Part shown: one piece after another, positions 1 through 64,000 of the stretch
Position numbering within the stretch: the stretch's first letter is position 1
Layout: every line of letters starts with the position of its first letter
From: Acidobacteriota bacterium
GTDB lineage: Bacteria > Acidobacteriota > Vicinamibacteria > Vicinamibacterales > JAKQTR01
Direction of reading: 5' to 3'
Assembly (NCBI GenBank): GCA_026393755.1
Contig: JAPKZO010000028.1
Coordinates: 186,001-250,000, forward strand
DNA length: 64,000 nt
The notes under the pieces: model-generated
What the model saw: only the letters and a program-made list of their open reading frames with translations
Database searches by the model: none
Told to the model about the DNA's origin: nothing
Made by a program: the position numbers and the translations under genes

Positions 1-1
1 G

Positions 2-922
2 ATGCTGCCAATCGCCGAGCGCGTGTTCCGGCACTACACGTCCATCATCGGCGACGCGCCCTATCAGAGTCTGACCGTCGGCCTGATCGAAGGCGAAACG
101 CCCGGCGGCCACAGCCCCGCGTATCTGTCCCTGCTGAATCAGCCGCTGCCAGCCTCGACGTTCAACTGGAGCCACGACCCCGCGGCGTTCCCCAACTTTC
201 CGGAGTTCTTCGTCGCCCACGAACTGGCGCATCAGTGGTGGGGCCAGGCGGTCGGATGGCGCAGCTATCACGAACGCTGGATCAGTGAAGGATTCGCGCA
301 GTACTTCGCGGCGTTGTACGCGCGCCAGGTCCGCGGCGACGAGGCATTTGACGACCTGATTCGCCAGATGGCCCGATGGGGCCGAGACAAGACCGAGGAT
401 GGACCCATCTCGCTCGGCTATCGGCTGGGGCACATCCGCGGAGACTCGCAGATCTTCCGCGCCATCGCCTACAACAAGTCGGCCGTCGTGCTCGACATGC
501 TGCGCCGGCGTCTGGGCGACGAGATGTTCTTCCGCGGACTCCGGCGATTCTACAAGGACTGGCGTTTCCGCAAGGCGGGAACCGACAACGTGCAGCAGGC
601 CTTCGAGGCGGAAAGCGGGCAATCGCTCGAGCAGTTCTTCGAGCAGTGGATCCACGGAACAGGCGTACCCGTACTGAAACCGTCCTGGCAGCAGGACCCG
701 GAAGCCTCCAGCCCGACCGTCGTCGTGCGGCTGGAACAGATCGGCGTTACGTACGAATACCCGGTGACGGTGACGGTGCGTTACACAACCGGCCCGGCCG
801 AAGATGCGCTCGTTTCGATCGTCGACCGCGTCACGGAGCTCCGCCTGCCCCTCAAGGGCCGGCTGCGCGACGTCGTTGTCAACCGGGACGGCCTCACGAT
901 CGTCGACATCGCCCGGCGGTAG
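2..922 (+). CDS. M1-family zinc aminopeptidase, C-terminal part (5' end outside window)
   Basis: This is the C-terminal part of a gluzincin metallopeptidase. The visible 306 residues contain the zinc motif HELAH at residues 73-77 and the third ligand in WISEGFAQ (Glu96), which is the HEXXH-(18)-E arrangement of the M1 family. The N-terminal beta domain and the exopeptidase GxMEN loop are not visible, so the true start lies upstream of the window and the ATG at position 2 is probably internal. The last 90 residues look like the beta-sandwich that follows the helical region in some bacterial M1 proteins. The likely role is peptide hydrolysis in the periplasm or cytoplasm, but no signal peptide can be checked. 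The next gene begins about 30 bases downstream on the same strand. Confidence 0.9.
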   Translation: MLPIAERVFRHYTSIIGDAPYQSLTVGLIEGETPGGHSPAYLSLLNQPLPASTFNWSHDPAAFPNFPEFFVAHELAHQWWGQAVGWRSYHERWISEGFAQYFAALYARQVRGDEAFDDLIRQMARWGRDKTEDGPISLGYRLGHIRGDSQIFRAIAYNKSAVVLDMLRRRLGDEMFFRGLRRFYKDWRFRKAGTDNVQQAFEAESGQSLEQFFEQWIHGTGVPVLKPSWQQDPEASSPTVVVRLEQIGVTYEYPVTVTVRYTTGPAEDALVSIVDRVTELRLPLKGRLRDVVVNRDGLTIVDIARR

Positions 923-942
923 GCGCCCGGCCAAACCCTTGT

Positions 943-948
943 TATGAT
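943..948 (+). promoter_or_regulatory. Extended -10 element placed for a leaderless nuoG-like transcript
   Basis: TATGAT is preceded by TG plus one base, an extended -10 arrangement. Exactly seven bases separate it from the ATG at 956, so transcription would be expected to start at or next to that codon. No good -35 box or Shine-Dalgarno sequence is visible. This is an inference from spacing only. Confidence 0.35.
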
Positions 949-955
949 GGCACGC

Positions 956-2740
956 ATGGATACCGTCACCCTGCGCATCGATGGGCGCGAGATTACAACC
1001 GAGAAGGGCAAGACCATTCTTCATGCCGCCCTCGACAACGGCATTTCGATCCCCTACTACTGCTACCACCCCGGTCTCGGGGTCGACGGCTCCTGCCGCG
1101 TCTGCATCGTCAAGGTCGAGAAGATGCCGAAGCTGCAGACGTCCTGCTCGACTGTCTGCACCGATGGCATGGTGGTCGAGACGCGCAGCCGCGAGGTGAT
1201 CGAGGCGCGCGCGAGCGTGTTCGAGTTCCTGCTCATCAACCACCCCCTTGATTGCCCCGTGTGCGACAAGGGCGGCGAGTGCCCGCTGCAGGATTACTCG
1301 TACACGTTCGGCACGGCCGGCAGCCGGATGGAGTTCCCGCGCCGCACGTTCGACGGCGAGGGCGTGAAGGCCGACGTCGATTTCGGCCCGACGCTGATGT
1401 TGAACCGCAATCGCTGCATCCTGTGCACGCGCTGCGTGCGCTTCATGCGCGAGGTCGGCGGCGAGGCGCAGATCGGAATCGTCGATCGCGGCAACAGGAG
1501 CCAGATTTCGACGTTTCAGGAACGCGGCGTGCACTCGCTCGTCTCGGGCAACCTGATGGACGTGTGCCCCGTGGGGGCCATCACGACGCGCGACTACCGC
1601 TTCAAGTCGCGGCCGTGGGACAACCCGGTGGCGGTCGACACGACGTGCACACTCTGCGCAAAGGGCTGCAACACCACCGCGTGGATCAAGGCCAAGCCCG
1701 AGTGGGCGAAGGGCGCCCGGCTGATTCGGATCACACCACGGTACAACGCCGACGTAAACGGCTACTGGATGTGCGATATCGGTCGCTTCCAGTATCACTG
1801 GGTCGAACGCGACGCGCGGCTGACGGCGCCCCTGGCGCGCCACGGCTCGGGCGCGCAGACCGCCGCCACCTGGCCCGATGCCCTTGCCCGCCTCGCCGAG
1901 ATCGTCAGGCCGGTGCTGCAGACCAATCCGTCAGCGTTCCGTGTTCTGGTGTCGGCGCATGCATCGCACGAAGAGCTGTTCCTCGTGCGCCAGATCGTAC
2001 GGCAGACACAGGGACCGGATGCCGAGCGGCGGGTTGATGTGAGCTGGACCACGTCGGAAAAAGCGCAGCCCGCCGCGGCGAAGTTCAAAGTGCCGGCCGT
2101 CGACGCGCCCAACATCGCCGGCGCCCGCGTCTTCGGATTCAATCTGCCGGCAGGCGGATCGGATCGCGCTGATCTGTCGGCGTTGCGCGGCGCGGTTGAA
2201 TCGGGCGACGTCAAGGCGCTGTTTGTGCTCGATCCCGGGCCCGACGGCAGCGCTGGCGATGTCTCCTGGATAGTCGATGCCCGATCGTCAGGCAAACTGG
2301 CGCACCTCATCGTGCAGGGCCCCGTGCAGACGGCGCTGGCGGCGGCCGCTGACGTGGTGCTGCCTGGCGCCGCCTGGACGGAAAAGGACGCGACCTACAC
2401 CAACGACGGCGGCCGTCTGCAGGCCACCTCGCGCGTGATGAACGCGCCCGGTGAGGCGCGCGAAGACTGGCTGGCGCTGACCGAGGTCGCCGGGGCACTT
2501 GGCCTGCCGCTGACGTACGCGGATGCGGCGGCCGTGCGCGCCGCGATCGCCGAGGAGATGGGTGGCCTTCCGGGGATCGCCGGCATCGCCGACGTCGGTT
2601 TCGCCAGACCGCAGACCGCGCGCATGAGGATGCACGCGTCGAATCCGTCCGAGCGCTGCAAGTGGGATCAGTTGTTCCAGGACCTGCCGCCGGTCAAAGG
2701 CGAGCCGCACGTGGTGAGAGCGGAATTGATTGGGAAATAG
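956..2740 (+). CDS. nuoG: NADH-quinone oxidoreductase subunit G-like iron-sulfur protein
   Basis: The protein has the cofactor layout of NuoG. An N-terminal 2Fe-2S ferredoxin domain carries Cys in YYCYHPG and SCRVC plus a later Cys. A His/Cys cluster domain contains DCPVCDKGGECPLQ, and a 4Fe-4S motif follows as CILCTRCVRF. A molybdopterin-oxidoreductase-type segment begins with CTLCAKGC. In complex I, NuoG carries electrons from the NADH module to the membrane arm. The protein is about 594 residues, shorter than the roughly 900 residues of enterobacterial NuoG, and other nuo genes are not visible nearby. ATG codons at 944 and 947 are alternatives. I chose 956 because a -10-like box ends seven bases before it and the ferredoxin fold begins right after. 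A related NAD-dependent hydrogenase or formate dehydrogenase subunit cannot be excluded. Confidence 0.88.
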   Translation: MDTVTLRIDGREITTEKGKTILHAALDNGISIPYYCYHPGLGVDGSCRVCIVKVEKMPKLQTSCSTVCTDGMVVETRSREVIEARASVFEFLLINHPLDCPVCDKGGECPLQDYSYTFGTAGSRMEFPRRTFDGEGVKADVDFGPTLMLNRNRCILCTRCVRFMREVGGEAQIGIVDRGNRSQISTFQERGVHSLVSGNLMDVCPVGAITTRDYRFKSRPWDNPVAVDTTCTLCAKGCNTTAWIKAKPEWAKGARLIRITPRYNADVNGYWMCDIGRFQYHWVERDARLTAPLARHGSGAQTAATWPDALARLAEIVRPVLQTNPSAFRVLVSAHASHEELFLVRQIVRQTQGPDAERRVDVSWTTSEKAQPAAAKFKVPAVDAPNIAGARVFGFNLPAGGSDRADLSALRGAVESGDVKALFVLDPGPDGSAGDVSWIVDARSSGKLAHLIVQGPVQTALAAAADVVLPGAAWTEKDATYTNDGGRLQATSRVMNAPGEAREDWLALTEVAGALGLPLTYADAAAVRAAIAEEMGGLPGIAGIADVGFARPQTARMRMHASNPSERCKWDQLFQDLPPVKGEPHVVRAELIGK

Positions 2741-2775
2741 TCAGTAGCTGACTACTTTCTGTCTCAGGTGTCCGA

Positions 2776-3507
2776 ATGGATAACGTCACCCTCTTCGCCG
2801 CCTTCGCCGCCGGCCTGCTGTCGTTTGTCTCGCCGTGCGTGCTGCCGCTCATCCCGGGCTACCTGTCGTTTGTCTCGGGGGTGTCGCTCGAAGAAATGCG
2901 CGGCGGAGACGACACTCAGGGCACCGCGCGCGCCCGCGGCAAGGTGCTGTTGTCGTCGCTCGGCTTCATCTGCGGATTCACGCTGGTCTTCGTGTCCCTC
3001 GGTGCGTCGGCGAGCGCGGTCGGCGAATTCCTGATGACGCGCCTCAGCATTCTCGGCAAGGTGGCGGGAGCCGTCATCATCGTGTTCGGCCTGCACATGA
3101 TGGGCGTGCTGAAGATCAGCTGGCTCTACAACGAGAAGCGCGTGCAGGCCCGGAAGAAGCCGACGGGCCCCCTTGGCGCAGTGGTGGTCGGCATTGCGTT
3201 CGCCTTCGGATGGACCCCCTGTATCGGGCCCATCCTGGCCGCCATCCTGGCCATCGCCGCCAGCAAAGACACGGTGTGGCAGGGAATCGAACTGCTGCTG
3301 GCGTACTCGCTTGGTCTCGGGATTCCGTTTCTGATCACCTCGCTCGCCATCAACCAGTTCTTCGCGGTCTTCGCGCGCATCCGCAGGCACTATCACGCGA
3401 TCGAGGTCGCGTCGGGCGTCCTGCTCGTGGCGGTCGGCGTCCTGATGATCACCAACCGCCTCACCGTGATCGCCCAGTACCTGTCGTCGTACCTGCCGAC
3501 GTTCTGA
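2776..3507 (+). CDS. ccdA: CcdA-type thiol-disulfide transporter for cytochrome c biogenesis
   Basis: This 243-residue polytopic membrane protein matches the DsbD transmembrane/CcdA family, which carries reducing equivalents from cytoplasmic thioredoxin to periplasmic thiol proteins. The family signature SPCVLPLIPGYL is near the N-terminus (Cys21). The second redox Cys is in FGWTPCIGP (Cys149), placing one Cys in TM1 and one in TM4 as expected. Six hydrophobic segments are apparent. The length is typical for CcdA, which lacks the periplasmic domains of full DsbD. An AGGTG sequence about seven bases before the ATG supports the start. The gene lies 35 bases after nuoG, and the two may be co-transcribed. 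Confidence 0.9.
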   Translation: MDNVTLFAAFAAGLLSFVSPCVLPLIPGYLSFVSGVSLEEMRGGDDTQGTARARGKVLLSSLGFICGFTLVFVSLGASASAVGEFLMTRLSILGKVAGAVIIVFGLHMMGVLKISWLYNEKRVQARKKPTGPLGAVVVGIAFAFGWTPCIGPILAAILAIAASKDTVWQGIELLLAYSLGLGIPFLITSLAINQFFAVFARIRRHYHAIEVASGVLLVAVGVLMITNRLTVIAQYLSSYLPTF

Positions 3508-3575
3508 TATGCCGTGTGTCCGGGGGACCGCGCCAGGGTCTATCGGAGCCGCCCGGGCCGGTTGAGGGGGACTTG

Positions 3576-4787
3576 ATGAGGAACCAGACCGTTCGCGTTC
3601 TCTTGGTCGCAATCGCCGTCGCGGCGCTGGCTGCAGCGGGCTATCAGGCGTGGAGCCTGGACCAGCAGGCGCGGGCCGATCGGGCGTCCATCACCGAATT
3701 TGAGACGCGGGTGCGCGGGTTGTCGCAGTCGCTTGCCGAGATCGGCGCGACCCAGCGGGGATACGTGGCCGAAGGCCAGAACAGCGAGCGATGGCAGACG
3801 CAGTTGACCCAGATGATGGCGGACGCCGTGTCGAAGTTGACGGATCTTCGGACCGCGGCCGGGACACCCGAGGCACAGGGCGCGCTCGAGGCCGCCATTG
3901 AGACGATGGCGTCGTTTGGCAAGGCCGACCAGAAGGCCCGCAACTATGTCAGTTCAGGCCAGGGTCTCTCGGCGTCGGACGTCATTTTCGCCGATGGTCA
4001 TGACCTGCTGAACAAGGCCATCGCCTCCGTCGAGGAAGCGCGCCTCCACGAGACCGCCAGGCACGAGGCGGCCGCGGCCACAGCGCGGCGGACGCAGATG
4101 TTCTATGTCGGCGGCGCTCTCGGGTTGACGCTCGTGATCCTGATTGCGCTGGTACCCACCCCGAAGACCCAGGACGGCCGCGATCCGATGACCGGCGCCG
4201 AGTCGGGCTCTGGCCTCGGTCTGTCGCATCCGTCAAGCGGGGTCGCTGGCAAAGAGGCGACCAGGACGCCCGCCGCAACGTCAGCCTGGCCGGCGGGTCA
4301 GGATCGCGCGAATAACCTGGCGGCGGCTGCCGACATCTGCGCGTCGCTGGCCCGCGTCCAGAGCACGCGGGAGTTGCCGGCACTGCTGGAGCGCGTGGCC
4401 GGCGCGCTCGATGCGACCGGTGTCATCATCTGGATGCCGAACGGGCCGCCCGGGCTCCTGCACCCTGTCCTCGCGCACGGATATGCCTCGGCCACGCTGG
4501 CGCGCATGGGTGCAATCGGATCCGATGCCGACAACGCGACGGCCACGGCCTACCGGACCCGAACCGTGCAGACGATGCCCGCCGAGCCGCTGTCGGGAGG
4601 GGCCCTGGTCGTACCGCTGGTCACCGCCGAGGGATGCACGGGCGCGATGGCCATCGAGTTGAAGAAGAATGTCGAGCCGACCGACGCCGTCCGCGCCGTC
4701 GCCACGATCCTGGCGGCGCAGCTGGCGACGCTCATCACACCGGCGCCCTCCGCGAATGCTCCGCCCGCGGGATCGCACAGTTCTTGA
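3576..4787 (+). CDS. Membrane-anchored sensor-like protein with C-terminal GAF-like domain
   Basis: The ATG at 3576 follows a GAGGGGG ribosome-binding site and gives 403 residues. TM1 (about residues 6-24) is followed by a largely helical region to about residue 170 that resembles four-helix-bundle periplasmic sensor domains. A second TM lies around residues 180-200, then a low-complexity linker. From about residue 250 a GAF-like domain begins, with hydrophobic strands such as GVIIWMP and GALVVPLV. There is no kinase, HAMP or cyclase domain, so output must pass through a partner. The stop codon is separated by one base from the GTG start of the Hpt gene, which suggests translational coupling and a shared phosphorelay. 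Its ligand cannot be inferred. Confidence 0.7.
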   Translation: MRNQTVRVLLVAIAVAALAAAGYQAWSLDQQARADRASITEFETRVRGLSQSLAEIGATQRGYVAEGQNSERWQTQLTQMMADAVSKLTDLRTAAGTPEAQGALEAAIETMASFGKADQKARNYVSSGQGLSASDVIFADGHDLLNKAIASVEEARLHETARHEAAAATARRTQMFYVGGALGLTLVILIALVPTPKTQDGRDPMTGAESGSGLGLSHPSSGVAGKEATRTPAATSAWPAGQDRANNLAAAADICASLARVQSTRELPALLERVAGALDATGVIIWMPNGPPGLLHPVLAHGYASATLARMGAIGSDADNATATAYRTRTVQTMPAEPLSGGALVVPLVTAEGCTGAMAIELKKNVEPTDAVRAVATILAAQLATLITPAPSANAPPAGSHSS

Positions 4788-4788
4788 C

Positions 4789-5166
4789 GTGGGGAACAAC
4801 ATTTCACCGGTCCTCGATCCCGGCACGATCACCGAGTTGCGTCGGGCGAGAGACGAATGCCGCACGCCGCTGCTCATCAGGCAACTCGTCGAGATCTACC
4901 GATCGAACGCTCCGAAGCGGATCGAACAGCTCAGGAGCGCGATTGCGGGCGGCGATGCCCGGATGCTCGCGGTGGGGGCTCACACGCTGAAGACCAATTG
5001 CGCGATGTTGGGAGCGGCCGGAATGGCCGCCATGTGCGCGACACTCGAGGAGTTCGGCGACCACGGCACGCTTGATGATGCGGCCGCCGTGCTCACGCAG
5101 GTGGAATCCGAGTTCGAGCGGGTTCTTGCGGCGCTGGCGCAGCTCCTGACAGAAGAACCCGAATAA
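4789..5166 (+). CDS. Hpt (histidine phosphotransfer) domain protein
   Basis: This is a stand-alone Hpt domain of about 125 residues. The phosphoaccepting His lies in GAHTLKTNCAMLGA, which corresponds to the family motif AHxLKG(S/A)xxxxGA, although the usual Gly after Lys is Thr here. Helices before and after it fit the four-helix bundle. I chose the GTG at 4789 because it sits directly after the previous stop codon. An open frame extends further upstream, but there it only shadows the preceding gene. In a phosphorelay such proteins shuttle phosphate between receiver domains. Candidate partners nearby are the response regulator at 6478-6849 and the receiver fused to the PilB-like ATPase. Confidence 0.82.
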   Translation: MGNNISPVLDPGTITELRRARDECRTPLLIRQLVEIYRSNAPKRIEQLRSAIAGGDARMLAVGAHTLKTNCAMLGAAGMAAMCATLEEFGDHGTLDDAAAVLTQVESEFERVLAALAQLLTEEPE

Positions 5167-5174
5167 GCTCTTTC

Positions 5175-6272
5175 CTACGCCGGCTTTCCCCGCACCACGA
5201 CCCGTGACCTGGCCCCTGTCGCCTTCTCGAGGGTCGCCTTCACGCTCAACGTCTTCTTGTCGCGCGAGAGGCCAACAGTCACCTCGCCCTCTTTGTCTCG
5301 CAACTGCGCCACCAGCACGCTGGCATCGGTCACGGGCTTGTCATTCACCGTCGTGATCACATCCCCGGCTTTGATGCCCGCTTTGGCAGCCGGGCTGTCT
5401 GCGCGCACCGTCGAGACAAGAACGCCGTCCTTGACGCCGAAATAGGCTGCCAGCTCGGGAGTCAGTTCCTGAACCGTCACGCCAAGACGCCCCCGGGCTG
5501 CGAGCGCCCCGCCGAATGGGCCCTCGAACGTGAAGACGCCTTCTGATGGCATCCCGGGACCAGGCGTCCCTGTCGTCCCACCAGGCTGGCGCTCCATCCT
5601 GAACTGACGCATCAGCGGCGCGACCTGGGCCAGGTTGCGTTCGGCCTGCGCCTTGTCGCGGTCGGCCTGCGCGAGCCCGCGCCGGGCCTCCGCCAGCCCC
5701 CGTTCGACTTCGCTCCGGATGCGATCGCGATCAATCGTGATGTTGGCAAGGGGGCCTTCCCCGCCAGTCAGAGTGGCCTCGAGATCGGTGCGCTTCCCGT
5801 CGCGCGTCACGCTGAGCTTCAACGCTCGGCCAGCGGCCGATTCGTTGACCAGGCGAGTGAACTGGCGCGTGCTGCGAACCGCTTCGCCATCGAACTGGAT
5901 GATGACATCGCCCGCCTTCAGCCCGGCCTTGGCCGCAGCCGAGTCGTTCGTCACCTCTTCGATCACGACGCCGGCCGGCCCCGACAGTTTCATCTTGCTC
6001 ACATCGGCCGTCTCGACATCGCGAACCGAGACGCCGAGACGTGGTCCGCCCAGCGTATAGACGTTCCCGGTCTGGGCGACCCAGTTCTGGCGCTGAGCCG
6101 CCCCGGTTCGCCCATCGACCATCACAATCATCTTTTCCAGCTTCTCGAGCTTCTGCGGTTGCTGCACCGCCTTGTCGTCCTGCTGAGCCGCGATCGCCGG
6201 CGCCCACGCCGCCGCCGCTGCCGCCAGGGCGAGAATCATCACCGTCAGTCCGATTGCACGAGATAAACGCAT
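5175..6272 (-). CDS. Exported protein with two PDZ domains
   Basis: The protein begins with a signal peptide ending near AIAAQQ. Two PDZ domains follow. The first (about residues 75-160) contains GPAGVVIEEV and KAGLKAGDVIIQFDG. The second (about 260-345) contains GVLVSTVRADSPAAKAGIKAGDV across its binding groove. An Arg/Ala-rich helical linker between them looks like a short coiled coil (repeats of AQAERNLAQ type). No trypsin-like protease domain is present, so this is not a DegP/HtrA enzyme. It is more likely a periplasmic scaffold or chaperone-like protein. The ATG at 6272 has a strong GGAGGGGG site two bases upstream, which decides it over the open frame extending to 6299. It is convergent with the Hpt gene. 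Confidence 0.8.
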   Translation of the reverse strand: MRLSRAIGLTVMILALAAAAAAWAPAIAAQQDDKAVQQPQKLEKLEKMIVMVDGRTGAAQRQNWVAQTGNVYTLGGPRLGVSVRDVETADVSKMKLSGPAGVVIEEVTNDSAAAKAGLKAGDVIIQFDGEAVRSTRQFTRLVNESAAGRALKLSVTRDGKRTDLEATLTGGEGPLANITIDRDRIRSEVERGLAEARRGLAQADRDKAQAERNLAQVAPLMRQFRMERQPGGTTGTPGPGMPSEGVFTFEGPFGGALAARGRLGVTVQELTPELAAYFGVKDGVLVSTVRADSPAAKAGIKAGDVITTVNDKPVTDASVLVAQLRDKEGEVTVGLSRDKKTLSVKATLEKATGARSRVVVRGKPA

Positions 6273-6477
6273 AACCCCCTCCAAAACGAAGTGTGTCAAC
6301 TACACAAGCTCAGACGTGCAGCCCGCCTGCTTGGTTGGCAGTTGAACATTGACCCCGCATCGCGAAAGCGCCGATACTCACAGGGAAGCGTTCCGGACCG
6401 GCGGGCGAGGCGGGCCTCGAGCCAGCCTGATTTCCGGCGGTCGAGGCCGTAACGCGTTGATTATATTGGTGTTAACT

Positions 6478-6849
6478 ATGAAACTCCTGCTTGCGGAAGA
6501 CGAACCGGACGTGCAGCTGATCGCCCGCCTCTCGCTCAAGCGTGCGGGATTCGAGGTCGTCACGGTCAACAACGGTCTCGAGGTGCTCGAGCGCGTGGGC
6601 GCCGAAGCGCCCGATGCCATCCTGCTCGACTGGATGATGCCCGACATGGATGGCTTCGAAACCTGCAAGCGGCTCAAAGCCGATCCGGCCACCAAGGCGA
6701 TCCCCGTGATCTTCCTGACGGCCAAAGTGCAGGAATCTGAAGTCGCCAAGGCGCTCGCGCTTGGCGCTGCCGGGTGCGTCGGCAAGCCGTTCGACGCGCT
6801 GACGCTCGGTCAGCAGGTGCTGACGATTCTCGGAAAACAGCTCGGGTAA
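6478..6849 (+). CDS. Single-domain response regulator (CheY-like receiver)
   Basis: This 123-residue protein is a lone receiver domain. The acidic pair is Glu7/Asp8 in LLLAEDEP, the phospho-accepting Asp51 is in LLDWMMPDMDG, the conserved Thr is Thr81 and the Lys is Lys103 in CVGKPFD. There is no output domain, so it acts by protein contact or as a phosphorelay intermediate. A TATATT box lies ten bases before the ATG, suggesting a very short 5' leader. No Shine-Dalgarno site is visible. Its stop codon abuts the TTG start of the histidine kinase, so the two form an operon and are the likely cognate pair. Confidence 0.9.
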   Translation: MKLLLAEDEPDVQLIARLSLKRAGFEVVTVNNGLEVLERVGAEAPDAILLDWMMPDMDGFETCKRLKADPATKAIPVIFLTAKVQESEVAKALALGAAGCVGKPFDALTLGQQVLTILGKQLG

Positions 6850-8787
6850 TTGACTGTGAGCCTGCGCGGGCGCATCTTCGCGGTGATCGGCCTCATGGTG
6901 GTCGCGGCCTTCCTTCAGGCCGGGGCCGTCATGTGGTTCGAAGCCTCGCGCAATTCCAGCGACAGGACGATCCTGCGCGCCGGGCAGCGGTTCGATCACC
7001 AGTCCCGCATGAACCGCGTCGTCGTGGAACTGGAGAACGAGCAGCGGTCCTACCTGCTGACGGGACTGCCGGCGTTCCGTGCGAACTTCGACCGCCGGTG
7101 GAGCGAGTACGTCAACCTCCCGACGCTGCTGCTTGCGCTGGTTGACGAGGAAAAGGACAAGCGGTCGCTGGCCGATCTCGACCGGCAGCTCCAGCAGTGG
7201 TATCGGATGGTCACAGACCTGATGGACCGCCGCGATCGGCTGACCGATCTGCCAGAGGTGCTGCGGGATCAGACCGCTCCGCCCATCCGGCAGATCCTGA
7301 ACTCGCTCGATGCGCATCAGCGGCACGATTTCGTGTTCCTCAGCGACCAGATCAGGAACGCATCGCAATCGAGTTTCGACAACGCGCTCTTCACGCTGGC
7401 GCTGCCGGCTGTCGATATCATCATGCTGCTCGTGCTGGTCGCCGTGCTGGCGCGCATCCTGCTGGATCCGCTGGCCGCGATGGCCGAATCGGCGCGCCAG
7501 ATCTCGGGCGGCAACTTCGATGTCCGGCTGCCGCCGCCTGCCAAGCGTGACGAGATCGGAACGCTCGTCGGGGCGTTTCGCGACATGAGCGCCGCTGTCC
7601 AGCGCCGGCAGCACGACCTGACCAACGCGCTCACACGGGAGCGCGAGATCTCTCAGATGTACGCCGCGCTCCGCGTCAACGCGGAGCAGGAATCGGCACG
7701 GCTCCAGGCCACGATCGCGACGGTGCCGGCGGCACTGGTCATCCTGGAGGCGCCCGGCGGGCGCGTGGTCCTTCAGAACGCGGCCGCCGACATGCTCATC
7801 GGCCGCGAACCCGACACCGAGCACGATCGACAGCTGTACTGGGAGAGCTTCCACGCCACGTACCGGGACGGCGGAGCCTGCCCGGTGGATGAATGGGGAC
7901 CCCGTCGCGCGCTGCGCGGAGACGTGGTGGTCGGTCAGGAATTGATCGTCAAGCCGCAGGACGGCAGAGTCGTTCCCATGCTGGTCAGCGCGGCGCCGCT
8001 GCGCAACGACCTGGGCGTGATCACCGGCGCCGTCGCCGCGTTCCAGGACATCACAAGTCTCTATGAGGTCGACCGGCTCAAGAACGAGTTCGTGTCCGTT
8101 GTCTCGCACGAGTTGCGCACGCCGCTCACGTCGATCAAGGGCTCGCTGCAGCTGTTGAGGTCCGATGTGCCCGGGCTCGATCCGGACCATCTCATCCTGA
8201 TGGATGTGGCCCTGGCAAACACGGATCGGCTCGTGCGCATCATCAACGACATCCTCGACATTTCGAAGATCGAGGCGGGAAAGCTCGAACTCAACCCGCG
8301 GCCGTACGACGCCCGCGAACTGGTGACGCACTCCATCGAGAGCGTCGGCCAGATTGCCAGAGGGTCGTCGGTGACGCTCACGCCCATCATTCCGCCCGAT
8401 CTCCCGAAGGTCAACGCCGACCCGGACCGCACGATCCAGGCCATCGTCAACCTCCTGTCGAACGCACTCAAGTACGCGCCCGCCCGGTCAGAAGTGACGC
8501 TGGAAGTGAGGCCAGACCCGCCCGGGTTCGTGACCTTCGCCATCACCGACCGGGGACGCGGCATTGCGGCCGACAAACTTGGCCAGCTCTTTCAGAAGTT
8601 CCAGCAGATCGATGGGGCCAACACGCGCAGGTTCCACGGAACAGGCCTGGGCCTGGCCATCACCAAGGCGCTCGTCGAGATTCAGGGCGGATCGGTCGGG
8701 GTCACCAGCGAGACAGGAGTCGGATCGACGTTCTGGATCACGATTCCCGTCGCCAGGCCGACGATGGGAAAAACACTCCCGGAGTAA
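6850..8787 (+). CDS. Membrane sensor histidine kinase (CHASE3-like, HAMP, PAS, HisKA, HATPase)
   Basis: The order of domains is: TM1 at about residues 8-28; a helical periplasmic region with ENEQRSYLLTG, typical of CHASE3; TM2 at about 180-205; HAMP ending near DEIGTLVGAFRDM; a PAS domain (about 275-400); HisKA with SHELRTPL (His420); and a HATPase with the N-box NLLSNALKYA, GRGI and GTGLGLAI. All catalytic boxes look intact. Start candidates are TTG 6850 and GTG 6856, and neither has a clear ribosome site. Coupling to the preceding response regulator is likely. The last residues GKTLPE and the stop codon lie inside a palindromic repeat shared with the convergent kinase at 8811-9566. Confidence 0.9.
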   Translation: MTVSLRGRIFAVIGLMVVAAFLQAGAVMWFEASRNSSDRTILRAGQRFDHQSRMNRVVVELENEQRSYLLTGLPAFRANFDRRWSEYVNLPTLLLALVDEEKDKRSLADLDRQLQQWYRMVTDLMDRRDRLTDLPEVLRDQTAPPIRQILNSLDAHQRHDFVFLSDQIRNASQSSFDNALFTLALPAVDIIMLLVLVAVLARILLDPLAAMAESARQISGGNFDVRLPPPAKRDEIGTLVGAFRDMSAAVQRRQHDLTNALTREREISQMYAALRVNAEQESARLQATIATVPAALVILEAPGGRVVLQNAAADMLIGREPDTEHDRQLYWESFHATYRDGGACPVDEWGPRRALRGDVVVGQELIVKPQDGRVVPMLVSAAPLRNDLGVITGAVAAFQDITSLYEVDRLKNEFVSVVSHELRTPLTSIKGSLQLLRSDVPGLDPDHLILMDVALANTDRLVRIINDILDISKIEAGKLELNPRPYDARELVTHSIESVGQIARGSSVTLTPIIPPDLPKVNADPDRTIQAIVNLLSNALKYAPARSEVTLEVRPDPPGFVTFAITDRGRGIAADKLGQLFQKFQQIDGANTRRFHGTGLGLAITKALVEIQGGSVGVTSETGVGSTFWITIPVARPTMGKTLPE

Positions 8788-8824
8788 TTGTCCCCACGAC
8801 GCACCGATAATTACTCCGGGAGTG
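8774..8824. repeat. Paired CACTCCCGGAGT palindromes forming a perfect 16-bp inverted repeat
   Basis: The left arm CACTCCCGGAGTAATT (8774-8789) and right arm AATTACTCCGGGAGTG (8809-8824) are exact reverse complements around a 19-base loop. The arms contain the stop codons of two convergent histidine kinase genes. The structure could act as a bidirectional terminator, although the T-run expected of intrinsic terminators is short. It is one copy of a family found across the window. Confidence 0.85.
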
Positions 8825-9566
8825 CTTTTCCACGGCGCCGCGAGCGGGGTTTCGGGCGCCGGACAGGCAGCTTGATCGAGAACAGCCCACCCTGCTCGTT
8901 CGAGGTGAAAACGAGCGACCCCCCGTGCAGCTTCACGATTCTCCGGGCAATGGCGAGGCCGAGCCCCGTGGGCCTGGCCGGCTCCGCGCCGCGCCGCGCC
9001 ACCACGCTGAACGGCTCGAAGATGCGCGCGGCCGCATCGGCGGGAATCGCCGTGCCACCATCCGACACCGACACCACGATGCTTGCGCCGGCCCTCTTGG
9101 CGCGATCGACACGGACCTGCAGAGCGGCCTTCTTCGGCGACACGCTCAGCGCATACGACAGCACGCGGACGACCGCCGCTCGGACCAATGCCGGATTGAC
9201 ACTTGCCTCGGCCGGCGTGGCCTGAACATCCAGCAGGATGCCGCGCTCCTCGACGAGTGCCTGGACCTGGTCCAGCGCGCGCTGCACCGTGTCAGCGATG
9301 TCTGTGGGTTCGCACGGCAACGGCGCCTTCGAATCGCTGAGCCGCCAGTAGTCGGCGGCATCATCCAGCATGGACACCAGCTTGCCGGCGTTGCGCGCGG
9401 CAATCGCCGCGAAACTCCGGACCTCCGGCGCGGCGTCCTTGGCCTCCTCGGTCAAGAGGCCGAGCGATCCGCGGAGCGCCGTCAGCGGTGTGCGCAATTC
9501 ATGGATGAGCATCGACACGAGGGCCTGCTCGCCGGCAATTGCGCCTTTGTCGTCAGTCTTGCTCAC
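8811..9566 (-). CDS. Soluble histidine kinase (HisKA and HATPase only)
   Basis: This short kinase has about 251 residues and no sensor domain or membrane segment. HisKA carries LIHELRTPLTALRG (His22). The ATPase domain has a degenerate N-box (VVRVLSYALS, without the usual Asn), VSDGGTAIP, and an intact GLGLAIARRIV G2 box. The missing Asn in the N-box may weaken kinase activity. The GTG at 9566 is chosen because GGAAA lies five bases upstream and the upstream sequence is repeat-rich intergenic DNA. It lies downstream of, and codirectional with, the PilB-receiver fusion, so it may serve that receiver. Its C-terminus GKALPE is encoded by a palindromic repeat. Confidence 0.82.
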   Translation of the reverse strand: MSKTDDKGAIAGEQALVSMLIHELRTPLTALRGSLGLLTEEAKDAAPEVRSFAAIAARNAGKLVSMLDDAADYWRLSDSKAPLPCEPTDIADTVQRALDQVQALVEERGILLDVQATPAEASVNPALVRAAVVRVLSYALSVSPKKAALQVRVDRAKRAGASIVVSVSDGGTAIPADAAARIFEPFSVVARRGAEPARPTGLGLAIARRIVKLHGGSLVFTSNEQGGLFSIKLPVRRPKPRSRRRGKALPE

Positions 9567-9578
9567 AGGTTTCCGATC

Positions 9579-9714
9579 GGGCGCGATCAATCGCGCCCAC
9601 GTTCCGGCGGGCACGGCATGCCGTGCCCCTACGCAGACGCTCGGGCGGGCACGAGGCCCGCCCCTACGACGGATTCGTCCGTACTGTCCCGTAGGGGCGC
9701 AACACGTTGCGCCC
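9579..9714. repeat. Cluster of four GGGC...GCCC palindromes with CTAC/GTAG tails
   Basis: Four palindromes lie within 136 bases: GGGCGCGATCAATCGCGCCC (9579-9598), GGGCACGGCATGCCGTGCCC (9609-9628), one with arms GGGCGGGC/GCCCGCCC (9643-9663), and one with arms GGGGCGCAAC/GTTGCGCCC preceded by GTAG (9691-9714). The second and third are followed by CTAC. The arms differ in sequence but keep complementarity, so the hairpin and the GTAGGGGC border seem to be the conserved features. They fill the gap between the PilB-receiver gene and the small kinase. Confidence 0.85.
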
Positions 9715-9724
9715 GATTCGAGAT

Positions 9725-12298
9725 CTATATTCCGTACGATCGTCTCAACAACGTCGTCACGCGCTGCTTCAGATCGGCCGGCTGGAACGGCTTGCTCATG
9801 TAATCGTCGGTCCCGACCAGATACCCCTTCGATCGGCTCATCTCGTCCGCGCTCGCGGTCAACATGAGAATGGGAATAAAGGCCGTCCGCACGCTCTGCC
9901 GCAGTTTCGTGCACGTTTCGAAACCGTCCAGCCGCGGCATCATGACGTCGAGCACGACCAGATCGGGGGGCTGTACCGTGGCCAGTTCAACGGCTTCCTG
10001 GCCGTCCACCGCCTGAGCGACATCGACCGGCACCGCCAGGCTCTTCAGCGTGAACGCCACGACCTGCCGGATGTCCTCGTCGTCATCCACCACCAGGACG
10101 CGGAGCCGCCGCGCTTCGGGCTCCGACGCCTCACTGGGTGCCCGCGCCGCCACCTCGGCAGCGGGCGTACGATCTCGGGCCGCCGCGGTTGGTGCGCTCA
10201 CGCGGTGCGCGTCTGACGGCGAGGAGACACGCGCTTCCGGCCGGGCCGCGGCCGTCTGATCCGGCAATGTCGCGTCGCCGATGTCGAAATCAAATGTGCG
10301 AACGCCCGGCCAGCTCATCGGATCCGCGCTCGACACACTCGGCGCTCCAGCCGCGGCGCGACCCGGCGTCACAGGCCGCTGTGCCACGCGCCCGTCAGAT
10401 GAAGCGGCCGACGTGAGCGCCACCGTCACCTCGCCGAGTTCCAACGGCGCGGCCTTCGAGTTGCAGTACGGGCACGCTTTCCACTCGATCTTGAGATCCT
10501 GCCCGCAACTCGCACACGTCTTCTTGAGATTGCTCAGGCAGTACGGACACGTGGAAAAGTCAATCTCGATGAGCGCGCCGCAGTACGCGCAGGGCGACTC
10601 GGTCTGATCGATCTGCACCACGCGCAGCACTTCATCCGGTGACGTAATCCCCTGCTTCACCTTGTCGAGCGCGTCCTCGCGAAGCAACTTCATGCCGCCC
10701 TGACGCGCCGCCGCCCGCAAATCGCTCTCGCTCGCTCGAGCGCCGATCATCTTCCGCACAGCGGTGGTCGGCCGGAAGAACTCGTAGATGCCCACCCGCC
10801 CGGCGAAGCCCGTTCCCCCGCAGGAAGCGCATCCCTTGCCCCGGTACACCATGCCGTCGATTGAGGAGAGGCCCACTTTGAGCGACGTCTCGGCGTCCGG
10901 CATGTACGGTTCCTTGCACCCGTCGCAGATGCGCCGGACGAGGCGCTGCGCGATCACCAGCGTCAGCGACGTGGCCAGAATGCTCGGTTCGACGCCAAGA
11001 TCGTAGAGGCGAGGGATCGCCGCCACCGCGCTGTTGGTGTGCAGCGTGCTCAGCACGAGGTGTCCGGTCATCGCCGACTGGAACGCCACTTCAGCCGTTT
11101 CCTGATCGCGTGTCTCGCCGACCAGAATCACATCAGGATCCTGACGCAGAATCGACCTCAACGCGTTCGCGAACGACAGGCCGGCCTTCGGATTGATCTG
11201 CACCTGGTTGATGCCCGGCAGGTGGTACTCGATCGGATCTTCGACCGTGACGATGTTGACTTCAGTAGACCGGCGCCTGGCCAGCAGCGCGTACAACGTC
11301 GTCGTCTTCCCCGATCCGGTCGGCCCGGTGACGAGAATCATGCCCTGGGGCTGTCGGATCACGTCTTCCAGAAGGGTCGACTGGGTGGCGTTCAAGCCCA
11401 TCCGATCGACCTTGGGCAACACCCCGCCACCAAGGTACCGGAGCACGGCTTTCTCGCCGAAGTGCGTCGGCAGCGTGGACACCCGAATGTCGATCGTGCG
11501 CCCCTGGTACTGCACGTTGATGCGTCCGTCCTGCGGCAGCCGCCGTTCGGAGATGTCGAGCTTGGCGAGAATCTTCAGGCGCGAGACCAGCGGGCTGTGC
11601 AGCCACTTGGGCACGTGGGTGTAATCGCGCAGCACGCCGTCCACGCGCATCCGCACGTTCACGTCGTGCATGGTCGGCTCGATGTGCGAATCGCTGGCGC
11701 CCGCCTTGATCGCATCGTGGACGATGAGATTGCACATCTTGACGACCGGGGCCACGTCGGCCGCCGAGCGGGAATCGACGACCGACACGGCGAGATCCTC
11801 GGTCGGATCGTCGGCGCCGATGTGCAGATCGGTCACGTCGGGGACGTTGGCGAGAAAACTCCCGATCCGATCCTCGGCCGCGTAACGCTCCTCGATGCCG
11901 TCGAGAATCTCCGTCCGCGTGGCAATCACCGGGCGAACCGACAACCCCGAGGCGAACTCGATGTCCTGGATGGCCAGATAGTCGCCCGGGTCCGCCAACG
12001 CCAGCGTGAGCACGCGCCCCTCGACCGACAACGGCAGGCAGCAGTACCGGCGCGCGAGTTTGTCGGGGACATTCTCGATCGCCACCGGATCAACCGCAGA
12101 CGCGGCCACGCGTATCCGCGGAATCTTCGTGGCCGCCGCAAACAGATCGGCCAGTTGTTCTTCGGTCAGGCGCTCTTCCTGCAGTACCACGTCGATGAGT
12201 GACATGTTCTGCTTCCGCGCCTGTTCCAGATCCCGGATCAGCTGAGCCTCGGTCAGCAGGTCTGACTGGCGGAGGAGAGTTTCGAGTTGTTTCGACAT
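9725..12298 (-). CDS. PilB/GspE-type secretion ATPase fused to zinc ribbons and a receiver domain
   Basis: The first 570 residues are a complete type II secretion/type IV pilus assembly ATPase. They comprise an N-terminal MshEN-like domain (about 1-145), Walker A GPTGSGKT (325-332), an Asp box VEDPIEY, a Walker B region with DVILVGETRD, a His box, and a four-Cys zinc site (CDGC and CASC). After this come two additional CxxC-type zinc ribbons (about 580-630: CAYC, CPYC, CASC, CPYC). A Pro/Ala-rich linker and a C-terminal receiver domain (about 735-855) follow, with acidic DDDED and the phospho-Asp in VVLDVMMPRLDG. ATPases of this family power pilus extension or secretion. The fused receiver suggests direct phosphorylation control of the motor. 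Other pilus genes are not visible in the window. Confidence 0.9.
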   Translation of the reverse strand: MSKQLETLLRQSDLLTEAQLIRDLEQARKQNMSLIDVVLQEERLTEEQLADLFAAATKIPRIRVAASAVDPVAIENVPDKLARRYCCLPLSVEGRVLTLALADPGDYLAIQDIEFASGLSVRPVIATRTEILDGIEERYAAEDRIGSFLANVPDVTDLHIGADDPTEDLAVSVVDSRSAADVAPVVKMCNLIVHDAIKAGASDSHIEPTMHDVNVRMRVDGVLRDYTHVPKWLHSPLVSRLKILAKLDISERRLPQDGRINVQYQGRTIDIRVSTLPTHFGEKAVLRYLGGGVLPKVDRMGLNATQSTLLEDVIRQPQGMILVTGPTGSGKTTTLYALLARRRSTEVNIVTVEDPIEYHLPGINQVQINPKAGLSFANALRSILRQDPDVILVGETRDQETAEVAFQSAMTGHLVLSTLHTNSAVAAIPRLYDLGVEPSILATSLTLVIAQRLVRRICDGCKEPYMPDAETSLKVGLSSIDGMVYRGKGCASCGGTGFAGRVGIYEFFRPTTAVRKMIGARASESDLRAAARQGGMKLLREDALDKVKQGITSPDEVLRVVQIDQTESPCAYCGALIEIDFSTCPYCLSNLKKTCASCGQDLKIEWKACPYCNSKAAPLELGEVTVALTSAASSDGRVAQRPVTPGRAAAGAPSVSSADPMSWPGVRTFDFDIGDATLPDQTAAARPEARVSSPSDAHRVSAPTAAARDRTPAAEVAARAPSEASEPEARRLRVLVVDDDEDIRQVVAFTLKSLAVPVDVAQAVDGQEAVELATVQPPDLVVLDVMMPRLDGFETCTKLRQSVRTAFIPILMLTASADEMSRSKGYLVGTDDYMSKPFQPADLKQRVTTLLRRSYGI

Positions 12299-12617
12299 CA
12301 GTGGGCCGCGAACTGGACAGTTAACATTCTTCGCTCAGTATAGTCCAGCGCAGAGGTCAAGCAACGTCCGCGGTTGAGGACGCCCCACCCCGGGAACCAC
12401 CTGAAACAGGCGACAATCCGGGTCTCTCGCCCGGCACGACTCTTGAAGCGACGGGGAGCAGGCCGCGTCGGATCAACGGGGTGATTAACAACAGGCAGGC
12501 GCTGGCATCACCACCCCGAATGGCAGGGCGATCCGGCGCGGCTCACGCACCTGCCTGCACACACTGTGTGATTCGTCATGCTGGCGCACGGAAAGGGCCT
12601 TCTTCCGCGCCACACGA
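12299..12617. other. Intergenic region with candidate promoter for the PilB-receiver gene
   Basis: About 320 bases without a convincing gene. On the minus strand TATACT (12346-12341) lies about 42 bases before the PilB-receiver start and may be its -10 box. A TTGCTT sequence 16 bases further upstream is a weak -35 candidate. Otherwise I see nothing recognisable. Confidence 0.4.
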
Positions 12618-14429
12618 TTACGTCGTCATCTTCACGACGACGGCCGTCATGTCGTCGTTCTGCGCCGCCGTGCCGCGAAACGCCGTGGCCGCGTCAAAGA
12701 TCGCATCGACAATCTCGCGGGCGGATTTCGTCCGCGCATGCTGAATCACGGCCATCAGGCGCTCCGCCCCGAACTCGTCACCCCCTTCGTTCATCGCCTC
12801 GAACACGCCATCCGAGCAGGACGCGAACACGTCGCCGATGCCAAGGCTGATGGTGAGATCGTCGTACGAACTCTCCGGAAAGGCCCCCAGCGGCACACCC
12901 GGGCACTCGATCTGCGTGCAGCGCTCGCCGCTGCAGTGAATCGGAAACGGCAAACCGCTGTTGGCCAGCGTCACGCGGTGCTGCCTGACATCGAACTGGG
13001 CATACAGCAACGTGCAGTAGTACTCCTCGAGCCGCCGCTCGTGCATGATGCGGTTCATCGACGCCAGCACTTCGGCCGGGCTCGGTGCCGCCGCGCTGTG
13101 GCGCCGGCGGAAGGTGCGGGAACGAAGCAGTTCGCCCGCAAACGCACTGTAGAGGGCCGCGGGCGCCCCCTTGCCCGACACGTCGCCGACCGCCACCGTC
13201 AGTTTGTGGGGTTCGAGCGACAGGAACTCGTACAGGTCGCCGCCGAGCTCGCGAGCCGGCTCAAACCGCCACCCGACGTCCACGCCTTTGAGCCGTTTCG
13301 GCAAAGCCGTCGGCAGCAGGGCCTGCTGCACACGCTGGGCGAAGCGCATCTCCTTGTCGAGCCGGATCTCGTTGCGGCGGACCTCGTCGTAGAGGCGCGC
13401 GTTTTCGACCGCCACCGCCGCGCTTGACGCCAGCGGCGTCAGCAGTTCCACGTGCCGCTTGTCGAAGGCGTTCAGCTCGGGGCTCTCGAGATCGAACAGC
13501 CCCACGCAGCGGTCCTTGACGAGCAGCGGAATCACGAGTTCGGACCGGACGTCTTCGACCACCTTGATGTAGCGCGGATCCAGGCGCACGTCCCCGACAA
13601 GGACCGGCGTCTTGTGCAGCGCCGCGTAGCCGACAAGACCTTCGCCAATCGGAATCCGCTTCTGGAGGATCTGCTCGTCGTACTTCACGGCAAGCCTGAG
13701 CACGACGGCGTGCGCGTCTTCGTCGACCAGCAGAATGCCAAACGTGCGGTAGTCGATGACGCGCTTGATCGTCCGGGCGATGCGCTCGAGCAACTCGTCC
13801 AGGTCGAGGGTGGACGCGAAATCGCGGCCTATTTCCCCCAGCGCTTCGAGCGTGTCCGCATAGCGCCGTTCCGTGGCAAACAGCCGCGCGTTTTCGATCG
13901 CGATGGCCACCGACGCCGCAAAGTTGCGCAGCGTCTCGACCTCGGCCGGCGTGAATTCGCCCACATTGCGGCTCAGCAGGTTCAGCGCGCCGATGGCGCG
14001 GCCCTTCCGTCGGAGCGGCAGCACCAGTTCAGCCCGCGTCCCCGGAACCGCTTCGATGTAGCGGGAGTCATTCGTGACGTCGTTCGCGAGCAGAGGCCGG
14101 GCCGCCTCGACCGCCGCGCCGACCAGGCCCTCCCCCACTTTCAGCCTCAGTTCCCGGCTGCCCTCCGGATAGCCCGTCGAATACGCGATGTGCAGTTCGC
14201 CGCGCTCCTCGTCCAGCAGGTAGATCGCAAACGCGTGGTAATCGGTGACGCGCGCGATCAGATCCGGCAGCTTGCGAAGCAGTTCATCCAGATCAAGGAC
14301 CGACGACACTTCGCGCCCCAGCGCAAAGAGCGTCGTCAGCATCTGCCGGTCGCTCTTGGCGGCAGACTGGTCGGAAGACGCCGCAGCCGCCAGCAAGTCG
14401 AGATCGAGAGGCTCAGTCACAGACCGCAT
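12618..14429 (-). CDS. GAF-GAF-PP2C/SpoIIE serine phosphatase (RsbU-like)
   Basis: The protein has two tandem GAF domains (about residues 40-185 and 205-355), each with the LxxLLxxI helix and the GEGLVG(A/Y)A motif. A short coiled region follows (RLDKEMRFAQRVQQ), then a SpoIIE/PP2C domain. Metal-binding motifs are visible as GGDLYEF, VAVGDVSGKG and SCSDGVFEA. Such proteins dephosphorylate anti-anti-sigma factors or related STAS proteins after sensing small molecules or redox state. No anti-sigma or STAS gene is nearby. The ATG at 14429 overlaps a TATAAT box, while a GTG at 14420 lies seven bases after that box and may be the real leaderless start. The longer open frame to 14483 reads into palindromic repeats. 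Confidence 0.88.
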   Translation of the reverse strand: MRSVTEPLDLDLLAAAASSDQSAAKSDRQMLTTLFALGREVSSVLDLDELLRKLPDLIARVTDYHAFAIYLLDEERGELHIAYSTGYPEGSRELRLKVGEGLVGAAVEAARPLLANDVTNDSRYIEAVPGTRAELVLPLRRKGRAIGALNLLSRNVGEFTPAEVETLRNFAASVAIAIENARLFATERRYADTLEALGEIGRDFASTLDLDELLERIARTIKRVIDYRTFGILLVDEDAHAVVLRLAVKYDEQILQKRIPIGEGLVGYAALHKTPVLVGDVRLDPRYIKVVEDVRSELVIPLLVKDRCVGLFDLESPELNAFDKRHVELLTPLASSAAVAVENARLYDEVRRNEIRLDKEMRFAQRVQQALLPTALPKRLKGVDVGWRFEPARELGGDLYEFLSLEPHKLTVAVGDVSGKGAPAALYSAFAGELLRSRTFRRRHSAAAPSPAEVLASMNRIMHERRLEEYYCTLLYAQFDVRQHRVTLANSGLPFPIHCSGERCTQIECPGVPLGAFPESSYDDLTISLGIGDVFASCSDGVFEAMNEGGDEFGAERLMAVIQHARTKSAREIVDAIFDAATAFRGTAAQNDDMTAVVVKMTT

Positions 14430-14433
14430 TATA
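14428..14433 (-). promoter_or_regulatory. TATAAT -10 box overlapping the first start codon of the SpoIIE-type gene
   Basis: TATAAT on the minus strand runs into the ATG at 14429. Seven bases further on is an in-frame GTG (14420), the same spacing seen at 943/956 and 42050/42063. A leaderless transcript starting at the GTG would fit. Confidence 0.4.
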
Positions 14434-14447
14434 CTGGGGGGGAGAAT

Positions 14448-14555
14448 AATCACTCCCGGAGTGATTGCGGGCGGGCTAATCACTCCCGGAGTAATTACGA
14501 AATTGTAATCACTCCCGGAGTGATTGCGGGCGGGCTAATTACTCCGGGAGTGATT
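14448..14555. repeat. Four tandem CACTCCCGGAGT-type palindromes
   Basis: Copies lie at 14448-14466, 14478-14496, 14507-14525 and 14537-14555, each a near-perfect 19-bp palindrome of the form AATCACTCCCGGAGTGATT with A/G variation at the ends. The first and last pairs are separated by GCGGGCGGGCT and the middle pair by ACGAAATTGT-like sequence. The array sits between the divergent SpoIIE-type and fabZ-like genes and could affect either promoter. Confidence 0.9.
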
Positions 14556-14592
14556 GACCCCGGGGTGACGCGAGACGAGACAAGGACGCACT

Positions 14593-15063
14593 GTGGAATT
14601 TGAACTGCCGTTCGATCAGACCGTCATCCAGCGCATCCTGCCGCACAGGTATCCGTTTCTGCTGGTGGACCGGATCATTGCGCTCGAGCCCGACAAGCGA
14701 ATTGTCGGCATCAAGAACGTCTCCCGCAACGAGCAGGTGCTGGCGGTGGAACCGGGAAGAGTGCCCACGCTGCCGCCGACGATTCTGACGGAAGCGGTCG
14801 CGCAGGTCGGCGCGATCATGATCCTCGCGAAGCCGGAGAACAAGGATAAGCTCATCTTCTTCATGGGCATCGACCGCGTGCGCTTCCGCCGGCCTGTGTA
14901 CGCCGGCGATCAGGTGGAAATCGAGGCCACTGTCCGCCGCCTGCGCAGCCGGATCGGGTCGCTGCACGGCGTCGCCCGCGTCAATGGCGTCGTCTGCGCC
15001 GAAGGCACGATGACGTTTGCGCTGGGGAAGAAAGACGAAGGAGCGGCCGCGAGCGCCCTGTGA
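14593..15063 (+). CDS. fabZ: FabZ-like 3-hydroxyacyl-ACP dehydratase
   Basis: This 156-residue hotdog-fold protein has the FabZ N-terminal motif LPHRYPFLLVDR (His18) and the helix TILTEAVAQVGA with the catalytic-type Glu67, so both members of the His/Glu dyad are present. FabZ removes water from 3-hydroxyacyl-ACP in fatty acid elongation. It differs from canonical FabZ in lacking the FxGHFPxxPxxPG segment before the active-site helix, and has VEPGRVPTLPPT there instead. This may mean a changed substrate or a paralogue of the main enzyme. The GTG start has AAGGA eight bases upstream. No other fatty-acid or lipid A gene (lpxA, lpxD) is adjacent. Confidence 0.82.
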   Translation: MEFELPFDQTVIQRILPHRYPFLLVDRIIALEPDKRIVGIKNVSRNEQVLAVEPGRVPTLPPTILTEAVAQVGAIMILAKPENKDKLIFFMGIDRVRFRRPVYAGDQVEIEATVRRLRSRIGSLHGVARVNGVVCAEGTMTFALGKKDEGAAASAL

Positions 15064-15085
15064 TTCTCGCGCATGCTCGGCGGCA

Positions 15086-15775
15086 TCAGGGTCTGGCTTC
15101 GAGCAGCGCGAGCGCCTCGGCGACCGTGTGCACAACGGTAATGCCAAGCTTGCGGGCGCCTTTCGAAATCGGGTCGTAGGATTCCTCGTCGCGCCACACA
15201 AGAATCGACCGCGCTTTGGAGTCGCTCGAGATGTCTACGCAGTTCTCGAGCCGGTCGTCGATGTGCGCGTCGATTGTGAGCGCGGCGGCTATGGCCCCGC
15301 GCGATCCTTCGGTCGTGTACACCGCCGGCAGGTCGAACCCGTGGCGGCGCAACCACCGCTGCGATTGCACTTGCGCGGTTCGCCCCGCGGTCGACGGCCG
15401 CTGCGTGACAAACAGGACATCCCACCGGCGTTGGTAGGCCAGGTGCTGGAGGCGACGCACGATGCCGGGCTCGTGCTCTTTGAGCGATTCCCAGAAATTT
15501 CGCGTGTCGCGAACGCGTTGCCAGAGCCGCGTCTGCTGCCGGGCGGTCAGCCGTGAGAGCACCGCCGCGCTGGGCAGCTCCGACGGGCCGTCGCCTTCGC
15601 CGTCATCGGCCTGATTCTTGTCGGCCGCCTTCTGGACGCGGGCCTCCGCCTTCTCCCCGCCTTCTGATTTCGGCTTTCGGCCCTTGGCCGAGATCCCGAA
15701 TTCCTCCTCGGCCAGCGCGGCCAGGGCGCCATCCATGTCTGCCAGAACCCCGTCGAGGTCGCACGAGATGCGCAT
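15086..15775 (-). CDS. HAD-like protein, deoxyribonucleotidase-type
   Basis: The N-terminus MRISCDLDGVLADMDGAL contains the HAD motif I (DxDG). Later segments VLFVTQRPS (motif II-like Thr), a basic region, and IDAHIDDRLENC with paired Asp (motif IV-like) fit a HAD phosphatase similar to 5'(3')-deoxyribonucleotidases. A charged low-complexity insert at about residues 30-65 (KGRKPKSEGGEKAEAR) is not part of the family core. The role is probably nucleotide or small phosphate hydrolysis in the cytoplasm, but the substrate is unknown. It is convergent with the fabZ-like gene. A TATAAT box lies nine bases before the ATG. Confidence 0.72.
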   Translation of the reverse strand: MRISCDLDGVLADMDGALAALAEEEFGISAKGRKPKSEGGEKAEARVQKAADKNQADDGEGDGPSELPSAAVLSRLTARQQTRLWQRVRDTRNFWESLKEHEPGIVRRLQHLAYQRRWDVLFVTQRPSTAGRTAQVQSQRWLRRHGFDLPAVYTTEGSRGAIAAALTIDAHIDDRLENCVDISSDSKARSILVWRDEESYDPISKGARKLGITVVHTVAEALALLEARP

Positions 15776-15784
15776 CAGGTTTTG

Positions 15785-15790
15785 ATTATA
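15785..15790 (-). promoter_or_regulatory. TATAAT -10 box close to the HAD-like gene start
   Basis: TATAAT on the minus strand lies nine bases before the ATG at 15775. This predicts a 5' leader of only about zero to three bases. Confidence 0.4.
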
Positions 15791-15949
15791 CGTCGGTGCA
15801 CTCCGTCACCGGCGGTTGTGGCCGGCCGTACAAAGCAGAAGGCACCCCCCGGACATGTGCCGAGAAGTGCCCCTGCTCTTGTGAGACCGGCCGGCGGCCT
15901 GACCGAAGGGCGCGGCGAGGCGCGTGGTCGGGTCTCCCGGGGGGCGGTC

Positions 15950-16552
15950 CTAACGAAGGCTGCCCGCGACCTTGTAGTTGTGCATGGCCACGTAGGCGTA
16001 GGCCGAGTTGACGGCGACAAGCATCACGACAGCCGCCAGCTTGTTGCGCTTCGCGATGCTCCTCGCGGCCAGAATCGCGCCGGTCGCCACCGCGGCCTTG
16101 ACCGCCAGGAAGGCGGTGCGGTTCTTCGTGACGTTGCTCATCAACGGATTCGCTTCGACCGCGCCGCCTCTAAGCCCACTCATCGTGGAGTGATAGTCGA
16201 GCGCCTGCATCGCGATCGTCGCGGTATAGAGCGCCCACATTCCGCCGGAGACGGGACCTGAACTCCTCGGCGCAATCCGATCCCGAAGCGGTGTCGACAC
16301 CTGCGCCGACGAAGACAACTGCGCTGACGCAGGAACGACTTGCGGCTCTGCGTTGCTGGGAACGTCCGCCTGCAGCGGAAGCGCTTCGAACAGCCGGGCC
16401 TGCGCGCGGACGGGAACGAGCGCCAGTGCGCCGACGGGAACAAGCGCCTGGGCGCCGACGGGAGCGAGTGCCTGTGCGCTGGCTTCGCGTGCGGCCACCG
16501 GCAAGACCAACATGAGAACGACGGCGGCGGCGGCGAACATTCGGTGTGACAT
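15950..16552 (-). CDS. Envelope protein with Ala/Pro/Val octapeptide repeats and hydrophobic C-terminal half
   Basis: The ATG at 16552 has AAGGG six bases upstream. A signal peptide (MSHRMFAAAAVVLMLVLPVAA) leads into three copies of an eight-residue repeat of the type ALVPVGAQ. A linker follows, then a C-terminal half with hydrophobic segments, including MWALYTATIAMQALDYHST and a later VVMLVAVNSAYAYVAMHNY. The AxDYxST...GxxExNP pattern resembles DUF5658-type small membrane proteins. The function is not known. I see no operon partner. The 24-bp DNA repeats in the gene may vary in number between strains. Confidence 0.65.
   Translation of the reverse strand: MSHRMFAAAAVVLMLVLPVAAREASAQALAPVGAQALVPVGALALVPVRAQARLFEALPLQADVPSNAEPQVVPASAQLSSSAQVSTPLRDRIAPRSSGPVSGGMWALYTATIAMQALDYHSTMSGLRGGAVEANPLMSNVTKNRTAFLAVKAAVATGAILAARSIAKRNKLAAVVMLVAVNSAYAYVAMHNYKVAGSLR
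16411..16482. repeat. Three tandem 24-bp repeats inside a coding region
   Basis: Three imperfect copies of a 24-base unit beginning CGGGAACGAGCGCC encode the octapeptide repeats of the protein at 15950-16552. The unit length is a multiple of three, so copy-number change would keep the frame. Confidence 0.75.
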
Positions 16553-17047
16553 GGCAGCCCTTCTTGATGTGCTCTGAACAGCGGGCTGTCGTCTCGTTCG
16601 AGTGCGCACGACATGTGCGCGTCTCGTTGCAGCCCACCCTCGTTAGAGCAAGGGCATTGCCATGTCCTGGATTGAAAATGCGGTGCACACGACTGCCAGT
16701 CGGTGCACGGTTTTTCGGGGCGTTTGGGCGTGTTTTCCCGGTGGGTCTGCCGAATCGCGCACTTCGCGCGAACGTGAAGTACGAGAATCGTCGACGCGCG
16801 AACAATTCTGATCGGGCCAACTCGATCCGGTCGCTGATGAAGACGAGACGAGCGCGATGAACGCATGACCGAAGTGCGCGCCCTGAGCACAGCAGTGGGC
16901 GGCCGCGCACAGGGTGCACACCTTCAAACCATGTGCGCGAGTGCGCTGCCCACGCGCGCAAGACCGTACACAGAAACGGCTTGGCGTCGCCTCCAGGGCC
17001 ACAACCAAGCCGTTAGCGTCCCCGATACCGGGGCAGGTGCGCGGTGC
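16553..17047. other. Intergenic region, nothing recognised
   Basis: About 495 bases between two minus-strand genes. It should hold the promoter of the gene at 15950-16552. I found no convincing coding sequence, RNA gene or strong palindrome in it. Confidence 0.4.
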
Positions 17048-17500
17048 TTACCGCGAAGGGCTGGTGTTGGTCACCACGACCCCCACGACCGCGCCCGCCG
17101 CAATGGCACCCAGGAGAAGGAGGCCGGCGGTGCTCAAGAAGAACGGAACCGCACAGGGCGCACTCGACCCGACCGCTACGTCCTTTACGACCGCGCCGGC
17201 CGCGACCGCAACGGACTTGCTGACGTCGGTCACCTTGCCGTCCTTGTTGAGAAGTTCAGCCACGTAGTTGGCCGGGAGAATGCCGGCAAACGTGAACTTG
17301 CCTTCCTTGTCAGTGATCGTCGAACCCGCCAGAACGCCAGTGTCAACATTCCTCAGTTGAATCTTGGCGTCCTTCAGCCGGCTCTGGCACGCGTCCCTGG
17401 CGAAGCCCTCGATCGTGCCAATCTGCGGTTGCTGGGCCGCCAATGGCACTCCAGAGACGCCCAACGCCAGGACCATCGTCAAAATCAAAATGCGTTTCAT
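17048..17500 (-). CDS. Exported protein with carboxypeptidase-regulatory-like (CnaB-type) domain
   Basis: A signal peptide (MKRILILTMVLALGVSGVPLAAQ) precedes one beta-sandwich domain of about 80 residues. It contains GTIEGFARDACQSRLKDA, a TDKEGKFTFAGILPANY motif typical of carboxypeptidase regulatory-like domains, and a closing strand. A hydrophobic segment (FFLSTAGLLLLGAIAAGAVV) near the C-terminus could anchor it. Such domains usually serve as structural or binding modules of envelope proteins. The GGGTGAAACA sequence before the ATG gives a plausible ribosome site. It appears monocistronic. Confidence 0.72.
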   Translation of the reverse strand: MKRILILTMVLALGVSGVPLAAQQPQIGTIEGFARDACQSRLKDAKIQLRNVDTGVLAGSTITDKEGKFTFAGILPANYVAELLNKDGKVTDVSKSVAVAAGAVVKDVAVGSSAPCAVPFFLSTAGLLLLGAIAAGAVVGVVVTNTSPSR

Positions 17501-17716
17501 TGTTTCACCCAGACTTTCAAGTCATCAACGGCCGCGCGCTCTGGCGCGGCCCCCATTTCATCCCTCGATGCAGAGACACGAAGAGACACCCCTGGTACTT
17601 TAGAATATCGGCGGATCGCGGGAATAAGTCAACCCGGCCGGCGGATCGGCTCGAAATCCCCGCGTAATTGAGGAGGATGGCATTGCGGCACTGCGACCCG
17701 GCGTCACGCGGCCGGG

Positions 17717-19915
17717 CTATTTCAACTTCTCGACCGTGACCCCGCCCGGCCCGTACACCAGTCGGCGATCGGGCGTCCCGCGCTTCTGCGTGTCAAAGGC
17801 GACGCTCGCCAGCGTCCCGTTGCTGTACGTTTCCCACTTGTCTGGCTTGCCATTGCCAGTGGTGTCTTCTTCGGCGCGCGCCAGTGCGCCATTCTCGTAG
17901 ACTTCCCAGCGCGAGACCTTGCCGTCGCGGCGCGTCGAGATCTCCATGCGCGCGATCCCGCCGCCGGCGGCTTCAAATGCCCATGCGTCGACTCGCCCGT
18001 CATTGAACCGCGAGGACCCCACCTTCTCGAGCGCGCCGTCGGGAGTGTAGTACTCCCACCGGTCGATCACGCCATCGAAGTTCGTGTCGATCTCCATTCG
18101 GACCAGACGCGTGCCGTCCATGTGACTCCACACGTCGGTCTTCCCGTCCTTGTTCGTGTCGAACATGAGCAGTGTCAGCTTGCCCGTGTCCTTCTCGTAG
18201 ACCGCCTTCGCCGGGGGCGACCCGCCGGAACCACTGCGGCACGCGCCAGAAGCAAGTGCGCACGAAACGACAAGCGCGATCCCGATCGCGGCCGTGCAGG
18301 AGCGGATACCCGTGGCCCGGAATCTGGTCCCTGGACCCGGGGCGGTATGGTCCGGGGCGTGCGGTCTCTCCACCGTCGCCCGGTCGAAGAGAGGCGGATG
18401 GTTCTTCGGTGAAGTACGTCGGACCGCGATCGCGCACAACACGACGAACAGCGCGGCGTCGCCGGGAATCTGCAGACTGAACTCCACGATCTCCTGGAAG
18501 GCCATCGCGACAATTCCCGTCGTGGCGCCAACGCGAATCCAGTAACTGGTCCGATCGTCGTGGCCCTCGCGGAACCGTGCGATCACCTGCCACACGAAGA
18601 TGAGGATCAACAGTGCGGCCGGCACCGCGACGAAATAGCCGCCCTCGGTGAGCACCTGCAAGTAGTCGTTGTGCGCCTCACTGAAATGCAGGTAGGCCGC
18701 CAGAAACTGCTGCAGCAACGTGGTCGCCGTCCCGTACGTATTGAACCCTGTGCCAAACGCCGGGAACATCTGATGGATGCGCCACGCGTCCGTCCACGCA
18801 CCGGTGCGGCCCCCAAACTCCCAACCCACCTCGCCGAACCGCTGGCCGATCGCGTCAATCCCCGTCCAGCTGACGGCCGCCACGAATACGACCAGGAAGT
18901 ACGCGGCCAGCAGCCGGCCCTTCGTCGAGCCCGTCTGGTGACGCCACACACTGACGGCCGACAAGACGATCGCCAGCAGGAAGCACGAGATGCCACTGCG
19001 CGACAACGAGAGCGTCAGCGCGAGTCCCATCACAAGAACACTGAATCCGGTGAGCACCGCACGACTGGCAGCGGGCGTCGAAAACCAGCCGATCCGACTG
19101 CGCCAGTCCGGCGATATCCCCACCATGCCCTTGGCCACCTGCGACGCGAAGTAGCCAATCACCACCGGCAGCGCCAGCAGCATCCAACCCGCAAAATGGT
19201 TGCGGTTGATGAACGGCCCGAACGCCTGGAAGTACGTGTTCTCGGGCACCCAGAATCCGTACACCTTCCCGTTCCAGAGCGCCTTCTGGACAATGCCGAT
19301 CAAGGCCAGAACGACGCCGAGCACGGTGAGGCCCGGAGCGAACGCGCGGAGGTCCAGGCCGTTGAGACCGCGCTGCAATCCGAGCAGCAGCAGACCGAAT
19401 CCCACAACGAACACCAGACCCAGCAGCGTCTTGTCGGGATTGATGCTGATCGGATGAGTGATGGATTCTCGCGCCGGGGCGACAGGGGCGGACGTCCCGC
19501 CTTCGCCGGCTGACGGCAACAACGGCTTCGGCGGGGCAGGCGGGGTTTCTGCTTGTCGCTGCTGCGCCCGAAGCATCGCCTGCTGCTGCGCGGCCGCCCG
19601 GGTTTCCATGACGACGCCGAAGGCGTACGCCACGTCGTACTGTCGCAGGAACTCGTCGGTGGCCGGACTCATGCGCACGAGGGTCGCGCGGTCGACCGGA
19701 ATCAGCTGCGCGCCGATCGCAGCCGCAACGAGCAGGATGCCGAGAAGCAGCGCCCCTCCAGCTCGTCTCCGCACGCGCGGCACATGTCGCAACAAGCCCC
19801 ACACGCCCACGATCGCGCCAGCGGCGAGCAATGGCCAGTAGGCCCAGTCGTACACCGCGCCAAACGCCAGGGCCCCCCAGGCCACCATCACCAGCACGGG
19901 CACGGCCATGTTCAT
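17717..19915 (-). CDS. O-antigen ligase/polymerase-like membrane protein with lipoprotein-like C-terminal repeat domain
   Basis: Residues 1-520 form a polytopic membrane protein with about ten or more hydrophobic segments and a large extracytoplasmic loop. It contains [16 protein letters not shown] and [14 protein letters not shown], the conserved features of the Wzy/WaaL O-antigen ligase family. From residue 535 a second hydrophobic segment ends in LASGAC (Cys559), which looks exactly like a lipobox. About 170 residues follow with repeated DTNxDGxxDxW motifs (thrombospondin type 3/EF-hand-like acidic loops). Either this is a true fusion or a former lipoprotein gene has joined the ligase by loss of a stop codon. 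A GTG near 18380 could start the lipoprotein part. The ATG overlaps the epimerase stop codon (ATGA), so the two genes are coupled. Confidence 0.85.
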
Positions 19916-20919
19916 ATGCCGTAATACCCGCGGTACCACTCGACAAACCTCCGCACGCCCTCGCGGACGGGGGTGCCTGGCTTGAAGCCCACCCAGGCAT
20001 CCAGTTCGTCGGTGTTGGCAGAGGTGGCGGGCACGTCGCCCGGCTGCATGGGGAGATAGTGCCTCTCGGCCGTCTTGCCCAGAGCCTCCTCGAGCGCCGC
20101 GATGTAGTCGACGAGCGGCGTGGGCTGACTGTTGCCGATGTTGAAGACCCGGTAGGGCGCATTGCTCGTGGCCGGGTCAGGTGACGCGGTGTCGAAGGCG
20201 GGATTGGGCTCGGCCGGGCGATCGGCGACGCGGATGACGCCTTCGACGATGTCGTCGATGTACGTGAAGTCGCGCACCATCTGGCCGTGGTTGAAGACCT
20301 CGATGGGCCGCCCCTCGAGGATGGCCCTGGTAAACAGGAACAGCGCCATGTCCGGCCGGCCCCACGGGCCGTATACAGTGAAGAACCGGAGGCCCGTCGT
20401 CGGCAGCCTGAACAGATGGCTGTACGTGTGCGCCATCAACTCGTTCGCCTTCTTCGTAGCGGCGTACAGGCTGATCGGATGGTCGATGCTGTCGTGTTCC
20501 GAGAACGGCATCCGCGTGTTGCCGCCATAGACGCTGGACGAGCTGGCGTACACGAGGTGGGCCACGTTTGCGTGGCGGCAGCCCTCGAGTATGTTCACGA
20601 ATCCGGCGAGGTTGCTGTCGACATAGACATGGGGGTTCGCCAGTGAGTAACGAACGCCCGCCTGGGCCGCCAGGTGCACGACGCGTTCCGGCTGCTGCTC
20701 GTTGAACATCGCGGCCATGCCGTCACGATCCGCGACGTCCAGCTTGACGAAGCGGAACCCCGGCTGGCTTGTCAGGCGGGCCAGCCGCGCCTGCTTGAGC
20801 GACACGTCGTAGTACTGGTTGAGGTTATCGAGTCCGATAACCGTGTCGCCGCGCGCCAGCAGCCGGAGCGCAACGTGGGAACCGATAAAGCCGGCCGCGC
20901 CGGTGACGAGGATGTTCAC
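19912..20919 (-). CDS. NAD-dependent epimerase, UDP-glucuronate 4-epimerase-like
   Basis: This 335-residue extended short-chain dehydrogenase has the N-terminal Rossmann motif [10 protein letters not shown] and the [13 protein letters not shown] segment typical of UDP-glucuronate 4-epimerases. The catalytic Ser is in YASSSSVYG, the YxxxK motif is YAATK, and the substrate region is [15 protein letters not shown]. It would interconvert UDP-glucuronate and UDP-galacturonate for polysaccharide synthesis. The downstream ligase-like gene starts within its stop codon. The upstream S26-type peptidase ends nine bases before it, so it could also be carried on the peptide-cluster transcript. Confidence 0.9.
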
Positions 20920-20928
20920 GGGATGATC

Positions 20929-21438
20929 TTATTCCCTATTCGATTGAGCCTTCTCAGGTGGAACATCACTCCCCGAGTGATTCTTCCGTCGCAGTTGCCA
21001 CAGAGGCCGTGTGAGCTGGAGGAGTAGCGGCCCCAGGGGGCTCGTCCGCGCCCACGCGATCCCGGCGAGACGCCAGAGGCCGCGGTCCAGGTGATGCACA
21101 CGGCCGTGGCGCCAGACCGTGGTGACCACGCCCAACGCGGCGTTCGGGGCAAACGGTCCTTCGCAATGCGGCTGGGCATCGCCACGAAGAACGAATGTCC
21201 CGCCGCCCTGCATTCGAACGACGCGGTGCAACACGTAGCGCTCTGACGTATCCGGTGGAGCCGCTTGCACCAGCACCATGTCCCCTAACCGGAGCCCGCC
21301 GGCGGGCTTGAGTTCCACGACGTCTTCGTTGCGGAGGAAGGGCCACATGCTGGTGCCGGTCACCGTCATCTTTACCCGTTGACCGCGTTCCAGTGCGGCG
21401 CGAACAACCGGCATGAAGTCGCGGCTGGGGAGAATCAC
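20929..21438 (-). CDS. S24/S26-family signal peptidase-like protease (Ser/His type)
   Basis: The GTG at 21438 overlaps the stop of the HprK-like gene (GTGA), giving 169 residues. The catalytic Ser region is TVTGTSMWPFLRNEDVV (Ser30). The second box is RYVLHRVV (His71), with His where bacterial signal peptidase I has Lys, followed by VLRGDAQP (Asp87). This Ser-His arrangement is that of SipW/ER-type S26B enzymes. No strong transmembrane anchor is visible. The position at the end of the peptide cluster makes it a candidate leader peptidase. Residues NHSGSD near the C-terminus are encoded by a palindromic repeat copy (20965-20982). Confidence 0.83.
   Translation of the reverse strand: MILPSRDFMPVVRAALERGQRVKMTVTGTSMWPFLRNEDVVELKPAGGLRLGDMVLVQAAPPDTSERYVLHRVVRMQGGGTFVLRGDAQPHCEGPFAPNAALGVVTTVWRHGRVHHLDRGLWRLAGIAWARTSPLGPLLLQLTRPLWQLRRKNHSGSDVPPEKAQSNRE
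20965..20982. repeat. CACTCCCCGAGTG palindrome inside the S26-type peptidase gene
   Basis: ATCACTCCCCGAGTGATT is a single copy of the window-wide palindrome family with one central change. It lies within the coding sequence close to the 3' end of the peptidase gene. Confidence 0.75.
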
Positions 21439-22325
21439 AAGATCGATCGCACCAGCGAAATGACCGCCCCCTCCGGGCGGCAGCGCAACCGATACACGGG
21501 CACGCGCGCCAGGATCGTGTTGAGATTCGCCATCGCGCGCTGCATCAGCGCGGCGTCCCAATACGGCAGGAATGCGCGAGCCATCAACAGTGGTGCTGCG
21601 GCCGCCGGAGCCAGCGGTTGAATGGCGTTCTCGGACGCCTGTTCGAGCACGATCAGCGCCGCCAGCGGTGCGGCGTGGTTGCGGGCAATTTCGGCCGTGC
21701 CGCCCCATGGCGTGCCGTAACACACCGGGCCGCCGGCCTCCACGCGCACGGCGATGCGATCGTCGTTCATCGCCACGACGCCCGGCTCGTGACTCCACAG
21801 GCCGACCTGCGTGCTCTTGCCCGCTCCGGAATGCCCGATGAAGACGATGCCCTTGCCGTTGTCGTCGAGGCCGGAGGAATGAAGGACCAGCCCGCCGCTT
21901 GAGAGGATGGCGGTACGAAAGATCAGTTCGCCCGCGCCGAGGTTGAGCAGGCTCTGCCAGCCCAGACCGCTGCGATGTTCCGTCAGGATCGCGTCGTCCC
22001 ACGCGCGGTTCGCGCGAAGCAGGCCCTGCACGGGCACCGATTGGCCCTGGTTCTCGTAGGCGAGCGTGGCGCAGAAATCCGAGCCCGCGCGGTACATCTT
22101 CCAGATGGAGCCCGGGTCGTAGATCAGCTCGCCCTGCGGGGCGGGAGGGTTCTTGCTGTCTTCCCAACGCAGCGCCACGCGGGATAGCGGATTCTCAAGC
22201 GCGCCCTCTTCTGCGCGGAACGGACCGAGCCGCCCTTCGATACCCAGTTCGACCGCGGAAAGTGGGCTGGTCAACTCAATCAAGAGGTTGGCGATGCGGA
22301 TCGGGATGTTATGCGGGGTGGCCAT
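21435..22325 (-). CDS. HprK-like serine kinase of a peptide-modification system
   Basis: This protein of about 296 residues has the P-loop GHSGAGKST (164-172) preceded by a LxxSG strand, and a downstream MNDDRIAV acidic motif, as in HPr kinase C-terminal domains. It is not a standard HPrK: there is no HPrK signature region and no ptsH nearby. HprK-related kinases occur with PqqD-like proteins (the so-called HPr-rel-A system) and in lasso peptide clusters such as paeninodin, where they phosphorylate the precursor's C-terminal Ser. The ATG at 22325 is preceded by AAGGA and overlaps the end of the radical SAM gene by 17 bases. Coupling to the next gene is through GTGA. Confidence 0.85.
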   Translation of the reverse strand: MATPHNIPIRIANLLIELTSPLSAVELGIEGRLGPFRAEEGALENPLSRVALRWEDSKNPPAPQGELIYDPGSIWKMYRAGSDFCATLAYENQGQSVPVQGLLRANRAWDDAILTEHRSGLGWQSLLNLGAGELIFRTAILSSGGLVLHSSGLDDNGKGIVFIGHSGAGKSTQVGLWSHEPGVVAMNDDRIAVRVEAGGPVCYGTPWGGTAEIARNHAAPLAALIVLEQASENAIQPLAPAAAAPLLMARAFLPYWDAALMQRAMANLNTILARVPVYRLRCRPEGAVISLVRSIL

Positions 22326-23391
22326 AGCGGTCCTTGCGCGCGCGGGCGATGTCACACAGATAGGGCACGGGTTCAGTCAGGGTGCCGGTTTCCAGCTTCG
22401 ACCACGCCGGGCAGGTTGGGCAAAAGCCGCGCACGTCGCACGCCAGGCAGAGCGGCGCCTGTGGCGGCGCAGAATCGACAAAGCGCTGCACCTGCTCCCA
22501 CGCTGCGAGAAAACCGATCTCAAGCGGACGAGCCGCGGGCAAGGGCAGGTCGATACACGCATTCATTTCGCCCTGCGGATTGATGATAAAGGCGGCCTGG
22601 CCAGCCTGACAGAAAAAGCTGCGACCACTACTTGAAGACGACTCGCGCAAAGCGGTCTCGGTCCACTCGGTCGCGGATGCGCGGTCGGTCGCTTCGAGCG
22701 CAACACAGTCCGAGGCAGAGAGGCGGCAATCGGCAACCCCCGACATCGCGCCGTCGCGCCGGGTGGAGAGCAGCCAGCCTCCAGAGAACGGCAGTCCCCA
22801 GTTGTGCGCCATCTGCCGCATGGCGTCCAGTTCGTCCACGTTCTGGCGCGTCACCGTGGTCTTCAGGCCGAGCGGGACGCGACGCTTGACGAGCGCTTCG
22901 ATGCCGGCGCAACAGCGGGCGTAGCTGCCGGGGACGCCCGTGACCGCTTCATAAGTGGCAGTGGTCGCGCCGTAGATCGTGATTTCGGTGCGGCTGGGGG
23001 GCGCGTCCGCCAGGCGCGCGGCCAGTGCATCGGTGATGAGCGTGCCGTTGGTGAACAGGGTGAGGATGAGACCCATCCGCGTGAGCGGGGTGTACAGCTC
23101 GAAGAAATCGGGGCGCAGCAACACCTCGCCGCCGGTGAGCAACAGAAAGACCATGCCGTTGTCCACGGCCTGATGTGCCAGGTCCAGCCATTGGCTCGCC
23201 GAAAGTTCTCTGGCTTTCCGCGCCACATCGCCGGCCGATTGGCAGACGTAGCACATGCGGCAGCCCAGATTGCAGCGCTCGGTCAACTCGAACGTGCCGT
23301 TGACTGGCTGACGCTCGGCGGCGGCGCGGCGCTGGAGTTCGCGCACCAGCGGGCCGTAATCTGTCGGAAGCGCTGCGCTCACCGTGGTCAT
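22309..23391 (-). CDS. Radical SAM enzyme with SPASM-type C-terminal Cys region
   Basis: The 360-residue protein has the radical SAM cluster motif CNLGCRMC (Cys40, 44, 47), the LLTGGEVLLRPDF motif for SAM binding and a LTLFTNGT strand. The C-terminal third has a SPASM-like Cys set: FFCQAGQ, MNACIDLP, CLACDVRGFCPTC and PYLC. These would bind auxiliary Fe-S clusters. Enzymes of this class modify ribosomal peptides, for example by forming thioether or carbon-carbon cross-links. The ATG overlaps the stop of the PqqD-like gene (ATGA), so the chaperone and enzyme are made together. The targets are probably the two peptides encoded just upstream. Confidence 0.92.
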   Translation of the reverse strand: MTTVSAALPTDYGPLVRELQRRAAAERQPVNGTFELTERCNLGCRMCYVCQSAGDVARKARELSASQWLDLAHQAVDNGMVFLLLTGGEVLLRPDFFELYTPLTRMGLILTLFTNGTLITDALAARLADAPPSRTEITIYGATTATYEAVTGVPGSYARCCAGIEALVKRRVPLGLKTTVTRQNVDELDAMRQMAHNWGLPFSGGWLLSTRRDGAMSGVADCRLSASDCVALEATDRASATEWTETALRESSSSSGRSFFCQAGQAAFIINPQGEMNACIDLPLPAARPLEIGFLAAWEQVQRFVDSAPPQAPLCLACDVRGFCPTCPAWSKLETGTLTEPVPYLCDIARARKDRYGHPA

Positions 23392-23654
23392 CGTTCCAGC
23401 AGGCCTAATCGTGTCATCTCGCCGACAAACGTCTGCACATCGGCGCGGGCCGTGGCGTCTGAGACGGCAAACCGTTCAGCCACGGCGGCGACCAAATCGT
23501 CCATTGAGCGCTCTTCTGCCAGCCGTTCCCACACGCAGGCCCCCGTCTCGTTCAACGTGAGAAGGCCATTCAGGTTCATGACTTGCGCGCCGAGCGGCAC
23601 GAGCAGGCGCTCCCCGCCGACCTGTTGCATCATGAAGTCTGCTTTACGTTTCAC
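23388..23654 (-). CDS. PqqD-like peptide chaperone (RiPP recognition element)
   Basis: This 88-residue protein fits the PqqD family: an N-terminal beta hairpin (GGERLLVPLGAQVMNLN), then GLLTLNETGACVWERL, corresponding to the family's LNxxGxxIWxLL motif, and helices ending in LGLLER. PqqD-like domains bind the leader of a precursor peptide and present it to the radical SAM enzyme. I chose the GTG at 23654 because AGGAG lies six bases upstream and it gives the usual length. The open frame further upstream has no family similarity. It overlaps the radical SAM gene by four bases. Confidence 0.88.
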   Translation of the reverse strand: MKRKADFMMQQVGGERLLVPLGAQVMNLNGLLTLNETGACVWERLAEERSMDDLVAAVAERFAVSDATARADVQTFVGEMTRLGLLER

Positions 23655-23840
23655 TGAATTCTCCTGATCGTGTCTTGTCCTTGCGGCTCGACGGGGTCCA
23701 GTAGAACTTCGGGGTCGGAAGCAAGCGTGGTTTCTTCCGGCGGCCGCTTCTCCAAGCAAGGCGGATCTGTCGGGATTCCCGTGGCCCGACTACACTCAGC
23801 AGCCCGCACTGAAGGCCAGAGGGTCGCAAGCCAGCAGGGC

Positions 23841-24047
23841 CTAACTGCCGGAAGGGGATCCACTGCAACTGGGACCTGGGCGTTTGCCGCTGTCACCGCC
23901 GCCAGCACTGGGCTGCTTGGCGCATGTCAACAGTCGCTCCTCAAGCTTGAGAGGAACAAACGTCGCCTCCGGCGGCTCGTAGGTCAACTTCTCCGCGACG
24001 GGCGTCCCGCTCTGCGGCGTGGTCGCGGGTGGGTTCTGTTGTTTCAT
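23841..24047 (-). CDS. Candidate RiPP precursor peptide B (68 residues)
   Basis: The predicted peptide begins MKQQNPPATTPQSGTP and continues with a segment containing TYEPPEATFVPLKLEERLL and then Cys. The first 42 residues are closely similar to those of peptide A at 24288-24479, with identity across the FVPLKLEERLL block. The remainder (26 residues) is a Gly/Ser/Pro-rich core with one more Cys, unrelated to the A core, and ends in SPSGS. A conserved leader with a divergent tail is the usual pattern of RiPP precursors. The ATG is preceded by an AGAGAGAAGA sequence shared with gene A. The PqqD-like gene starts about 185 bases downstream. No experimental family is recognised. Confidence 0.72.
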   Translation of the reverse strand: MKQQNPPATTPQSGTPVAEKLTYEPPEATFVPLKLEERLLTCAKQPSAGGGDSGKRPGPSCSGSPSGS

Positions 24048-24086
24048 GGCTTCTTCTCTCTTTGAAATGCCTAGCGCGATAGACGA
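24048..24086 (-). promoter_or_regulatory. Conserved 5' leader of precursor gene B
   Basis: The bases upstream of precursor B match those upstream of precursor A (24480-24518) in two blocks: TTCAAAGAGAGAAGA close to the ATG and CTATCGCG about 30 bases upstream. The purine-rich block probably contains the ribosome-binding site. Confidence 0.55.
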
Positions 24087-24287
24087 AGCGCGCGCACTCC
24101 TTGTTGTGTTGAGGTGTTCATTTCGGCGCAACAGCGCCTGATCGAGTGAACGGGCCGGGGTCGGGAAACGGGCCATTCTTGCCGCCACCGCACGTCCGGC
24201 CGCGGGTGCGGCGGCTGCCCTGTTCGAACGCCTGTTCGCCTGCGGTGCGTGTTGGGTCCACAGGCGGTAAACGGGGTAAGGGGCGGC

Positions 24288-24479
24288 CTAGCTCTTGTTC
24301 TGCTGATTCTGCGGATGGCCCTCGTGACCAAAACAGATATCCATCGACTTATCGCAGACGAGCAGTCTCTCCTCAAGCTTGAGAGGGACAAAAGTTGCCT
24401 TGGGTGCCTCATACGACAACTTCTGTGTGCCGGGTGTCCCGCTCTGCGGTGCGGTCCGGGGTGTGTTTTCCTGCTTCAT
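24288..24479 (-). CDS. Candidate RiPP precursor peptide A (63 residues)
   Basis: The peptide begins MKQENTPRTAPQSGTP and carries the segment SYEAPKATFVPLKLEERLL followed by VC. This matches peptide B at 23841-24047. After the shared Cys the C-terminal 21 residues (DKSMDICFGHEGHPQNQQ and so on, ending in NKS) differ completely from B and contain a second Cys seven residues after the first. The last residue is Ser, as in B. The gene lies between the ABC exporter and the maturation genes, all on the same strand. The leader block probably binds the PqqD-like protein. I do not recognise a named precursor family. Confidence 0.75.
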   Translation of the reverse strand: MKQENTPRTAPQSGTPGTQKLSYEAPKATFVPLKLEERLLVCDKSMDICFGHEGHPQNQQNKS

Positions 24480-24518
24480 AGTGTCTTCTCTCTTTGAATT
24501 ACCGATCGCGATAGCAGG
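24480..24518 (-). promoter_or_regulatory. Conserved 5' leader of precursor gene A
   Basis: This stretch shares TTCAAAGAGAGAAGA and CTATCGCG with the leader of precursor B. The match outside the coding sequence suggests that gene and control region were duplicated together. Confidence 0.55.
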
Positions 24519-24725
24519 GGCGCTGGTAGCGCCCTTCCACGGTCTAGAACTTCCAGATCAGACAGTCTTCCATCTCAGACGATATCCGCCATTCGCCGTA
24601 CGTGTCAAACCAACAGCCTCTTCTCGCCGTGAGTACGAACGGCTGTAAAGCATTGACTGCACAAACGATACCTGATGTTCCGTTCGGTAACACTGACTGC
24701 GTCAGCCCGCGGCGGCAACCGGGCT

Positions 24726-24800
24726 ATCACTCCCGGAGTAATTAGCCCCATCGCAATCACTCCGGGAGTAATTAGCCCCACCGCAATCACTCCGGGAGTG
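24726..24800. repeat. Three tandem CACTCCCGGAGT-type palindromes
   Basis: Copies at 24726-24743, 24755-24773 and 24785-24800 are separated by TAGCCCC(A/C)TCGC-like spacers. They lie between the exporter gene and precursor gene A, where they could act as a terminator or RNA-processing site that separates exporter from precursor expression. Confidence 0.88.
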
Positions 24801-24818
24801 GGACGTGAGCAGCGGTCT

Positions 24819-26642
24819 TCACTGGTCCCGGTAGTGCTGCGCCTGCGCCCGGTAGAGCCGCGCGTAGTGCCCGTTGCTCTCGAGGAGCACCGCATGCCGC
24901 CCCTTCTCGACGATCCGGCCCTGGTCCATCACGTAGATGCAGTCGGCCATCTGCACGGTGGAGAGGCGATGGCTGATGATGATGGCGCTGCGTCCGCCCA
25001 GGAGCTCGCGAAACTGGCCGAGTAGCTCGGCTTCGGCGAGAGGATCGAGTGCGCTGGAGGGCTCGTCGAGAATCAGAACGCGCGCGTCACGCCAGAACGC
25101 GCGCCCCATCGCGATCCGTTGCCACTCGCCCTCGCTGAGCTCCTGTCCCTCCCGAAACCAGCGGCCGAGCAGCGTGTCGTAGCCGAGAGGCAGGCGGCCG
25201 ACGACCGAGTCGGCGCCGGAGCGGCGGCCAACTTCCGCGATGCGCACAGCGTCGGGAGGTGTCGCGACGTCGCCAAGCCAGATGTTCTCTTTGGCGGTTA
25301 GCGCGTAGTGCGCGTAATCCTGGAAGGCCGCGCTGATCTGGCGCCGCCACTGGACGGGATCGAGATCGCGCAGGTCGATGCCGTCCACCGTGACGGCTCC
25401 GCGTGTCGGATCGTACAGCCGGCAGAGCAGCTTGATGAGCGTGGTCTTGCCCGATCCGTTCTCCCCGACAAGTGCGACGACTTCCCCCGGCGCCACCGTC
25501 ACGTCGATGTGTTCCAGCGTGTCCGAAGCATGACTTGGATAGCGGAACGCAACGTCATGAAAGCTGATGCCGCGGGTCATCGGCTCTGGTACGGCCTTCG
25601 GCTGATGTGGGGCGGCAACGTTCGGCACGAGGTCGAGAAATCGATAGAGATTCGTGAGGAACAGGTTGTCTTCGTACAGCCCCGCCAGCGAGCGCAGCAC
25701 GGCCTGCAGCAGTGAGAGGCCTGTCTGGAATCCGATGTAGTACACCGCCAGGTCGCCCAGGGTGACGGCGCCGCGAATCGTCTGGAGCGCGATCCAGGCG
25801 AGCGAGCCGAAGAGGGCGGCAATCGCCACGATCTGCGCGAAAAGATCAGTCACGATCCGGTAGCGGGCGAGGGTGAGCGTCCCGGTACGGATGGCCCGGC
25901 GCAGGTCCTGGTAGCGCGACCGGAACAGCGCGCCCAGGTCGAAGATGCGCAATTCCTTCGCGTGGCGCATCTCGGTCATCACCGTGTGGTAGTACCACGC
26001 CCGGCGTTCCTGCTCTGTCTGTGCCTGCTGCAGGCCGAAGAGCCGGCGCGAGTACATCAGGCGGGCGAACGCACCAGGCAGGACTCCGATGAACAGGGCG
26101 GCGGCCAGCAGCCAGTTCAGCGAGATCAGCCAGGCCGCGATGCCGGCGAGCGCCAGGCCGTTCTGCGCGATCTGAATCAGGCCGTTGACGATGCGCGAGG
26201 GGCGATAGGGCGCTTCGCCTTGGGCGCGGTGCAGCGTGTCGTAGTAGGAGGGATCTTCGTAGTACGCCAGGTCCACCGCGATGGACTGCGCGTGCAGGAT
26301 CTCCGCCACCGCGTCGGTCACTTGCAGCGACTGCGCCTCCGTGGCGTATTCGGTGAGCAGGCGCGTGAGCGCGGTGAGAAGCGCGACGCCGGCGGCAATC
26401 AGGATCCAGAGGAACACCCCGTGGACGAGTTCTGGCCGGCCCGGCGCGCCGACCGTGGCTGAGACCGCGTCCAGGATGCGCTTCATCACATAGAGCGCCG
26501 CCAGAGGCAATCCACCTTGCACGACCACGAGTGCGGCGTTGGCAAGCGTCCACCGCGGCGCCGTCTGCCAGACCAGGTGCAGGGCGCGGCCCAGCCGGAA
26601 TGCGGCCTGGATGCGCTGGCGGGGAGTGGGTCGTGCTGACAT
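24819..26642 (-). CDS. ABC exporter, fused membrane and ATPase domains, no C39 peptidase
   Basis: The protein has about 607 residues. An N-terminal six-helix membrane domain (about 1-330) is followed by the ATPase with Walker [10 protein letters not shown], signature LSEGEWQR (a variant of LSGGQ), Walker [13 protein letters not shown] and a switch His in IIISHRLS. As a half-transporter it should form a homodimer. No C39 peptidase domain is fused to the N-terminus, so leader removal would need a separate protease. The ATG at 26642 is preferred to the TTG at 26657. It lies 18 bases after the nucleotidyltransferase stop codon and is codirectional with the precursor genes, so it is the likely peptide exporter. 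Confidence 0.9.
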
Positions 26643-26660
26643 GAGTGGTGAGGCCAACTC

Positions 26661-27806
26661 TCAGATCTCTCCCGATACCTTGAAGTGCACGATGTGCTTC
26701 AGGCGCAGTTGCCAGATTCGCCACAATGGCGCATTCGGCAGGTCGTAGCGCAACTGCAGCCAGTGGCGATCGCGGAACACCGCGCGCCACACGAGCTTGA
26801 AGGCGCTGGCAGGGCGATCGACCAGCAGCAGCAGCAGCAGGAATCGCTTCGGACCGCCGCTCAGCTGTCTCGCTTCCACGAGTTCGCGCGTAGAAGCGAG
26901 TCGCTTCAGGAGTGATTGGCGCAACGAAGAAGGCGCGAGATCCGCCAGGGGCAACTCGTTGTCGGGGTCGCCAAACAGCTCCGCCAGGGCGTGAAGCACA
27001 ACCCATGTCGCGCATGACACCCGCCAGGCGCGCGCACGTTCGGCAACCGTTCGCCAGTCGATCGCCCATGCCTGGCGCGCGACGTCCAGGTCCAGCAGTG
27101 TTCGGAGCCCGCCGTCCGACATCTTGTGAGTGACGGCGAGATGGATACAGTTGTGGATGACGGCGTCTTCGTGCGAGAGGCCGCGTGGGCCGGTTCCCTC
27201 GCGCGCGAGCGCCCGTTGCCAGATAGCGTCCTCGTCTATGCGTGCGGTGTGTCGCACCCACTCGCCCGGAAAGATCTTCCAGTGGAGCTCGACCAGTGGT
27301 GCGTGCTCCTTGGACATCTGCGTTTCGCCTGTCAATGCGGCCTGCCACGCGTAGTCCCCGCCGGCCTCGGAAGGTGGGGCATAGCCGAGAGACTCCATCG
27401 CCGAGCGCGCCGCCTCGATGTGCTCGCGCCGCACCCACAAGTCGAGATCCGCCATCGGGCGCAGGGCGATGTCGCCGTAAGCCGTTCTTGCGAGGCTCGC
27501 GCCCTTGAAGGGAACCACCTGGATGCCCGCGGCCTCAAAGGCGCCCAGGATTTTGGCGAGTTCATCAAACAGGCGCACGTTGCGCGCGGCGCTCACGAGG
27601 TAGGCCTGTCGCAGTCGTGCCGCAGTTGGCGGCGGCGGGACCACGTCGCGTTCTTTCAAGCGCGCATACGCGACGGGCACGACGTCGTGATGCTTCGCCA
27701 GCGCGAGCAGGCGTTCCCACTCCGCCTCACTCAGGTTCTGCTCCACCTCGGCGCTCTTCGCGAGCACCGCGACGAGGCGCTGGCCGTCAGGATTGATCTC
27801 GGTCAT
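26661..27806 (-). CDS. Nucleotidyltransferase family protein (NTP_transf_5 type)
   Basis: The 381-residue protein carries the minimal nucleotidyltransferase core, with PFKGASLARTAYGD, a conserved LRPMADLDLWV strand with paired Asp, and later ELHWKIFP and a helical HNCIHLAVTHK region. This matches the family represented by PF14907. Such proteins occur in exopolysaccharide/HprK clusters. In the pseudomycoidin lasso peptide pathway the nucleotidyltransferase PsmN acts after the kinase PsmK at the C-terminal Ser. Here it is the first gene of the putative peptide operon and faces the divergent DUF218 gene across about 100 bases. Its substrate is inferred only from context. Confidence 0.83.
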   Translation of the reverse strand: MTEINPDGQRLVAVLAKSAEVEQNLSEAEWERLLALAKHHDVVPVAYARLKERDVVPPPPTAARLRQAYLVSAARNVRLFDELAKILGAFEAAGIQVVPFKGASLARTAYGDIALRPMADLDLWVRREHIEAARSAMESLGYAPPSEAGGDYAWQAALTGETQMSKEHAPLVELHWKIFPGEWVRHTARIDEDAIWQRALAREGTGPRGLSHEDAVIHNCIHLAVTHKMSDGGLRTLLDLDVARQAWAIDWRTVAERARAWRVSCATWVVLHALAELFGDPDNELPLADLAPSSLRQSLLKRLASTRELVEARQLSGGPKRFLLLLLLVDRPASAFKLVWRAVFRDRHWLQLRYDLPNAPLWRIWQLRLKHIVHFKVSGEI

Positions 27807-27912
27807 GCGATGTTCGGCGGTGTGACTTGACGCGTCGGCCGCTTCAGCGATAATTCGGTCGTGTTCGGTTCCACGCGACGATGTACTGGACCGGTCAGCG
27901 AGTGACGAGAAG

Positions 27913-28482
27913 ATGAAGAAGATTGTCTTGTTGTTGATCGCGTGCCCGGTAGCTCTGATCTTGATCGCCGCGCTCGCTTTCTGGCTGACCGACGCCCCAC
28001 TTCGGGCCGCGTCCGACTATCTCGAAGTCTTGGATCCTCCCGAGAAGGCCGATGTCATCGTCGTCCTCGGCACTGGCGACGGCCCCAGGCTCGAATGGGC
28101 CGCCCAGCTCTATGCGCGGGGGCTCGCCCCCACGATCCTCCTCACCGGCTACGCCAACTATCCGCCGGCCAACGACTTTGCCCGGGCCCATGGAATGTCG
28201 CCGGAGACAGTCATCCGCGAGCGCAACTCCACGACCACCTATACCAACGCCACGCTCTCGGCGCCGATTCTGCGTCGTCTTGGCGCGCGCAAGGTGATCC
28301 TGGTCACGTCCTGGTACCACTCCCGCCGCGCCCTGCAGACGTTTCGCAAAGTCGTGCCCGACATTCGGTATGTTTCAATCCCCGCGTCGCGCGATTCGGA
28401 AGCAGTCAGCCGGACAAAGATCGCCAAGGAACTGATTGGCATGGCCGGCTATTGTCTCTGGCGCGGGATCGCGCCGTGGTGA
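27913..28482 (+). CDS. DUF218 family membrane protein (SanA/YdcF/ElyC-like)
   Basis: The protein has one N-terminal TM segment (about residues 4-26) and a DUF218 domain with the core motifs ADVIVVLGTG, GLAPTILLTGY, ERNSTTTYTNA and VILVTSWYHSRRAL. Family members such as SanA and ElyC affect envelope integrity and polysaccharide carrier metabolism. The biochemical activity is not firmly known. It is the only plus-strand gene in this part of the locus and is divergent from the nucleotidyltransferase. The WecG-like gene ends convergently 20 bases after it. Confidence 0.85.
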   Translation: MKKIVLLLIACPVALILIAALAFWLTDAPLRAASDYLEVLDPPEKADVIVVLGTGDGPRLEWAAQLYARGLAPTILLTGYANYPPANDFARAHGMSPETVIRERNSTTTYTNATLSAPILRRLGARKVILVTSWYHSRRALQTFRKVVPDIRYVSIPASRDSEAVSRTKIAKELIGMAGYCLWRGIAPW

Positions 28483-28501
28483 CGGACCGAATCGGAGGTC
28501 G

Positions 28502-29260
28502 TCAACGCTGCACTCTGGCCCGCAGCACGGCGAACATAAACACCGGCGCCGAAATGAACATTCGCCGCCACAACCGTCGGGGCTGTTGAAGCAGCCTCGG
28601 CAGCCACTCCAACCCCAGCTTCTGAAACGCTGGATGGGAGCGCTTCACGCGCCCGGTATAGAACTCGAACACCGCCCCGATCGCCCCGGCGAACTTCACG
28701 TTCAATCGGGCGCGATTCTCATATATCCACTTTTCCTGCTTCGGAGCCGTCATCCCCACCCACAACACATCCGGCGCTGTGGTGTTCACCGCATCGACCA
28801 TTGCGTCCAGTTCGGCGGGCGAATAGGCCGGTTTGAACGGGGGCGAATAGGTCCCGGTCACTCGCACGGCCGGGTAATCTCTCGCCATCCGCGCCCGAAT
28901 CAAGGCCAGCGTCTCCTCGGTTGATCCCAGGAAGAACACACTCATGCCACCGGCGGCATTCATGCGCCGATGTAGTTCGCGGAACACGTCCGAGCCTGTC
29001 ACCCTTTCCCGAATGCCGCCCCCCAGCAGGCGCGACGCCAGCACGATTCCGGCACCGTCCGGCGCCAGCCAGTCTGCGTCCTGCAGTGCCCGACTGAACA
29101 GCTCATCATTCCGTGCCACCGCGTACGAGTGCGGGTTCAGGCAGGCTAGCCAGACGCAGCCTCTGGGACTGCCGGGACTCCGGAGAACCGCGAACAGGCT
29201 GTCCGCGCATTGGTCCACCGAGTGGTCATCCACTCCGTAGCCAAGGATGTCCTCTTTCAT
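28502..29260 (-). CDS. WecG/TagA/CpsF family glycosyltransferase
   Basis: This 252-residue protein matches the TagA/WecG family (GT26). It has a LNPHSYAVAR motif with the substrate-binding Asn, ADWLAPDGAGIV with the catalytic-type Asp, VFFLGSTEE, and a VGMTAPKQEKW motif. Family enzymes transfer N-acetylmannosamine, N-acetylmannosaminuronate or glucose onto lipid-linked sugar early in polysaccharide assembly. It would act after the WecA-like domain at 37521-39569. The gene is 12 bases downstream of a GT4 gene, which suggests a shared transcript. Confidence 0.9.
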   Translation of the reverse strand: MKEDILGYGVDDHSVDQCADSLFAVLRSPGSPRGCVWLACLNPHSYAVARNDELFSRALQDADWLAPDGAGIVLASRLLGGGIRERVTGSDVFRELHRRMNAAGGMSVFFLGSTEETLALIRARMARDYPAVRVTGTYSPPFKPAYSPAELDAMVDAVNTTAPDVLWVGMTAPKQEKWIYENRARLNVKFAGAIGAVFEFYTGRVKRSHPAFQKLGLEWLPRLLQQPRRLWRRMFISAPVFMFAVLRARVQR

Positions 29261-29272
29261 ACCGGGAACGCT

Positions 29273-30469
29273 CTAGGCCGCCCTGCGAGACACGTCGATG
29301 GCACGCCGATAGATTTCCATCAGTGTCGAGTAGTTCGCTTCTTCCGTGTACTTCGCTTCGAACTCGGCCCGCGCGCCGTGGCCCAGCCGTTCCAGCAAGC
29401 CAGGTGTCTGCCAGGCCGTCCGCACGGCACTCAGCAGAGACTCAGGATTCGCGGGCTCGAACACCACGCCGCTTTCGCCAGTGCGAACGATGCCGGGCAA
29501 CGGCCCCAGATTCGAGACAGCCGCCGGCGTGCCAAAGGCAAACGCCTCGCGCACCACCATGGGAAAGCCCTCGAAGCATTCCGACGGCAGCACCAGCAAA
29601 CGCGCTGCCGCGATCTGCGCCTGCGCCTCGGCGGCCGGCACCTGGCCCAGGAACCGAACCGGCAGCCCCTCTGCCATGCGCTCTAATTCCGGCCGCAATT
29701 CACCGTCCCCAACCACGCGCAACTCCGGCGGATCCGGGCCCCAAGCTGCCCATGCTCGCAACAAACCCGCGACCCCCTTCTCCGCCTTCAGGCGACCGAC
29801 AAAGACCACATGGGGCGCCCGCTCGTGCCAGGGCTGCACGCGCGGCATCCCTGGATAAAAGTTCGGCTTCACGTGTACTTTCTCCAGCGGCAGACCGGAA
29901 TCAGCCATCCGCTGCCGTTGGAACTCAGAGAGCGCAATGAAGCCATCCACGTGTTTCGCCCAAGTGCCCGTCACCCGGTGCAGACCAACGCTGAACGCCA
30001 GCGGCAATGTGGCAACGCGGCTCCCTCGATAGCAGCCGTGTCTCAGCGCTGGCCAGGGCGTATGCACGTCGAGACAGTCGGTGCACACCCGTCCCGCACG
30101 CATCGGAATGCCTGCGGCACAGAACAGCCGGTAGTTGTGCAGCGTCAGGACCCGTGCAGCGCGATGGCCGATAGCGTGAAAGATCCCCGGCGAAATCAAC
30201 GGAAACGTGTTGTGCACATGGACCACGTCGGGCTTGAAGCGTTCAACAGCCAGCCGCACGGCATGTGTCATCCACGGGTTCCACGGTGTCGCCAGCGCGC
30301 CTTTCACCGCTCCCCACCCGCCCTGGTCGCGAATCTCGTCGCTCTCGCGGGTGAAGGTCTCCACCTCATGGCCACGGCCCTGCAGCAACGCCTTCTCGGC
30401 CTCGAAGACCTGGTTTTCGCCTGATGGGGCGGATGAACCGTAGAGGTTGTGGACCAAAAGAACTTTCAC
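29273..30469 (-). CDS. GT4-family glycosyltransferase
   Basis: The 398-residue protein is a GT-B retaining glycosyltransferase. The N-terminal domain begins KVLLVHNLYGSSAPSGENQ, and VHVHNTFPL is a typical acceptor-domain motif. The C-terminal domain has VVFVGRLKAEKG and the nucleotide-sugar motif PSECFEGFPMVVREAFAFG, matching the E(x)7E signature. It transfers a hexose or similar sugar to the growing exopolysaccharide repeat at the cytoplasmic membrane face. The exact sugar cannot be predicted. It is part of the minus-strand polysaccharide operon. Confidence 0.9.
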   Translation of the reverse strand: MKVLLVHNLYGSSAPSGENQVFEAEKALLQGRGHEVETFTRESDEIRDQGGWGAVKGALATPWNPWMTHAVRLAVERFKPDVVHVHNTFPLISPGIFHAIGHRAARVLTLHNYRLFCAAGIPMRAGRVCTDCLDVHTPWPALRHGCYRGSRVATLPLAFSVGLHRVTGTWAKHVDGFIALSEFQRQRMADSGLPLEKVHVKPNFYPGMPRVQPWHERAPHVVFVGRLKAEKGVAGLLRAWAAWGPDPPELRVVGDGELRPELERMAEGLPVRFLGQVPAAEAQAQIAAARLLVLPSECFEGFPMVVREAFAFGTPAAVSNLGPLPGIVRTGESGVVFEPANPESLLSAVRTAWQTPGLLERLGHGARAEFEAKYTEEANYSTLMEIYRRAIDVSRRAA

Positions 30470-30507
30470 CGTTCAGTCCCGTGACCTCAAACGTGAGCGC
30501 TCTTTGT

Positions 30508-31599
30508 TCATGTGAACACCTCCTCCAAGTGTTGGCGCATGATCGTCTCCCAGCCGAAGCGGTCCCGGCAGGCCAGGGCGCGCTTCGCGATCGCCGCCAG
30601 TTCGTCCCGCCGCCCGTCGAGGCTGAGAAGCATCTCGACGAGTTCGTCCTCCGTGTCGAACAGGAAGCCGTTTTCCCCATGCACGATGACGTCCTCGGCC
30701 ACGCCAACACGCCGGGTCAGGACCACTCGCCCGAGAACAAGCGGCTCCACGATGCAGTGGCCGAACGTCTCGACGTTGGTCGGCACAACGGCGCACTGCG
30801 ACCGCAGGTACCACCCGACCATCTCTTCCCTGTTGAGGAACCCCGGAAAGATCACTCTCCCCTCCAGGCCAAGGTGCCGGGCGAGACTGCGGCAGCCCTC
30901 GAGTTGCGCGCCCGCCCCGGGCAGCACGAGTTCGGCGCCACGATCGCTCGACGCCGACACGAACTTCGCGAAGGCCCGGATCAGCAAATCCTGGTTCTTC
31001 CCGCTGCGAAATTCGCCCGGGAAGACGAATCGAAGTGGGACCGAAAAATCCGGCGGCGGGACTTCGCGAAAGAACAATTCGCTCTCGCCAAGGGGAATAA
31101 CGCGAATCTGCTTGCGGATGGCTCGAAAACGCCCCGCCAGGAAGCGCGACGGGGCGATCACGCGCCACGCAAAAAGCCACAGGGCCGCCCCGATGACGAG
31201 TCGGGCCACCACCGATCTGACGGGGTGGTTGTGGCGGAAGCCGTGGATCGTGTAGACGAGCCGCGGGCGCGGCCGCAATCGGGCCGCCGCGTGGACCGCA
31301 AGCGCGAGCTGCCAGTTGGTGTGCACCGAAACGTAATTGGGCCGGTGGAGCCTGATGAGCTCCGCCAGAGCGCGAGAGAGCCTGGCGAACTCTCCGTGGT
31401 CGTCGAGGCCAGGGATGATCGCGTGCACCCCACCCGCGCGACGTAACGTTTCGCCGAGCCCTTGATGCTGTTCCTTCTCTCCGGACACGAACACCCACGC
31501 GGCGTCCCCGACGGTGAGCGACGCTTGTGCCTGGGAGACGAGTTGATCGGTAACCCCGATGCGATGGGAGGAGACAAACTGGAGGATCTTCTTGGTCAT
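30508..31599 (-). CDS. GT4-family glycosyltransferase
   Basis: The ATG at 31599 gives about 363 residues starting MTKKILQFVSSHRIGVTDQ. An upstream TTG is less likely. The C-terminal Rossmann domain contains FVFPGEFRSGKNQDLL, VIFPGFLNREEMVGW and NVETFGHCIVEPLVLG, matching the GT4 E(x)7E motif. The N-terminal domain includes YVSVHTNWQLALAVHAA. Its sequence is only distantly similar to its neighbour at 29273-30469, so the two probably add different sugars. It belongs to the same polysaccharide operon. Confidence 0.87.
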   Translation of the reverse strand: MTKKILQFVSSHRIGVTDQLVSQAQASLTVGDAAWVFVSGEKEQHQGLGETLRRAGGVHAIIPGLDDHGEFARLSRALAELIRLHRPNYVSVHTNWQLALAVHAAARLRPRPRLVYTIHGFRHNHPVRSVVARLVIGAALWLFAWRVIAPSRFLAGRFRAIRKQIRVIPLGESELFFREVPPPDFSVPLRFVFPGEFRSGKNQDLLIRAFAKFVSASSDRGAELVLPGAGAQLEGCRSLARHLGLEGRVIFPGFLNREEMVGWYLRSQCAVVPTNVETFGHCIVEPLVLGRVVLTRRVGVAEDVIVHGENGFLFDTEDELVEMLLSLDGRRDELAAIAKRALACRDRFGWETIMRQHLEEVFT

Positions 31600-31659
31600 C
31601 TGGCGAATCGATCTGTGGAGCAATTCAGAAGATGGCAGACCGCGAGGGCAAAGGGGCCG

Positions 31660-32832
31660 TCATTGTCTCGCGCTGTTCGAGACCCGGTCGAAGAAGGCCA
31701 ATGTCGCGCCGGCGACGCGGTCCCAGGTTAGTCCCGCGCTCGCTGTCAGCGCCGCGTTTCGCGAGCTCCCACGCAGTTCGGGAGAGCCCATCAACTCGAG
31801 TAGCCGGGCGGCAATCCCCGCGCTGTCCCGCGGGCGAACCCAGAGCACGCCGAACGCATCATAGAACGACCGCGCCTCTGTGATCCCGTCAGTCAGGACG
31901 GTCGGCAGTCCGTGGAAGAGCGCCGCCAACGCGCTGCTGCTGTTGGATCCCACGCCGCCAGTGAACGGGTAGACTGCGGCATCGGCGCAATGCAGGCACG
32001 CGGAAACCTCCTCGCGCGACGGATCGGCGACAATGCGGACCCATCCGTCCTTGTCCACGTCGGCGAGCCGCCGCCGGATCGTCTCGTGGTAGCCCTCGTT
32101 GGTTCCGTCGGCGCGAAAACCTCCAAGCGCCATGAGAATCACGTTACGGGCCGACCGCCGCCGCGCCTCCGCCACGCCTTCGACCAGGTATTCGAAGCCC
32201 TTGACGCGGCCGATCCCACCGAAGAAAGCCACGACGAAGTCATCCAATGTGATCCCTCGCTCAGTGCGCCAGCGCTCCCGCAGCGCGACATCGTACGGGA
32301 TGGGAACGATGTTCGAGCAGATTTGGATGAACGCCATCCGGTGCGCCGACAGGCCACCGAAACGGCGCAACGGTTCGCGGTTGTGCTCGTCGACAAGCAC
32401 GATGCCAGACGATGCCCGCAACATCGGAATGGTGCGCAACCGGTAGAACAGAGATTGCTCCCAGAACCCGTGCATCGTCGTCACGACGGTGCACTGGGGC
32501 GCCGCAAGCCGGAGCGCGAGCGGCAGAATGTTGACCATTGGGTTGCGCCGGTACACCGAGGGGCAGTTGTACTGGATGTCGACGATCGGCGGCGCTCCGG
32601 AGCGGACCCGCCTCACCACCCGGCCGAGCTCGCGCATCGTCCACTGGTGCAGATCGCGTGTCACCGCAACCCCTGCTTGAGGGTCTTCCACGCCGTCGGC
32701 GAGACGGGTCGTCAGCACCTCCACGGCGACGCCCCTTCCGGCCAGCGCCGCAGCAAGATGCGAGGAATAGTCGCCTACCCCGGTGTGCCGCGGAGGGTAA
32801 TCGCCGGTAACGATGACGACACGACGACTCAC
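31660..32832 (-). CDS. Glycosyltransferase, GT4-like
   Basis: This 390-residue protein opens with RRVVIVTGDYPPRHTGVGDY, characteristic of the acceptor domain of GT4 enzymes, followed by VDIQYNCPSVYRRNP and TTMHGFWEQS. The donor domain has VVAFFGGIGRVKGFEYLVEG and a terminal ALFHGLPTVLTDG region. The second Glu of the usual E(x)7E motif is not obvious, and a GSNSSSALAALFHG segment replaces it, so the donor pocket may differ. The GTG start overlaps the stop codon of the upstream Wzy-like gene (GTGA), implying translational coupling. Confidence 0.82.
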   Translation of the reverse strand: MSRRVVIVTGDYPPRHTGVGDYSSHLAAALAGRGVAVEVLTTRLADGVEDPQAGVAVTRDLHQWTMRELGRVVRRVRSGAPPIVDIQYNCPSVYRRNPMVNILPLALRLAAPQCTVVTTMHGFWEQSLFYRLRTIPMLRASSGIVLVDEHNREPLRRFGGLSAHRMAFIQICSNIVPIPYDVALRERWRTERGITLDDFVVAFFGGIGRVKGFEYLVEGVAEARRRSARNVILMALGGFRADGTNEGYHETIRRRLADVDKDGWVRIVADPSREEVSACLHCADAAVYPFTGGVGSNSSSALAALFHGLPTVLTDGITEARSFYDAFGVLWVRPRDSAGIAARLLELMGSPELRGSSRNAALTASAGLTWDRVAGATLAFFDRVSNSARQ

Positions 32833-34046
32833 AATCCTCCCTCGTTTTGTTGCGTTCTGAGGGCGGCATAGCCGAGCCCGAGAATCGCGAACTGGAGGTT
32901 ACCGAAGAACGCGGCGTAGAGGAGGATGTTGTCGGTGAACATGAACAGGGCGAAGGAAACGAATGACGAAGCCCCGCTGAACAGGAGGATGCGAGCTTCG
33001 CCCGTGGCCCTCCTGGCATGCTTCAGCGTGTGGAGGGTTTGAGCCAGAAGGGTCAGAGCAAATATCGCTGCCCCCAGGTAGCCGTAGTCGTACGACAAGC
33101 GCAGCCAGTCATTGTGCGGATGCGTCAGGGCTCCCTTGGTCACATCAACGATTAACGACTCCGAGGCGTTTGCCCCATGTCCCAGCAAGGGTCTCTTGGC
33201 GATGGCCTCGTTCATTTCGACCCACATCGCACTTCGCCCCGTGGTTGCAAAATCGGCGTTGTCGGCGCGGATTTCCGCAAGGGTGCCGCTCCCGGAATAG
33301 AACATCTTTCGCTGAATGGGCTCAGTCTGAAAGACGGCGAAACCGGCCGAGGCAAGCACGACCAGCACGAGCAGCCGCCGCTTCAGACTCAGCGGCGCCA
33401 GCGTCAGGGGCAATGTCAGGAGGGCAACCGCAATGCCGGTCCGGGTCACCCCAACGACCGGGATGGCCGCCATCGGCACCCACCAGAGCAGCGCCTTCCT
33501 GTCCCCCAATGCAAAGCGCGTCGCCAACGTGGTACAGAGAAGCGCGGCTGTCATGACCAACGCCGCCAGATTGCTCGTCATCGGCAGCGCGCCGGTGGCG
33601 AGGATTGCGGTTCGTACCAGCGCAACAATCACGATGGCGATCTGCAGTGTGACCAGGTGACCGCGTGCGCGATCGAGATCGCTGGGGCAGATGCGGGCCC
33701 TCGACACGACGGCCCCGATTGCCAGGGGGCAGAACATCATGACGGATCGCTGGAACGCGTTCGGGTTGTCAGATACTGCCAGGTAGAGAACAACCAACCC
33801 GAGCCAGGGCATCCAGATCCCGACCGGAAAGGTGGTGTTGCCCGGCGTACCGATGGCGACCGCCAGAGCCCAGGCGAGCGGGACGACCCATGCCACGGCC
33901 GAGAGGGGGATCCCGGGCATCACTTCGCCAGGGATCATCGACAGACCCGTGCTGATCAGCACGACTGTGAGAAGCGACGAATTACTGCGCAACTGCGGCA
34001 TGGTGTCGGCGGTTGACGTGTGTGTGGGATTGTGACCGTATGCCAC
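32829..34046 (-). CDS. Wzy/O-antigen ligase-like membrane protein
   Basis: This 405-residue protein has about ten hydrophobic segments and one large loop with GRSAMWVEMNEAIAKRPLLG and LTHPHNDWLRLSYDYG. That HNDxL motif is the hallmark of the Wzy_C/O-antigen ligase fold. In this locus it most likely polymerises the repeat unit flipped by the adjacent Wzx. The GTG at 34046 is chosen because GAGGAA lies about eight bases upstream. An ATG at 34001 is an alternative. It is 24 bases downstream of the flippase gene. A second, distinct protein of this fold is at 17717-19915. Confidence 0.87.
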   Translation of the reverse strand: MAYGHNPTHTSTADTMPQLRSNSSLLTVVLISTGLSMIPGEVMPGIPLSAVAWVVPLAWALAVAIGTPGNTTFPVGIWMPWLGLVVLYLAVSDNPNAFQRSVMMFCPLAIGAVVSRARICPSDLDRARGHLVTLQIAIVIVALVRTAILATGALPMTSNLAALVMTAALLCTTLATRFALGDRKALLWWVPMAAIPVVGVTRTGIAVALLTLPLTLAPLSLKRRLLVLVVLASAGFAVFQTEPIQRKMFYSGSGTLAEIRADNADFATTGRSAMWVEMNEAIAKRPLLGHGANASESLIVDVTKGALTHPHNDWLRLSYDYGYLGAAIFALTLLAQTLHTLKHARRATGEARILLFSGASSFVSFALFMFTDNILLYAAFFGNLQFAILGLGYAALRTQQNEGGL

Positions 34047-34070
34047 AAGACGGATTCCTCGCGATGACGT

Positions 34071-35483
34071 TCACGGATTCGTCCGGCCGCCAGCGTCGGA
34101 CGCGCCGGCGCGTGTGGCCGTCCTGGCTGCGGCCAGGAGCCGGTGAACGAAGGCCAGCATCCAGACTGTCTGGAGCATATAGCCCGCGGCTCTCGCACTG
34201 GCCACGCCCACCGATCCGTGATGGACAAGCAGCAGCGTTCCCGAGATGAACACAATGGCCCATCCCAGGTTCATCAGCGTCCTGAGCCACATGTTTCCAG
34301 CCGCGGCAATGATCTGTTCCACAGGCTTGAGCACGCTGACCAGTCCGGTCGTGACGAGAACGACGACCAGCGTCGGCCAACCGCTTCTGAAGCCCTCGCC
34401 GTACAGGCTCATGAGGTAGGGGCTGGCAATGCTCGCTATCAGAACAAACGGCAAGACGATGAGCGCATTCAACTTCATCATGAAGACGAGTATCTTCATC
34501 GTTTGCGTCCGGTCCTGCTGACCAAGTCGTTCCGAGAACACAGGTAACAAGACCTGGCCTAGTTGAACCGGAAGGAAGAACAGCACCGTGAACCACTGAT
34601 TGGCGGCGCCAAGCACTCCCATCTCCTCGTAGCCGTGCGACTGGTTGACGAGCAACGCCGCGCACAGCCAATTGGCGGGGCCAAGCATCGCTTCGGCGAA
34701 GACGGCCGGCAGGGCGAACCGCCACATCACCGAGATCTCCCGCCCGCTGCCTCTGAGGTTGAATGGAATCCTGTGCCGGTGCGTTTCCCTGCGCAGGGCC
34801 AGATGGTTGAGAAGCCAGTTGACGCCACAATTGAGTGCCAGCGCCCAGACGGCTCCGGTCAAACCGCCAAAGTAAGCCCCGGCAACCAGAATGGGAAACG
34901 AGATCAGTCCGACCAGCAGATTGATGTGAGCAATGGTCCTGAAAGCTTCAAAGCCAGACAGGGCCCCGGTCTGGGCGCCATTGAGCGCGCTGAGAAACAG
35001 TATCACCGCCGCGATCCTCAATACGCCCGCCAACTGAGGAGCATTGAGAGTACGGTCGGCAATCCATGGGGCGAACGCGGCAAGTCCCAGCGCCAGAAGT
35101 CCGCCAGTCGCAATCGCGACGAGACTCGAGAGAGCGATAATCCGTCCGGCCCGGTTCGGATCGCTGTGGCGGAACTCGGCGACGTGTTTGGTCGCGGTCA
35201 GCCCCAGACTGAACCCGGCGAAGATCGCGAACATGCCCACCGTGGCCTGGATCATCCCGAGTTCGCCGTAGCCCGCCTTGCCCAGCACTCGAACCACGAT
35301 GATCCAGGCGGCCAGCATCAGCGTTTTCGAGCTTGCCGCTCCGGCAATCGACCAGACGACTCCCCGGGCGAGCCGGGAGCCGGTCTCAGAGTTCTTCAGC
35401 CTGTCCAGAGCTGGACGCAGCGCATCTGGACACGACGCGTAGGCGATCGTGGTCAGGTTGATTGACGGCAGCGACAATCGCAT
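34071..35483 (-). CDS. wzx: Wzx-type polysaccharide flippase
   Basis: The 470-residue protein is highly hydrophobic, with about 12 to 14 predicted membrane helices in the pattern of the MATE/polysaccharide-transport fold. Typical elements are GVVWSIAGAASSKTLMLAAW near the N-terminus and GYGELGMIQATVGMFAIF after it. It would flip undecaprenyl-linked repeat units across the inner membrane for Wzy-dependent polymerisation. It sits directly upstream of the wzy-like gene in the same operon. The substrate is unknown. Confidence 0.88.
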   Translation of the reverse strand: MRLSLPSINLTTIAYASCPDALRPALDRLKNSETGSRLARGVVWSIAGAASSKTLMLAAWIIVVRVLGKAGYGELGMIQATVGMFAIFAGFSLGLTATKHVAEFRHSDPNRAGRIIALSSLVAIATGGLLALGLAAFAPWIADRTLNAPQLAGVLRIAAVILFLSALNGAQTGALSGFEAFRTIAHINLLVGLISFPILVAGAYFGGLTGAVWALALNCGVNWLLNHLALRRETHRHRIPFNLRGSGREISVMWRFALPAVFAEAMLGPANWLCAALLVNQSHGYEEMGVLGAANQWFTVLFFLPVQLGQVLLPVFSERLGQQDRTQTMKILVFMMKLNALIVLPFVLIASIASPYLMSLYGEGFRSGWPTLVVVLVTTGLVSVLKPVEQIIAAAGNMWLRTLMNLGWAIVFISGTLLLVHHGSVGVASARAAGYMLQTVWMLAFVHRLLAAARTATRAGASDAGGRTNP

Positions 35484-35536
35484 TGGCGGTTACCTGACAG
35501 TCGCTGCCGTCGCCACAGGGGCCAATCGGGACAGCT

Positions 35537-36394
35537 TCAAGACCGGCGAGAGTGAAACAGGTTTTCGCACACCGGCCCGAACGGGCTCTTCGCGCTGACC
35601 GCCACGCAATTCCACGATCGTTCGAAGTCCAGGTCGAGCGTGCCCGACCTGGTCAGTCGATAGATCTTCCATCCCTCTCCGAGCACGCCGCGAATGTCGT
35701 CGAGGCTGAAGTGCTCTCGACTCGTGGCATTGAACTCGAAGATGATCAACGGAGCACAGCGGCGCAGAAATTCCCGGCCACCTCGGAGCACTCCCGGCTC
35801 GGCGCCTTCCACATCAATGAGCAGCGCCGAGGTCCCCTCGACGCCACCGAGCGCCAGATCCAGCGTCGTTGCGGGTATGTCGCGGGATACCCCCTCGACC
35901 GTTTCCGCCGTCGAGGCAGCTGTTGGCCTTCGCACTTCGAAGCGCAGAACCCCCGGGCGTCCGTCCTCGTTGACCAACTTCCCGATCACTTCGACATTGC
36001 GTCGACCGTTCAGCTCGGCGCTCCTGCGGACGGCTTCCGCACATTCCTCGATCGGCTCGAACGCCACGATGCGGGCGACGTTGGTGTGGCGGGCGACATC
36101 GATTACGAACTCCCCGACGCTCGCGCCGACATCGATGAACGTTACCGGCCCCTCGTGCCCGCCAATCACGGTGTCCAGAAAGAGATGGGTCTCAGGCTCA
36201 TTCCAGCTGCCGGCAACCAGTCTGCAATAGGCTGCGGCGACACGATGGTCAAAGCGCATGGTCTGGCCGTGGATCGAGAAGTTGCGGTCGCGCCGATTCA
36301 ACCTCAGGAAAAATCCCAGCCCCTTCAGCTGGATCCCGAAGCGATCCTGAACCCACCCGTAGAGCAGGACGTAGATTTTCGTCAGGAAGAACAT
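35537..36394 (-). CDS. FkbM-family SAM-dependent methyltransferase
   Basis: The protein has 285 residues with the SAM-binding motif VTFIDVGASVGEFVIDVAR, the acidic loop VAFEPIEECAEAVRR, and the family motif LLIDVEGAEPGVLRGG, followed by LIIFEFN. These are typical of FkbM methyltransferases, which O-methylate sugars or other small substrates. In a polysaccharide locus it probably methylates a sugar hydroxyl of the exopolysaccharide. It has no signal peptide. It lies between the flippase and the GDP-fucose synthase genes with short gaps. Confidence 0.88.
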   Translation of the reverse strand: MFFLTKIYVLLYGWVQDRFGIQLKGLGFFLRLNRRDRNFSIHGQTMRFDHRVAAAYCRLVAGSWNEPETHLFLDTVIGGHEGPVTFIDVGASVGEFVIDVARHTNVARIVAFEPIEECAEAVRRSAELNGRRNVEVIGKLVNEDGRPGVLRFEVRRPTAASTAETVEGVSRDIPATTLDLALGGVEGTSALLIDVEGAEPGVLRGGREFLRRCAPLIIFEFNATSREHFSLDDIRGVLGEGWKIYRLTRSGTLDLDFERSWNCVAVSAKSPFGPVCENLFHSRRS

Positions 36395-36483
36395 GGATTT
36401 CCGGGTCAGGCCACGGAGAGCGCGTGGCCCAGCCCCCCTACGACACAGGGAGGAGCGACGCGATACGAAATCACCGCGCCATC

Positions 36484-37449
36484 CTACGCAACCGACATCG
36501 CGCCACGGGCCGCGGCGTGGTTCTCGAGGAACCAGCGATACGACTGGGCGATGCCTTCTTCGAGCGCAATGCGGTGGCGCCAGCCAAGCGCGTGCAAGCG
36601 CGACACGTCGAGGAGCTTCCGCGGCGAGCCGTCGGGCTTGGTGGTGTCGAAGACCAGGCGCGCGGCGGGATAGACAGCCAGGCGCACCATGTCCGCGAGT
36701 TCCCTGATGGACAGGTCGACCCCGGTGCCCACGTTGATGTGGCCGGTGTCTTCGTAGTGACCCATCAGATACACGCAGCAGTCAGCGAGATCGTCCACGT
36801 GGAGGAACTCGCGCTTGGGCGAGCCGGTGCCCCAGATAGTCACGTCCGGATTCCCCGCCTCCCTGGCATCGTGAAACTTCCTGATGAGCGCGGGCAGCAC
36901 GTGCGAGCTCTGCAAATCGAAGTTGTCGTTGGGGCCGTATAGGTTCGTCGGCATCGCCGAGATGAAGTTGCTGCCGTACTGGCGCCTGTACGACTGACAC
37001 AACTTGATGCCGGCAATCTTCGCGATGGCATACGCCTCGTTGGTGGGTTCAAGCGGACCGGTCAGGAGATACTCCTCGCGAATAGGCTGCGGGCACTCGC
37101 GCGGGTAGATGCAGGAACTGCCCAGATAGAGCAGCTTCTCTGCCTTGAACAGATGCGCGGCGTGGACAACGGTGGCGTGAATCATCATGTTGTCGTAGAT
37201 GAATTCCGCCGGCCGCGTGGAGTTCGCCATGATGCCGCCGACGGTGCCTGCCACCAGAAACACGAATTCCGGGCGGTTGGCCCGGAACCAGTAATTCACG
37301 GCAGCCTGATCGCGCAGGTCAAGCTGGTCTCTGGTCGCGCACAGAACGCGCTGGAAACCTCCGGCGTTCAGCCGGCGCAGGATGGCCGAGCCGACAAGAC
37401 CGGCATGGCCGGCCACGAAGATTCTGGAGTCGGGGTTGAGAGTGGTCAT
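36484..37449 (-). CDS. fcl: GDP-L-fucose synthase
   Basis: The 321-residue protein matches GDP-L-fucose synthase (GDP-4-keto-6-deoxymannose 3,5-epimerase-4-reductase). The N-terminal motif is FVAGHAGLVGSAI. The typical KLLYLGSSCIYP strand carries the catalytic Ser, followed by EPTNEAYAIAKIAG (YxxxK), MPTNLYGPNDNFD and the substrate region GTGSPKREFLHVDDLAD. The enzyme completes GDP-fucose formation from GDP-mannose. The partner gmd (GDP-mannose 4,6-dehydratase) is not in the window, so it must be encoded elsewhere. Fucose is therefore a likely component of the polysaccharide. Confidence 0.95.
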   Translation of the reverse strand: MTTLNPDSRIFVAGHAGLVGSAILRRLNAGGFQRVLCATRDQLDLRDQAAVNYWFRANRPEFVFLVAGTVGGIMANSTRPAEFIYDNMMIHATVVHAAHLFKAEKLLYLGSSCIYPRECPQPIREEYLLTGPLEPTNEAYAIAKIAGIKLCQSYRRQYGSNFISAMPTNLYGPNDNFDLQSSHVLPALIRKFHDAREAGNPDVTIWGTGSPKREFLHVDDLADCCVYLMGHYEDTGHINVGTGVDLSIRELADMVRLAVYPAARLVFDTTKPDGSPRKLLDVSRLHALGWRHRIALEEGIAQSYRWFLENHAAARGAMSVA

Positions 37450-37520
37450 GGTGTGCCCGTCGCCAATCGAAGACCACTCCCGGAGGGGTGTGGTCTCAGG
37501 GCGGAAGTATACCGTCTGTC

Positions 37521-39569
37521 CTATTTGGCAGCACGCCAGGGTCCGACATGGACCGAATGTTGCTCGCGGGCGCCAGCATACGTGCCCGATCTCCGATCGG
37601 CGCGGCGGCGATCCGTTGATCCCGCCCGAAGCTCGCGCCGATCGTTGCCTGACGCGCGATACCCGCCAACGCTTTCGACGGCCGGATCGAAGTCGCCATC
37701 GACCAGGCGAAGCTCGCGGCGCTGCGGCCTCCGCACGAGACGGCGATCGAACTCGATCTCCATCCTCACAACCTCGATGCTCAGTCGCTTACATTCCGAA
37801 CGCGCGGCGTCCAGGCGTTCGGGCGTGACGTGCCGGCACGCCATAATCAACTTCCGCGCGGACGTTTCCGCCACCGCACGCTCGAGGCTGCCGATGTCTC
37901 CCCACACGGGAACGCCGTTGACCATCCCGCCGCTCTTGGCCGGATCGTCATCGATGAAGCCGACCGCCCGCATGCCAAACGCATCGTTGGCCAGCAACTG
38001 CGGCAGCAACAGGCCCCCGGTCATGCCCGCGCCATACACGAGAACCGGGATCCCGTCTTCCCTGGCCGCGTCGCGCCGGCTGACCAGCACGCGATACGAA
38101 ATTCTGGCCCCACTGGCCAGGATCATCTTGACGAGCGCGTAGATCACGAACACCGAACTCGGGCTCTGGTCGCCGAACATGAGCCGGTGCGCGAGCAGCG
38201 AGATAAACGTCGCGCTGAGAATTGCGAGAGTCAGCCGCCGGAAGTCGTCAAGCGCCGCCAGCCGCCACGTCCCGCGATACAGCTTGAAGCTCCACAGCGC
38301 CACCACGGTGGTCGGCACCAGCACGGCGACCATGGTCATGGCCTGGGTTCCAAAGGAGGTCAGGTCCCACTTGTCGAGCTTGAGCGCCAGCGCCACGTAC
38401 ACGGCGAACATCACCATGGCCGCGTCCGCGAACACCGAGAAGAACGACTTGCGCAGAACGGGCGCCTCGTAGAACCGCAGCACGAGGCCGCTCCGAATCA
38501 CCGCAAATTCTTCGTAGCCGAGACGCGCCACACCGACGAAGCCCGCCATCAGCAGGCCCAGCAGGAGCAGCCCGGCATCGAAGGCCCTCATCAGGATCGA
38601 GAGCATCCCGGCGGCTGCAAAGAAGAGACCGACGCCGTAGAGGATGAACACGACCTTGCGATGGCCAATGCCGCGCGCAAGCAACCGATGATGGAAGTGG
38701 TTCCGATCCGCTTCGTACAGGTGGTTGCTGCCAGGCTGGCTGATGCGGCGAATCGTTCTCCTGGCCATCGATACGGCCGTATCGGTGATCGGCAGACCAA
38801 GCAGGAACACGGGCATCGCGGCTGCAAAGCCGGACGAGAGGGTCGCGCTGCCGGGCAGCGCCAGACATCCCAGGAAGAACCCGATGGCGGTCGCCCCGGT
38901 GTCTCCCAGGAAGATCCTGGCGGGATGCAGGTTGTACGGGAGGAAGCCGATCAGGCCGCCAGCCACCACGACGGCGGCGGCAGCCATGCCCAGCTCGTGC
39001 TCGATCGAGAAGATCGCAGCCAGACTGGCGGTCGACACGAGAGCCAAACCCGCAGACAGCCCGTCGAGACCGTCAACGATGTTGAAGGCATTCGTGACGC
39101 CCATGATCCACAACATCGACAGCGGAATCGCGAGCACGCCGATGTACACCTCGCGGCCGAACAAGTGCACGACTGGCGACAGACACACGCCGAAGCTGAT
39201 CGCGATGGCCGCGCCCACCCCGTGGGCGATGATCTTGGGCCATGCGGGCAGCGCCCGGATGTCGTCCCAGAGCGAGACGAACACGATCGGCACGAGCCCG
39301 AGACCAATGCCAATCACAAACGAGCCATTGATCGTACGGACCGCGTGGTTCGGCCAGGCCAGCCCCAGCAACGTAAACGTCAGCACGATCGATCCGATCA
39401 CCGCCACGCCGCCCAGCAGAGGCATCGGCTCGCGGTGAACCTTGCGTGGATTCGGCCGATCCACCGCCCCAACCGCAATGGCCAGGCGACGAGCCAGTGG
39501 CGTCAGCGCCAGGCTCGCCAATGCGGCCACCAGAAGCGGCAAGACAAATTGCAGAAGTCGGGACGTCAC
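37521..39569 (-). CDS. WecA/TagO-like sugar-1-phosphate transferase fused to a CapD-type N-terminal region
   Basis: Residues 1 to about 330 form a MraY/WecA-type transferase with many TM helices, the motif VDRPNPRKVHREPMPLLGG, a membrane-proximal AFNIVDGLDGLSAG, LGDTGATAIGF, and DRNHFHHRLL, the family HxH loop. It would start repeat-unit synthesis on undecaprenyl phosphate. Residues 350 to about 610 look like the front part of CapD/WbpM-type proteins: further TM helices, VALWSFKLYRGTWR, then a Rossmann-like VLVYGAGMTGGLLLPQLL nucleotide-binding domain. The catalytic SDR part of CapD is missing. The C-terminal 60 residues are Arg-rich and poorly conserved. The GTG start lies 17 bases after the wzc stop. 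Confidence 0.87.
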   Translation of the reverse strand: MTSRLLQFVLPLLVAALASLALTPLARRLAIAVGAVDRPNPRKVHREPMPLLGGVAVIGSIVLTFTLLGLAWPNHAVRTINGSFVIGIGLGLVPIVFVSLWDDIRALPAWPKIIAHGVGAAIAISFGVCLSPVVHLFGREVYIGVLAIPLSMLWIMGVTNAFNIVDGLDGLSAGLALVSTASLAAIFSIEHELGMAAAAVVVAGGLIGFLPYNLHPARIFLGDTGATAIGFFLGCLALPGSATLSSGFAAAMPVFLLGLPITDTAVSMARRTIRRISQPGSNHLYEADRNHFHHRLLARGIGHRKVVFILYGVGLFFAAAGMLSILMRAFDAGLLLLGLLMAGFVGVARLGYEEFAVIRSGLVLRFYEAPVLRKSFFSVFADAAMVMFAVYVALALKLDKWDLTSFGTQAMTMVAVLVPTTVVALWSFKLYRGTWRLAALDDFRRLTLAILSATFISLLAHRLMFGDQSPSSVFVIYALVKMILASGARISYRVLVSRRDAAREDGIPVLVYGAGMTGGLLLPQLLANDAFGMRAVGFIDDDPAKSGGMVNGVPVWGDIGSLERAVAETSARKLIMACRHVTPERLDAARSECKRLSIEVVRMEIEFDRRLVRRPQRRELRLVDGDFDPAVESVGGYRASGNDRRELRAGSTDRRRADRRSGTYAGAREQHSVHVGPWRAAK

Positions 39570-39586
39570 GGTCGCTATCTCTATCG

Positions 39587-41995
39587 CTACGTCTTCGCGT
39601 CGCTCGAGTAGTAGGTGGCGTACTCGCGCTTGTAGTAGTGCGAGTAGTAGTACGGGTTGCGCTGCAGATTGACGCGGTTCAGGACGAAGCCCATGATCGT
39701 GGCCTTCGACGCGCGCAACTGTTCGAGGGCGGTCCCCACCATGTAACGGCTCACCTGTTCACATCCAACGATGAACACCACGCCGTTGGTGAGGTGGGCA
39801 ACCACCGACGCATCGGTCACCGCCATCACAGGGGGCGCATCCAGGATCACCCAGTCGAAGTTCTGCTGGAAGCTGGCCAGCAGGTCCTTGAAGCGCGCTG
39901 AGCCCAGCAGTTCCGACGGGTTCGGCGGATGCGGGCCGGCCGGCAACACCCAGAGTGACGGCATGGCGGTCTTGACGACGGCCTCGCCAGGCTTGGCGAC
40001 GCCAACCAGAATGCTCGAGAGACCAGGATTCGTCGGGATCTTGAATATGTCGTGGTGGCGCGACTTGCGCATGTCGGCGTCCACCAGCAGCACCCGCTGC
40101 CCGGTCTGCGCCAATGTCATCGCCAAATTCGCCGCGACCGTCGTCTTCCCCTCGCCCGGCTGCGTGCTGGTGATCACCATCGACCGCGAACCCGCTTCGG
40201 CGGTCGAGAAAAGAACGTTCGTGCGAATCGCGCGGAACGCCTCGGTGAAGCTCGTCGGCACGCCGTCGTGCAGGAACGGCGAGCCGGCGATGACCATCTC
40301 CTTCTTGCCAAGAGCCGGAATCAATCCCAGGAATGACAGGCCAAGTTGCTTGAGCTCTTCGGGGTTCCTGATGCGGTTGTCCACGTATTCGACGACGAAC
40401 GCCAGGGCGATGCCGGCCATCAGTCCGCCCAGCAATCCCAGCAGCAGGTCCCTGGATTTCCGCGGCAGGATCGGGCTGCGCGGGACCTCGGCCTGATCGA
40501 CAATCCGGATGTTGCTGGTCTTCAGCTCGCCCGAGATGCCGGTTTCCTTGGAGCGCTGCATCAGCGCGTCGTACATCAGCTTGTTACTCTCGGCCTCGCG
40601 GCGCAGCACGCCGTACTGGATGCCCTTGGCGTTCAGCGAGAGCGCGTCCCGCTTCTGCCCTTCGAGAGCGCCAGCCAGACTGCGTTCCTGGGCCTGAGCC
40701 GACAGGAACTCGTTGTGCACGGACTGGACAACCTTGTTGATTTCGGCGTCGAGCCGAGCCTCCGCGCCCTGGATCGCCATCACCAGTTTGATCATGTCGG
40801 GGTGCTTGTCGCCCAGACGTTCGGCCATCTGCGCGCGCTGCCGCTGCAGGTCCGACAACTGCGACTTCAGTTGTTGAATGAACGTGTTCGACAGAATCGC
40901 GGGGAAGGTATCGAGGGCCGAGCGGTTGTTTTGAAGGCTGCTCAACTGGCTATATAGCGCTTCCTTCTCGAAACGATCCGTTCGCGCCTTGGTGTAGGCG
41001 GTGTTCAGATCGGTCAGGCGCTGGACAACGATGTTCTGACGGTCTTCGAGGGCAACCGCATCACCTTGCTCGCGGTACTCCTGCAGCGCCCGCTCGCTGT
41101 CTTCGAGTTTCTTGCGTTCGACGACCAGTTGCTGCCCGAGCCAGTCCGAGGCTTCCTTGCTCGACAGAAACTTGTACTCGAGGTTCTGTTCGATGTACTG
41201 CTTGGCCACCGTATTGATGATCGTCGCCGCCATCGCCGGGTCGGGCGATGCGTACTCGATGTCCACCAGGCGGCTGTTGCGAATCGGGGTCACAGAGAGG
41301 CCGCCGAGGAACGCGTCAATCAACCCCGACTGCGCGGCGGTTTCGTTGGCGTTCGCCACGCTGGCTGTGGCCTTCGGAGGGCCGGAGAAGAGGCCCATCA
41401 CCCAACCCGTCGCGGCCGATGTGGCTCCCCTGACGGTTCCCATTACGCTGAACGGCGTCTTCTTCTGGCCGCCACTGCCGCCAAATTCAGGGTTCTCCCA
41501 CAGCTTGAGTGTGTTGATCGTGCGGCGAGCAAGAGCGCGGCTCTGCAGAATGGTGAACTGCGTCCGGTAGTACTCCTCGGTCCACTGCTCCTGATCGATG
41601 ACTTGCTTGAAAGAGACGACGTTTGGATTTTCGGGCTCGAGGAGCAGTTGAACGCGGGCCTGGTAGATGGGCGTGGCCGTAAACGTCTGGACCGCCACGA
41701 TCAGGAAGATGACAACCGCCGTCGTCAACGCGATCCATCGATGCCGGTAGATCGTCTTGACGTTGCCCACCAGTTGGGCCGCCTTCGCGCGCGCGCCGCC
41801 GTCGGGACCGACAGGGCCGCCGTACGGGCTATATCCACCATACCCGCCGTACGACCCGTAACCGCCGTACCCCTGGCCCTGGCCCTGCCCCTGCCCTCGC
41901 CTCTCCCGCGCCGATCGGGCCGGCGCGCCCGGAGTTGGCGTGCCAGGAGTCGGAGTGGCCGGTACTGGCGCACCGGGGTTCACGTGATCAGACAT
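39587..41995 (-). CDS. wzc: Wzc-like chain-length regulator and tyrosine autokinase (BY-kinase)
   Basis: The protein of about 802 residues has a Wzz-type domain with flanking TMs (YQARVQLLLEPENPNVVSF near the first; the second about residue 500), a long coiled-coil region, and a cytoplasmic BY-kinase domain. The kinase has Walker A STQPGEGKTTVAANLA, Walker A' VLLVDADMRKS, Walker B VILDAPP, and a Tyr-rich tail with YYYSHYYKREYATYY for autophosphorylation. It controls polymer length and export with Wza. Unusually, the N-terminus before TM1 is a Pro/Thr stretch and then a Gly/Tyr/Gln-rich segment (GYGGYGSYGGYGGY). The ATG at 41995 is favoured. ATG 42019 is an alternative. Confidence 0.93.
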   Translation of the reverse strand: MSDHVNPGAPVPATPTPGTPTPGAPARSARERRGQGQGQGQGYGGYGSYGGYGGYSPYGGPVGPDGGARAKAAQLVGNVKTIYRHRWIALTTAVVIFLIVAVQTFTATPIYQARVQLLLEPENPNVVSFKQVIDQEQWTEEYYRTQFTILQSRALARRTINTLKLWENPEFGGSGGQKKTPFSVMGTVRGATSAATGWVMGLFSGPPKATASVANANETAAQSGLIDAFLGGLSVTPIRNSRLVDIEYASPDPAMAATIINTVAKQYIEQNLEYKFLSSKEASDWLGQQLVVERKKLEDSERALQEYREQGDAVALEDRQNIVVQRLTDLNTAYTKARTDRFEKEALYSQLSSLQNNRSALDTFPAILSNTFIQQLKSQLSDLQRQRAQMAERLGDKHPDMIKLVMAIQGAEARLDAEINKVVQSVHNEFLSAQAQERSLAGALEGQKRDALSLNAKGIQYGVLRREAESNKLMYDALMQRSKETGISGELKTSNIRIVDQAEVPRSPILPRKSRDLLLGLLGGLMAGIALAFVVEYVDNRIRNPEELKQLGLSFLGLIPALGKKEMVIAGSPFLHDGVPTSFTEAFRAIRTNVLFSTAEAGSRSMVITSTQPGEGKTTVAANLAMTLAQTGQRVLLVDADMRKSRHHDIFKIPTNPGLSSILVGVAKPGEAVVKTAMPSLWVLPAGPHPPNPSELLGSARFKDLLASFQQNFDWVILDAPPVMAVTDASVVAHLTNGVVFIVGCEQVSRYMVGTALEQLRASKATIMGFVLNRVNLQRNPYYYSHYYKREYATYYSSDAKT

Positions 41996-42049
41996 TTCCC
42001 GGGACCCTTCGATGAGCATTGCCTTAGATCCTTCGTGGACAAGATTCGG

Positions 42050-42055
42050 TATACT
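42050..42055 (+). promoter_or_regulatory. TATACT -10 box seven bases before a GTG start
   Basis: TATACT is followed by seven bases and then the GTG at 42063 that begins the beta-barrel gene. The GTATAC core is palindromic, so it may also serve the divergent wzc-like gene as TATACC on the other strand. No strong -35 box is visible. Confidence 0.45.
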
Positions 42056-42062
42056 GCCCTGC

Positions 42063-43334
42063 GTGCAGCTCACACCTTGCCGTCTGTCATACGCCATTAA
42101 GACTGTCGTTCGCTGCGGTCTGGCCGTGCTGGTGATCTGCGGGCCCGCATTCGCCCAGATCCAGGCCCCGGCGCCACCACCCGCAGACCCAATCCAATCG
42201 CAGGACCCGTGGGAACAAGCGCGTGTCAGGATCGGTCCGCTGGCCTTTACGCCCAGCTTCCTGCTGAAGAACCTCGGTTGGGACACCAACGTGTTCAACG
42301 AACTCGTGAATCCCAAGAAGGACTTCACCGTGACGGCGGGCGGGCTCGTCAACTGGTGGTTGCGCGCGGGAGACATGCGCCTGATCGGGAGCGACTCGTT
42401 GGACGGCATGTACTTCGCGACGTATGCGTCTCAGCGGGCCATGAACCACAGCCACAGCCTGCGGATCGAGTACCGGGGCAACCGGCTGCGGCCCTATGCG
42501 CTGGGCTCGTACTCGTCGATCAAGGACCGGCCCGGCTACGAAATCGACACGCGCGCCCGCCACACCGAGACTGCGTTGGGTGGAGGGCTGGACATGCGGC
42601 TTGCCGGCAAGACACGTCTCGACTTTGCTGGCCGGCGTACCACTTATGCGTTTGCCAGGGGCGAGACATTCGCGGGAACCACGCTGGCGCATCTCCTGAA
42701 TCAGAAAGGCACGTTCGGCATTGCCACTCTGCGTTACGCGGCGACGCCGTTGACCACGCTGACGCTGCTGGGCGAGTACGGGCAGGAACGATTCGACGAG
42801 TCGCTCGCGCGCAACAACGACTCGTACCGCGTCATGGCCGGCGTCGAACTCGATCCGTTCGCCCTGATCAAAGGCAGCGCCAAGGTGGGGTACCGGCGCG
42901 TCAATATGATCTCGCCCACCATCCCCGACTTCGCGGGCCTGGTGGCGGAAGTCAATCTGAGCTATGTCCTGCTTGGCCAGACCCGTTTTGGCGTCGGCGT
43001 CAATCGCGAACCTCAGTTTTCGTACAGCGTTACTCAGCCGTACTACGTCTTGACGGGCGTCACTGGTTCGGTGCGCCAGGGGTTGGGCCTGGGCTGGGAC
43101 GTCGAGGCCCGCGGGGCCACGCAACAACTGGCCTACCGCCAGGTGTCCGGCATTACTGAAAGCGTCGCGGGACGGGTTGATCGCGTTCATTCGTACGGTG
43201 GAGGAATCGGCTATCGTCTCAGTCCTGGCATCCGCATGGGCGCCAACGTCGATTACTATCAGCGCCGCTCGGTCACATACGGCAGCGCCTACAAGACCTT
43301 GCGCTACGGCCTCGCGGCCACCTACGAGTTCTAG
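42063..43334 (+). CDS. Outer-membrane beta-barrel protein of the exopolysaccharide locus
   Basis: The GTG start gives a protein of about 423 residues with a signal peptide (YAIKTVVRCGLAVLVICGPAFAQ) and a Pro-rich linker. Repeated amphipathic strands with alternating hydrophobic and polar residues follow, ending in ATYEF with the C-terminal aromatic residue typical of outer-membrane proteins. It resembles EpsL/BBP2-type beta-barrels in exopolysaccharide loci, whose role is thought to be in polymer secretion. It is divergent from wzc and convergent with the wza-like gene, so it belongs to the same export machine by position. An ATG further upstream is less likely. Confidence 0.8.
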   Translation: MQLTPCRLSYAIKTVVRCGLAVLVICGPAFAQIQAPAPPPADPIQSQDPWEQARVRIGPLAFTPSFLLKNLGWDTNVFNELVNPKKDFTVTAGGLVNWWLRAGDMRLIGSDSLDGMYFATYASQRAMNHSHSLRIEYRGNRLRPYALGSYSSIKDRPGYEIDTRARHTETALGGGLDMRLAGKTRLDFAGRRTTYAFARGETFAGTTLAHLLNQKGTFGIATLRYAATPLTTLTLLGEYGQERFDESLARNNDSYRVMAGVELDPFALIKGSAKVGYRRVNMISPTIPDFAGLVAEVNLSYVLLGQTRFGVGVNREPQFSYSVTQPYYVLTGVTGSVRQGLGLGWDVEARGATQQLAYRQVSGITESVAGRVDRVHSYGGGIGYRLSPGIRMGANVDYYQRRSVTYGSAYKTLRYGLAATYEF

Positions 43335-43335
43335 G

Positions 43336-43396
43336 GACAATCAATCCGGGATTGATTGTCTGCGCGTCCTGCCACAATCAATCCCGGATTGATTGT
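43336..43396. repeat. Pair of CAATCCGGGATTG palindromes between convergent genes
   Basis: Two long palindromes with the core CAATCCGGGATTG or CAATCCCGGATTG (43336-43360 and 43374-43396) lie just after the beta-barrel stop codon and just before the wza-like stop codon. Their layout resembles the CACTCCCGGAGT family but with different outer bases. A bidirectional terminator function is plausible. Confidence 0.85.
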
Positions 43397-43399
43397 CCG

Positions 43400-44275
43400 T
43401 TAGAAGAACCGCTCGCGAACGATGATCGTGTCGCCGGGCTTGACCGCGTCGCCAAGCTTGGCGTTGATTTCCTTCTTCTGGCCGTTCACCAGCCTGACAA
43501 TCTTGATCCGGCTCGTCGAGCCGCGGTCCGTGATGCCGCCAGCCAGCGACAGCGCCTGCAGCACCGTCGTATCCATCGTGCGCAGCGGGTAGGCGCCGGG
43601 GCTCTTCACCTGGCCGAACACGTAGATCGTCTCGGCGCGTGGCACGTAGATCGTGTCCCCGTCCCGGAGCGCGACATTCTGTGAGAGCTGGCCGCTCTGC
43701 AGGTCTCGGATGTTGACGCGGATCACTTCCACACCGGCGTCCGGGTTGGGCATGACGGGCGCGGTCGCCGCTTTGCCGGCGGGCGGGCGCGAGATCACCG
43801 CTTCGCCAGCGGCATCCACCGTGGTCGATCCGGCGCGGGCCAGGGCCTCGATCAGCGTCATGTCGCCGGTCAGTTGATAGGCGCCAGGCGATCGCACTTC
43901 GCCGATGACGAAGATGCGCTGGCTGCGGTATTGCTCCACCGCGACGGACACCTGGGGCGACTTGAAGTAACCGTCCGCGAGGCGCTTCCGAAGTGCCGTC
44001 TCGAGCTCGCGCAGCGTCAGGCCGGCTGCTGCAATCCGGCCGATGAGCGGGAACGTGAAGCTACCGTCGGTTTCGACGGTGAACTTGCCGGACATGTCGG
44101 CCTGATCCCAGACCGTAATCGACAGCACGTCCTGAGGGCCGATGACGTAGCTGCCCTTTCCCTGAGCCGCGCCGGCGGGCGTCTGTAAGTCCGCGGGTGC
44201 CTGCCCGTCGGCCGGGGAGACAATCGACAGGACGAGAACGAAGACAGCGATGGCGGAAAAAGTTCTCGGAATCAC
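43400..44275 (-). CDS. wza: Wza-type polysaccharide export protein with SLBB domains
   Basis: The protein has 291 residues: a signal peptide (to about ADGQAP), a Poly_export domain beginning YVIGPQDVLSITVWDQADMSG with FTFPLIGRIAAAGLT, and two SLBB domains (IFVIGEVRSPGAYQL and IYVFGQVKSPGAYPL). Wza-family proteins form the outer-membrane channel with Wzc. It lacks a lipobox Cys, unlike E. coli Wza, and is shorter. The start is GTG at 44275. It is convergent with the beta-barrel gene and has a 5' region that contains a CGCCCC/GGGGCG hairpin. Confidence 0.92.
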   Translation of the reverse strand: MIPRTFSAIAVFVLVLSIVSPADGQAPADLQTPAGAAQGKGSYVIGPQDVLSITVWDQADMSGKFTVETDGSFTFPLIGRIAAAGLTLRELETALRKRLADGYFKSPQVSVAVEQYRSQRIFVIGEVRSPGAYQLTGDMTLIEALARAGSTTVDAAGEAVISRPPAGKAATAPVMPNPDAGVEVIRVNIRDLQSGQLSQNVALRDGDTIYVPRAETIYVFGQVKSPGAYPLRTMDTTVLQALSLAGGITDRGSTSRIKIVRLVNGQKKEINAKLGDAVKPGDTIIVRERFF

Positions 44276-44621
44276 AGCGTTCTACAACCTTGGGTGGTCA
44301 AAGGACCTGCTCGATAAAGCTTCGCCCCGTGAGTCACAGGGGCGCCTGACCAGAGGCACGAAAAGAACTCCGAACCTCTTATCGGTTCAGTCGTGTGCAT
44401 AATTCAGTCCTCTGGGCGTCGCAATGGTGGACAAAGACCTTCTTGAGGGCGACTTGTGTTCAATTTTGGTGAAAGTCGCCAATTCTGGCGCCTGGAAGGA
44501 CCCTGCGCACCAGTCCGGTCGGTGACACTAATTGGCACCCGGCTCATCGCCGGTGGACAGAGTGCCCAATTTTGTTGGCTTCCCTCGAGACGAGGCTACG
44601 CTCCGTGGAGGGTGGGGGGCT

Positions 44622-44670
44622 AATCACTCCCGGAGTAATTGGCCCGCCGCTAATTACTCCCGGAGTGATT
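44622..44670. repeat. Pair of CACTCCCGGAGT-type palindromes
   Basis: Copies at 44622-44640 and 44652-44670 are separated by GGCCCGCCGCT. They mark the junction between the polysaccharide locus and the accessory region. Confidence 0.88.
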
Positions 44671-44706
44671 GCGCCGGCGCAGCGCCGCATAAGGCTGCTT
44701 CGGCTG

Positions 44707-44770
44707 GCGGCGTTGAGCGCCATTTCTCGAGTCTCAGCTCACTCACGCCAGGCGTGAGGTCTTCTTTGGC
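44707..44770. repeat. Copy of a dispersed repeat with a CTCACGCC/GGCGTGAG hairpin
   Basis: The segment begins GGCGTTGAGCGCCATTTC and contains the hairpin CTCACGCCAGGCGTGAG, followed by TCTTCTTTGGCC. Related but diverged segments occur at about 49525-49600, 50330-50370, 53515-53560 and 54655-54722, all near toxin-antitoxin genes or remnants. Confidence 0.55.
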
Positions 44771-44950
44771 CGCCGGCATGGGGGAAACCCAGGAGGCACT
44801 TCAGGAAGACCTCAAAGACACCTACGATGATCTCGCGGCGTTGAATGTTGCGGCGTTGAAGATCCCGAATGTTCGTCATGTGTTAATATATCAACCAACC
44901 GAGATAAACATCTCACATAATTGAGTTGTTTGGCGCCATCGGGGTGTCCC

Positions 44951-46135
44951 ATGTTCGAACGCGCAATCAACCGTCAGATCCTGGCCCGACTCCGGGAGCC
45001 CCGCCGCCTCATGCAGGTCATCCTCGGGCCCAGGCAGGTGGGGAAGACCACGTCGATCCGGCAGGTGCTGTCTGCCATCGACTTCCCATCACACTATGTC
45101 ACCGCCGACACGGCGACGCTCCAATCCGCCACCTGGCTTGACGAGCAGTGGGCGCGCGCCCGCCAGATGTGCTCGGACTCGCAGCGCCCCGTCGTGCTGG
45201 CGGTCGACGAGGTGCAGAAGATCTCCAACTGGGCGTCCTGGGTGAAACGTCTGTGGGATGAGGACAGCTACGCGGGTCGTGATGTGCGTGTGCTCCTCAG
45301 CGGCTCTTCTCCACTCCTCATGCAGCAGGGGCTGGCCGAGAGTCTGGCCGGACGCTTCGAGACGCTTCCCATGACCCACTGGGTGTGGCCCGAATGTCGC
45401 GACGCGTTCGGATGGGATCTCGACACCTTCATCTTCTTCGGCGGATACCCGGGAGCGGCGCCCTTGATCGACGACATCGAGCGATGGCGCGCGTACGTCC
45501 TCGACTCCGTGATCGAGACCACCGTCTCGCGCGACATGCTCCTCATGACGCGCATCGATAAGCCCGCGCTCCTCCGGCGGGTCTTCCACCTGGCGTGCGA
45601 ATATGCGGGACGCGAGCTGACGTTCGAGAAGATGCTCGGACGACTCAACGATGCTGGCAACACGACCACCGTGGCGCACTATCTCGACTTGCTGGATTCG
45701 GCCGGTCTCGTCGCGGGGCTTCAAAAGTACGCCGGTGACGCGTCACGGCGGCGGCGTTCGACACCCAAGCTCGTGGCGCACAACACGGCGCTCGTCAGCG
45801 CGGTGATGGGTCGCTCCTTCTCCAGCACCCGATCGGATCCAGCCGCCTGGGGTCGATCGGTGGAAGCCGCGGTCGGCGCGCACCTGCTTGCGCAGGCGCG
45901 CCGCGACCGCGGTGCGGTCTATTACTGGCGGACGAAGGTGCGCGGATTGGACGTCGAGGTCGACTATGTGACGGTTCGGGGGGCGGACGTGACCGCGATC
46001 GAGGTCAAGAGCGGCGCGACGACCGGATCGCTCGAAGGACTCGGGGCCTTCCGATCGGCGTTCGGCTCGTCTGTGACGACGCAACTGGTCGGCACCGGGG
46101 GCCTCCCGATTGAGGAGTTCCTCTCCCAGGGCTGA
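44951..46135 (+). CDS. AAA-family ATPase with DUF4143 domain
   Basis: The protein starts MFERAINRQILARLREPRR, then has the P-loop ILGPRQVGKTTSIRQ (AAA_14 family), Walker B VVLAVDEVQK and a sensor region RVLLSGSSPLLM. A DUF4143-type C-terminal domain has LDLLDSAGLVAGLQKY and a nuclease-like strand VDYVTVRGADVTAIEVKSG, which resembles a PD-(D/E)xK core. The family is common in accessory regions, and its function is poorly defined. I chose the ATG at 44951. It lies in an AT-rich spot with an inverted repeat just upstream, unlike the surrounding DNA, so it may have been acquired by transfer. Confidence 0.85.
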   Translation: MFERAINRQILARLREPRRLMQVILGPRQVGKTTSIRQVLSAIDFPSHYVTADTATLQSATWLDEQWARARQMCSDSQRPVVLAVDEVQKISNWASWVKRLWDEDSYAGRDVRVLLSGSSPLLMQQGLAESLAGRFETLPMTHWVWPECRDAFGWDLDTFIFFGGYPGAAPLIDDIERWRAYVLDSVIETTVSRDMLLMTRIDKPALLRRVFHLACEYAGRELTFEKMLGRLNDAGNTTTVAHYLDLLDSAGLVAGLQKYAGDASRRRRSTPKLVAHNTALVSAVMGRSFSSTRSDPAAWGRSVEAAVGAHLLAQARRDRGAVYYWRTKVRGLDVEVDYVTVRGADVTAIEVKSGATTGSLEGLGAFRSAFGSSVTTQLVGTGGLPIEEFLSQG

Positions 46136-46173
46136 GGCGGTCGATCGGGCCGTGCCCGCCCAGTGGGGCGACG

Positions 46174-46219
46174 TCACTCCCGGAGTGATTACAGTTTCGT
46201 AATTACTCCGGGAGTGATT
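46174..46219. repeat. Pair of CACTCCCGGAGT-type palindromes
   Basis: Copies at 46174-46190 and 46201-46219 are separated by ACAGTTTCGT and lie between the ATPase gene and the convergent surface protein gene, as expected for terminator-like elements. Confidence 0.88.
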
Positions 46220-46231
46220 GGCCAGCTTGCG

Positions 46232-49126
46232 CTACTTCACGACGACGCGCACGCGCACCGCGCCAGTGCCGGGCACTTCAAACACCAGGTCGTAGCTGCC
46301 CAGGAAGGCCGCGTCCGGCTGCCAGTAGAAGACCCCGGCCTTGGCGTCGAAGGACGAGCCCAGCGGCAACAGACGGTGCTGTTCCTGGACTTCGTGGAAG
46401 CCCGCGTACTTGCTCTCTGCGAGCGGGAGCTGCACCTCGATGCGTCCCCCTTGAGCAACGTCGATGACGTAGCGCCCTTCATCGTCAAGCTGCACGTCCT
46501 GCCAGTCGCTTCCCAGTTGGCGAACGCCCACGGTCTCCTCAATGGCCGGCAGCGGTGCTGACGACGGCCGGGCCGCCAGGGCTGCATCCTGATCGGGCGC
46601 AATCAATTGCGCCCCTACGGTCTGGTCAGAGCCCGCGCTCCGCCCAGACACGAGGCCGGCCGCCGGGTCAGATCCCGCGCCTCGCGCCGAACCATTCAGC
46701 ACGTTGAAGAACCGGCTCCCGACGCCTTCCTGCCGCCCGCAGTTGTCGGTCACCAGCCAGCCGATTTGATGCATCCCATTACTGAGCTTCTTCGTATCCA
46801 CCGCGAACGCGCCGCTCGCGTTCGCGCTGTTCAACAAGTCGGGGAACGCGGCCGCGATATCACTGCGCGCGTCGCCATACATGGCGGGCGCCAGCGGGCC
46901 CGAATCGATACTCACCGACACGCCGCCGTTCTCGATCCGGCACGACGAGGGCCCGGCCGGCGTCAGAGCCCAGCCGAAGTTGTAGAACGTCCCGGTCATC
47001 GTCTCGCCATACCCCGGCGTGTCAATTGCTCCAAACGGCTTCGCAGCGCGGGCGTTGTCGACCGTAATGGTCTTGGTGCCCAGTGACGCGCTGTGGCCAT
47101 CGACGTCGAAGGCGAACGCGTACAGCGTGTAGGTGCCGTTCCCTTGTGCGTGCAGGCCCCGTGACATCAGCAGGTAGCCCCAGCCCGCGCGGTTCGCGAA
47201 CGGATAGTCGGGATATAACGCCTCGACGTCGGTCCGCGAGTTCTTGACAAAGAAGGGATTCGCGATGAACACCTTGCCATGCGCTGGATGCGAGGGGTCG
47301 GTCGTATACGCGTGCGTCGGGTCCTCCCCCGCCGCCAGGTCGCGCCAGATCTCGACGCGGTCGATCCCCACATCGTCGAGCGCCCAGCCGGTCAGCGCAA
47401 ACGACCCCTGCATTCGCGTCGTGCCATCGGCTGGCGTGTCAAACGCGCCGAACGGAATCTGATTCGCCGCCGCCTCTTCCTCTGTCAGCACAGCCAGGTT
47501 CGTCGACGCCATTGCCGGCGAGTAGTTGTCGCCATCGGTGGGCATGAAGGTCACCGAGAGCGTGTGGCTCCCCAGGGCCAGTACCGTCCCTGCCGAAGGA
47601 GCGTAGACAAACGTCCCGGCGATGGGCGATGTCCCGTCCAATCGCGCCGCACCGTTCGATCGCGCCGCACCGGTCACCGTGGTGTCTACGGTTGCATTCA
47701 GTTCCGTGGAACTGAGCGCCGTGCCTTGCGCAATGCTCTTCGGCTTGGGCCACCTGACGACCGGAGCGGCCCTGGTCACATCGATCGTGACGGTCTTGGT
47801 CGCGGTCGTGTAGTTCACCGTGTCCGCCGGCGTGAAGACAACAGAGAGCGTCCGCGTCCCCTTGTTGAGCACCGTTCCCGCCACCGGGTTGTAGACGAAG
47901 GTGCCCGCCACGTCTGCTGTCGCGTTCAACTGGATGCTGCTGAGCGGCGTGCCGTATGTGATGGCAGCCGCATTCGCCCACGTGATGACGGGCGTCGTCT
48001 TCACGATGGCTGTGACGGTGAGGGTGACCGTGCTATTCGCCGTCGTGTAGTTCACCGTGTCGGTCGGCGTGAAGGTGACTGAGAGCGTCTGCGTCCCCGC
48101 GGTCAGGGTTGTTCCTGCCGCCGGGCTATACACAAACGTCCCCGCCACATTCGCGGTCGCATTCAACTGCGTCGCGCCGAGCACCGAGCCCGCCACCACC
48201 GACGCGGGAGTCGCCCATGTGACGACTGGCGTCGCTTTCGCCACGTCGATCGTGACGGACTTGCTGGCGGAGCTGTAGTTCACCGTGTCGGTCGGCGTGA
48301 ACGTAACCGAGAGCGCCTGTGTCCCTGCGGTCAGGGTTGTTCCTGCCGCCGGGCTATACACAAACGTGCCCGCCACACTTGCTGTTGCGTTCAACTGAAT
48401 GCCGCTGAGCGCGGTGCCGTATGTGATGGCAGCCGCATTCGCCCACGTGATCGCCGGCGTCGGCTTTGCCACGTCCGTCACCGTCCATGCAAACGTCTGG
48501 CTGTTCGTCAGTGCGCCATCCGATACGGTGGCCGTCACCATGTAACTGCCTGCGCTCGTGTACGTCAGCGTGCCGGAGATGAGGCCGGTTGTCGCGTTGA
48601 TCGCCAAGGCCGCCGGCAGACCCGTCGCGCCATATGTCAGCGGGTTAAGGTCTGGATCGCTGGCGACGAGTTGTAGCGAGATGCTCGTGTGCTCCGCGCT
48701 GGTCTGATTCGCCGGTTGTGTGAGCGTGGGAGGTCTGTTGGTCACAACCCCGGTTGAGACCTCTAGCGAATAGGGCGAGTACTGGCGCGGGCTCGACGAG
48801 TTGTAGGCCTTGACGGCGAAGTAGTAGACGCCGCCCGACGCGATGGTAAAGGGCTGGCTCGTCACGTTCCCGACGTCGACGATCGTCGAATACACTCCCG
48901 ACTGGGTCCCGTAGGAAACTTCGTAGCCGCCGATATCCGACTCCGTGTTCGCGTCCCACGCGAGCGTGATGGTTGTCTGGGCTTCGACGACTGCCGCGCT
49001 CCCCAGTAACACGCCAAGGACGGCGAGAGCGCAGAGCATTCGCAAGCTCCCAACTCCCAACCAGGGCGTGCGACGCCTTCGCAGCGCAGCGATCGAAATC
49101 ACGTTGGAGTTGGAGACAGCGTGCAT
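46232..49126 (-). CDS. Large secreted surface protein with fibronectin-III-like and Ig-like repeats (paralogue 1)
   Basis: The 964-residue protein has a signal peptide ending near VVEAQ, then a fibronectin type III-like domain (ITLAWDANTESDIGGYEVSYG). A putative-Ig/cadherin-like domain follows (LTQPANQTSAEHTSISLQL), then four repeats of about 85 residues with TPVITWANAAAITYGT and GTFVYSPAAGTTLTAGTQ (MBG-type bacterial Ig modules). After these come two domains with FGAFDTPADG and GWALDD motifs, a Ser/Ala linker, and a final beta-rich domain. It has no visible sorting motif. It is a likely extracellular or outer-surface protein. Paralogue 2 is at 50595-53207, and the TVGAQLIAPDQ segment is encoded by a palindromic repeat. 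Confidence 0.83.
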   Translation of the reverse strand: MHAVSNSNVISIAALRRRRTPWLGVGSLRMLCALAVLGVLLGSAAVVEAQTTITLAWDANTESDIGGYEVSYGTQSGVYSTIVDVGNVTSQPFTIASGGVYYFAVKAYNSSSPRQYSPYSLEVSTGVVTNRPPTLTQPANQTSAEHTSISLQLVASDPDLNPLTYGATGLPAALAINATTGLISGTLTYTSAGSYMVTATVSDGALTNSQTFAWTVTDVAKPTPAITWANAAAITYGTALSGIQLNATASVAGTFVYSPAAGTTLTAGTQALSVTFTPTDTVNYSSASKSVTIDVAKATPVVTWATPASVVAGSVLGATQLNATANVAGTFVYSPAAGTTLTAGTQTLSVTFTPTDTVNYTTANSTVTLTVTAIVKTTPVITWANAAAITYGTPLSSIQLNATADVAGTFVYNPVAGTVLNKGTRTLSVVFTPADTVNYTTATKTVTIDVTRAAPVVRWPKPKSIAQGTALSSTELNATVDTTVTGAARSNGAARLDGTSPIAGTFVYAPSAGTVLALGSHTLSVTFMPTDGDNYSPAMASTNLAVLTEEEAAANQIPFGAFDTPADGTTRMQGSFALTGWALDDVGIDRVEIWRDLAAGEDPTHAYTTDPSHPAHGKVFIANPFFVKNSRTDVEALYPDYPFANRAGWGYLLMSRGLHAQGNGTYTLYAFAFDVDGHSASLGTKTITVDNARAAKPFGAIDTPGYGETMTGTFYNFGWALTPAGPSSCRIENGGVSVSIDSGPLAPAMYGDARSDIAAAFPDLLNSANASGAFAVDTKKLSNGMHQIGWLVTDNCGRQEGVGSRFFNVLNGSARGAGSDPAAGLVSGRSAGSDQTVGAQLIAPDQDAALAARPSSAPLPAIEETVGVRQLGSDWQDVQLDDEGRYVIDVAQGGRIEVQLPLAESKYAGFHEVQEQHRLLPLGSSFDAKAGVFYWQPDAAFLGSYDLVFEVPGTGAVRVRVVVK
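46595..46618. repeat. GGGCGCAA/TTGCGCCC palindrome with CTAC tail inside a coding region
   Basis: A copy of the GTAGGGGC palindrome type lies within the large surface protein gene in frame. The same sequence occurs in the paralogue at 50958-50981. On the coding strand it encodes VGAQLIAP. Confidence 0.85.
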
Positions 49127-49524
49127 GGTTGCCCTTTCGAAGATCTGCGTGCCCCGAAGCCCTTGCGGGATCGGGGCGGTGCCATCTGCTGTTAGAGCAA
49201 CCGACGTACCGCGGTACCAACGTGGAGTGGACGCCTGCGCCGATTGGAGATGACGGAAGGCCAGGCACCGCGATCCCGTGCGCGGGCGCGATGATCAGGG
49301 CGCGGATTGTGTTGTGGCTCTAGGAGTTCCAGTGACTGCGTTTGCCCTGGATCGCAGAGATGACGTGAGGAACCGAGTCGTGCGTCATCGGGACACGTAT
49401 CTGGCCGACGCCGCATCGGCTGTGCGACTGCGCCCGCAGCTGTGCGCCTGCGCACGGCTGCGCACAGGTGCACAGCTGCCGTTCTGTCCTTGGGAATCTT
49501 GCTGACCAGGCGTGGTTGACTCGC

Positions 49525-49600
49525 GGCGCTAGTGAGCCTGCTGACGCTCGCGCGTCTCCGCTCGCTCACCTCCAGCGTGAGGCCCTCTTTGCGCTCCCGC
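49525..49600. repeat. Diverged copy of the toxin-antitoxin-associated repeat
   Basis: Contains CTCACCTCCAGCGTGAGGC followed by CCTCTTTG, matching the hairpin region of the copy at 44707-44770, while the first part has drifted. Confidence 0.45.
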
Positions 49601-49689
49601 ACAAACAGGACGAGAAGAGAGAACGCGGTCTCATCCCTATCGCCTGGAAGATCGGGGCCAGCAATACCTTCCCGGGGCGACGGTGACAG

Positions 49690-49705
49690 CCATATAAAGA
49701 TATGG
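49690..49705. promoter_or_regulatory. Inverted repeat, candidate operator for brnTA
   Basis: CCATATAAAGATATGG is a perfect six-base inverted repeat with a four-base centre and contains TATAAA, a possible -10 box. It lies about 30 bases before brnT, where the BrnA antitoxin would be expected to bind and autoregulate. Confidence 0.5.
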
Positions 49706-49735
49706 CACATAGATGAGCAGCCCATGGTACAGTCC

Positions 49736-50026
49736 ATGGTGATGACCCGGTTCGAATGGGATCCTTCGAAGGACACCGAGAATCAACAGAAGCACGGAGT
49801 AGCCTTCGCCGATGCTCAGTTCGCCTTTGCCGATCCCCAGCGTGTGATCGCCGAGGACCTGTCGCACGGCGAGCTGGAGCAGCGCTATTTCTGCCTTGGG
49901 CGGGTGGGAGAGGGCATTCTGACTGTTCGCTTCACGCATCGGGTCGGCGTGATCCGGATCATCGGGGCAGGATACTGGCGGAAGGGGAAGAAGATCTATG
50001 AACAAGGCAATCAAGTACACGGATGA
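49736..50026 (+). CDS. brnT: BrnT-family toxin
   Basis: The protein of about 96 residues starts MVMTRFEWDPSKDTENQQKHG, matching the BrnT signature FEWDxxKxxxNxxKHG. It is followed by FADPQRVIAEDLSHGE and VRFTHRVGVIRIIGA, typical of the RelE-like BrnT fold. BrnT is an RNase toxin that inhibits translation. The start is uncertain: ATGs at 49724, 49736 and 49742 are all in frame and no ribosome-binding site is clear. The 3' end overlaps brnA by 29 bases, the usual arrangement for this pair. Confidence 0.88.
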   Translation: MVMTRFEWDPSKDTENQQKHGVAFADAQFAFADPQRVIAEDLSHGELEQRYFCLGRVGEGILTVRFTHRVGVIRIIGAGYWRKGKKIYEQGNQVHG

Positions 50027-50279
50027 GCCGATCGGCGCGGTGCGTGCCGTCCCCGACTTTCTGCCGCCGCCCGAGGAACTGGTCTTCCGCGAGGAGGCCG
50101 TGAAGGTAACCATTGCGCTCAGTAAGCGGAGCGTCGAGTTCTTCAAGGCCGAGGCCCTTCGGCACAATATCCGCTACCAGAAGATGATCCGGCGGCTGCT
50201 CGACCGGTACGCCGAGCGTTACGCCCACTCCACCAAGGTCGGCCCCGCGGGTCCACGTCGCCGGCGCACCGCCGCGTAA
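49998..50279 (+). CDS. brnA: BrnA/CopG-type antitoxin
   Basis: The 93-residue protein has the middle motif VKVTIALSKRSVEFFKAEALRHNIRYQ, a ribbon-helix-helix DNA-binding core, and ends with an Arg-rich tail. The N-terminal part (YTDEPIGAVRAVPDFLPPP) fits the toxin-contacting region of antitoxins paired with BrnT. It should bind both the toxin and the operator upstream. It overlaps brnT by 29 bases and is transcribed in the same direction. Confidence 0.85.
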   Translation: MNKAIKYTDEPIGAVRAVPDFLPPPEELVFREEAVKVTIALSKRSVEFFKAEALRHNIRYQKMIRRLLDRYAERYAHSTKVGPAGPRRRRTAA

Positions 50280-50594
50280 GGAGGACGCTCGCGGCCGTCG
50301 CGCCCGACATCTTTCGCCGGCTCTAAGAGCTCACCTCCAGCGTGACGCTCTCTTTGGGCGCCGACGGGATCGACGCACTGGGAGGTTCGGCCTTCCACAC
50401 AGGTTCCCCATGTGGCGTGGCCACACCCGCGCCGCGATGAAACTGTTTTCGCTCTTGTTGCGCTATTGCTTCGCCGTTGTTGCGCGTGTTTCTCTGTAGA
50501 CGATGTCACCAGTGGATGGGGCGTGCGGCCCGCACCTGGGGTCGCGGATCACCGCGATCGCCGAGGACCTGTCGCACGGCGACGGGAAACGGCG
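50280..50594. other. Intergenic region with part of the toxin-antitoxin-associated repeat and a brnT fragment
   Basis: About 315 bases after brnA. It contains CTCACCTCCAGCGTGACGC at about 50330 and, near its end, a short copy of brnT sequence (see the pseudogene entry). No intact gene is visible. Confidence 0.5.
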
Positions 50595-50602
50595 CTACTT
50601 TA
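50559..50602 (+). pseudogene. Short brnT remnant
   Basis: GATCGCCGAGGACCTGTCGC and the next bases repeat the middle of brnT and translate to IAEDLSHGDGKRRYF, compared with IAEDLSHGELEQRYF in brnT. Neither end of the gene is present, and the fragment runs into the 3' end of the second surface protein gene. It is too short to act as a gene. Confidence 0.6.
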
Positions 50603-53207
50603 CGACGACGCGCAGGTGCACAGCCTCGCCACCCGCCCCGTCGAACACCAGATCGAACGTGCCGAGGAAGGCCGCGTCCGGCTGCCAATAGAAGACTCCG
50701 GCCTGTCGGTCGAAGGACGAGCCCGACGGCAACAGACGCCGGTGCTCCCGCACTTCATGGAAGCCCGCGTAAGTGCCCTCTGCGCGCGGGAGTCGAATCT
50801 CTAGGCGTCCACCTTGCGCGACATCAACCGCGTACCGCCCTTCACCATCAAGCTGCACGTCCTGCCAGTCGCTTCCCAGTTGGCGAACAGCCACGCTCCC
50901 GGTAGTGGCCGCCAGCGGTTCCGGCGATGGTCGGGCCGCCAGAACTGCATCCTGATCGGGCGCAATCAATTGCGCCCCTACGGTCTGGTCAGAGCCCGCG
51001 CTTCGCGCCGCGCCGCTGGGTGTGGCGGCAGACAAAGTCCCTGCGCCGTTTGGTGTGACGGCAGACAAAGTCCCTGCGCCGTTGGGTGTGACGGCAGAGA
51101 CAGTCACTGCACTCGTGGCGAGCGTATTGTCCGCGACAGTCGGGAGTTGCGCGCCAGCACCGTCGCCGACCGCGCCACCACCGTCGCCGACCGCGCCAGC
51201 ACCGTCGCCGAGCGCGCCACCACCGTCGCCGAGCGCGCCGCGTGCGGCGCCCGCGCCATTCATCACCGTGAAGAACCGGCTGCCGATCCCGTCCTGCCGG
51301 CCGCAACTATCGGTCACCACCCACCCAATCTGGTGCAGGCCGTTGGAGAGCTTCGAGGTGTCGATGTAGTAGGCCCCGCCTGCGTTGCCCGCGTTGGTCG
51401 ATCCTGGAAATGCGGCGGCGATGTCGGAGCGGGCCGCGCCGTATTGCGCCGTGACGTACGGCCCCGAGTCGATGGCCATGGACACGTGGCCGTTGGTGAC
51501 CGCGCACTCAGTGCCGGGGGTCAGCGCCCAGCCGTAGTTCCAGAACGCGCCGGAGACGGTCGCCCCATAGCCAGGCGTGTCGAGCGCCCCAAACGGCTTT
51601 GTCGCATGGGCGTTATCCATCGCCAGGGTCTTGGTCCCCAACAGCGTGTGCTGCCCGTCCCCGTCAAACGCAATCGCGTAGAGCGTGTACACGCCGTTCC
51701 CCTGGTTGGGCAGCCCCCACGACAACAGCAGGTAGCCCCAGCCCGCCCGGTTCGCGAACGGATACGTTGAATACAGACCCTCCACGTCGGGCCGCGAGTT
51801 GGTCACGAACAACGTGTTGGTGATGAACACCTTGCCGTACGCGGGATGCGTTGGGTCCGTTGTATAGGCGTCGGCCGGGTCCTCGCCCGCCACGAGATCG
51901 CGCCACAGCTCCACGCGGTCCACGCCGACATCATCGAGCGCCCACCCCGTCACCGCGAACGATCCCTGCAGCCCCGTCGCGCCGTCGGCCGGCGTATCGA
52001 ACGCCCCAATCGGGGCCTGGTTCGCCCCGTCTTGCGCCAGCACATCCAGGCTCATCGTCGCCGTCGCCGTCGAATAGTTGACGCTGTCGGTGGGGGTAAA
52101 GGTCACCGAGAGCGTGTACGTCCCCACGGCCAGCACCGTCCCAGCCGGAGGCGTGTAGACGAAGGTCCCCGCCACGGGCGGCTTCGCGTCGGCCTGCGTC
52201 ACATCAGACACCGTTCCCGTCACGGCTGCTGTGGCATTCAGTTCGGTGGAACTGAGCGGCTTTCCCTTCGTGATGCGCTTCGGACTGGACCACGCTACCG
52301 TCGTTGTCGCCTTCGCCACGCTGATCGTGACCGTCCTGGTCGTCGCCGTGTACTTCGCCGTGTCGCTTGGCGTGAATGTGACTGACAGCGTCTTCGTCCC
52401 AGCGTTCAAGATCGTTCCTGCCGCTGGGCTATACACGAACGTTCCCGCCACGTTCGCCGTCGCGTTCAACTGGGTGCCACTAAGCGGAGTGCCGTATACG
52501 ATGGAGGCCGGATTCGCCCACGTGATGACCGGCGTCGTCTTCACGACGACGTCGGTGACCGTCCACGCGAAGGTCTGGCTGTTCGTCAGCGCGCCGTCCG
52601 ACACCGTCGCCATCACTGCGTAGGTGCCCGCGCTCGTGGACGTCAACGTGCCGGAGATGACGCCTGTAGTGGCGTTAAGCATCAGCGATGCCGGCAAGCC
52701 TGTCGCGCTGAATGTCAGCGGGTTGAGGTCTGGATCGCTGGCGACGAGTTGCAGCGAGATGTTCGTGTTTTCCGCGCTGGTCTGATTCGCCGGCTGCGTG
52801 AGCGTTGGAGCTCTGTTGATGATCGCAGCGCCCGTAGAAACCTCTACCGAATACGGTGAGTACTGGCGCGGGCTCGCCGAGTTGTACGCCTTCACCGCGA
52901 AGTAGTAGACGACGCCCGATGTAAGAGTAAACGGCTGGCTCGTGACGTTGCCGACGTCGATGATGGTCGAATACACCCCCGACTGGGTCCCGTAGGACAC
53001 CTCGTAACCGGCGATATCCGGCTCCGTATTCGCGTCCCACGCGAGGGTGATGGCCGTCTGGGCCGCAGCCGCCGACGCGCTCCCCAGCATCACGACAAGC
53101 ACCGCGAGGGCGCGGAGCAGCCGAGAAACCCTAACTCCCGGCCAGGGCGTAGAAGGCCCTTGCCGCGTTCCGGTCGACATCGCATCCAAGTTGGAAACGG
53201 CGTGCAT
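50595..53207 (-). CDS. Large secreted surface protein with fibronectin-III-like and Ig-like repeats (paralogue 2)
   Basis: This protein of 870 residues (from ATG 53207) follows the same plan as the one at 46232-49126. After a signal peptide (LVVMLGSASAAAAQ) come a fibronectin-III-like domain ITLAWDANTEPDIAGYEVSYG, an Ig-like domain, fewer MBG-type repeats, FGALDTPGYG-type domains and the same C-terminal beta domain ending VHLRVVVK. It differs by having about two copies fewer of the Ig-like repeat and by an insert of heptapeptide (GALGDGG) and 11-residue (VTPNGAGTLSA) tandem repeats. The two genes probably arose by duplication around the brnTA region. The function is likely adhesion or matrix interaction. 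Confidence 0.82.
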   Translation of the reverse strand: MHAVSNLDAMSTGTRQGPSTPWPGVRVSRLLRALAVLVVMLGSASAAAAQTAITLAWDANTEPDIAGYEVSYGTQSGVYSTIIDVGNVTSQPFTLTSGVVYYFAVKAYNSASPRQYSPYSVEVSTGAAIINRAPTLTQPANQTSAENTNISLQLVASDPDLNPLTFSATGLPASLMLNATTGVISGTLTSTSAGTYAVMATVSDGALTNSQTFAWTVTDVVVKTTPVITWANPASIVYGTPLSGTQLNATANVAGTFVYSPAAGTILNAGTKTLSVTFTPSDTAKYTATTRTVTISVAKATTTVAWSSPKRITKGKPLSSTELNATAAVTGTVSDVTQADAKPPVAGTFVYTPPAGTVLAVGTYTLSVTFTPTDSVNYSTATATMSLDVLAQDGANQAPIGAFDTPADGATGLQGSFAVTGWALDDVGVDRVELWRDLVAGEDPADAYTTDPTHPAYGKVFITNTLFVTNSRPDVEGLYSTYPFANRAGWGYLLLSWGLPNQGNGVYTLYAIAFDGDGQHTLLGTKTLAMDNAHATKPFGALDTPGYGATVSGAFWNYGWALTPGTECAVTNGHVSMAIDSGPYVTAQYGAARSDIAAAFPGSTNAGNAGGAYYIDTSKLSNGLHQIGWVVTDSCGRQDGIGSRFFTVMNGAGAARGALGDGGGALGDGAGAVGDGGGAVGDGAGAQLPTVADNTLATSAVTVSAVTPNGAGTLSAVTPNGAGTLSAATPSGAARSAGSDQTVGAQLIAPDQDAVLAARPSPEPLAATTGSVAVRQLGSDWQDVQLDGEGRYAVDVAQGGRLEIRLPRAEGTYAGFHEVREHRRLLPSGSSFDRQAGVFYWQPDAAFLGTFDLVFDGAGGEAVHLRVVVK
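50958..50981. repeat. GGGCGCAA/TTGCGCCC palindrome with CTAC tail inside a coding region
   Basis: Same palindrome as at 46595-46618, in the same relative position and frame of the paralogous gene, so it was present before the duplication or was copied with it. Confidence 0.85.
51006..51240. repeat. Tandem repeats within surface protein paralogue 2
   Basis: Two arrays are visible: three 33-base units with GACGGCAGACAAAGTCCCTG (about 51006-51105) and four 21-base units of GCGCCACCACCGTCGCCGA type (51151-51240). Both unit lengths are multiples of three. The paralogue at 46232-49126 lacks them. Confidence 0.8.
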
Positions 53208-53619
53208 GATTGGCGTTCTGGGCCCCTGGCTGGCGCGGATCCCGTTCTGGGATCGAGGCGGCGCCATCCACCGTTTGAGCAACGGGCGTGCCGTTCTGCC
53301 AACGTGGAACTAAGTTGTTGTGTTTATTGGAAATAGCGGCGCTTAGCGAGCCGTGATGCCGCAGCCGGCCTGACAGTCGAAATACGAACTTTGTAATGCT
53401 TCGACGGTTTCAGTGATCGCGCCTGCTTGGGCTCGCAGAGGGCTTCGGCGGCGAACTGCAGCTCTGCCTTCTTGTCTCGAATCTCCGCCGCGTTCTGAAC
53501 AACCGGTGATACCTCGGGCGTTGAGCGCTATTTCCTCGCGTCTCAGCTGGCTCTCTTGACGAGTATTGTCATATCTGACAACATGAGCGACACAAAAGGG
53601 ATACAGTAGCGGCCGGCCA
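53208..53619. other. Intergenic region upstream of the higBA-like pair
   Basis: About 410 bases. It contains a truncated copy of the toxin-antitoxin-associated repeat beginning GGGCGTTGAGCGC (about 53515) and the inverted repeat TTGTCATATCTGACAA (53566-53581). Otherwise nothing recognisable. Confidence 0.5.
53566..53581. promoter_or_regulatory. Inverted repeat, candidate operator for the toxin-antitoxin pair at 53620-54287
   Basis: TTGTCATATCTGACAA is a perfect six-base inverted repeat with a four-base centre. It lies just after a TTGACG sequence (53556-53561) that could be a -35 box and about 40 bases before the toxin start. Confidence 0.5.
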
Positions 53620-53967
53620 ATGACCAGAAAGACACGGCCTGTTTCATGGATCAGTGCGGCGCTGAAGGCATTTGAGACGTTCCCGGAAGGGAGCAAGTCA
53701 ATCTGTCTTGCGGCCCTGACGATCGCCGGCGAGGGCGGCAAGGCCGACATCGCAAAGCCCATGCGCGGTCTGGGCCCGGGCGTGTTCGAAATCGCGATGG
53801 CGTTCAAGGGCGATGCCTTTCGCGTGGTCTACGCGGTGCAGCTCGCCAATGACATATGGGTGCTGCATGCGTTCCAGAAGAAGTCGACGCGTGGCATCAA
53901 GACGCCGCAACGCGAAATCAACTTGATCAAGGACCGTTTGAAGAGACTCAAGGAAATGCTGCGATGA
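53620..53967 (+). CDS. RelE/HigB-family toxin (phage Gp49-like)
   Basis: The 115-residue protein contains ADIAKPMRGLGPGVFEIAM, AFRVVYAVQLANDIWVLHAFQKKSTRGIKTP and QREINLIKDRLKRLKE, the pattern of Gp49-like HigB toxins (ribosome-associated RNases of the RelE fold). The stop codon overlaps the start of the antitoxin gene (ATGA). A toxin-first order is usual for HigBA. The sequence is full length for the family and appears intact. Confidence 0.88.
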   Translation: MTRKTRPVSWISAALKAFETFPEGSKSICLAALTIAGEGGKADIAKPMRGLGPGVFEIAMAFKGDAFRVVYAVQLANDIWVLHAFQKKSTRGIKTPQREINLIKDRLKRLKEMLR

Positions 53968-54287
53968 AGAACGAAACGCTGGAGCTTGTGCGGGGAAGCG
54001 GCAATGTGTTCCGCGATCTGGGGCATGGGAACGCCGACGCCGAACAATTCAAGGCCATCCTGGCGGCCGAGATCATCAAGGCGCTCGATCGGGAACACCT
54101 GACCGTGCGCGCCGCGCACGGCCGCACCGGCATTGCCGCGGCCGATTTTTCGCGCATCCGCCATGCTGATCTCGGACGGTTCACCCTCGATCGCCTGATG
54201 TCGATCCTCAACCGGCTCGGAGCGCGCGTGGAGGTGAAAGTCCGGGTGCGGCGGGCGGAACCGGTCGAGCAGGGGATGCCGGCGTAG
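53964..54287 (+). CDS. Helix-turn-helix antitoxin paired with the Gp49-like toxin
   Basis: The ATG at 53964 overlaps the toxin stop codon and gives 107 residues. LVRGSGNVFRDLGHGNADAEQFKA is typical of HigA-type antitoxins paired with Gp49-like toxins. It is followed by a helix-turn-helix (LTVRAAHGRTGIAAADFSRIR with DLGRFTLDRLMSIL). It should neutralise the toxin and repress the operon, perhaps through the inverted repeat at 53566-53581. Confidence 0.87.
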   Translation: MKNETLELVRGSGNVFRDLGHGNADAEQFKAILAAEIIKALDREHLTVRAAHGRTGIAAADFSRIRHADLGRFTLDRLMSILNRLGARVEVKVRVRRAEPVEQGMPA

Positions 54288-54365
54288 TCAATCGCGTCAG
54301 GATGAAGCGGCAAGAACGCCGGACCCTGCGTCAGCGCGCCAGCAGTCCCCGCAGATTGTCGTGGG

Positions 54366-54476
54366 TCCGACCCGGCCGACGAACTGATCGCCGCCACCAG
54401 CGTCGCGGAGGGCATCCCGCTGCTCACCAGAGACCGGCGTATCCTGAAGTCGACGATCGTCCCGCTGGCGCGTTGA
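54366..54476 (+). pseudogene. C-terminal remnant of a VapC-type PIN-domain toxin
   Basis: The frame reads DPADELIAATSVAEGIPL, LTRDRRILKS and ends IVPLAR before TGA. This matches the C-terminal third of VapC toxins (DxxDRLIAATAxxxGxPLxTxD). The N-terminal two-thirds with the first catalytic Asp residues is missing. The fragment cannot encode an active nuclease. Confidence 0.7.
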
Positions 54477-54500
54477 AGAGAATGCCGGGAGAAGTCTGAG

Positions 54501-54662
54501 ATGAGCGTTCCAAACACGGGGCGGTTGATGCGCCGGCCCACACATCCCGGCGAGATGTTGCGGGAGGATCTTCTGCCGGACTTCGGGCTCACCGTCTCCA
54601 GCCTGGCTGAGGCCGTGGGCGTGTCCCGCCAGTCGATCAACGAGGTGCTTCGCGGGCGTTGA
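54501..54662 (+). pseudogene. Truncated HigA-type antitoxin (53 residues)
   Basis: The frame starts MSVPNTGRLMRRPTHPGEML and includes the helix-turn-helix VSSLAEAVGVSRQSINEVL. This is the conserved front half of HigA (XRE family), whose members continue for another 40 or so residues after NxLLxGR. Here TGA follows directly after LRGR, where a dispersed repeat copy (GGGCGTTGAGCG) begins. The DNA-binding part is intact, so it may still repress something, but the family-typical C-terminus is lost. Confidence 0.72.
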
Positions 54663-54722
54663 GCGGCATTTCGTGAGCCTCATCTCGCTCACGTCCAGCG
54701 TGATGCCCTCTCTGGGCGCTGC
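54655..54722. repeat. Copy of the toxin-antitoxin-associated repeat
   Basis: Starts GGGCGTTGAGCGGCATTTC, contains CTCACGTCCAGCGTGATGC and ends CTCTCTGGGCGC. It creates the stop codon of the truncated HigA-type gene. Confidence 0.55.
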
Positions 54723-54818
54723 GGCGCGAAAGGGAGCACTCGCTGCACGTGGGCGAGGAGAGAAGAGTGGGCTCATTCACCGTCTGGAAGGGTGTACACT
54801 CGAACGACGCGAGGGATT

Positions 54819-55076
54819 ATGACAAGCGCATTGCGTCAGAAGGTAAAGGTGCAGCCGGGCGGGTTGATTGAGATCCGCTCGCCAGAATTGATCGCCGGCA
54901 GCCAGGCCGACGTGATCGTCCTGGTCGACAGCGACCGTTCCGAGGGCGCCCGGACAGGCCAGGTCGCCGAGTTGAATGCCGTGTTGAGGCGCACCCAGGG
55001 ACTGCCTGCCGCACGAGAGATCACCGAGCAGGAAATCGCCGCCGAAATCGCCGCCTATCGCGCGACAAGACGATGA
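54819..55076 (+). CDS. Antitoxin-like protein paired with a PIN-family toxin
   Basis: The ATG at 54819 with GAGGG five bases upstream gives 85 residues. The sequence KVKVQPGGLIEIRSPELIAGSQADVIVLVD looks like an AbrB- or Phd-like N-terminal beta domain. An acidic helical tail with EITEQEIAAEIAAYRATRR could wrap around the toxin. The stop overlaps the toxin ATG (ATGA). The family cannot be named with certainty, but position and size fit the antitoxin of COG1569-type PIN toxins. Confidence 0.75.
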   Translation: MTSALRQKVKVQPGGLIEIRSPELIAGSQADVIVLVDSDRSEGARTGQVAELNAVLRRTQGLPAAREITEQEIAAEIAAYRATRR

Positions 55077-55483
55077 AGGTCGTCATCGATACGAACGTTC
55101 TGGTCTCCGCCGCACTCAAGGGCAGGGGCCCAGAGCGGGTGATCCGGTGGGTGGTTTCTCACGAGGACTGGCATTGGATGGTGGCCGATGAGATCCTCGC
55201 CGAGTACCGCGAGGTCCTTGCGCGGCCCAAGTTCGGTCTCGACTCCGCGACTCTGGCCGATTGGCTCCACCTCCTGGCATCAGCCACGGAGCCCGTCGGG
55301 ACGGGGCCGACGGTCGAGTTCGCTCGGGACCCCGCAGACGCCGTGTTCCTGTCCTGCGCTCTCGCCTGCCACGCCGACTACCTGATCACCGGCGACCACG
55401 ATTTCACTGTTGCACGCCGACTGGGAAACACGGTGATCATCTCGGTCTCGCTATTTGAACGCATCGTCTGCGCCGCGTTCTGA
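55073..55483 (+). CDS. PIN-domain toxin (COG1569-type)
   Basis: The 136-residue protein starts MKVVIDTNVLVSAALKGRGP with the first catalytic Asp. It continues with the acidic residue in ADEILAEYREVLARPKFG and DPADAVFLSCALACHADYLITGDHDF with the later catalytic Asp residues, so all PIN active-site acids are present. It is a putative RNase toxin. Together with the preceding gene it forms an intact pair, the third in this region. Confidence 0.88.
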   Translation: MKVVIDTNVLVSAALKGRGPERVIRWVVSHEDWHWMVADEILAEYREVLARPKFGLDSATLADWLHLLASATEPVGTGPTVEFARDPADAVFLSCALACHADYLITGDHDFTVARRLGNTVIISVSLFERIVCAAF

Positions 55484-55501
55484 AGACCCGGCGGTACCGC
55501 A

Positions 55502-55727
55502 GCCGGAACCGACGGCAAGCCCGTTGTTGCGCTGACGCTTCGCTACGATCGTGTCGACCACTTCTGGTTCTGCCTCCTGCACGAGCTGGCGCACGTCGGC
55601 CGGCATCTGGAGAGCGCGGGCGACGCGGCATTCGTCGACGACCTGACTCTGCGCGACGTGACCGGTGGCCACGAAGACTCCAGGGAATTGGAGGCCGACG
55701 AACCGGCGGAAGCCGCGTTGGCGTGGC
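55502..55727 (+). pseudogene. Remnant of an ImmA/IrrE-family metallopeptidase (HigA-associated type)
   Basis: The frame reads DGKPVVALTLRYDRVDHFWF, then LLHELAHVGRHLE with the zinc motif HELAH, followed by FVDDLTLRD and RELEADEPAEAALA. This matches the C-terminal part of ImmA/IrrE-type domains, including the third ligand Glu in the last segment. The N-terminal part is missing, and the frame runs into CACTCCCGGAGT palindromes. It has no obvious start codon. It is a decayed fragment. Confidence 0.7.
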
Positions 55728-55775
55728 ATCACTCCCGGAGTGATTGGCCCCGCCCTAATTACTCCGGGAGTGATT
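55728..55775. repeat. Pair of CACTCCCGGAGT-type palindromes
   Basis: Copies at 55728-55745 and 55757-55775, separated by GGCCCCGCCCT, interrupt the ImmA/IrrE remnant. They mark the right edge of the accessory region. Confidence 0.88.
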
Positions 55776-55883
55776 GGCATCTCCTTGAGCTACAATTGCG
55801 GCGTCGCCGCGCGGCCGGGGGGCCGGCGCAGGCAGCCGGTTCGCGGTAGGCAGCCGGTTCGCAGCAGGCAGGAGATTTGACCC

Positions 55884-58151
55884 ATGTTCCAGGCAAAATC
55901 CGTCACCGGCGTGTGCCTTGTCGTGGCTCTTTGTGTAGCGGCCGCGTCGTGCTCGAAGAGCGCGAAGAGCTACTTCGAGAGCGGCAACCAGTACGTGGCG
56001 CAGAAGAAGCTCAAGGAAGCCGCCATTGAGTACAAGAACGCCGTCCAGAAGGACCCGAACTTCGGCGTGGCGCGTTACAAGCTGGCCGAGACGCTGGCTG
56101 AACTCGGCGACATGCCTGGCGCGTTCCGCGAGTACGTCCGCGCGTCCGACCTGCTGCCCGCCGACAAGGACGCGCAGCTGAAGGCCGGCACGTTCCTGCT
56201 GCTCGCCGGCCGCTTCGACGATGCGAAGGTGCGCGCGCAGAAGGTGCTGGCCATCGACGCCAGAAACGTCCAGGCGCAGGTGCTGATCGCCAACGCGACC
56301 GCCGGCTTGAAGAACCTGGATGGCGCGATCACCGAGATCCGGAAAGCCATCGAGTTCGACCCGAAGGACGCCCGCACCTACCTCAATCTCGGCGCGCTCC
56401 AGATGGCGAGCGGCATGAAGGCCGAGGCCGAGGCCACCTTCAAGCAGGCGGTCGAGATCGATCCAAAGAGCGTGACGGCGCGACTGGCGCTTGCGAACTT
56501 CTACGGGGCGACGGGGCGCGCACCCGAGGCCGAGCAGTCACTGACCAAAGCCAGTGAGCTCGATCCCAAGAACGTTGCGGCGAACCGCGCACTGGCGAGC
56601 TTCTACCTCTCGACCAACCGGGCGCCCGAGGCCGAGGCGTACTTGAAAGCCGTCGCCGACACCACCAAGGACGGCGGATCGCAGATGGCGCTGGCCAGCT
56701 ACTTCGTCTACATGCAGCGTCACGCCGACGCGATTGCCATACTCGAGACGCTCTCGAAGGAGAAGCAGACATTCGCCACCGCCAAGACGCGCATCGCCAG
56801 CATCCAGTACATGGATCGGAAGCCCGCCGAGGCGCACAAGACGATTGACGAGGTGCTCGCGCAGGAGCCGGCCAACGTGAATGCGCTCCTAACGAAGGCG
56901 CAGTTCCTCCTCGCCGAGAAGAAGACCGATGACGCGCTCGGGCGCGTGAAAGCGGCGGTCACAGCCGATCCGCGCAACCCCGCGGCGCAGTACCTCCTGG
57001 GGACGATCTACGCGTCACGAGACGAGGCGGACGAAGCGATCAAGGCGTACAGCGAAGTCCTGAAGCTGAACCCGCGTGCGGTGCCGGCGCAATTGCAGCT
57101 CGCGCGGCTCAACCTCGCCCGCGGCGCCCTCGGGCCCGCGGTGCAGTTTGCCGAGCAGGCCGTCAAGGGCCAGCCCGACAACCCCGCCGCGCACCTGATC
57201 CTGTGCCGCGCGCTCATCGCCCGTGGCGACGTCACCCGCGCGGAGACGGAGACCAAGCTGCTTGCGGAGAAGTTCCCGAATGCCGCCGAGGTGCACGCGC
57301 TGACGGGATTGCTCCAGGGCCGAAAGGGCGACATGGCGGGTGCGCGCAAGTCGTTCGAGCGCGCGCTGCAGATCGATCCCGCGTCGCTCGACGCGCTGGG
57401 CGGGCTGGTGGCGCTCGACTTCAACGCGAAGAAGCCTGCCGACGCCCGGGCGCGCGTAGACGCCGCGCTCGCGAAGACGCCGGACAACGCGCCTCTGCTG
57501 ATCCTGGCCGCGCGAACCTATGGCTCCGCGGGCGACATGACAAAGGCCGAGCAGGCGCTTGTCAAGATCATTGAGGTCGATCCCTCGAACCTGCAGGCGT
57601 ACGGCATGCTCGGGCAGTTGTATGTCTCCCAGAACAAGCTCGACCAGGCGAAGGCGCGGTTCGAGGACATCGTCGCGCGCCAGCCGAAGTCGGTGGCCGC
57701 GCAGACGATGATCGGGATGATCTACTCGACGCAGGGCAAGAACGCGGAAGCGCGGAAGAGCTACGAGAAGATCCTCGATCTCGATCCGCGGGCGCCGGTG
57801 GCCGCGAACAATCTGGCGTGGATGATGGCCGACGCCAACGAGAACCTGGACGTGGCGCTGCAGCTTGCCAAGACCGCCAAGTCGGTGATCCCGAACTCGC
57901 CGGATGTGGACGACACGCTTGGCTGGATCTACTACAAGAAGGGGTTGAACACCCTGGCCATCACCTCGTTCCGGGACGCGCTGGCGAAGGCGCCGACCAA
58001 TGCGGCCTACCACTACAGGCTCGGGCTCGCGTACCTGAAGAACAACGACCCGGTGCGGGCGAAGGAGTCGCTTACGCAGGCGCTCAAGCTGGATCCGAAG
58101 CTTCCGCAGGCCGCCGACGCCCGCCGCGCGCTCGACTCACTGCCGAAGTAG
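55884..58151 (+). CDS. TPR-repeat lipoprotein (PrsT-like)
   Basis: The 755-residue protein begins with a signal peptide and lipobox (CVAAASC) and then consists of about 20 tetratricopeptide repeats, of the type AIEYKNAVQKDPNFGVARY and AEATFKQAVEIDPKSVTARL. Its size and repeat plan resemble the PEP-CTERM-associated TPR lipoprotein PrsT, whose gene usually lies near exosortase loci. The ATG at 55884 has GGAG about ten bases upstream. The function is scaffold-like and probably tied to polysaccharide or surface-protein export. The last 139 bases overlap the convergent TIGR03790-type gene on the other strand. Confidence 0.88.
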   Translation: MFQAKSVTGVCLVVALCVAAASCSKSAKSYFESGNQYVAQKKLKEAAIEYKNAVQKDPNFGVARYKLAETLAELGDMPGAFREYVRASDLLPADKDAQLKAGTFLLLAGRFDDAKVRAQKVLAIDARNVQAQVLIANATAGLKNLDGAITEIRKAIEFDPKDARTYLNLGALQMASGMKAEAEATFKQAVEIDPKSVTARLALANFYGATGRAPEAEQSLTKASELDPKNVAANRALASFYLSTNRAPEAEAYLKAVADTTKDGGSQMALASYFVYMQRHADAIAILETLSKEKQTFATAKTRIASIQYMDRKPAEAHKTIDEVLAQEPANVNALLTKAQFLLAEKKTDDALGRVKAAVTADPRNPAAQYLLGTIYASRDEADEAIKAYSEVLKLNPRAVPAQLQLARLNLARGALGPAVQFAEQAVKGQPDNPAAHLILCRALIARGDVTRAETETKLLAEKFPNAAEVHALTGLLQGRKGDMAGARKSFERALQIDPASLDALGGLVALDFNAKKPADARARVDAALAKTPDNAPLLILAARTYGSAGDMTKAEQALVKIIEVDPSNLQAYGMLGQLYVSQNKLDQAKARFEDIVARQPKSVAAQTMIGMIYSTQGKNAEARKSYEKILDLDPRAPVAANNLAWMMADANENLDVALQLAKTAKSVIPNSPDVDDTLGWIYYKKGLNTLAITSFRDALAKAPTNAAYHYRLGLAYLKNNDPVRAKESLTQALKLDPKLPQAADARRALDSLPK

Positions 58152-59977
58152 GCGGAACTGCGAACCGGTGCCTTCAGCTTCGCCTCGAGCGTCTTGACCT
58201 CGGCACTCGCCGCGAGCCCCGGGTCGAGCCGGAGCGCCTTTCGCAGTTCCGTCTCCGCTTCGACCATCTTCCCCACCGCCGCCAGCACCACCGCGTTGTG
58301 CAGCCGGACCTCCGCGTTGGTCGGCAGCGCCGCGGCCGCCCGGGCCAGCAGCACCTCCGCCTCGCGGTCGCGTCCCAGCAGGTGCTGCACCCAGGCCAGC
58401 GTGTCGCCCACCGTCGGGTTCTCCTTCGACAGCGTGAACGCCCGCTCGGCGTAGCCCAACGCCTCGCCTGGCTGGCCCTTGCGCACCGCGAGGGCGTACG
58501 CGAGGTTGTTGAGCGCCACTACGTCGTCTGGCAGCGCCTCGAGCATCTTCCGGTATCGCGCGATCGCCTTGTCGTACTCCCGTTGCTGCTCGTAGGCGGC
58601 CGCCAGCAACAGGTGCGCCGATCGCAGGCGCGGGTCGATCGTGGTCGCCTCCTCGAGCGCCTTCTGTGCGCCGGCGTTGTCTCCTCTGCCCGTACGTGCC
58701 TCCGCGCGCACCAGCAGTTGCGCCACCTCCGGCTTGATGCCCTGCGCCTCGATCGCTTTGAGCCGCCGCGCCGAGAAGAACGCCGGCAGTTCGGTGGCCA
58801 TCACGATCCCCGGGTCGATATCCGACGGCTGCAGCGCCTTGCGCGGGAACGGCGCGCACAGCGGGTCGCCCACGACGACCGTCTGCCAGCTCACGAATGG
58901 CATGGCCAGGTAGAACGATTCGGCGAGGTTGAAGCCCGAAAGGTAAGCAGGGAACAGCACGTTCGGTCGAATGGTCGCATCCAGATACGGCTCGTCCACG
59001 TGGCCTGCGACGCCGGTGATGCCCTCGCGAATCAGATCGCCCGCGAGCGACTGCGGCGAGTTCGCGAAGAACTTGGTTCGATCCGTCCACGGGCCGATGG
59101 TCCAGCCAGTGGGCGGCTCGCGGAACGTGCGACCGTCGGTGCTCACAAACATTCCGGCGATCGCGCCAGGCACGAAGCCGAATCCGAACTGCCGCACGGT
59201 GATCGCCGGATCGTTCGAGCCCCACGAGTAGTAGCCGAGGACGTTCTTCTCGCCCATCAGCACGCGGCTGCTCGTGTCCAGCACGACGCGGTCGCCGAAC
59301 CCGTTCGCGGTCATCCAGTCCGCCGTCGCCTTCAACCACCGGTCGCCGCCGGCGTCAATCAAGGTCGCCTTCTGGTCGAGCACGATCTTCCCCTCGCGCG
59401 ATGGCGCCGCTCCGCGGTCAACGAGCTTCAGCACATCGTCTACCGTGTAGCCGTCGAGGCGCGTCACCAGATAGAGGTCCGTCGTCCGGTGCGTGGACGG
59501 CTTCGCGCTGGCGATGGCGGCTTCGCCCAGGTAATAGGGATTGGCGAGCGGGCCAGCCAGCGCAGGGTCGCCGCCGAGCAGCCTCCGGTAGAGCAGCGTC
59601 AGCTCCGAATCCACGCTGGCGACCGTGCCCGTCCGGCCGGCGGTGCCCTTGACGCGAAGTGGAATCCCCTTGGTGAGCACGATATAGAGAATGCGGTCCT
59701 GGGCCGCGTGGCCGCGAAGCCAGTTGGCGATGGGAAGCTGGATCTGCAGGTTGAACACGTCGCGCTCGATCTCGTCGGCGGCCGCGTCCACTTTGACGCG
59801 CAGCAACTGGCCCGGCGGCACACCGCGCACGTGCACGTAGTGCTCCGCGATGCGCAGCGAGTCGGCAGACGACTCGTTGGCGACGAGGAGGACGTTGTCG
59901 GCGGTCTGGGCGAAAGCGGGGCCGGCGAGGGTCAGCAGCGCGAGGGCGAAAACGAGGAGGAGTACGGTTCGTCTCAT
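58013..59977 (-). CDS. TIGR03790-type exported protein with C-terminal TPR repeats
   Basis: The protein of 654 residues starts with a signal peptide (LALLTLAGPAFAQ). The N-terminal 400 residues contain NVLLVANESSADSLRIAEHY, ILYIVLTKGIPLRV and VVVGDPLCAPFP, the landmarks of the TIGR03790 family of unknown function. About 200 residues of TPR-like repeats follow (LNNLAYALAVRKGQPGEALG). The last 45 residues, rich in Ser and Ala, are read from sequence antisense to the TPR lipoprotein gene, so the natural stop may have been lost. The role is unknown but is linked to PEP-CTERM gene neighbourhoods. Confidence 0.83.
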   Translation of the reverse strand: MRRTVLLLVFALALLTLAGPAFAQTADNVLLVANESSADSLRIAEHYVHVRGVPPGQLLRVKVDAAADEIERDVFNLQIQLPIANWLRGHAAQDRILYIVLTKGIPLRVKGTAGRTGTVASVDSELTLLYRRLLGGDPALAGPLANPYYLGEAAIASAKPSTHRTTDLYLVTRLDGYTVDDVLKLVDRGAAPSREGKIVLDQKATLIDAGGDRWLKATADWMTANGFGDRVVLDTSSRVLMGEKNVLGYYSWGSNDPAITVRQFGFGFVPGAIAGMFVSTDGRTFREPPTGWTIGPWTDRTKFFANSPQSLAGDLIREGITGVAGHVDEPYLDATIRPNVLFPAYLSGFNLAESFYLAMPFVSWQTVVVGDPLCAPFPRKALQPSDIDPGIVMATELPAFFSARRLKAIEAQGIKPEVAQLLVRAEARTGRGDNAGAQKALEEATTIDPRLRSAHLLLAAAYEQQREYDKAIARYRKMLEALPDDVVALNNLAYALAVRKGQPGEALGYAERAFTLSKENPTVGDTLAWVQHLLGRDREAEVLLARAAAALPTNAEVRLHNAVVLAAVGKMVEAETELRKALRLDPGLAASAEVKTLEAKLKAPVRSSAYFGSESSARRASAACGSFGSSLSACVSDSFARTGSLFFRYASPSL

Positions 59978-60027
59978 CGATCCTGTTGTCGGCCGGTCCG
60001 TGGGCCGGCAACAGGGCGGGCGAACGG

Positions 60028-60732
60028 CTACTTAGTCGCCTTGCGCCGAAGCGCGCGGGCGAGGCCGATCAGTCCGGTTCCGAAAAGGATCACCGAGGCG
60101 GGTTCTGGAATCGGATCCGCCGAGCCGAAGTCCTGATTCAAGCCGCTCCCCTCAGGCCCACCGGTCCCGTTGAACCAGGTGCCGGGTCCGGATGAATTGG
60201 CGTTCATCAAGCCAAACAGTCGGGTAGTCTCGCTCGTGACAATCGAGTTTGGAGTGGCTTTGAACCAACCAGTGGCCAAACTGTACGCAATATTCGGGTC
60301 CTCGTACGCGACCTCCCAGAGCGCCAACTGAATGGCCCCAGCGAAGTCGTTGAGACCAACGTCAGATGGTCTGGTCTGGTTCAAGATCCAGCCGAGCTTC
60401 GGTCCGATTCCGGGTTGGGCATGGGGTGGAGCCGGTGACGCGCCACCGCCAGGGTAGGCTGCAATGTCAAGGAGGGCCATTTCTTCGGTCCACTTGAGGT
60501 AGCTGAAGAAATCGAGGCAGTAGGCGATGTAGTCCTTGTTGGTCGTCTGATCGTGCAACATCAGTTGACCGGCGAAATAGCCGTAGTTCTCGGTGGCGGA
60601 CCCGTTGTCGTAGCTCGCACTAAAGCCGTACGTCCCGGGCCCAAGTGTCTGGCTGATGATGATGGTGTCCGCTGAGGCATTCGCCACAGGCAGGATCGCG
60701 GTGATGGCAAGGGCGACCAGGAGTCGTTTCAC
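60028..60732 (-). CDS. PEP-CTERM protein with a thioester-domain-like Cys/Gln pair
   Basis: The protein starts at a GTG with GAGGAAG upstream and has a signal peptide (LVALAITAILPVANASA). The mature domain contains YIAYCLDF (Cys72) and GAIQLALWEV (Gln135), the Cys and Gln motifs of thioester domains used by surface adhesins for covalent attachment. The C-terminus is a PEP-CTERM sorting signal: PEPASVILFGTGLIGLA plus a basic tail. Exosortase would cleave the signal and the protein would reach the surface. The thioester reading is an inference from motif spacing only. Confidence 0.82.
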   Translation of the reverse strand: MKRLLVALAITAILPVANASADTIIISQTLGPGTYGFSASYDNGSATENYGYFAGQLMLHDQTTNKDYIAYCLDFFSYLKWTEEMALLDIAAYPGGGASPAPPHAQPGIGPKLGWILNQTRPSDVGLNDFAGAIQLALWEVAYEDPNIAYSLATGWFKATPNSIVTSETTRLFGLMNANSSGPGTWFNGTGGPEGSGLNQDFGSADPIPEPASVILFGTGLIGLARALRRKATK

Positions 60733-61114
60733 GTTCTTCCTCTGGGAGGCACAAGTAGCAAACGACTGATCCCAACACTCCTCGGGAATCTGACTTCGTC
60801 AGTCAACGGGAGTCGAGGCGCAGCAGTCCTTCTACTGACTCTCCGCATTAGCAAACCATGTGCCCGCAATCCTCCGAGGCGGCTTCGAGAGCTACGGTTG
60901 CCGCAACTAATTCACAGTGTGGGACTTATAGTAACGGCTCGATGGGTCAGAAACCCCTGGGGCAAGGCGTAATTCACCCCACGGGCAGACTGTTGTCGGC
61001 CAGGAGAGGGACTGGCGACGTCGGTGGCTGCGAATGAAGAAGGACCGCCCGGTTGCCCGAGCGGCCCTTTGATCTATCTCAGTCTTGCGGCGGCGTGTGC
61101 CGCCTATTCGGTTC
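60733..61114. other. Intergenic region holding the terminator of the next PEP-CTERM gene
   Basis: About 380 bases. The right part contains the minus-strand terminator described separately. The left part is the upstream region of the gene at 60028-60732. I see no further gene. Confidence 0.5.
61042..61067 (-). terminator. Rho-independent-type terminator with GCAA loop
   Basis: On the minus strand GGGCCGCTCGG pairs with CCGGGCGGTCC over 11 base pairs, two of them G-U, around a GCAA loop, and is followed by TTCTTC. It lies about 50 bases after the stop of the gene at 61115-61837. Confidence 0.75.
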
Positions 61115-61837
61115 CTACTTCTTCCGCTTCCGAGCCGCGCGTGCCACGCCCGCCAGGCCGAGGCCGAGGAGGGTCAGCGTCGCGGGCTCGGGGACGGGCC
61201 CAAGCGCGGTGTTGATCTCGTTGACATAGAGCTGCGTGCCTGTCGCGCCGTCAGTGAAGGTGTCGCTCAGGAATCCGTTGAAGATCGCGCGGGTCCCGCT
61301 CCCGAACGTGATCGCGCAATCCCCGTTGGTGAATGTCGCTGCGCAGATGCCCGGGGTCAGGTCGGTCGAAAATACGCCCCAACCCGGATTGTAGAGGCTG
61401 ACGGGGTTTGTGATTCCCGTCAACAGCGATGCCGCCGTCACCGTGACCGTCCCCTGATTGTAGGTGCCGGTGAACGCGGTCGAGAAGGCGCTGGCGTGCC
61501 CGTCAGTCCTCGTCCAGTCCGCTCCGATAGCGGCACCACCAGCCGCCAGGTGCGCTGCGACCGCCGTCCAGGCCGAATCGAAAGACGCACCCGACGAGTT
61601 CTGTTGGAAGAAGATCGCCAGGTCGTAGCCGCCTCCGGTCAGGAGCGTCGTGAACGACGCCAGGTCGGCTGCCGTGGTGACCGTATGCGACCCGCTGACG
61701 GCTACCAGTGCCGCAGCCATCCGGTCGGTCCCGACATTCAAGTCGTTGAAGTACAGAATCGACGAGGCGTTTGCGGCGCGTGCCCCGAGCGTCATCGCCA
61801 ACGCAAGAGCCGTGAAAACAATCACCAGTCTCTTCAT
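61115..61837 (-). CDS. PEP-CTERM surface protein
   Basis: The ATG at 61837 has AGGAGG six bases upstream, deciding it over two other in-frame ATGs. The protein has about 240 residues with a signal peptide (LALAMTLGARAANA) and a mature part with SILYFNDLNVGTDRMAAAL and a DLAIFFQQ strand. The C-terminal PEP-CTERM motif is PEPATLTLLGLGLAGVARAA with the tail RKRKK. The mature domain is not recognised. The 3' end and terminator are very similar to those of the gene at 63462-64000. Confidence 0.85.
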   Translation of the reverse strand: MKRLVIVFTALALAMTLGARAANASSILYFNDLNVGTDRMAAALVAVSGSHTVTTAADLASFTTLLTGGGYDLAIFFQQNSSGASFDSAWTAVAAHLAAGGAAIGADWTRTDGHASAFSTAFTGTYNQGTVTVTAASLLTGITNPVSLYNPGWGVFSTDLTPGICAATFTNGDCAITFGSGTRAIFNGFLSDTFTDGATGTQLYVNEINTALGPVPEPATLTLLGLGLAGVARAARKRKK

Positions 61838-62388
61838 CTTCATCCTCCTAAAGATAACAAGCCCGGCGCTGCCCTGCGCGCCGAAGATCCACTCGACCGT
61901 GCCCATAAGTCAGTCACCAGACGCATACACTTCGAAATTATGGCAATTCGACCGATTCTCTCCAGAACGACAGACCGTATTGAAACCCTCTTGCCCAAAC
62001 CCGCTGAAGATAGAGCCGCGCAATGTGAGCACTCCAATCGGCAGGCATAAATTCGCCGAGCGCTCGCGATCGGAAACCGCCGAACTAACTATGAATTATT
62101 GCTAGATACGTGCCACCTGGATAGGACCTGTCGTAGCAACGTCTATTGAATGCAGAAATTCAACGAAATACTCCACTATTTGGCTTTTTTGGCTGCACTG
62201 GGTTCGTGCACGGCGGCAGGCCAGCCAAGACAAAGTCGCTTGTGGCGGGGACTTTTGTTCCCTTGGTCGCAGAATCCTGTATTTCCCGACTTCCTTCTCA
62301 CGACGGTCCGGTATGCGCCGGCCATTTCCGGAAAGTGACAGCGTGGCGCGTCTGGCGCCGCCAGTGGAGCACCGACGCCGACGGTTGG
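61838..62388. other. Intergenic region, nothing recognised
   Basis: About 550 bases between two minus-strand PEP-CTERM genes. It should contain the promoter of the gene at 61115-61837. Base composition is less GC-rich than the neighbours in parts. No gene or strong structure is apparent. Confidence 0.4.
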
Positions 62389-63114
62389 CTACCGAGGGCG
62401 ACGACGGACGATTCTTGCGAGCCCGACCAGGCCCGTGCCCAGGAGGACCATCGACGCGGGCTCAGGGGCGGGGGTGCAATCTCCCGCCGCAGAACAACCG
62501 GGGCCGTCCCACACCATACCCGTATTGGCGCCGGTATAGAAACCGTTGGTGATGTCTGCCGCAAAGTGATGCCCGGCGGCATTGGGAATGAACCAATCGG
62601 GCGTTATGCCAGACGAACCGATTCTAAACTCGAGCGGACCTGGGTTTGGGTGAGAAGCACCTTTACCGCAATAAGCGGTGCTCTCAGCATATTTCCCACT
62701 ACACAGATACGAGAAGCCGAATTGTCCGGCGTCGCTGGTGGGAGCGTCCCCACCGAGGCGCCAAATCCAAGCCACGTCCGGCGAACCGCCAGCAACGCCC
62801 AGGCCATCTTGAATCAAAGTAACATTTGACGGAGTAAGCGTCGTCACGCCAGAAAGGTTCCACGCGAAGTCGGGGTGGTTATTGGTCTCGCTGCCTGTCG
62901 TAACGAAGCCGATGCCTGCATTCAACGTGACCAGCACATCTACCACGTTCGCCGACCCGTCCGAGCTGGATGCAAACTGCGTGAGTACGACTGTGCCGAA
63001 TGGCCCGGTGCCACAGCAAGCACTCTGATTGAGCGTGAAAGTCGACGCACTCGCGGTTCCGGCCCACGCCATTACGACGATCGCCACTCCTGCCGCTACG
63101 AGATTCTTCAACAT
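62389..63114 (-). CDS. PEP-CTERM surface protein
   Basis: This 241-residue protein has a signal peptide (LVAAGVAIVVMAWAGTASA), a beta-rich mature domain with several Cys (SACCGTG, YLCSGKY, AYCGKG, PGCSAAGDC) and a C-terminal PEP-CTERM signal (PEPASMVLLGTGLVGLA with a basic tail). GGAAAG lies about six bases before the ATG. The mature region is not recognised, but the Cys set suggests disulfides in the envelope or outside the cell. Confidence 0.85.
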   Translation of the reverse strand: MLKNLVAAGVAIVVMAWAGTASASTFTLNQSACCGTGPFGTVVLTQFASSSDGSANVVDVLVTLNAGIGFVTTGSETNNHPDFAWNLSGVTTLTPSNVTLIQDGLGVAGGSPDVAWIWRLGGDAPTSDAGQFGFSYLCSGKYAESTAYCGKGASHPNPGPLEFRIGSSGITPDWFIPNAAGHHFAADITNGFYTGANTGMVWDGPGCSAAGDCTPAPEPASMVLLGTGLVGLARIVRRRPR

Positions 63115-63461
63115 TATCGCTTTCCAACCGGCACCGAGTTAAGTCAAGGACAGTACAGCTAGTTTGCTCTATTCCATGCAAATGTGAAGCCAGATCGAGG
63201 CTGGCCGACATTCGGGCGTGAAATCAGCGTTTGTTGGCCAATAGCAACCGCTTTGTGAGATGAGACTGACAGGCGCAAAAAGACTTAGTCTTCTTTGTGA
63301 GCACAAACAGTCTGCCCCGGCGGATCCGTTCTGACTCTTAAGGACTTGCACCTCCAAGTGAACGACCGCGCACGGCGTACAACAAGAAGGGCCGCTCGGT
63401 TACCCGGGCGGCCCTTCGATCTGTCTCGGTGTTGCGGCGGCGCATGCCGCCCACTCCATTC
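63115..63461. other. Intergenic region holding a terminator
   Basis: About 350 bases. It contains the minus-strand terminator at 63387-63416 and the promoter region of the gene at 62389-63114. No further gene was seen. Confidence 0.45.
63387..63416 (-). terminator. Rho-independent-type terminator with GTAA loop
   Basis: On the minus strand AAGGGCCGCCCGG pairs with CCGAGCGGCCCTT with one mismatch around a GTAA loop and is followed by CTTGTTG. The stem sequence is almost the same as in the terminator at 61042-61067. Confidence 0.75.
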
Positions 63462-64000
63462 CTACTTCTTCCGCTTCCGCGCCGCACGCGCGAGGCCGAC
63501 CAGGCCAGTGCCGAGCAGCAGAATGGTGGCCGGCTCGGGAACCTCTGGGGGAAGGGGGTCGCCAATCACTTGAATCCACTCATCGGGGCCGTCGTTGTTC
63601 GCGTAGATGCCGCCGGTAATGCCCATGGCGTTGTAAAGATACAGGTAATCGCCATAACTGGTTGGGATCGGTACGTAGAACGCATAGTCACCCGACCCGC
63701 TCCCGTTGTCCCATTTATAGTTCAGCAATAGCGAGTTCGATCCGAGACTCCAGAACTGGTTGCCCAATCCCGCCGCGGTGTCACTTGACTGTGGGTACTG
63801 AGGCACCCCGTTGACCAAGGCGACGCCGGGGTTCCTGGCGGGACTGTCAGAGGTGTAGAAGCCCAGCTGATCTAACGAAATGAGAGGAGCGCCGCCCTGC
63901 TGGTCTATGTCAATGATGAACTTCCAGTAGGCCTGTCCGGAGCCGGTATAGAGTTCGTCCAACCACTGATAATGGTACCCAGTAAGCTGTTTATCATCGG
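63462..64000 (-). CDS. PEP-CTERM surface protein, 5' part cut by window end
   Basis: The frame is open to the window end, so the signal peptide and start lie beyond position 64000. The visible part includes YHYQWLDELYTGSGQAYWKF, ISLDQLGFYTSD and LLNYKWDNGSGSGDYAFYVP, a beta-rich domain I do not recognise. It ends in the PEP-CTERM signal PEPATILLLGTGLVGLARAA with RKRKK. The 3' region is homologous to that of the gene at 61115-61837. Confidence 0.8.
   Translation of the reverse strand, partial: DDKQLTGYHYQWLDELYTGSGQAYWKFIIDIDQQGGAPLISLDQLGFYTSDSPARNPGVALVNGVPQYPQSSDTAAGLGNQFWSLGSNSLLLNYKWDNGSGSGDYAFYVPIPTSYGDYLYLYNAMGITGGIYANNDGPDEWIQVIGDPLPPEVPEPATILLLGTGLVGLARAARKRKK

Follow-up and report, generated by a model that had tools for sequence, protein, structure and literature searches.

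Linear polyphosphorylated peptides (LPPs), a RiPP family reported by Popov et al. (Nat Commun, May 2026) and described as restricted to Bacillota, are encoded by genes that often lie in capsule loci (PMC13381572). In this family, the S26 enzyme cleaves off leaders together with its RRE, and mutation of the triad of the LPP S26 enzyme LppS (S29/H68/D93) kills LppS; the words 'radical SAM', 'rSAM' and 'SPASM' are absent from the LPP text (PMC13381572). Kinases of lasso peptide systems phosphorylate the C-terminal Ser, which is extremely conserved there, and PsmN puts a hexose on the phospho-Ser (PMC9266682). LppK and BsfK phosphorylate the core residue Ser3, not the last residue (LppK: PMC13381572; BsfK: PMC10368454). 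The closest known system to the gene cassette described here is the LPP family, with five gene types in common. According to the initial annotation, no described pathway with exactly this gene set was known. Our literature search found no paper describing the set with a radical SAM enzyme, or describing radical SAM modification together with the (poly)phosphorylation of a peptide; the statement has to be corrected in that LPP clusters, which lack only the radical SAM enzyme of this set, come close (PMC13381572).

The cassette occupies positions 20929-27806 of the window, which is the whole 64,000-nt stretch of DNA analysed. Its eight genes, initially annotated as codirectional, all lie on the minus strand, and their domains were borne out by Pfam and NCBIfam searches. 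The features, named by their predicted functions, are given below in the order of transcription, with a predicted promoter in its place.

26661-27806, minus strand: NTP_transf_5 nucleotidyltransferase (NTase), 381 aa; PF14907, E = 1.9e-60; sole copy in the genome
24819-26657, minus strand: MsbA-like ABC exporter, at most 612 aa; start TTG at 26657, alternative ATG at 26642
24579-24608, minus strand: predicted sigma-70-like promoter, TTGACA-18-TATCGT, about 100 bp 5' of precursor A; consensus match only
24288-24479, minus strand: precursor peptide A, 63 aa, ending in YEAPKATFVPLKLEERLLVCDKSMDICFGHEGHPQNQQNKS; homologues in L016-L019 and in divergent cassettes
23841-24047, minus strand: precursor peptide B, 68 aa, ending in YEPPEATFVPLKLEERLLTCAKQPSAGGGDSGKRPGPSCSGSPSGS; 176-nt tandem duplicate of A
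23388-23654, minus strand: PqqD-type RiPP recognition element (RRE), 88 aa, GTG start; PF05402, E = 1.1e-16
22309-23391, minus strand: radical SAM/SPASM maturase (rSAM), 360 aa; PF04055, E = 1.4e-17
21435-22325, minus strand: HprK-like peptide kinase, 296 aa; H149, G164, G167xG169K170S171T172, D188
20929-21438, minus strand: SipW-like S26 peptidase, 169 aa; E = 8e-5 to TIGR02228; Ser/His/Asp

The short overlaps that had been noted among the last four genes were read from the sequence as ATGA between the PqqD and rSAM genes, 17 nt between the rSAM and kinase genes, and GTGA between the kinase and S26 genes, the S26 start being the GTG at 21438. The PqqD gene starts with GTG at 23654, and AGGAGA lies just 5' of it. 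By ORF reading, a polysaccharide-type locus encloses the cassette (window positions 17717-20919 and 27913-34046), with O-antigen-ligase-like, NAD-epimerase, YdcF-like and WecG/TagA-like proteins and glycosyltransferases among the flanking ORFs. The window also holds a dispersed palindromic 18-mer, ATCACTCCSGGAGTRATT, for which 36 matches were counted on both strands against 0.04 expected. Its copies are mostly grouped at a spacing of about 29-38 nt (8771-8827, 14448-14555, 20964-20982, 24725-24803, 44622-44670, 46172-46219 and 55727-55775, with a variant at 43339-43394), and one trio falls in the gap that separates the ABC gene from precursor A.

When the cassette was compared with LPP clusters, both were found to contain a SipW-like S26 leader peptidase, a discrete PqqD-type RRE, an HprK-like kinase, an NTP transferase and an MsbA-like exporter, and they also share a YxxP leader, one to three precursors and, often, surrounding polysaccharide genes. 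However, the two systems differ from each other. First, the window has a radical SAM/SPASM enzyme in addition, and its family has Cys-rich cores that mostly end in Ser. Second, the leader of the window family reads YxxP...LxxEExLL, whereas that of LPPs reads YxxPxVLxHQxIxFETxxS; when the LPP motif was sought in the family precursors, YxxP was present and the remainder, HQxIxFETxxS, was absent. Third, LPPs have been called Bacillota-restricted, while the window set was found both within the phylum of the window itself and among MAGs with other labels.

The best NCBIfam match of the PqqD protein is the lasso PqqD chaperone, and the RRE profile matched TbiB1, LppB (9x8z) and TfuB1 among PDB structures; by these profile matches, the window RRE is of the lasso/LPP type of discrete RRE. 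The radical SAM enzyme carries CxxxCxxC at C40/C44/C47 and SPASM cysteines at C261, C279, C315, C318, C324, C327 and C346, and both sets of cysteines are conserved among its homologues. A profile search of the PDB with this enzyme matched SkfB and PqqE. All the general features of a radical SAM/SPASM RiPP cluster are thus present, namely CxxxCxxC, SPASM cysteines, an RRE and an adjoining conserved precursor with a leader and a variable core.

No Pfam model matched the kinase above cut-off, and its best NCBIfam scores were 28.7 bits for ScmC (cut-off 125) and 27.2 bits for HprK-related kinase B (cut-off 200). H149 and K170 are kept in 55 of 55 kinases, and the GxxGxGK(S/T) loop and the Asp are kept in nearly all. 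The structural model of the kinase (pLDDT 95.1) matches HprK/P structures with a probability of 0.97-1.00 and low TM-scores, and it also matches PEPCK, which is of the same fold as HprK/P. The motif of the window kinase agrees with the residue set H-G-G-G-K-S-D-D given for lasso kinases (PMC10368454). In the S26 peptidase, the catalytic residues S34, H75 and D91 are conserved (numbering begins 4 residues before the GTG), and the model matches signal peptidases and LexA-type domains. A close exporter homologue of the same profile was found in the L086 cassette (E = 2e-212 to the window exporter). For the NTP_transf_5 protein, we propose an LppN/PsmN-like role.

Precursors A and B, which are 76% identical, form a tandem duplication of 176 nt with a common AAAGAGAGAAG ribosome-binding region, and their cores differ. 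In the family, the leader shows YxxP, a hydrophobic stretch and (E/D)E..L, and the core, which usually holds 2-3 Cys, mostly opens with Cys or Cys-Lys about 20 residues past the leader Tyr. A search of 25 precursors against Pfam and NCBIfam models gave zero matches, and the precursor assignments at L092, L104, L118 and L119 are doubtful. The short Cys-containing peptides that had been taken for precursors proved to be conserved across cassettes of other genomes. A C-terminal Ser is present in 45 of 53 distinct precursors, a set partly picked by profile and by hand. In a scan whose candidates were selected on the leader and one Cys only, 44 of 55 candidates near a cassette ended in Ser, against 7 of 38 that lay elsewhere or on the opposite strand, and Ser made up 12% at other core positions. 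Other ends were found as well, namely Pro in the clade L087-L090, Val at L016/L109 and Thr at L019, and the kinase active-site residues are intact, where checkable, in these cassettes. Since 19 of the 44 Ser-ending cores contain an aromatic residue, cyclophane chemistry may be possible in some of them. At L109 (L016), a precursor lies between two PqqD genes (1013-1978) that are 61% and 75% identical to the window PqqD.

A scan of genome contigs with the radical SAM enzyme yielded four contigs at 71-79% identity, from MAGs labelled WOR-3, 'bacterium', PVC group and archaeon. L016-L018 keep the order precursor-PqqD-rSAM-HprK-S26 with an NTase nearby, and L019 shows the first three genes (precursor, PqqD, rSAM), its contig ending inside the rSAM gene. 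Using a profile built from four kinases, kinase homologues were found in 44 of 297 genomes of the window's phylum and in 6 of 44 and 3 of 147 genomes of two other phyla. The same profile found none in 148 genomes of the phylum of L019, which says little because the L019 contig itself ends in the rSAM gene. Wider relatives of the radical SAM enzyme were found by profile in 79 of 247 genomes of the window's phylum, and the viral contigs contained zero relatives of the cassette.

Loci were also picked by the kinase alone (n = 54), and their regions were scanned with a profile of each gene. Within 4 kb of the kinase, the radical SAM gene was found at all 54 loci, PqqD at 46, S26 at 43 and NTase at 22, while the far flank, more than 5 kb away and 295 kb in total, contained 0, 0, 2 and 3 of these genes, respectively. 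The co-occurrence of the radical SAM gene with the kinase exceeds chance. In addition, the pairwise distances of the kinase, rSAM, PqqD and S26 proteins correlate with r of 0.73-0.78, and the maximum in permutations (2000 each) was 0.22. ABC and NTase genes are absent near some of the kinase-anchored cassettes, and L086, from another phylum than the window, has all gene types, exporter and NTase included. The initial annotation had looked to the co-occurrence of homologues in other genomes as the mark of a system, and they do co-occur; the eight-gene set is a real, recurrent system. To look for a shared genomic context, Pfam families were counted in 74 proteins that flank other cassettes, and no common partner emerged (tRNA synthetase 4, NAD synthase 3, Wzz-type 3, glycosyltransferases 2 each). 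A polysaccharide setting was seen at the window, L110 and L066, and is not general among the cassettes.

Six loci (L141, L145, L149, L153, L154 and L155) form a sibling branch with PqqD, rSAM and very short precursors such as YERPAIIHTEKLEARAVACAKADDSCGAGPIQS. They were considered as a kinase-free control and have Ser/Thr-ending precursors, but the genomes of all six seemingly kinase-less cassettes have kinase homologues, which leaves the C-terminal Ser without a clean negative control. In three of the six, the homologue lies 6-11 kb off on the same contig. Kinases of the sibling branch are further off, and some genomes have two adjacent copies.

The genome of the window contains one kinase of the cassette type and one NTP_transf_5 gene. 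Only one other of 162 genomes in the window's order reached E 1e-20 with the kinase profile, while the nearest relatives of the cassette in the rSAM scan sit in other phyla, indicating that lateral transfer of the cassette is likely; misbinned contigs in the MAGs of the relatives are a possible alternative. Because the G+C content of the cassette (64.9%) resembles that of its flanks, any transfer was not recent by this measure.

The cassette might instead be an LPP cluster proper, in which phosphorylation near the core start is primary and the radical SAM enzyme is an accessory that could be dispensed with. The window contains every LPP core gene, and there are sets that run without radical SAM. 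Plasmid pNP243 of Butyrivibrio fibrisolvens (L181, 1-8571) carries such an LPP-like cluster, with an NTase, an ABC protein, an HprK-like kinase, a small YVKPEL Cys-rich Trp-ending peptide, PqqD, an S24/S26 peptidase and polysaccharide genes, its kinase and precursor being annotated merely as hypothetical proteins, and two Bacteroidota records have the kinase, S26 and PqqD. Since these sets lack radical SAM, the core is common, and possession of the radical SAM enzyme sets a large branch apart. However, the presence of the rSAM gene within 4 kb at 54 of 54 loci, together with the correlated divergence, indicates that it is no casual accessory, and the HQxIxFETxxS part of the LPP leader is absent. 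We consider it unlikely that the cassette is an LPP cluster in this strict sense.

SynChlorMet (NCBIfam TIGR04248-TIGR04251) is, by profile comparison, a second relative of the window set, both having an HprK-like kinase (ScmC), a PqqD-like protein (ScmD) and PqqE-like radical SAM proteins (ScmE/F). If the cassette were a member of this family, one could point to the match of 47 of 50 kinases to TIGR04249 (ScmC) at E<=1e-3 and to L066 and L117-L119, which have two or three rSAM genes. On the contrary, the window proteins score far under each of the four curated cut-offs (ScmC 28.7 of 125 bits, ScmD 18.6 of 100, ScmE 94.9 of 400, ScmF 81 of 400), and the window has one radical SAM gene rather than two and contains S26 and an exporter, so membership is quite unlikely. 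The SynChlorMet-like loci L066:4500-14000 and L117-L119 also contain PqqD, kinase and S26 genes, and a YxxP Cys peptide at L066:11254-11541 may be a precursor. Finally, a PQQ/mycofactocin-style cofactor or signal pathway, in which precursor, PqqD and rSAM would give rise to a small molecule and one of its intermediates would be the substrate of the kinase, is very unlikely. In its favour, models of PqqE and of the mycofactocin maturase hit the radical SAM protein, and considerable conservation is seen in many of the divergent cores. Against it, the paralogous precursors of the window differ in core, a leader peptidase and an exporter are present, and the flank families that recur most often include neither a dehydrogenase nor any other enzyme of small-molecule metabolism.

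Phosphorylated lasso peptides (paeninodin, pseudomycoidin, Bsf) share with the window an RRE, an HprK-like kinase, an NTase and, in the paeninodin type, a conserved C-terminal Ser. In contrast, the genome of the window has no B2 peptidase and the cassette has no cyclase, with S26 and radical SAM genes instead. The B2 model PF13471 gave zero matches in the whole genome and was positive in two control genomes, on which ground a lasso cluster was rejected, and the cyclase model PF00733 (asparagine-synthetase-like) gave zero matches among the eight proteins. These results agree with the initial annotation that no cyclase or transglutaminase-type protease is present, and its reading of the cluster as a radical SAM RiPP system that has a kinase and an NTase of the lasso type but lacks the lasso machinery is supported by the gene set and its recurrence. 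The kinship it suggested with HPr-rel-A did not hold, the kinase scoring 17.2 of 200 bits on TIGR04352 and PqqD 18.7 of 35 on TIGR04353. Sactipeptide and ranthipeptide maturases (SkfB, AlbA, PapB) likewise combine radical SAM/SPASM enzymes acting on Cys cores with an RRE, although their likeness to the window enzyme is at superfamily level only (PapB 51.7 bits of 340). To our knowledge, a kinase is no part of these systems. Given the conserved Cys, a thioether cross-link of the sactipeptide/ranthipeptide type is a plausible product of the window enzyme.

By analogy with these systems, the product is probably an LPP-like phosphorylated RiPP with an added radical SAM modification, the latter probably at cysteines and the phosphorylation probably at the C-terminal Ser. 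That the cluster makes a ribosomal peptide bearing two kinds of modification, by the full route that follows, appears likely to us. The PqqD protein would bind precursors A and B at the YxxP part of their leaders and hand them over to the modifying enzymes. The radical SAM/SPASM enzyme would modify the Cys-rich core, most likely forming thioether cross-links from the conserved Cys, and the HprK-like kinase would (poly)phosphorylate a core Ser, most likely the C-terminal one. In an optional step, the NTP_transf_5 protein may decorate this phosphate in the way that PsmN attaches a hexose. The SipW-like S26 peptidase would then cut off the leader, and the MsbA-like ABC protein would export the product. 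For the RRE, kinase, NTase and peptidase, we infer the roles from relatives that have been characterised, whereas our assignments of the radical SAM chemistry, of the phosphorylated residue in this family, of export and of any biological role are proposals from the genes. Since LppK and BsfK use core Ser3, the phosphosite in the window family is not fixed by homology, and the clade L087-L090, which ends in Pro, argues against a C-terminal site.

With this finding, the gene set of a RiPP family that was reported from Bacillota in 2026 is extended to other phyla, and radical SAM modification would be joined with a second chemistry, the (poly)phosphorylation of peptides. A broader picture, which we offer tentatively as slightly short of probable, is a widespread, undescribed RiPP class in several phyla, spread partly by lateral transfer, in which Cys would be cross-linked by a radical SAM/SPASM enzyme, the last Ser would be (poly)phosphorylated and perhaps hexosylated, and the leader would be removed by a SipW-like peptidase. 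With two precursors in the window, a conserved C-terminal Ser and the full gene set, the order of the steps is directly testable in E. coli. The family also suggests where precursors of SynChlorMet-like cassettes may be sought, for example in the YxxP peptide at L066.
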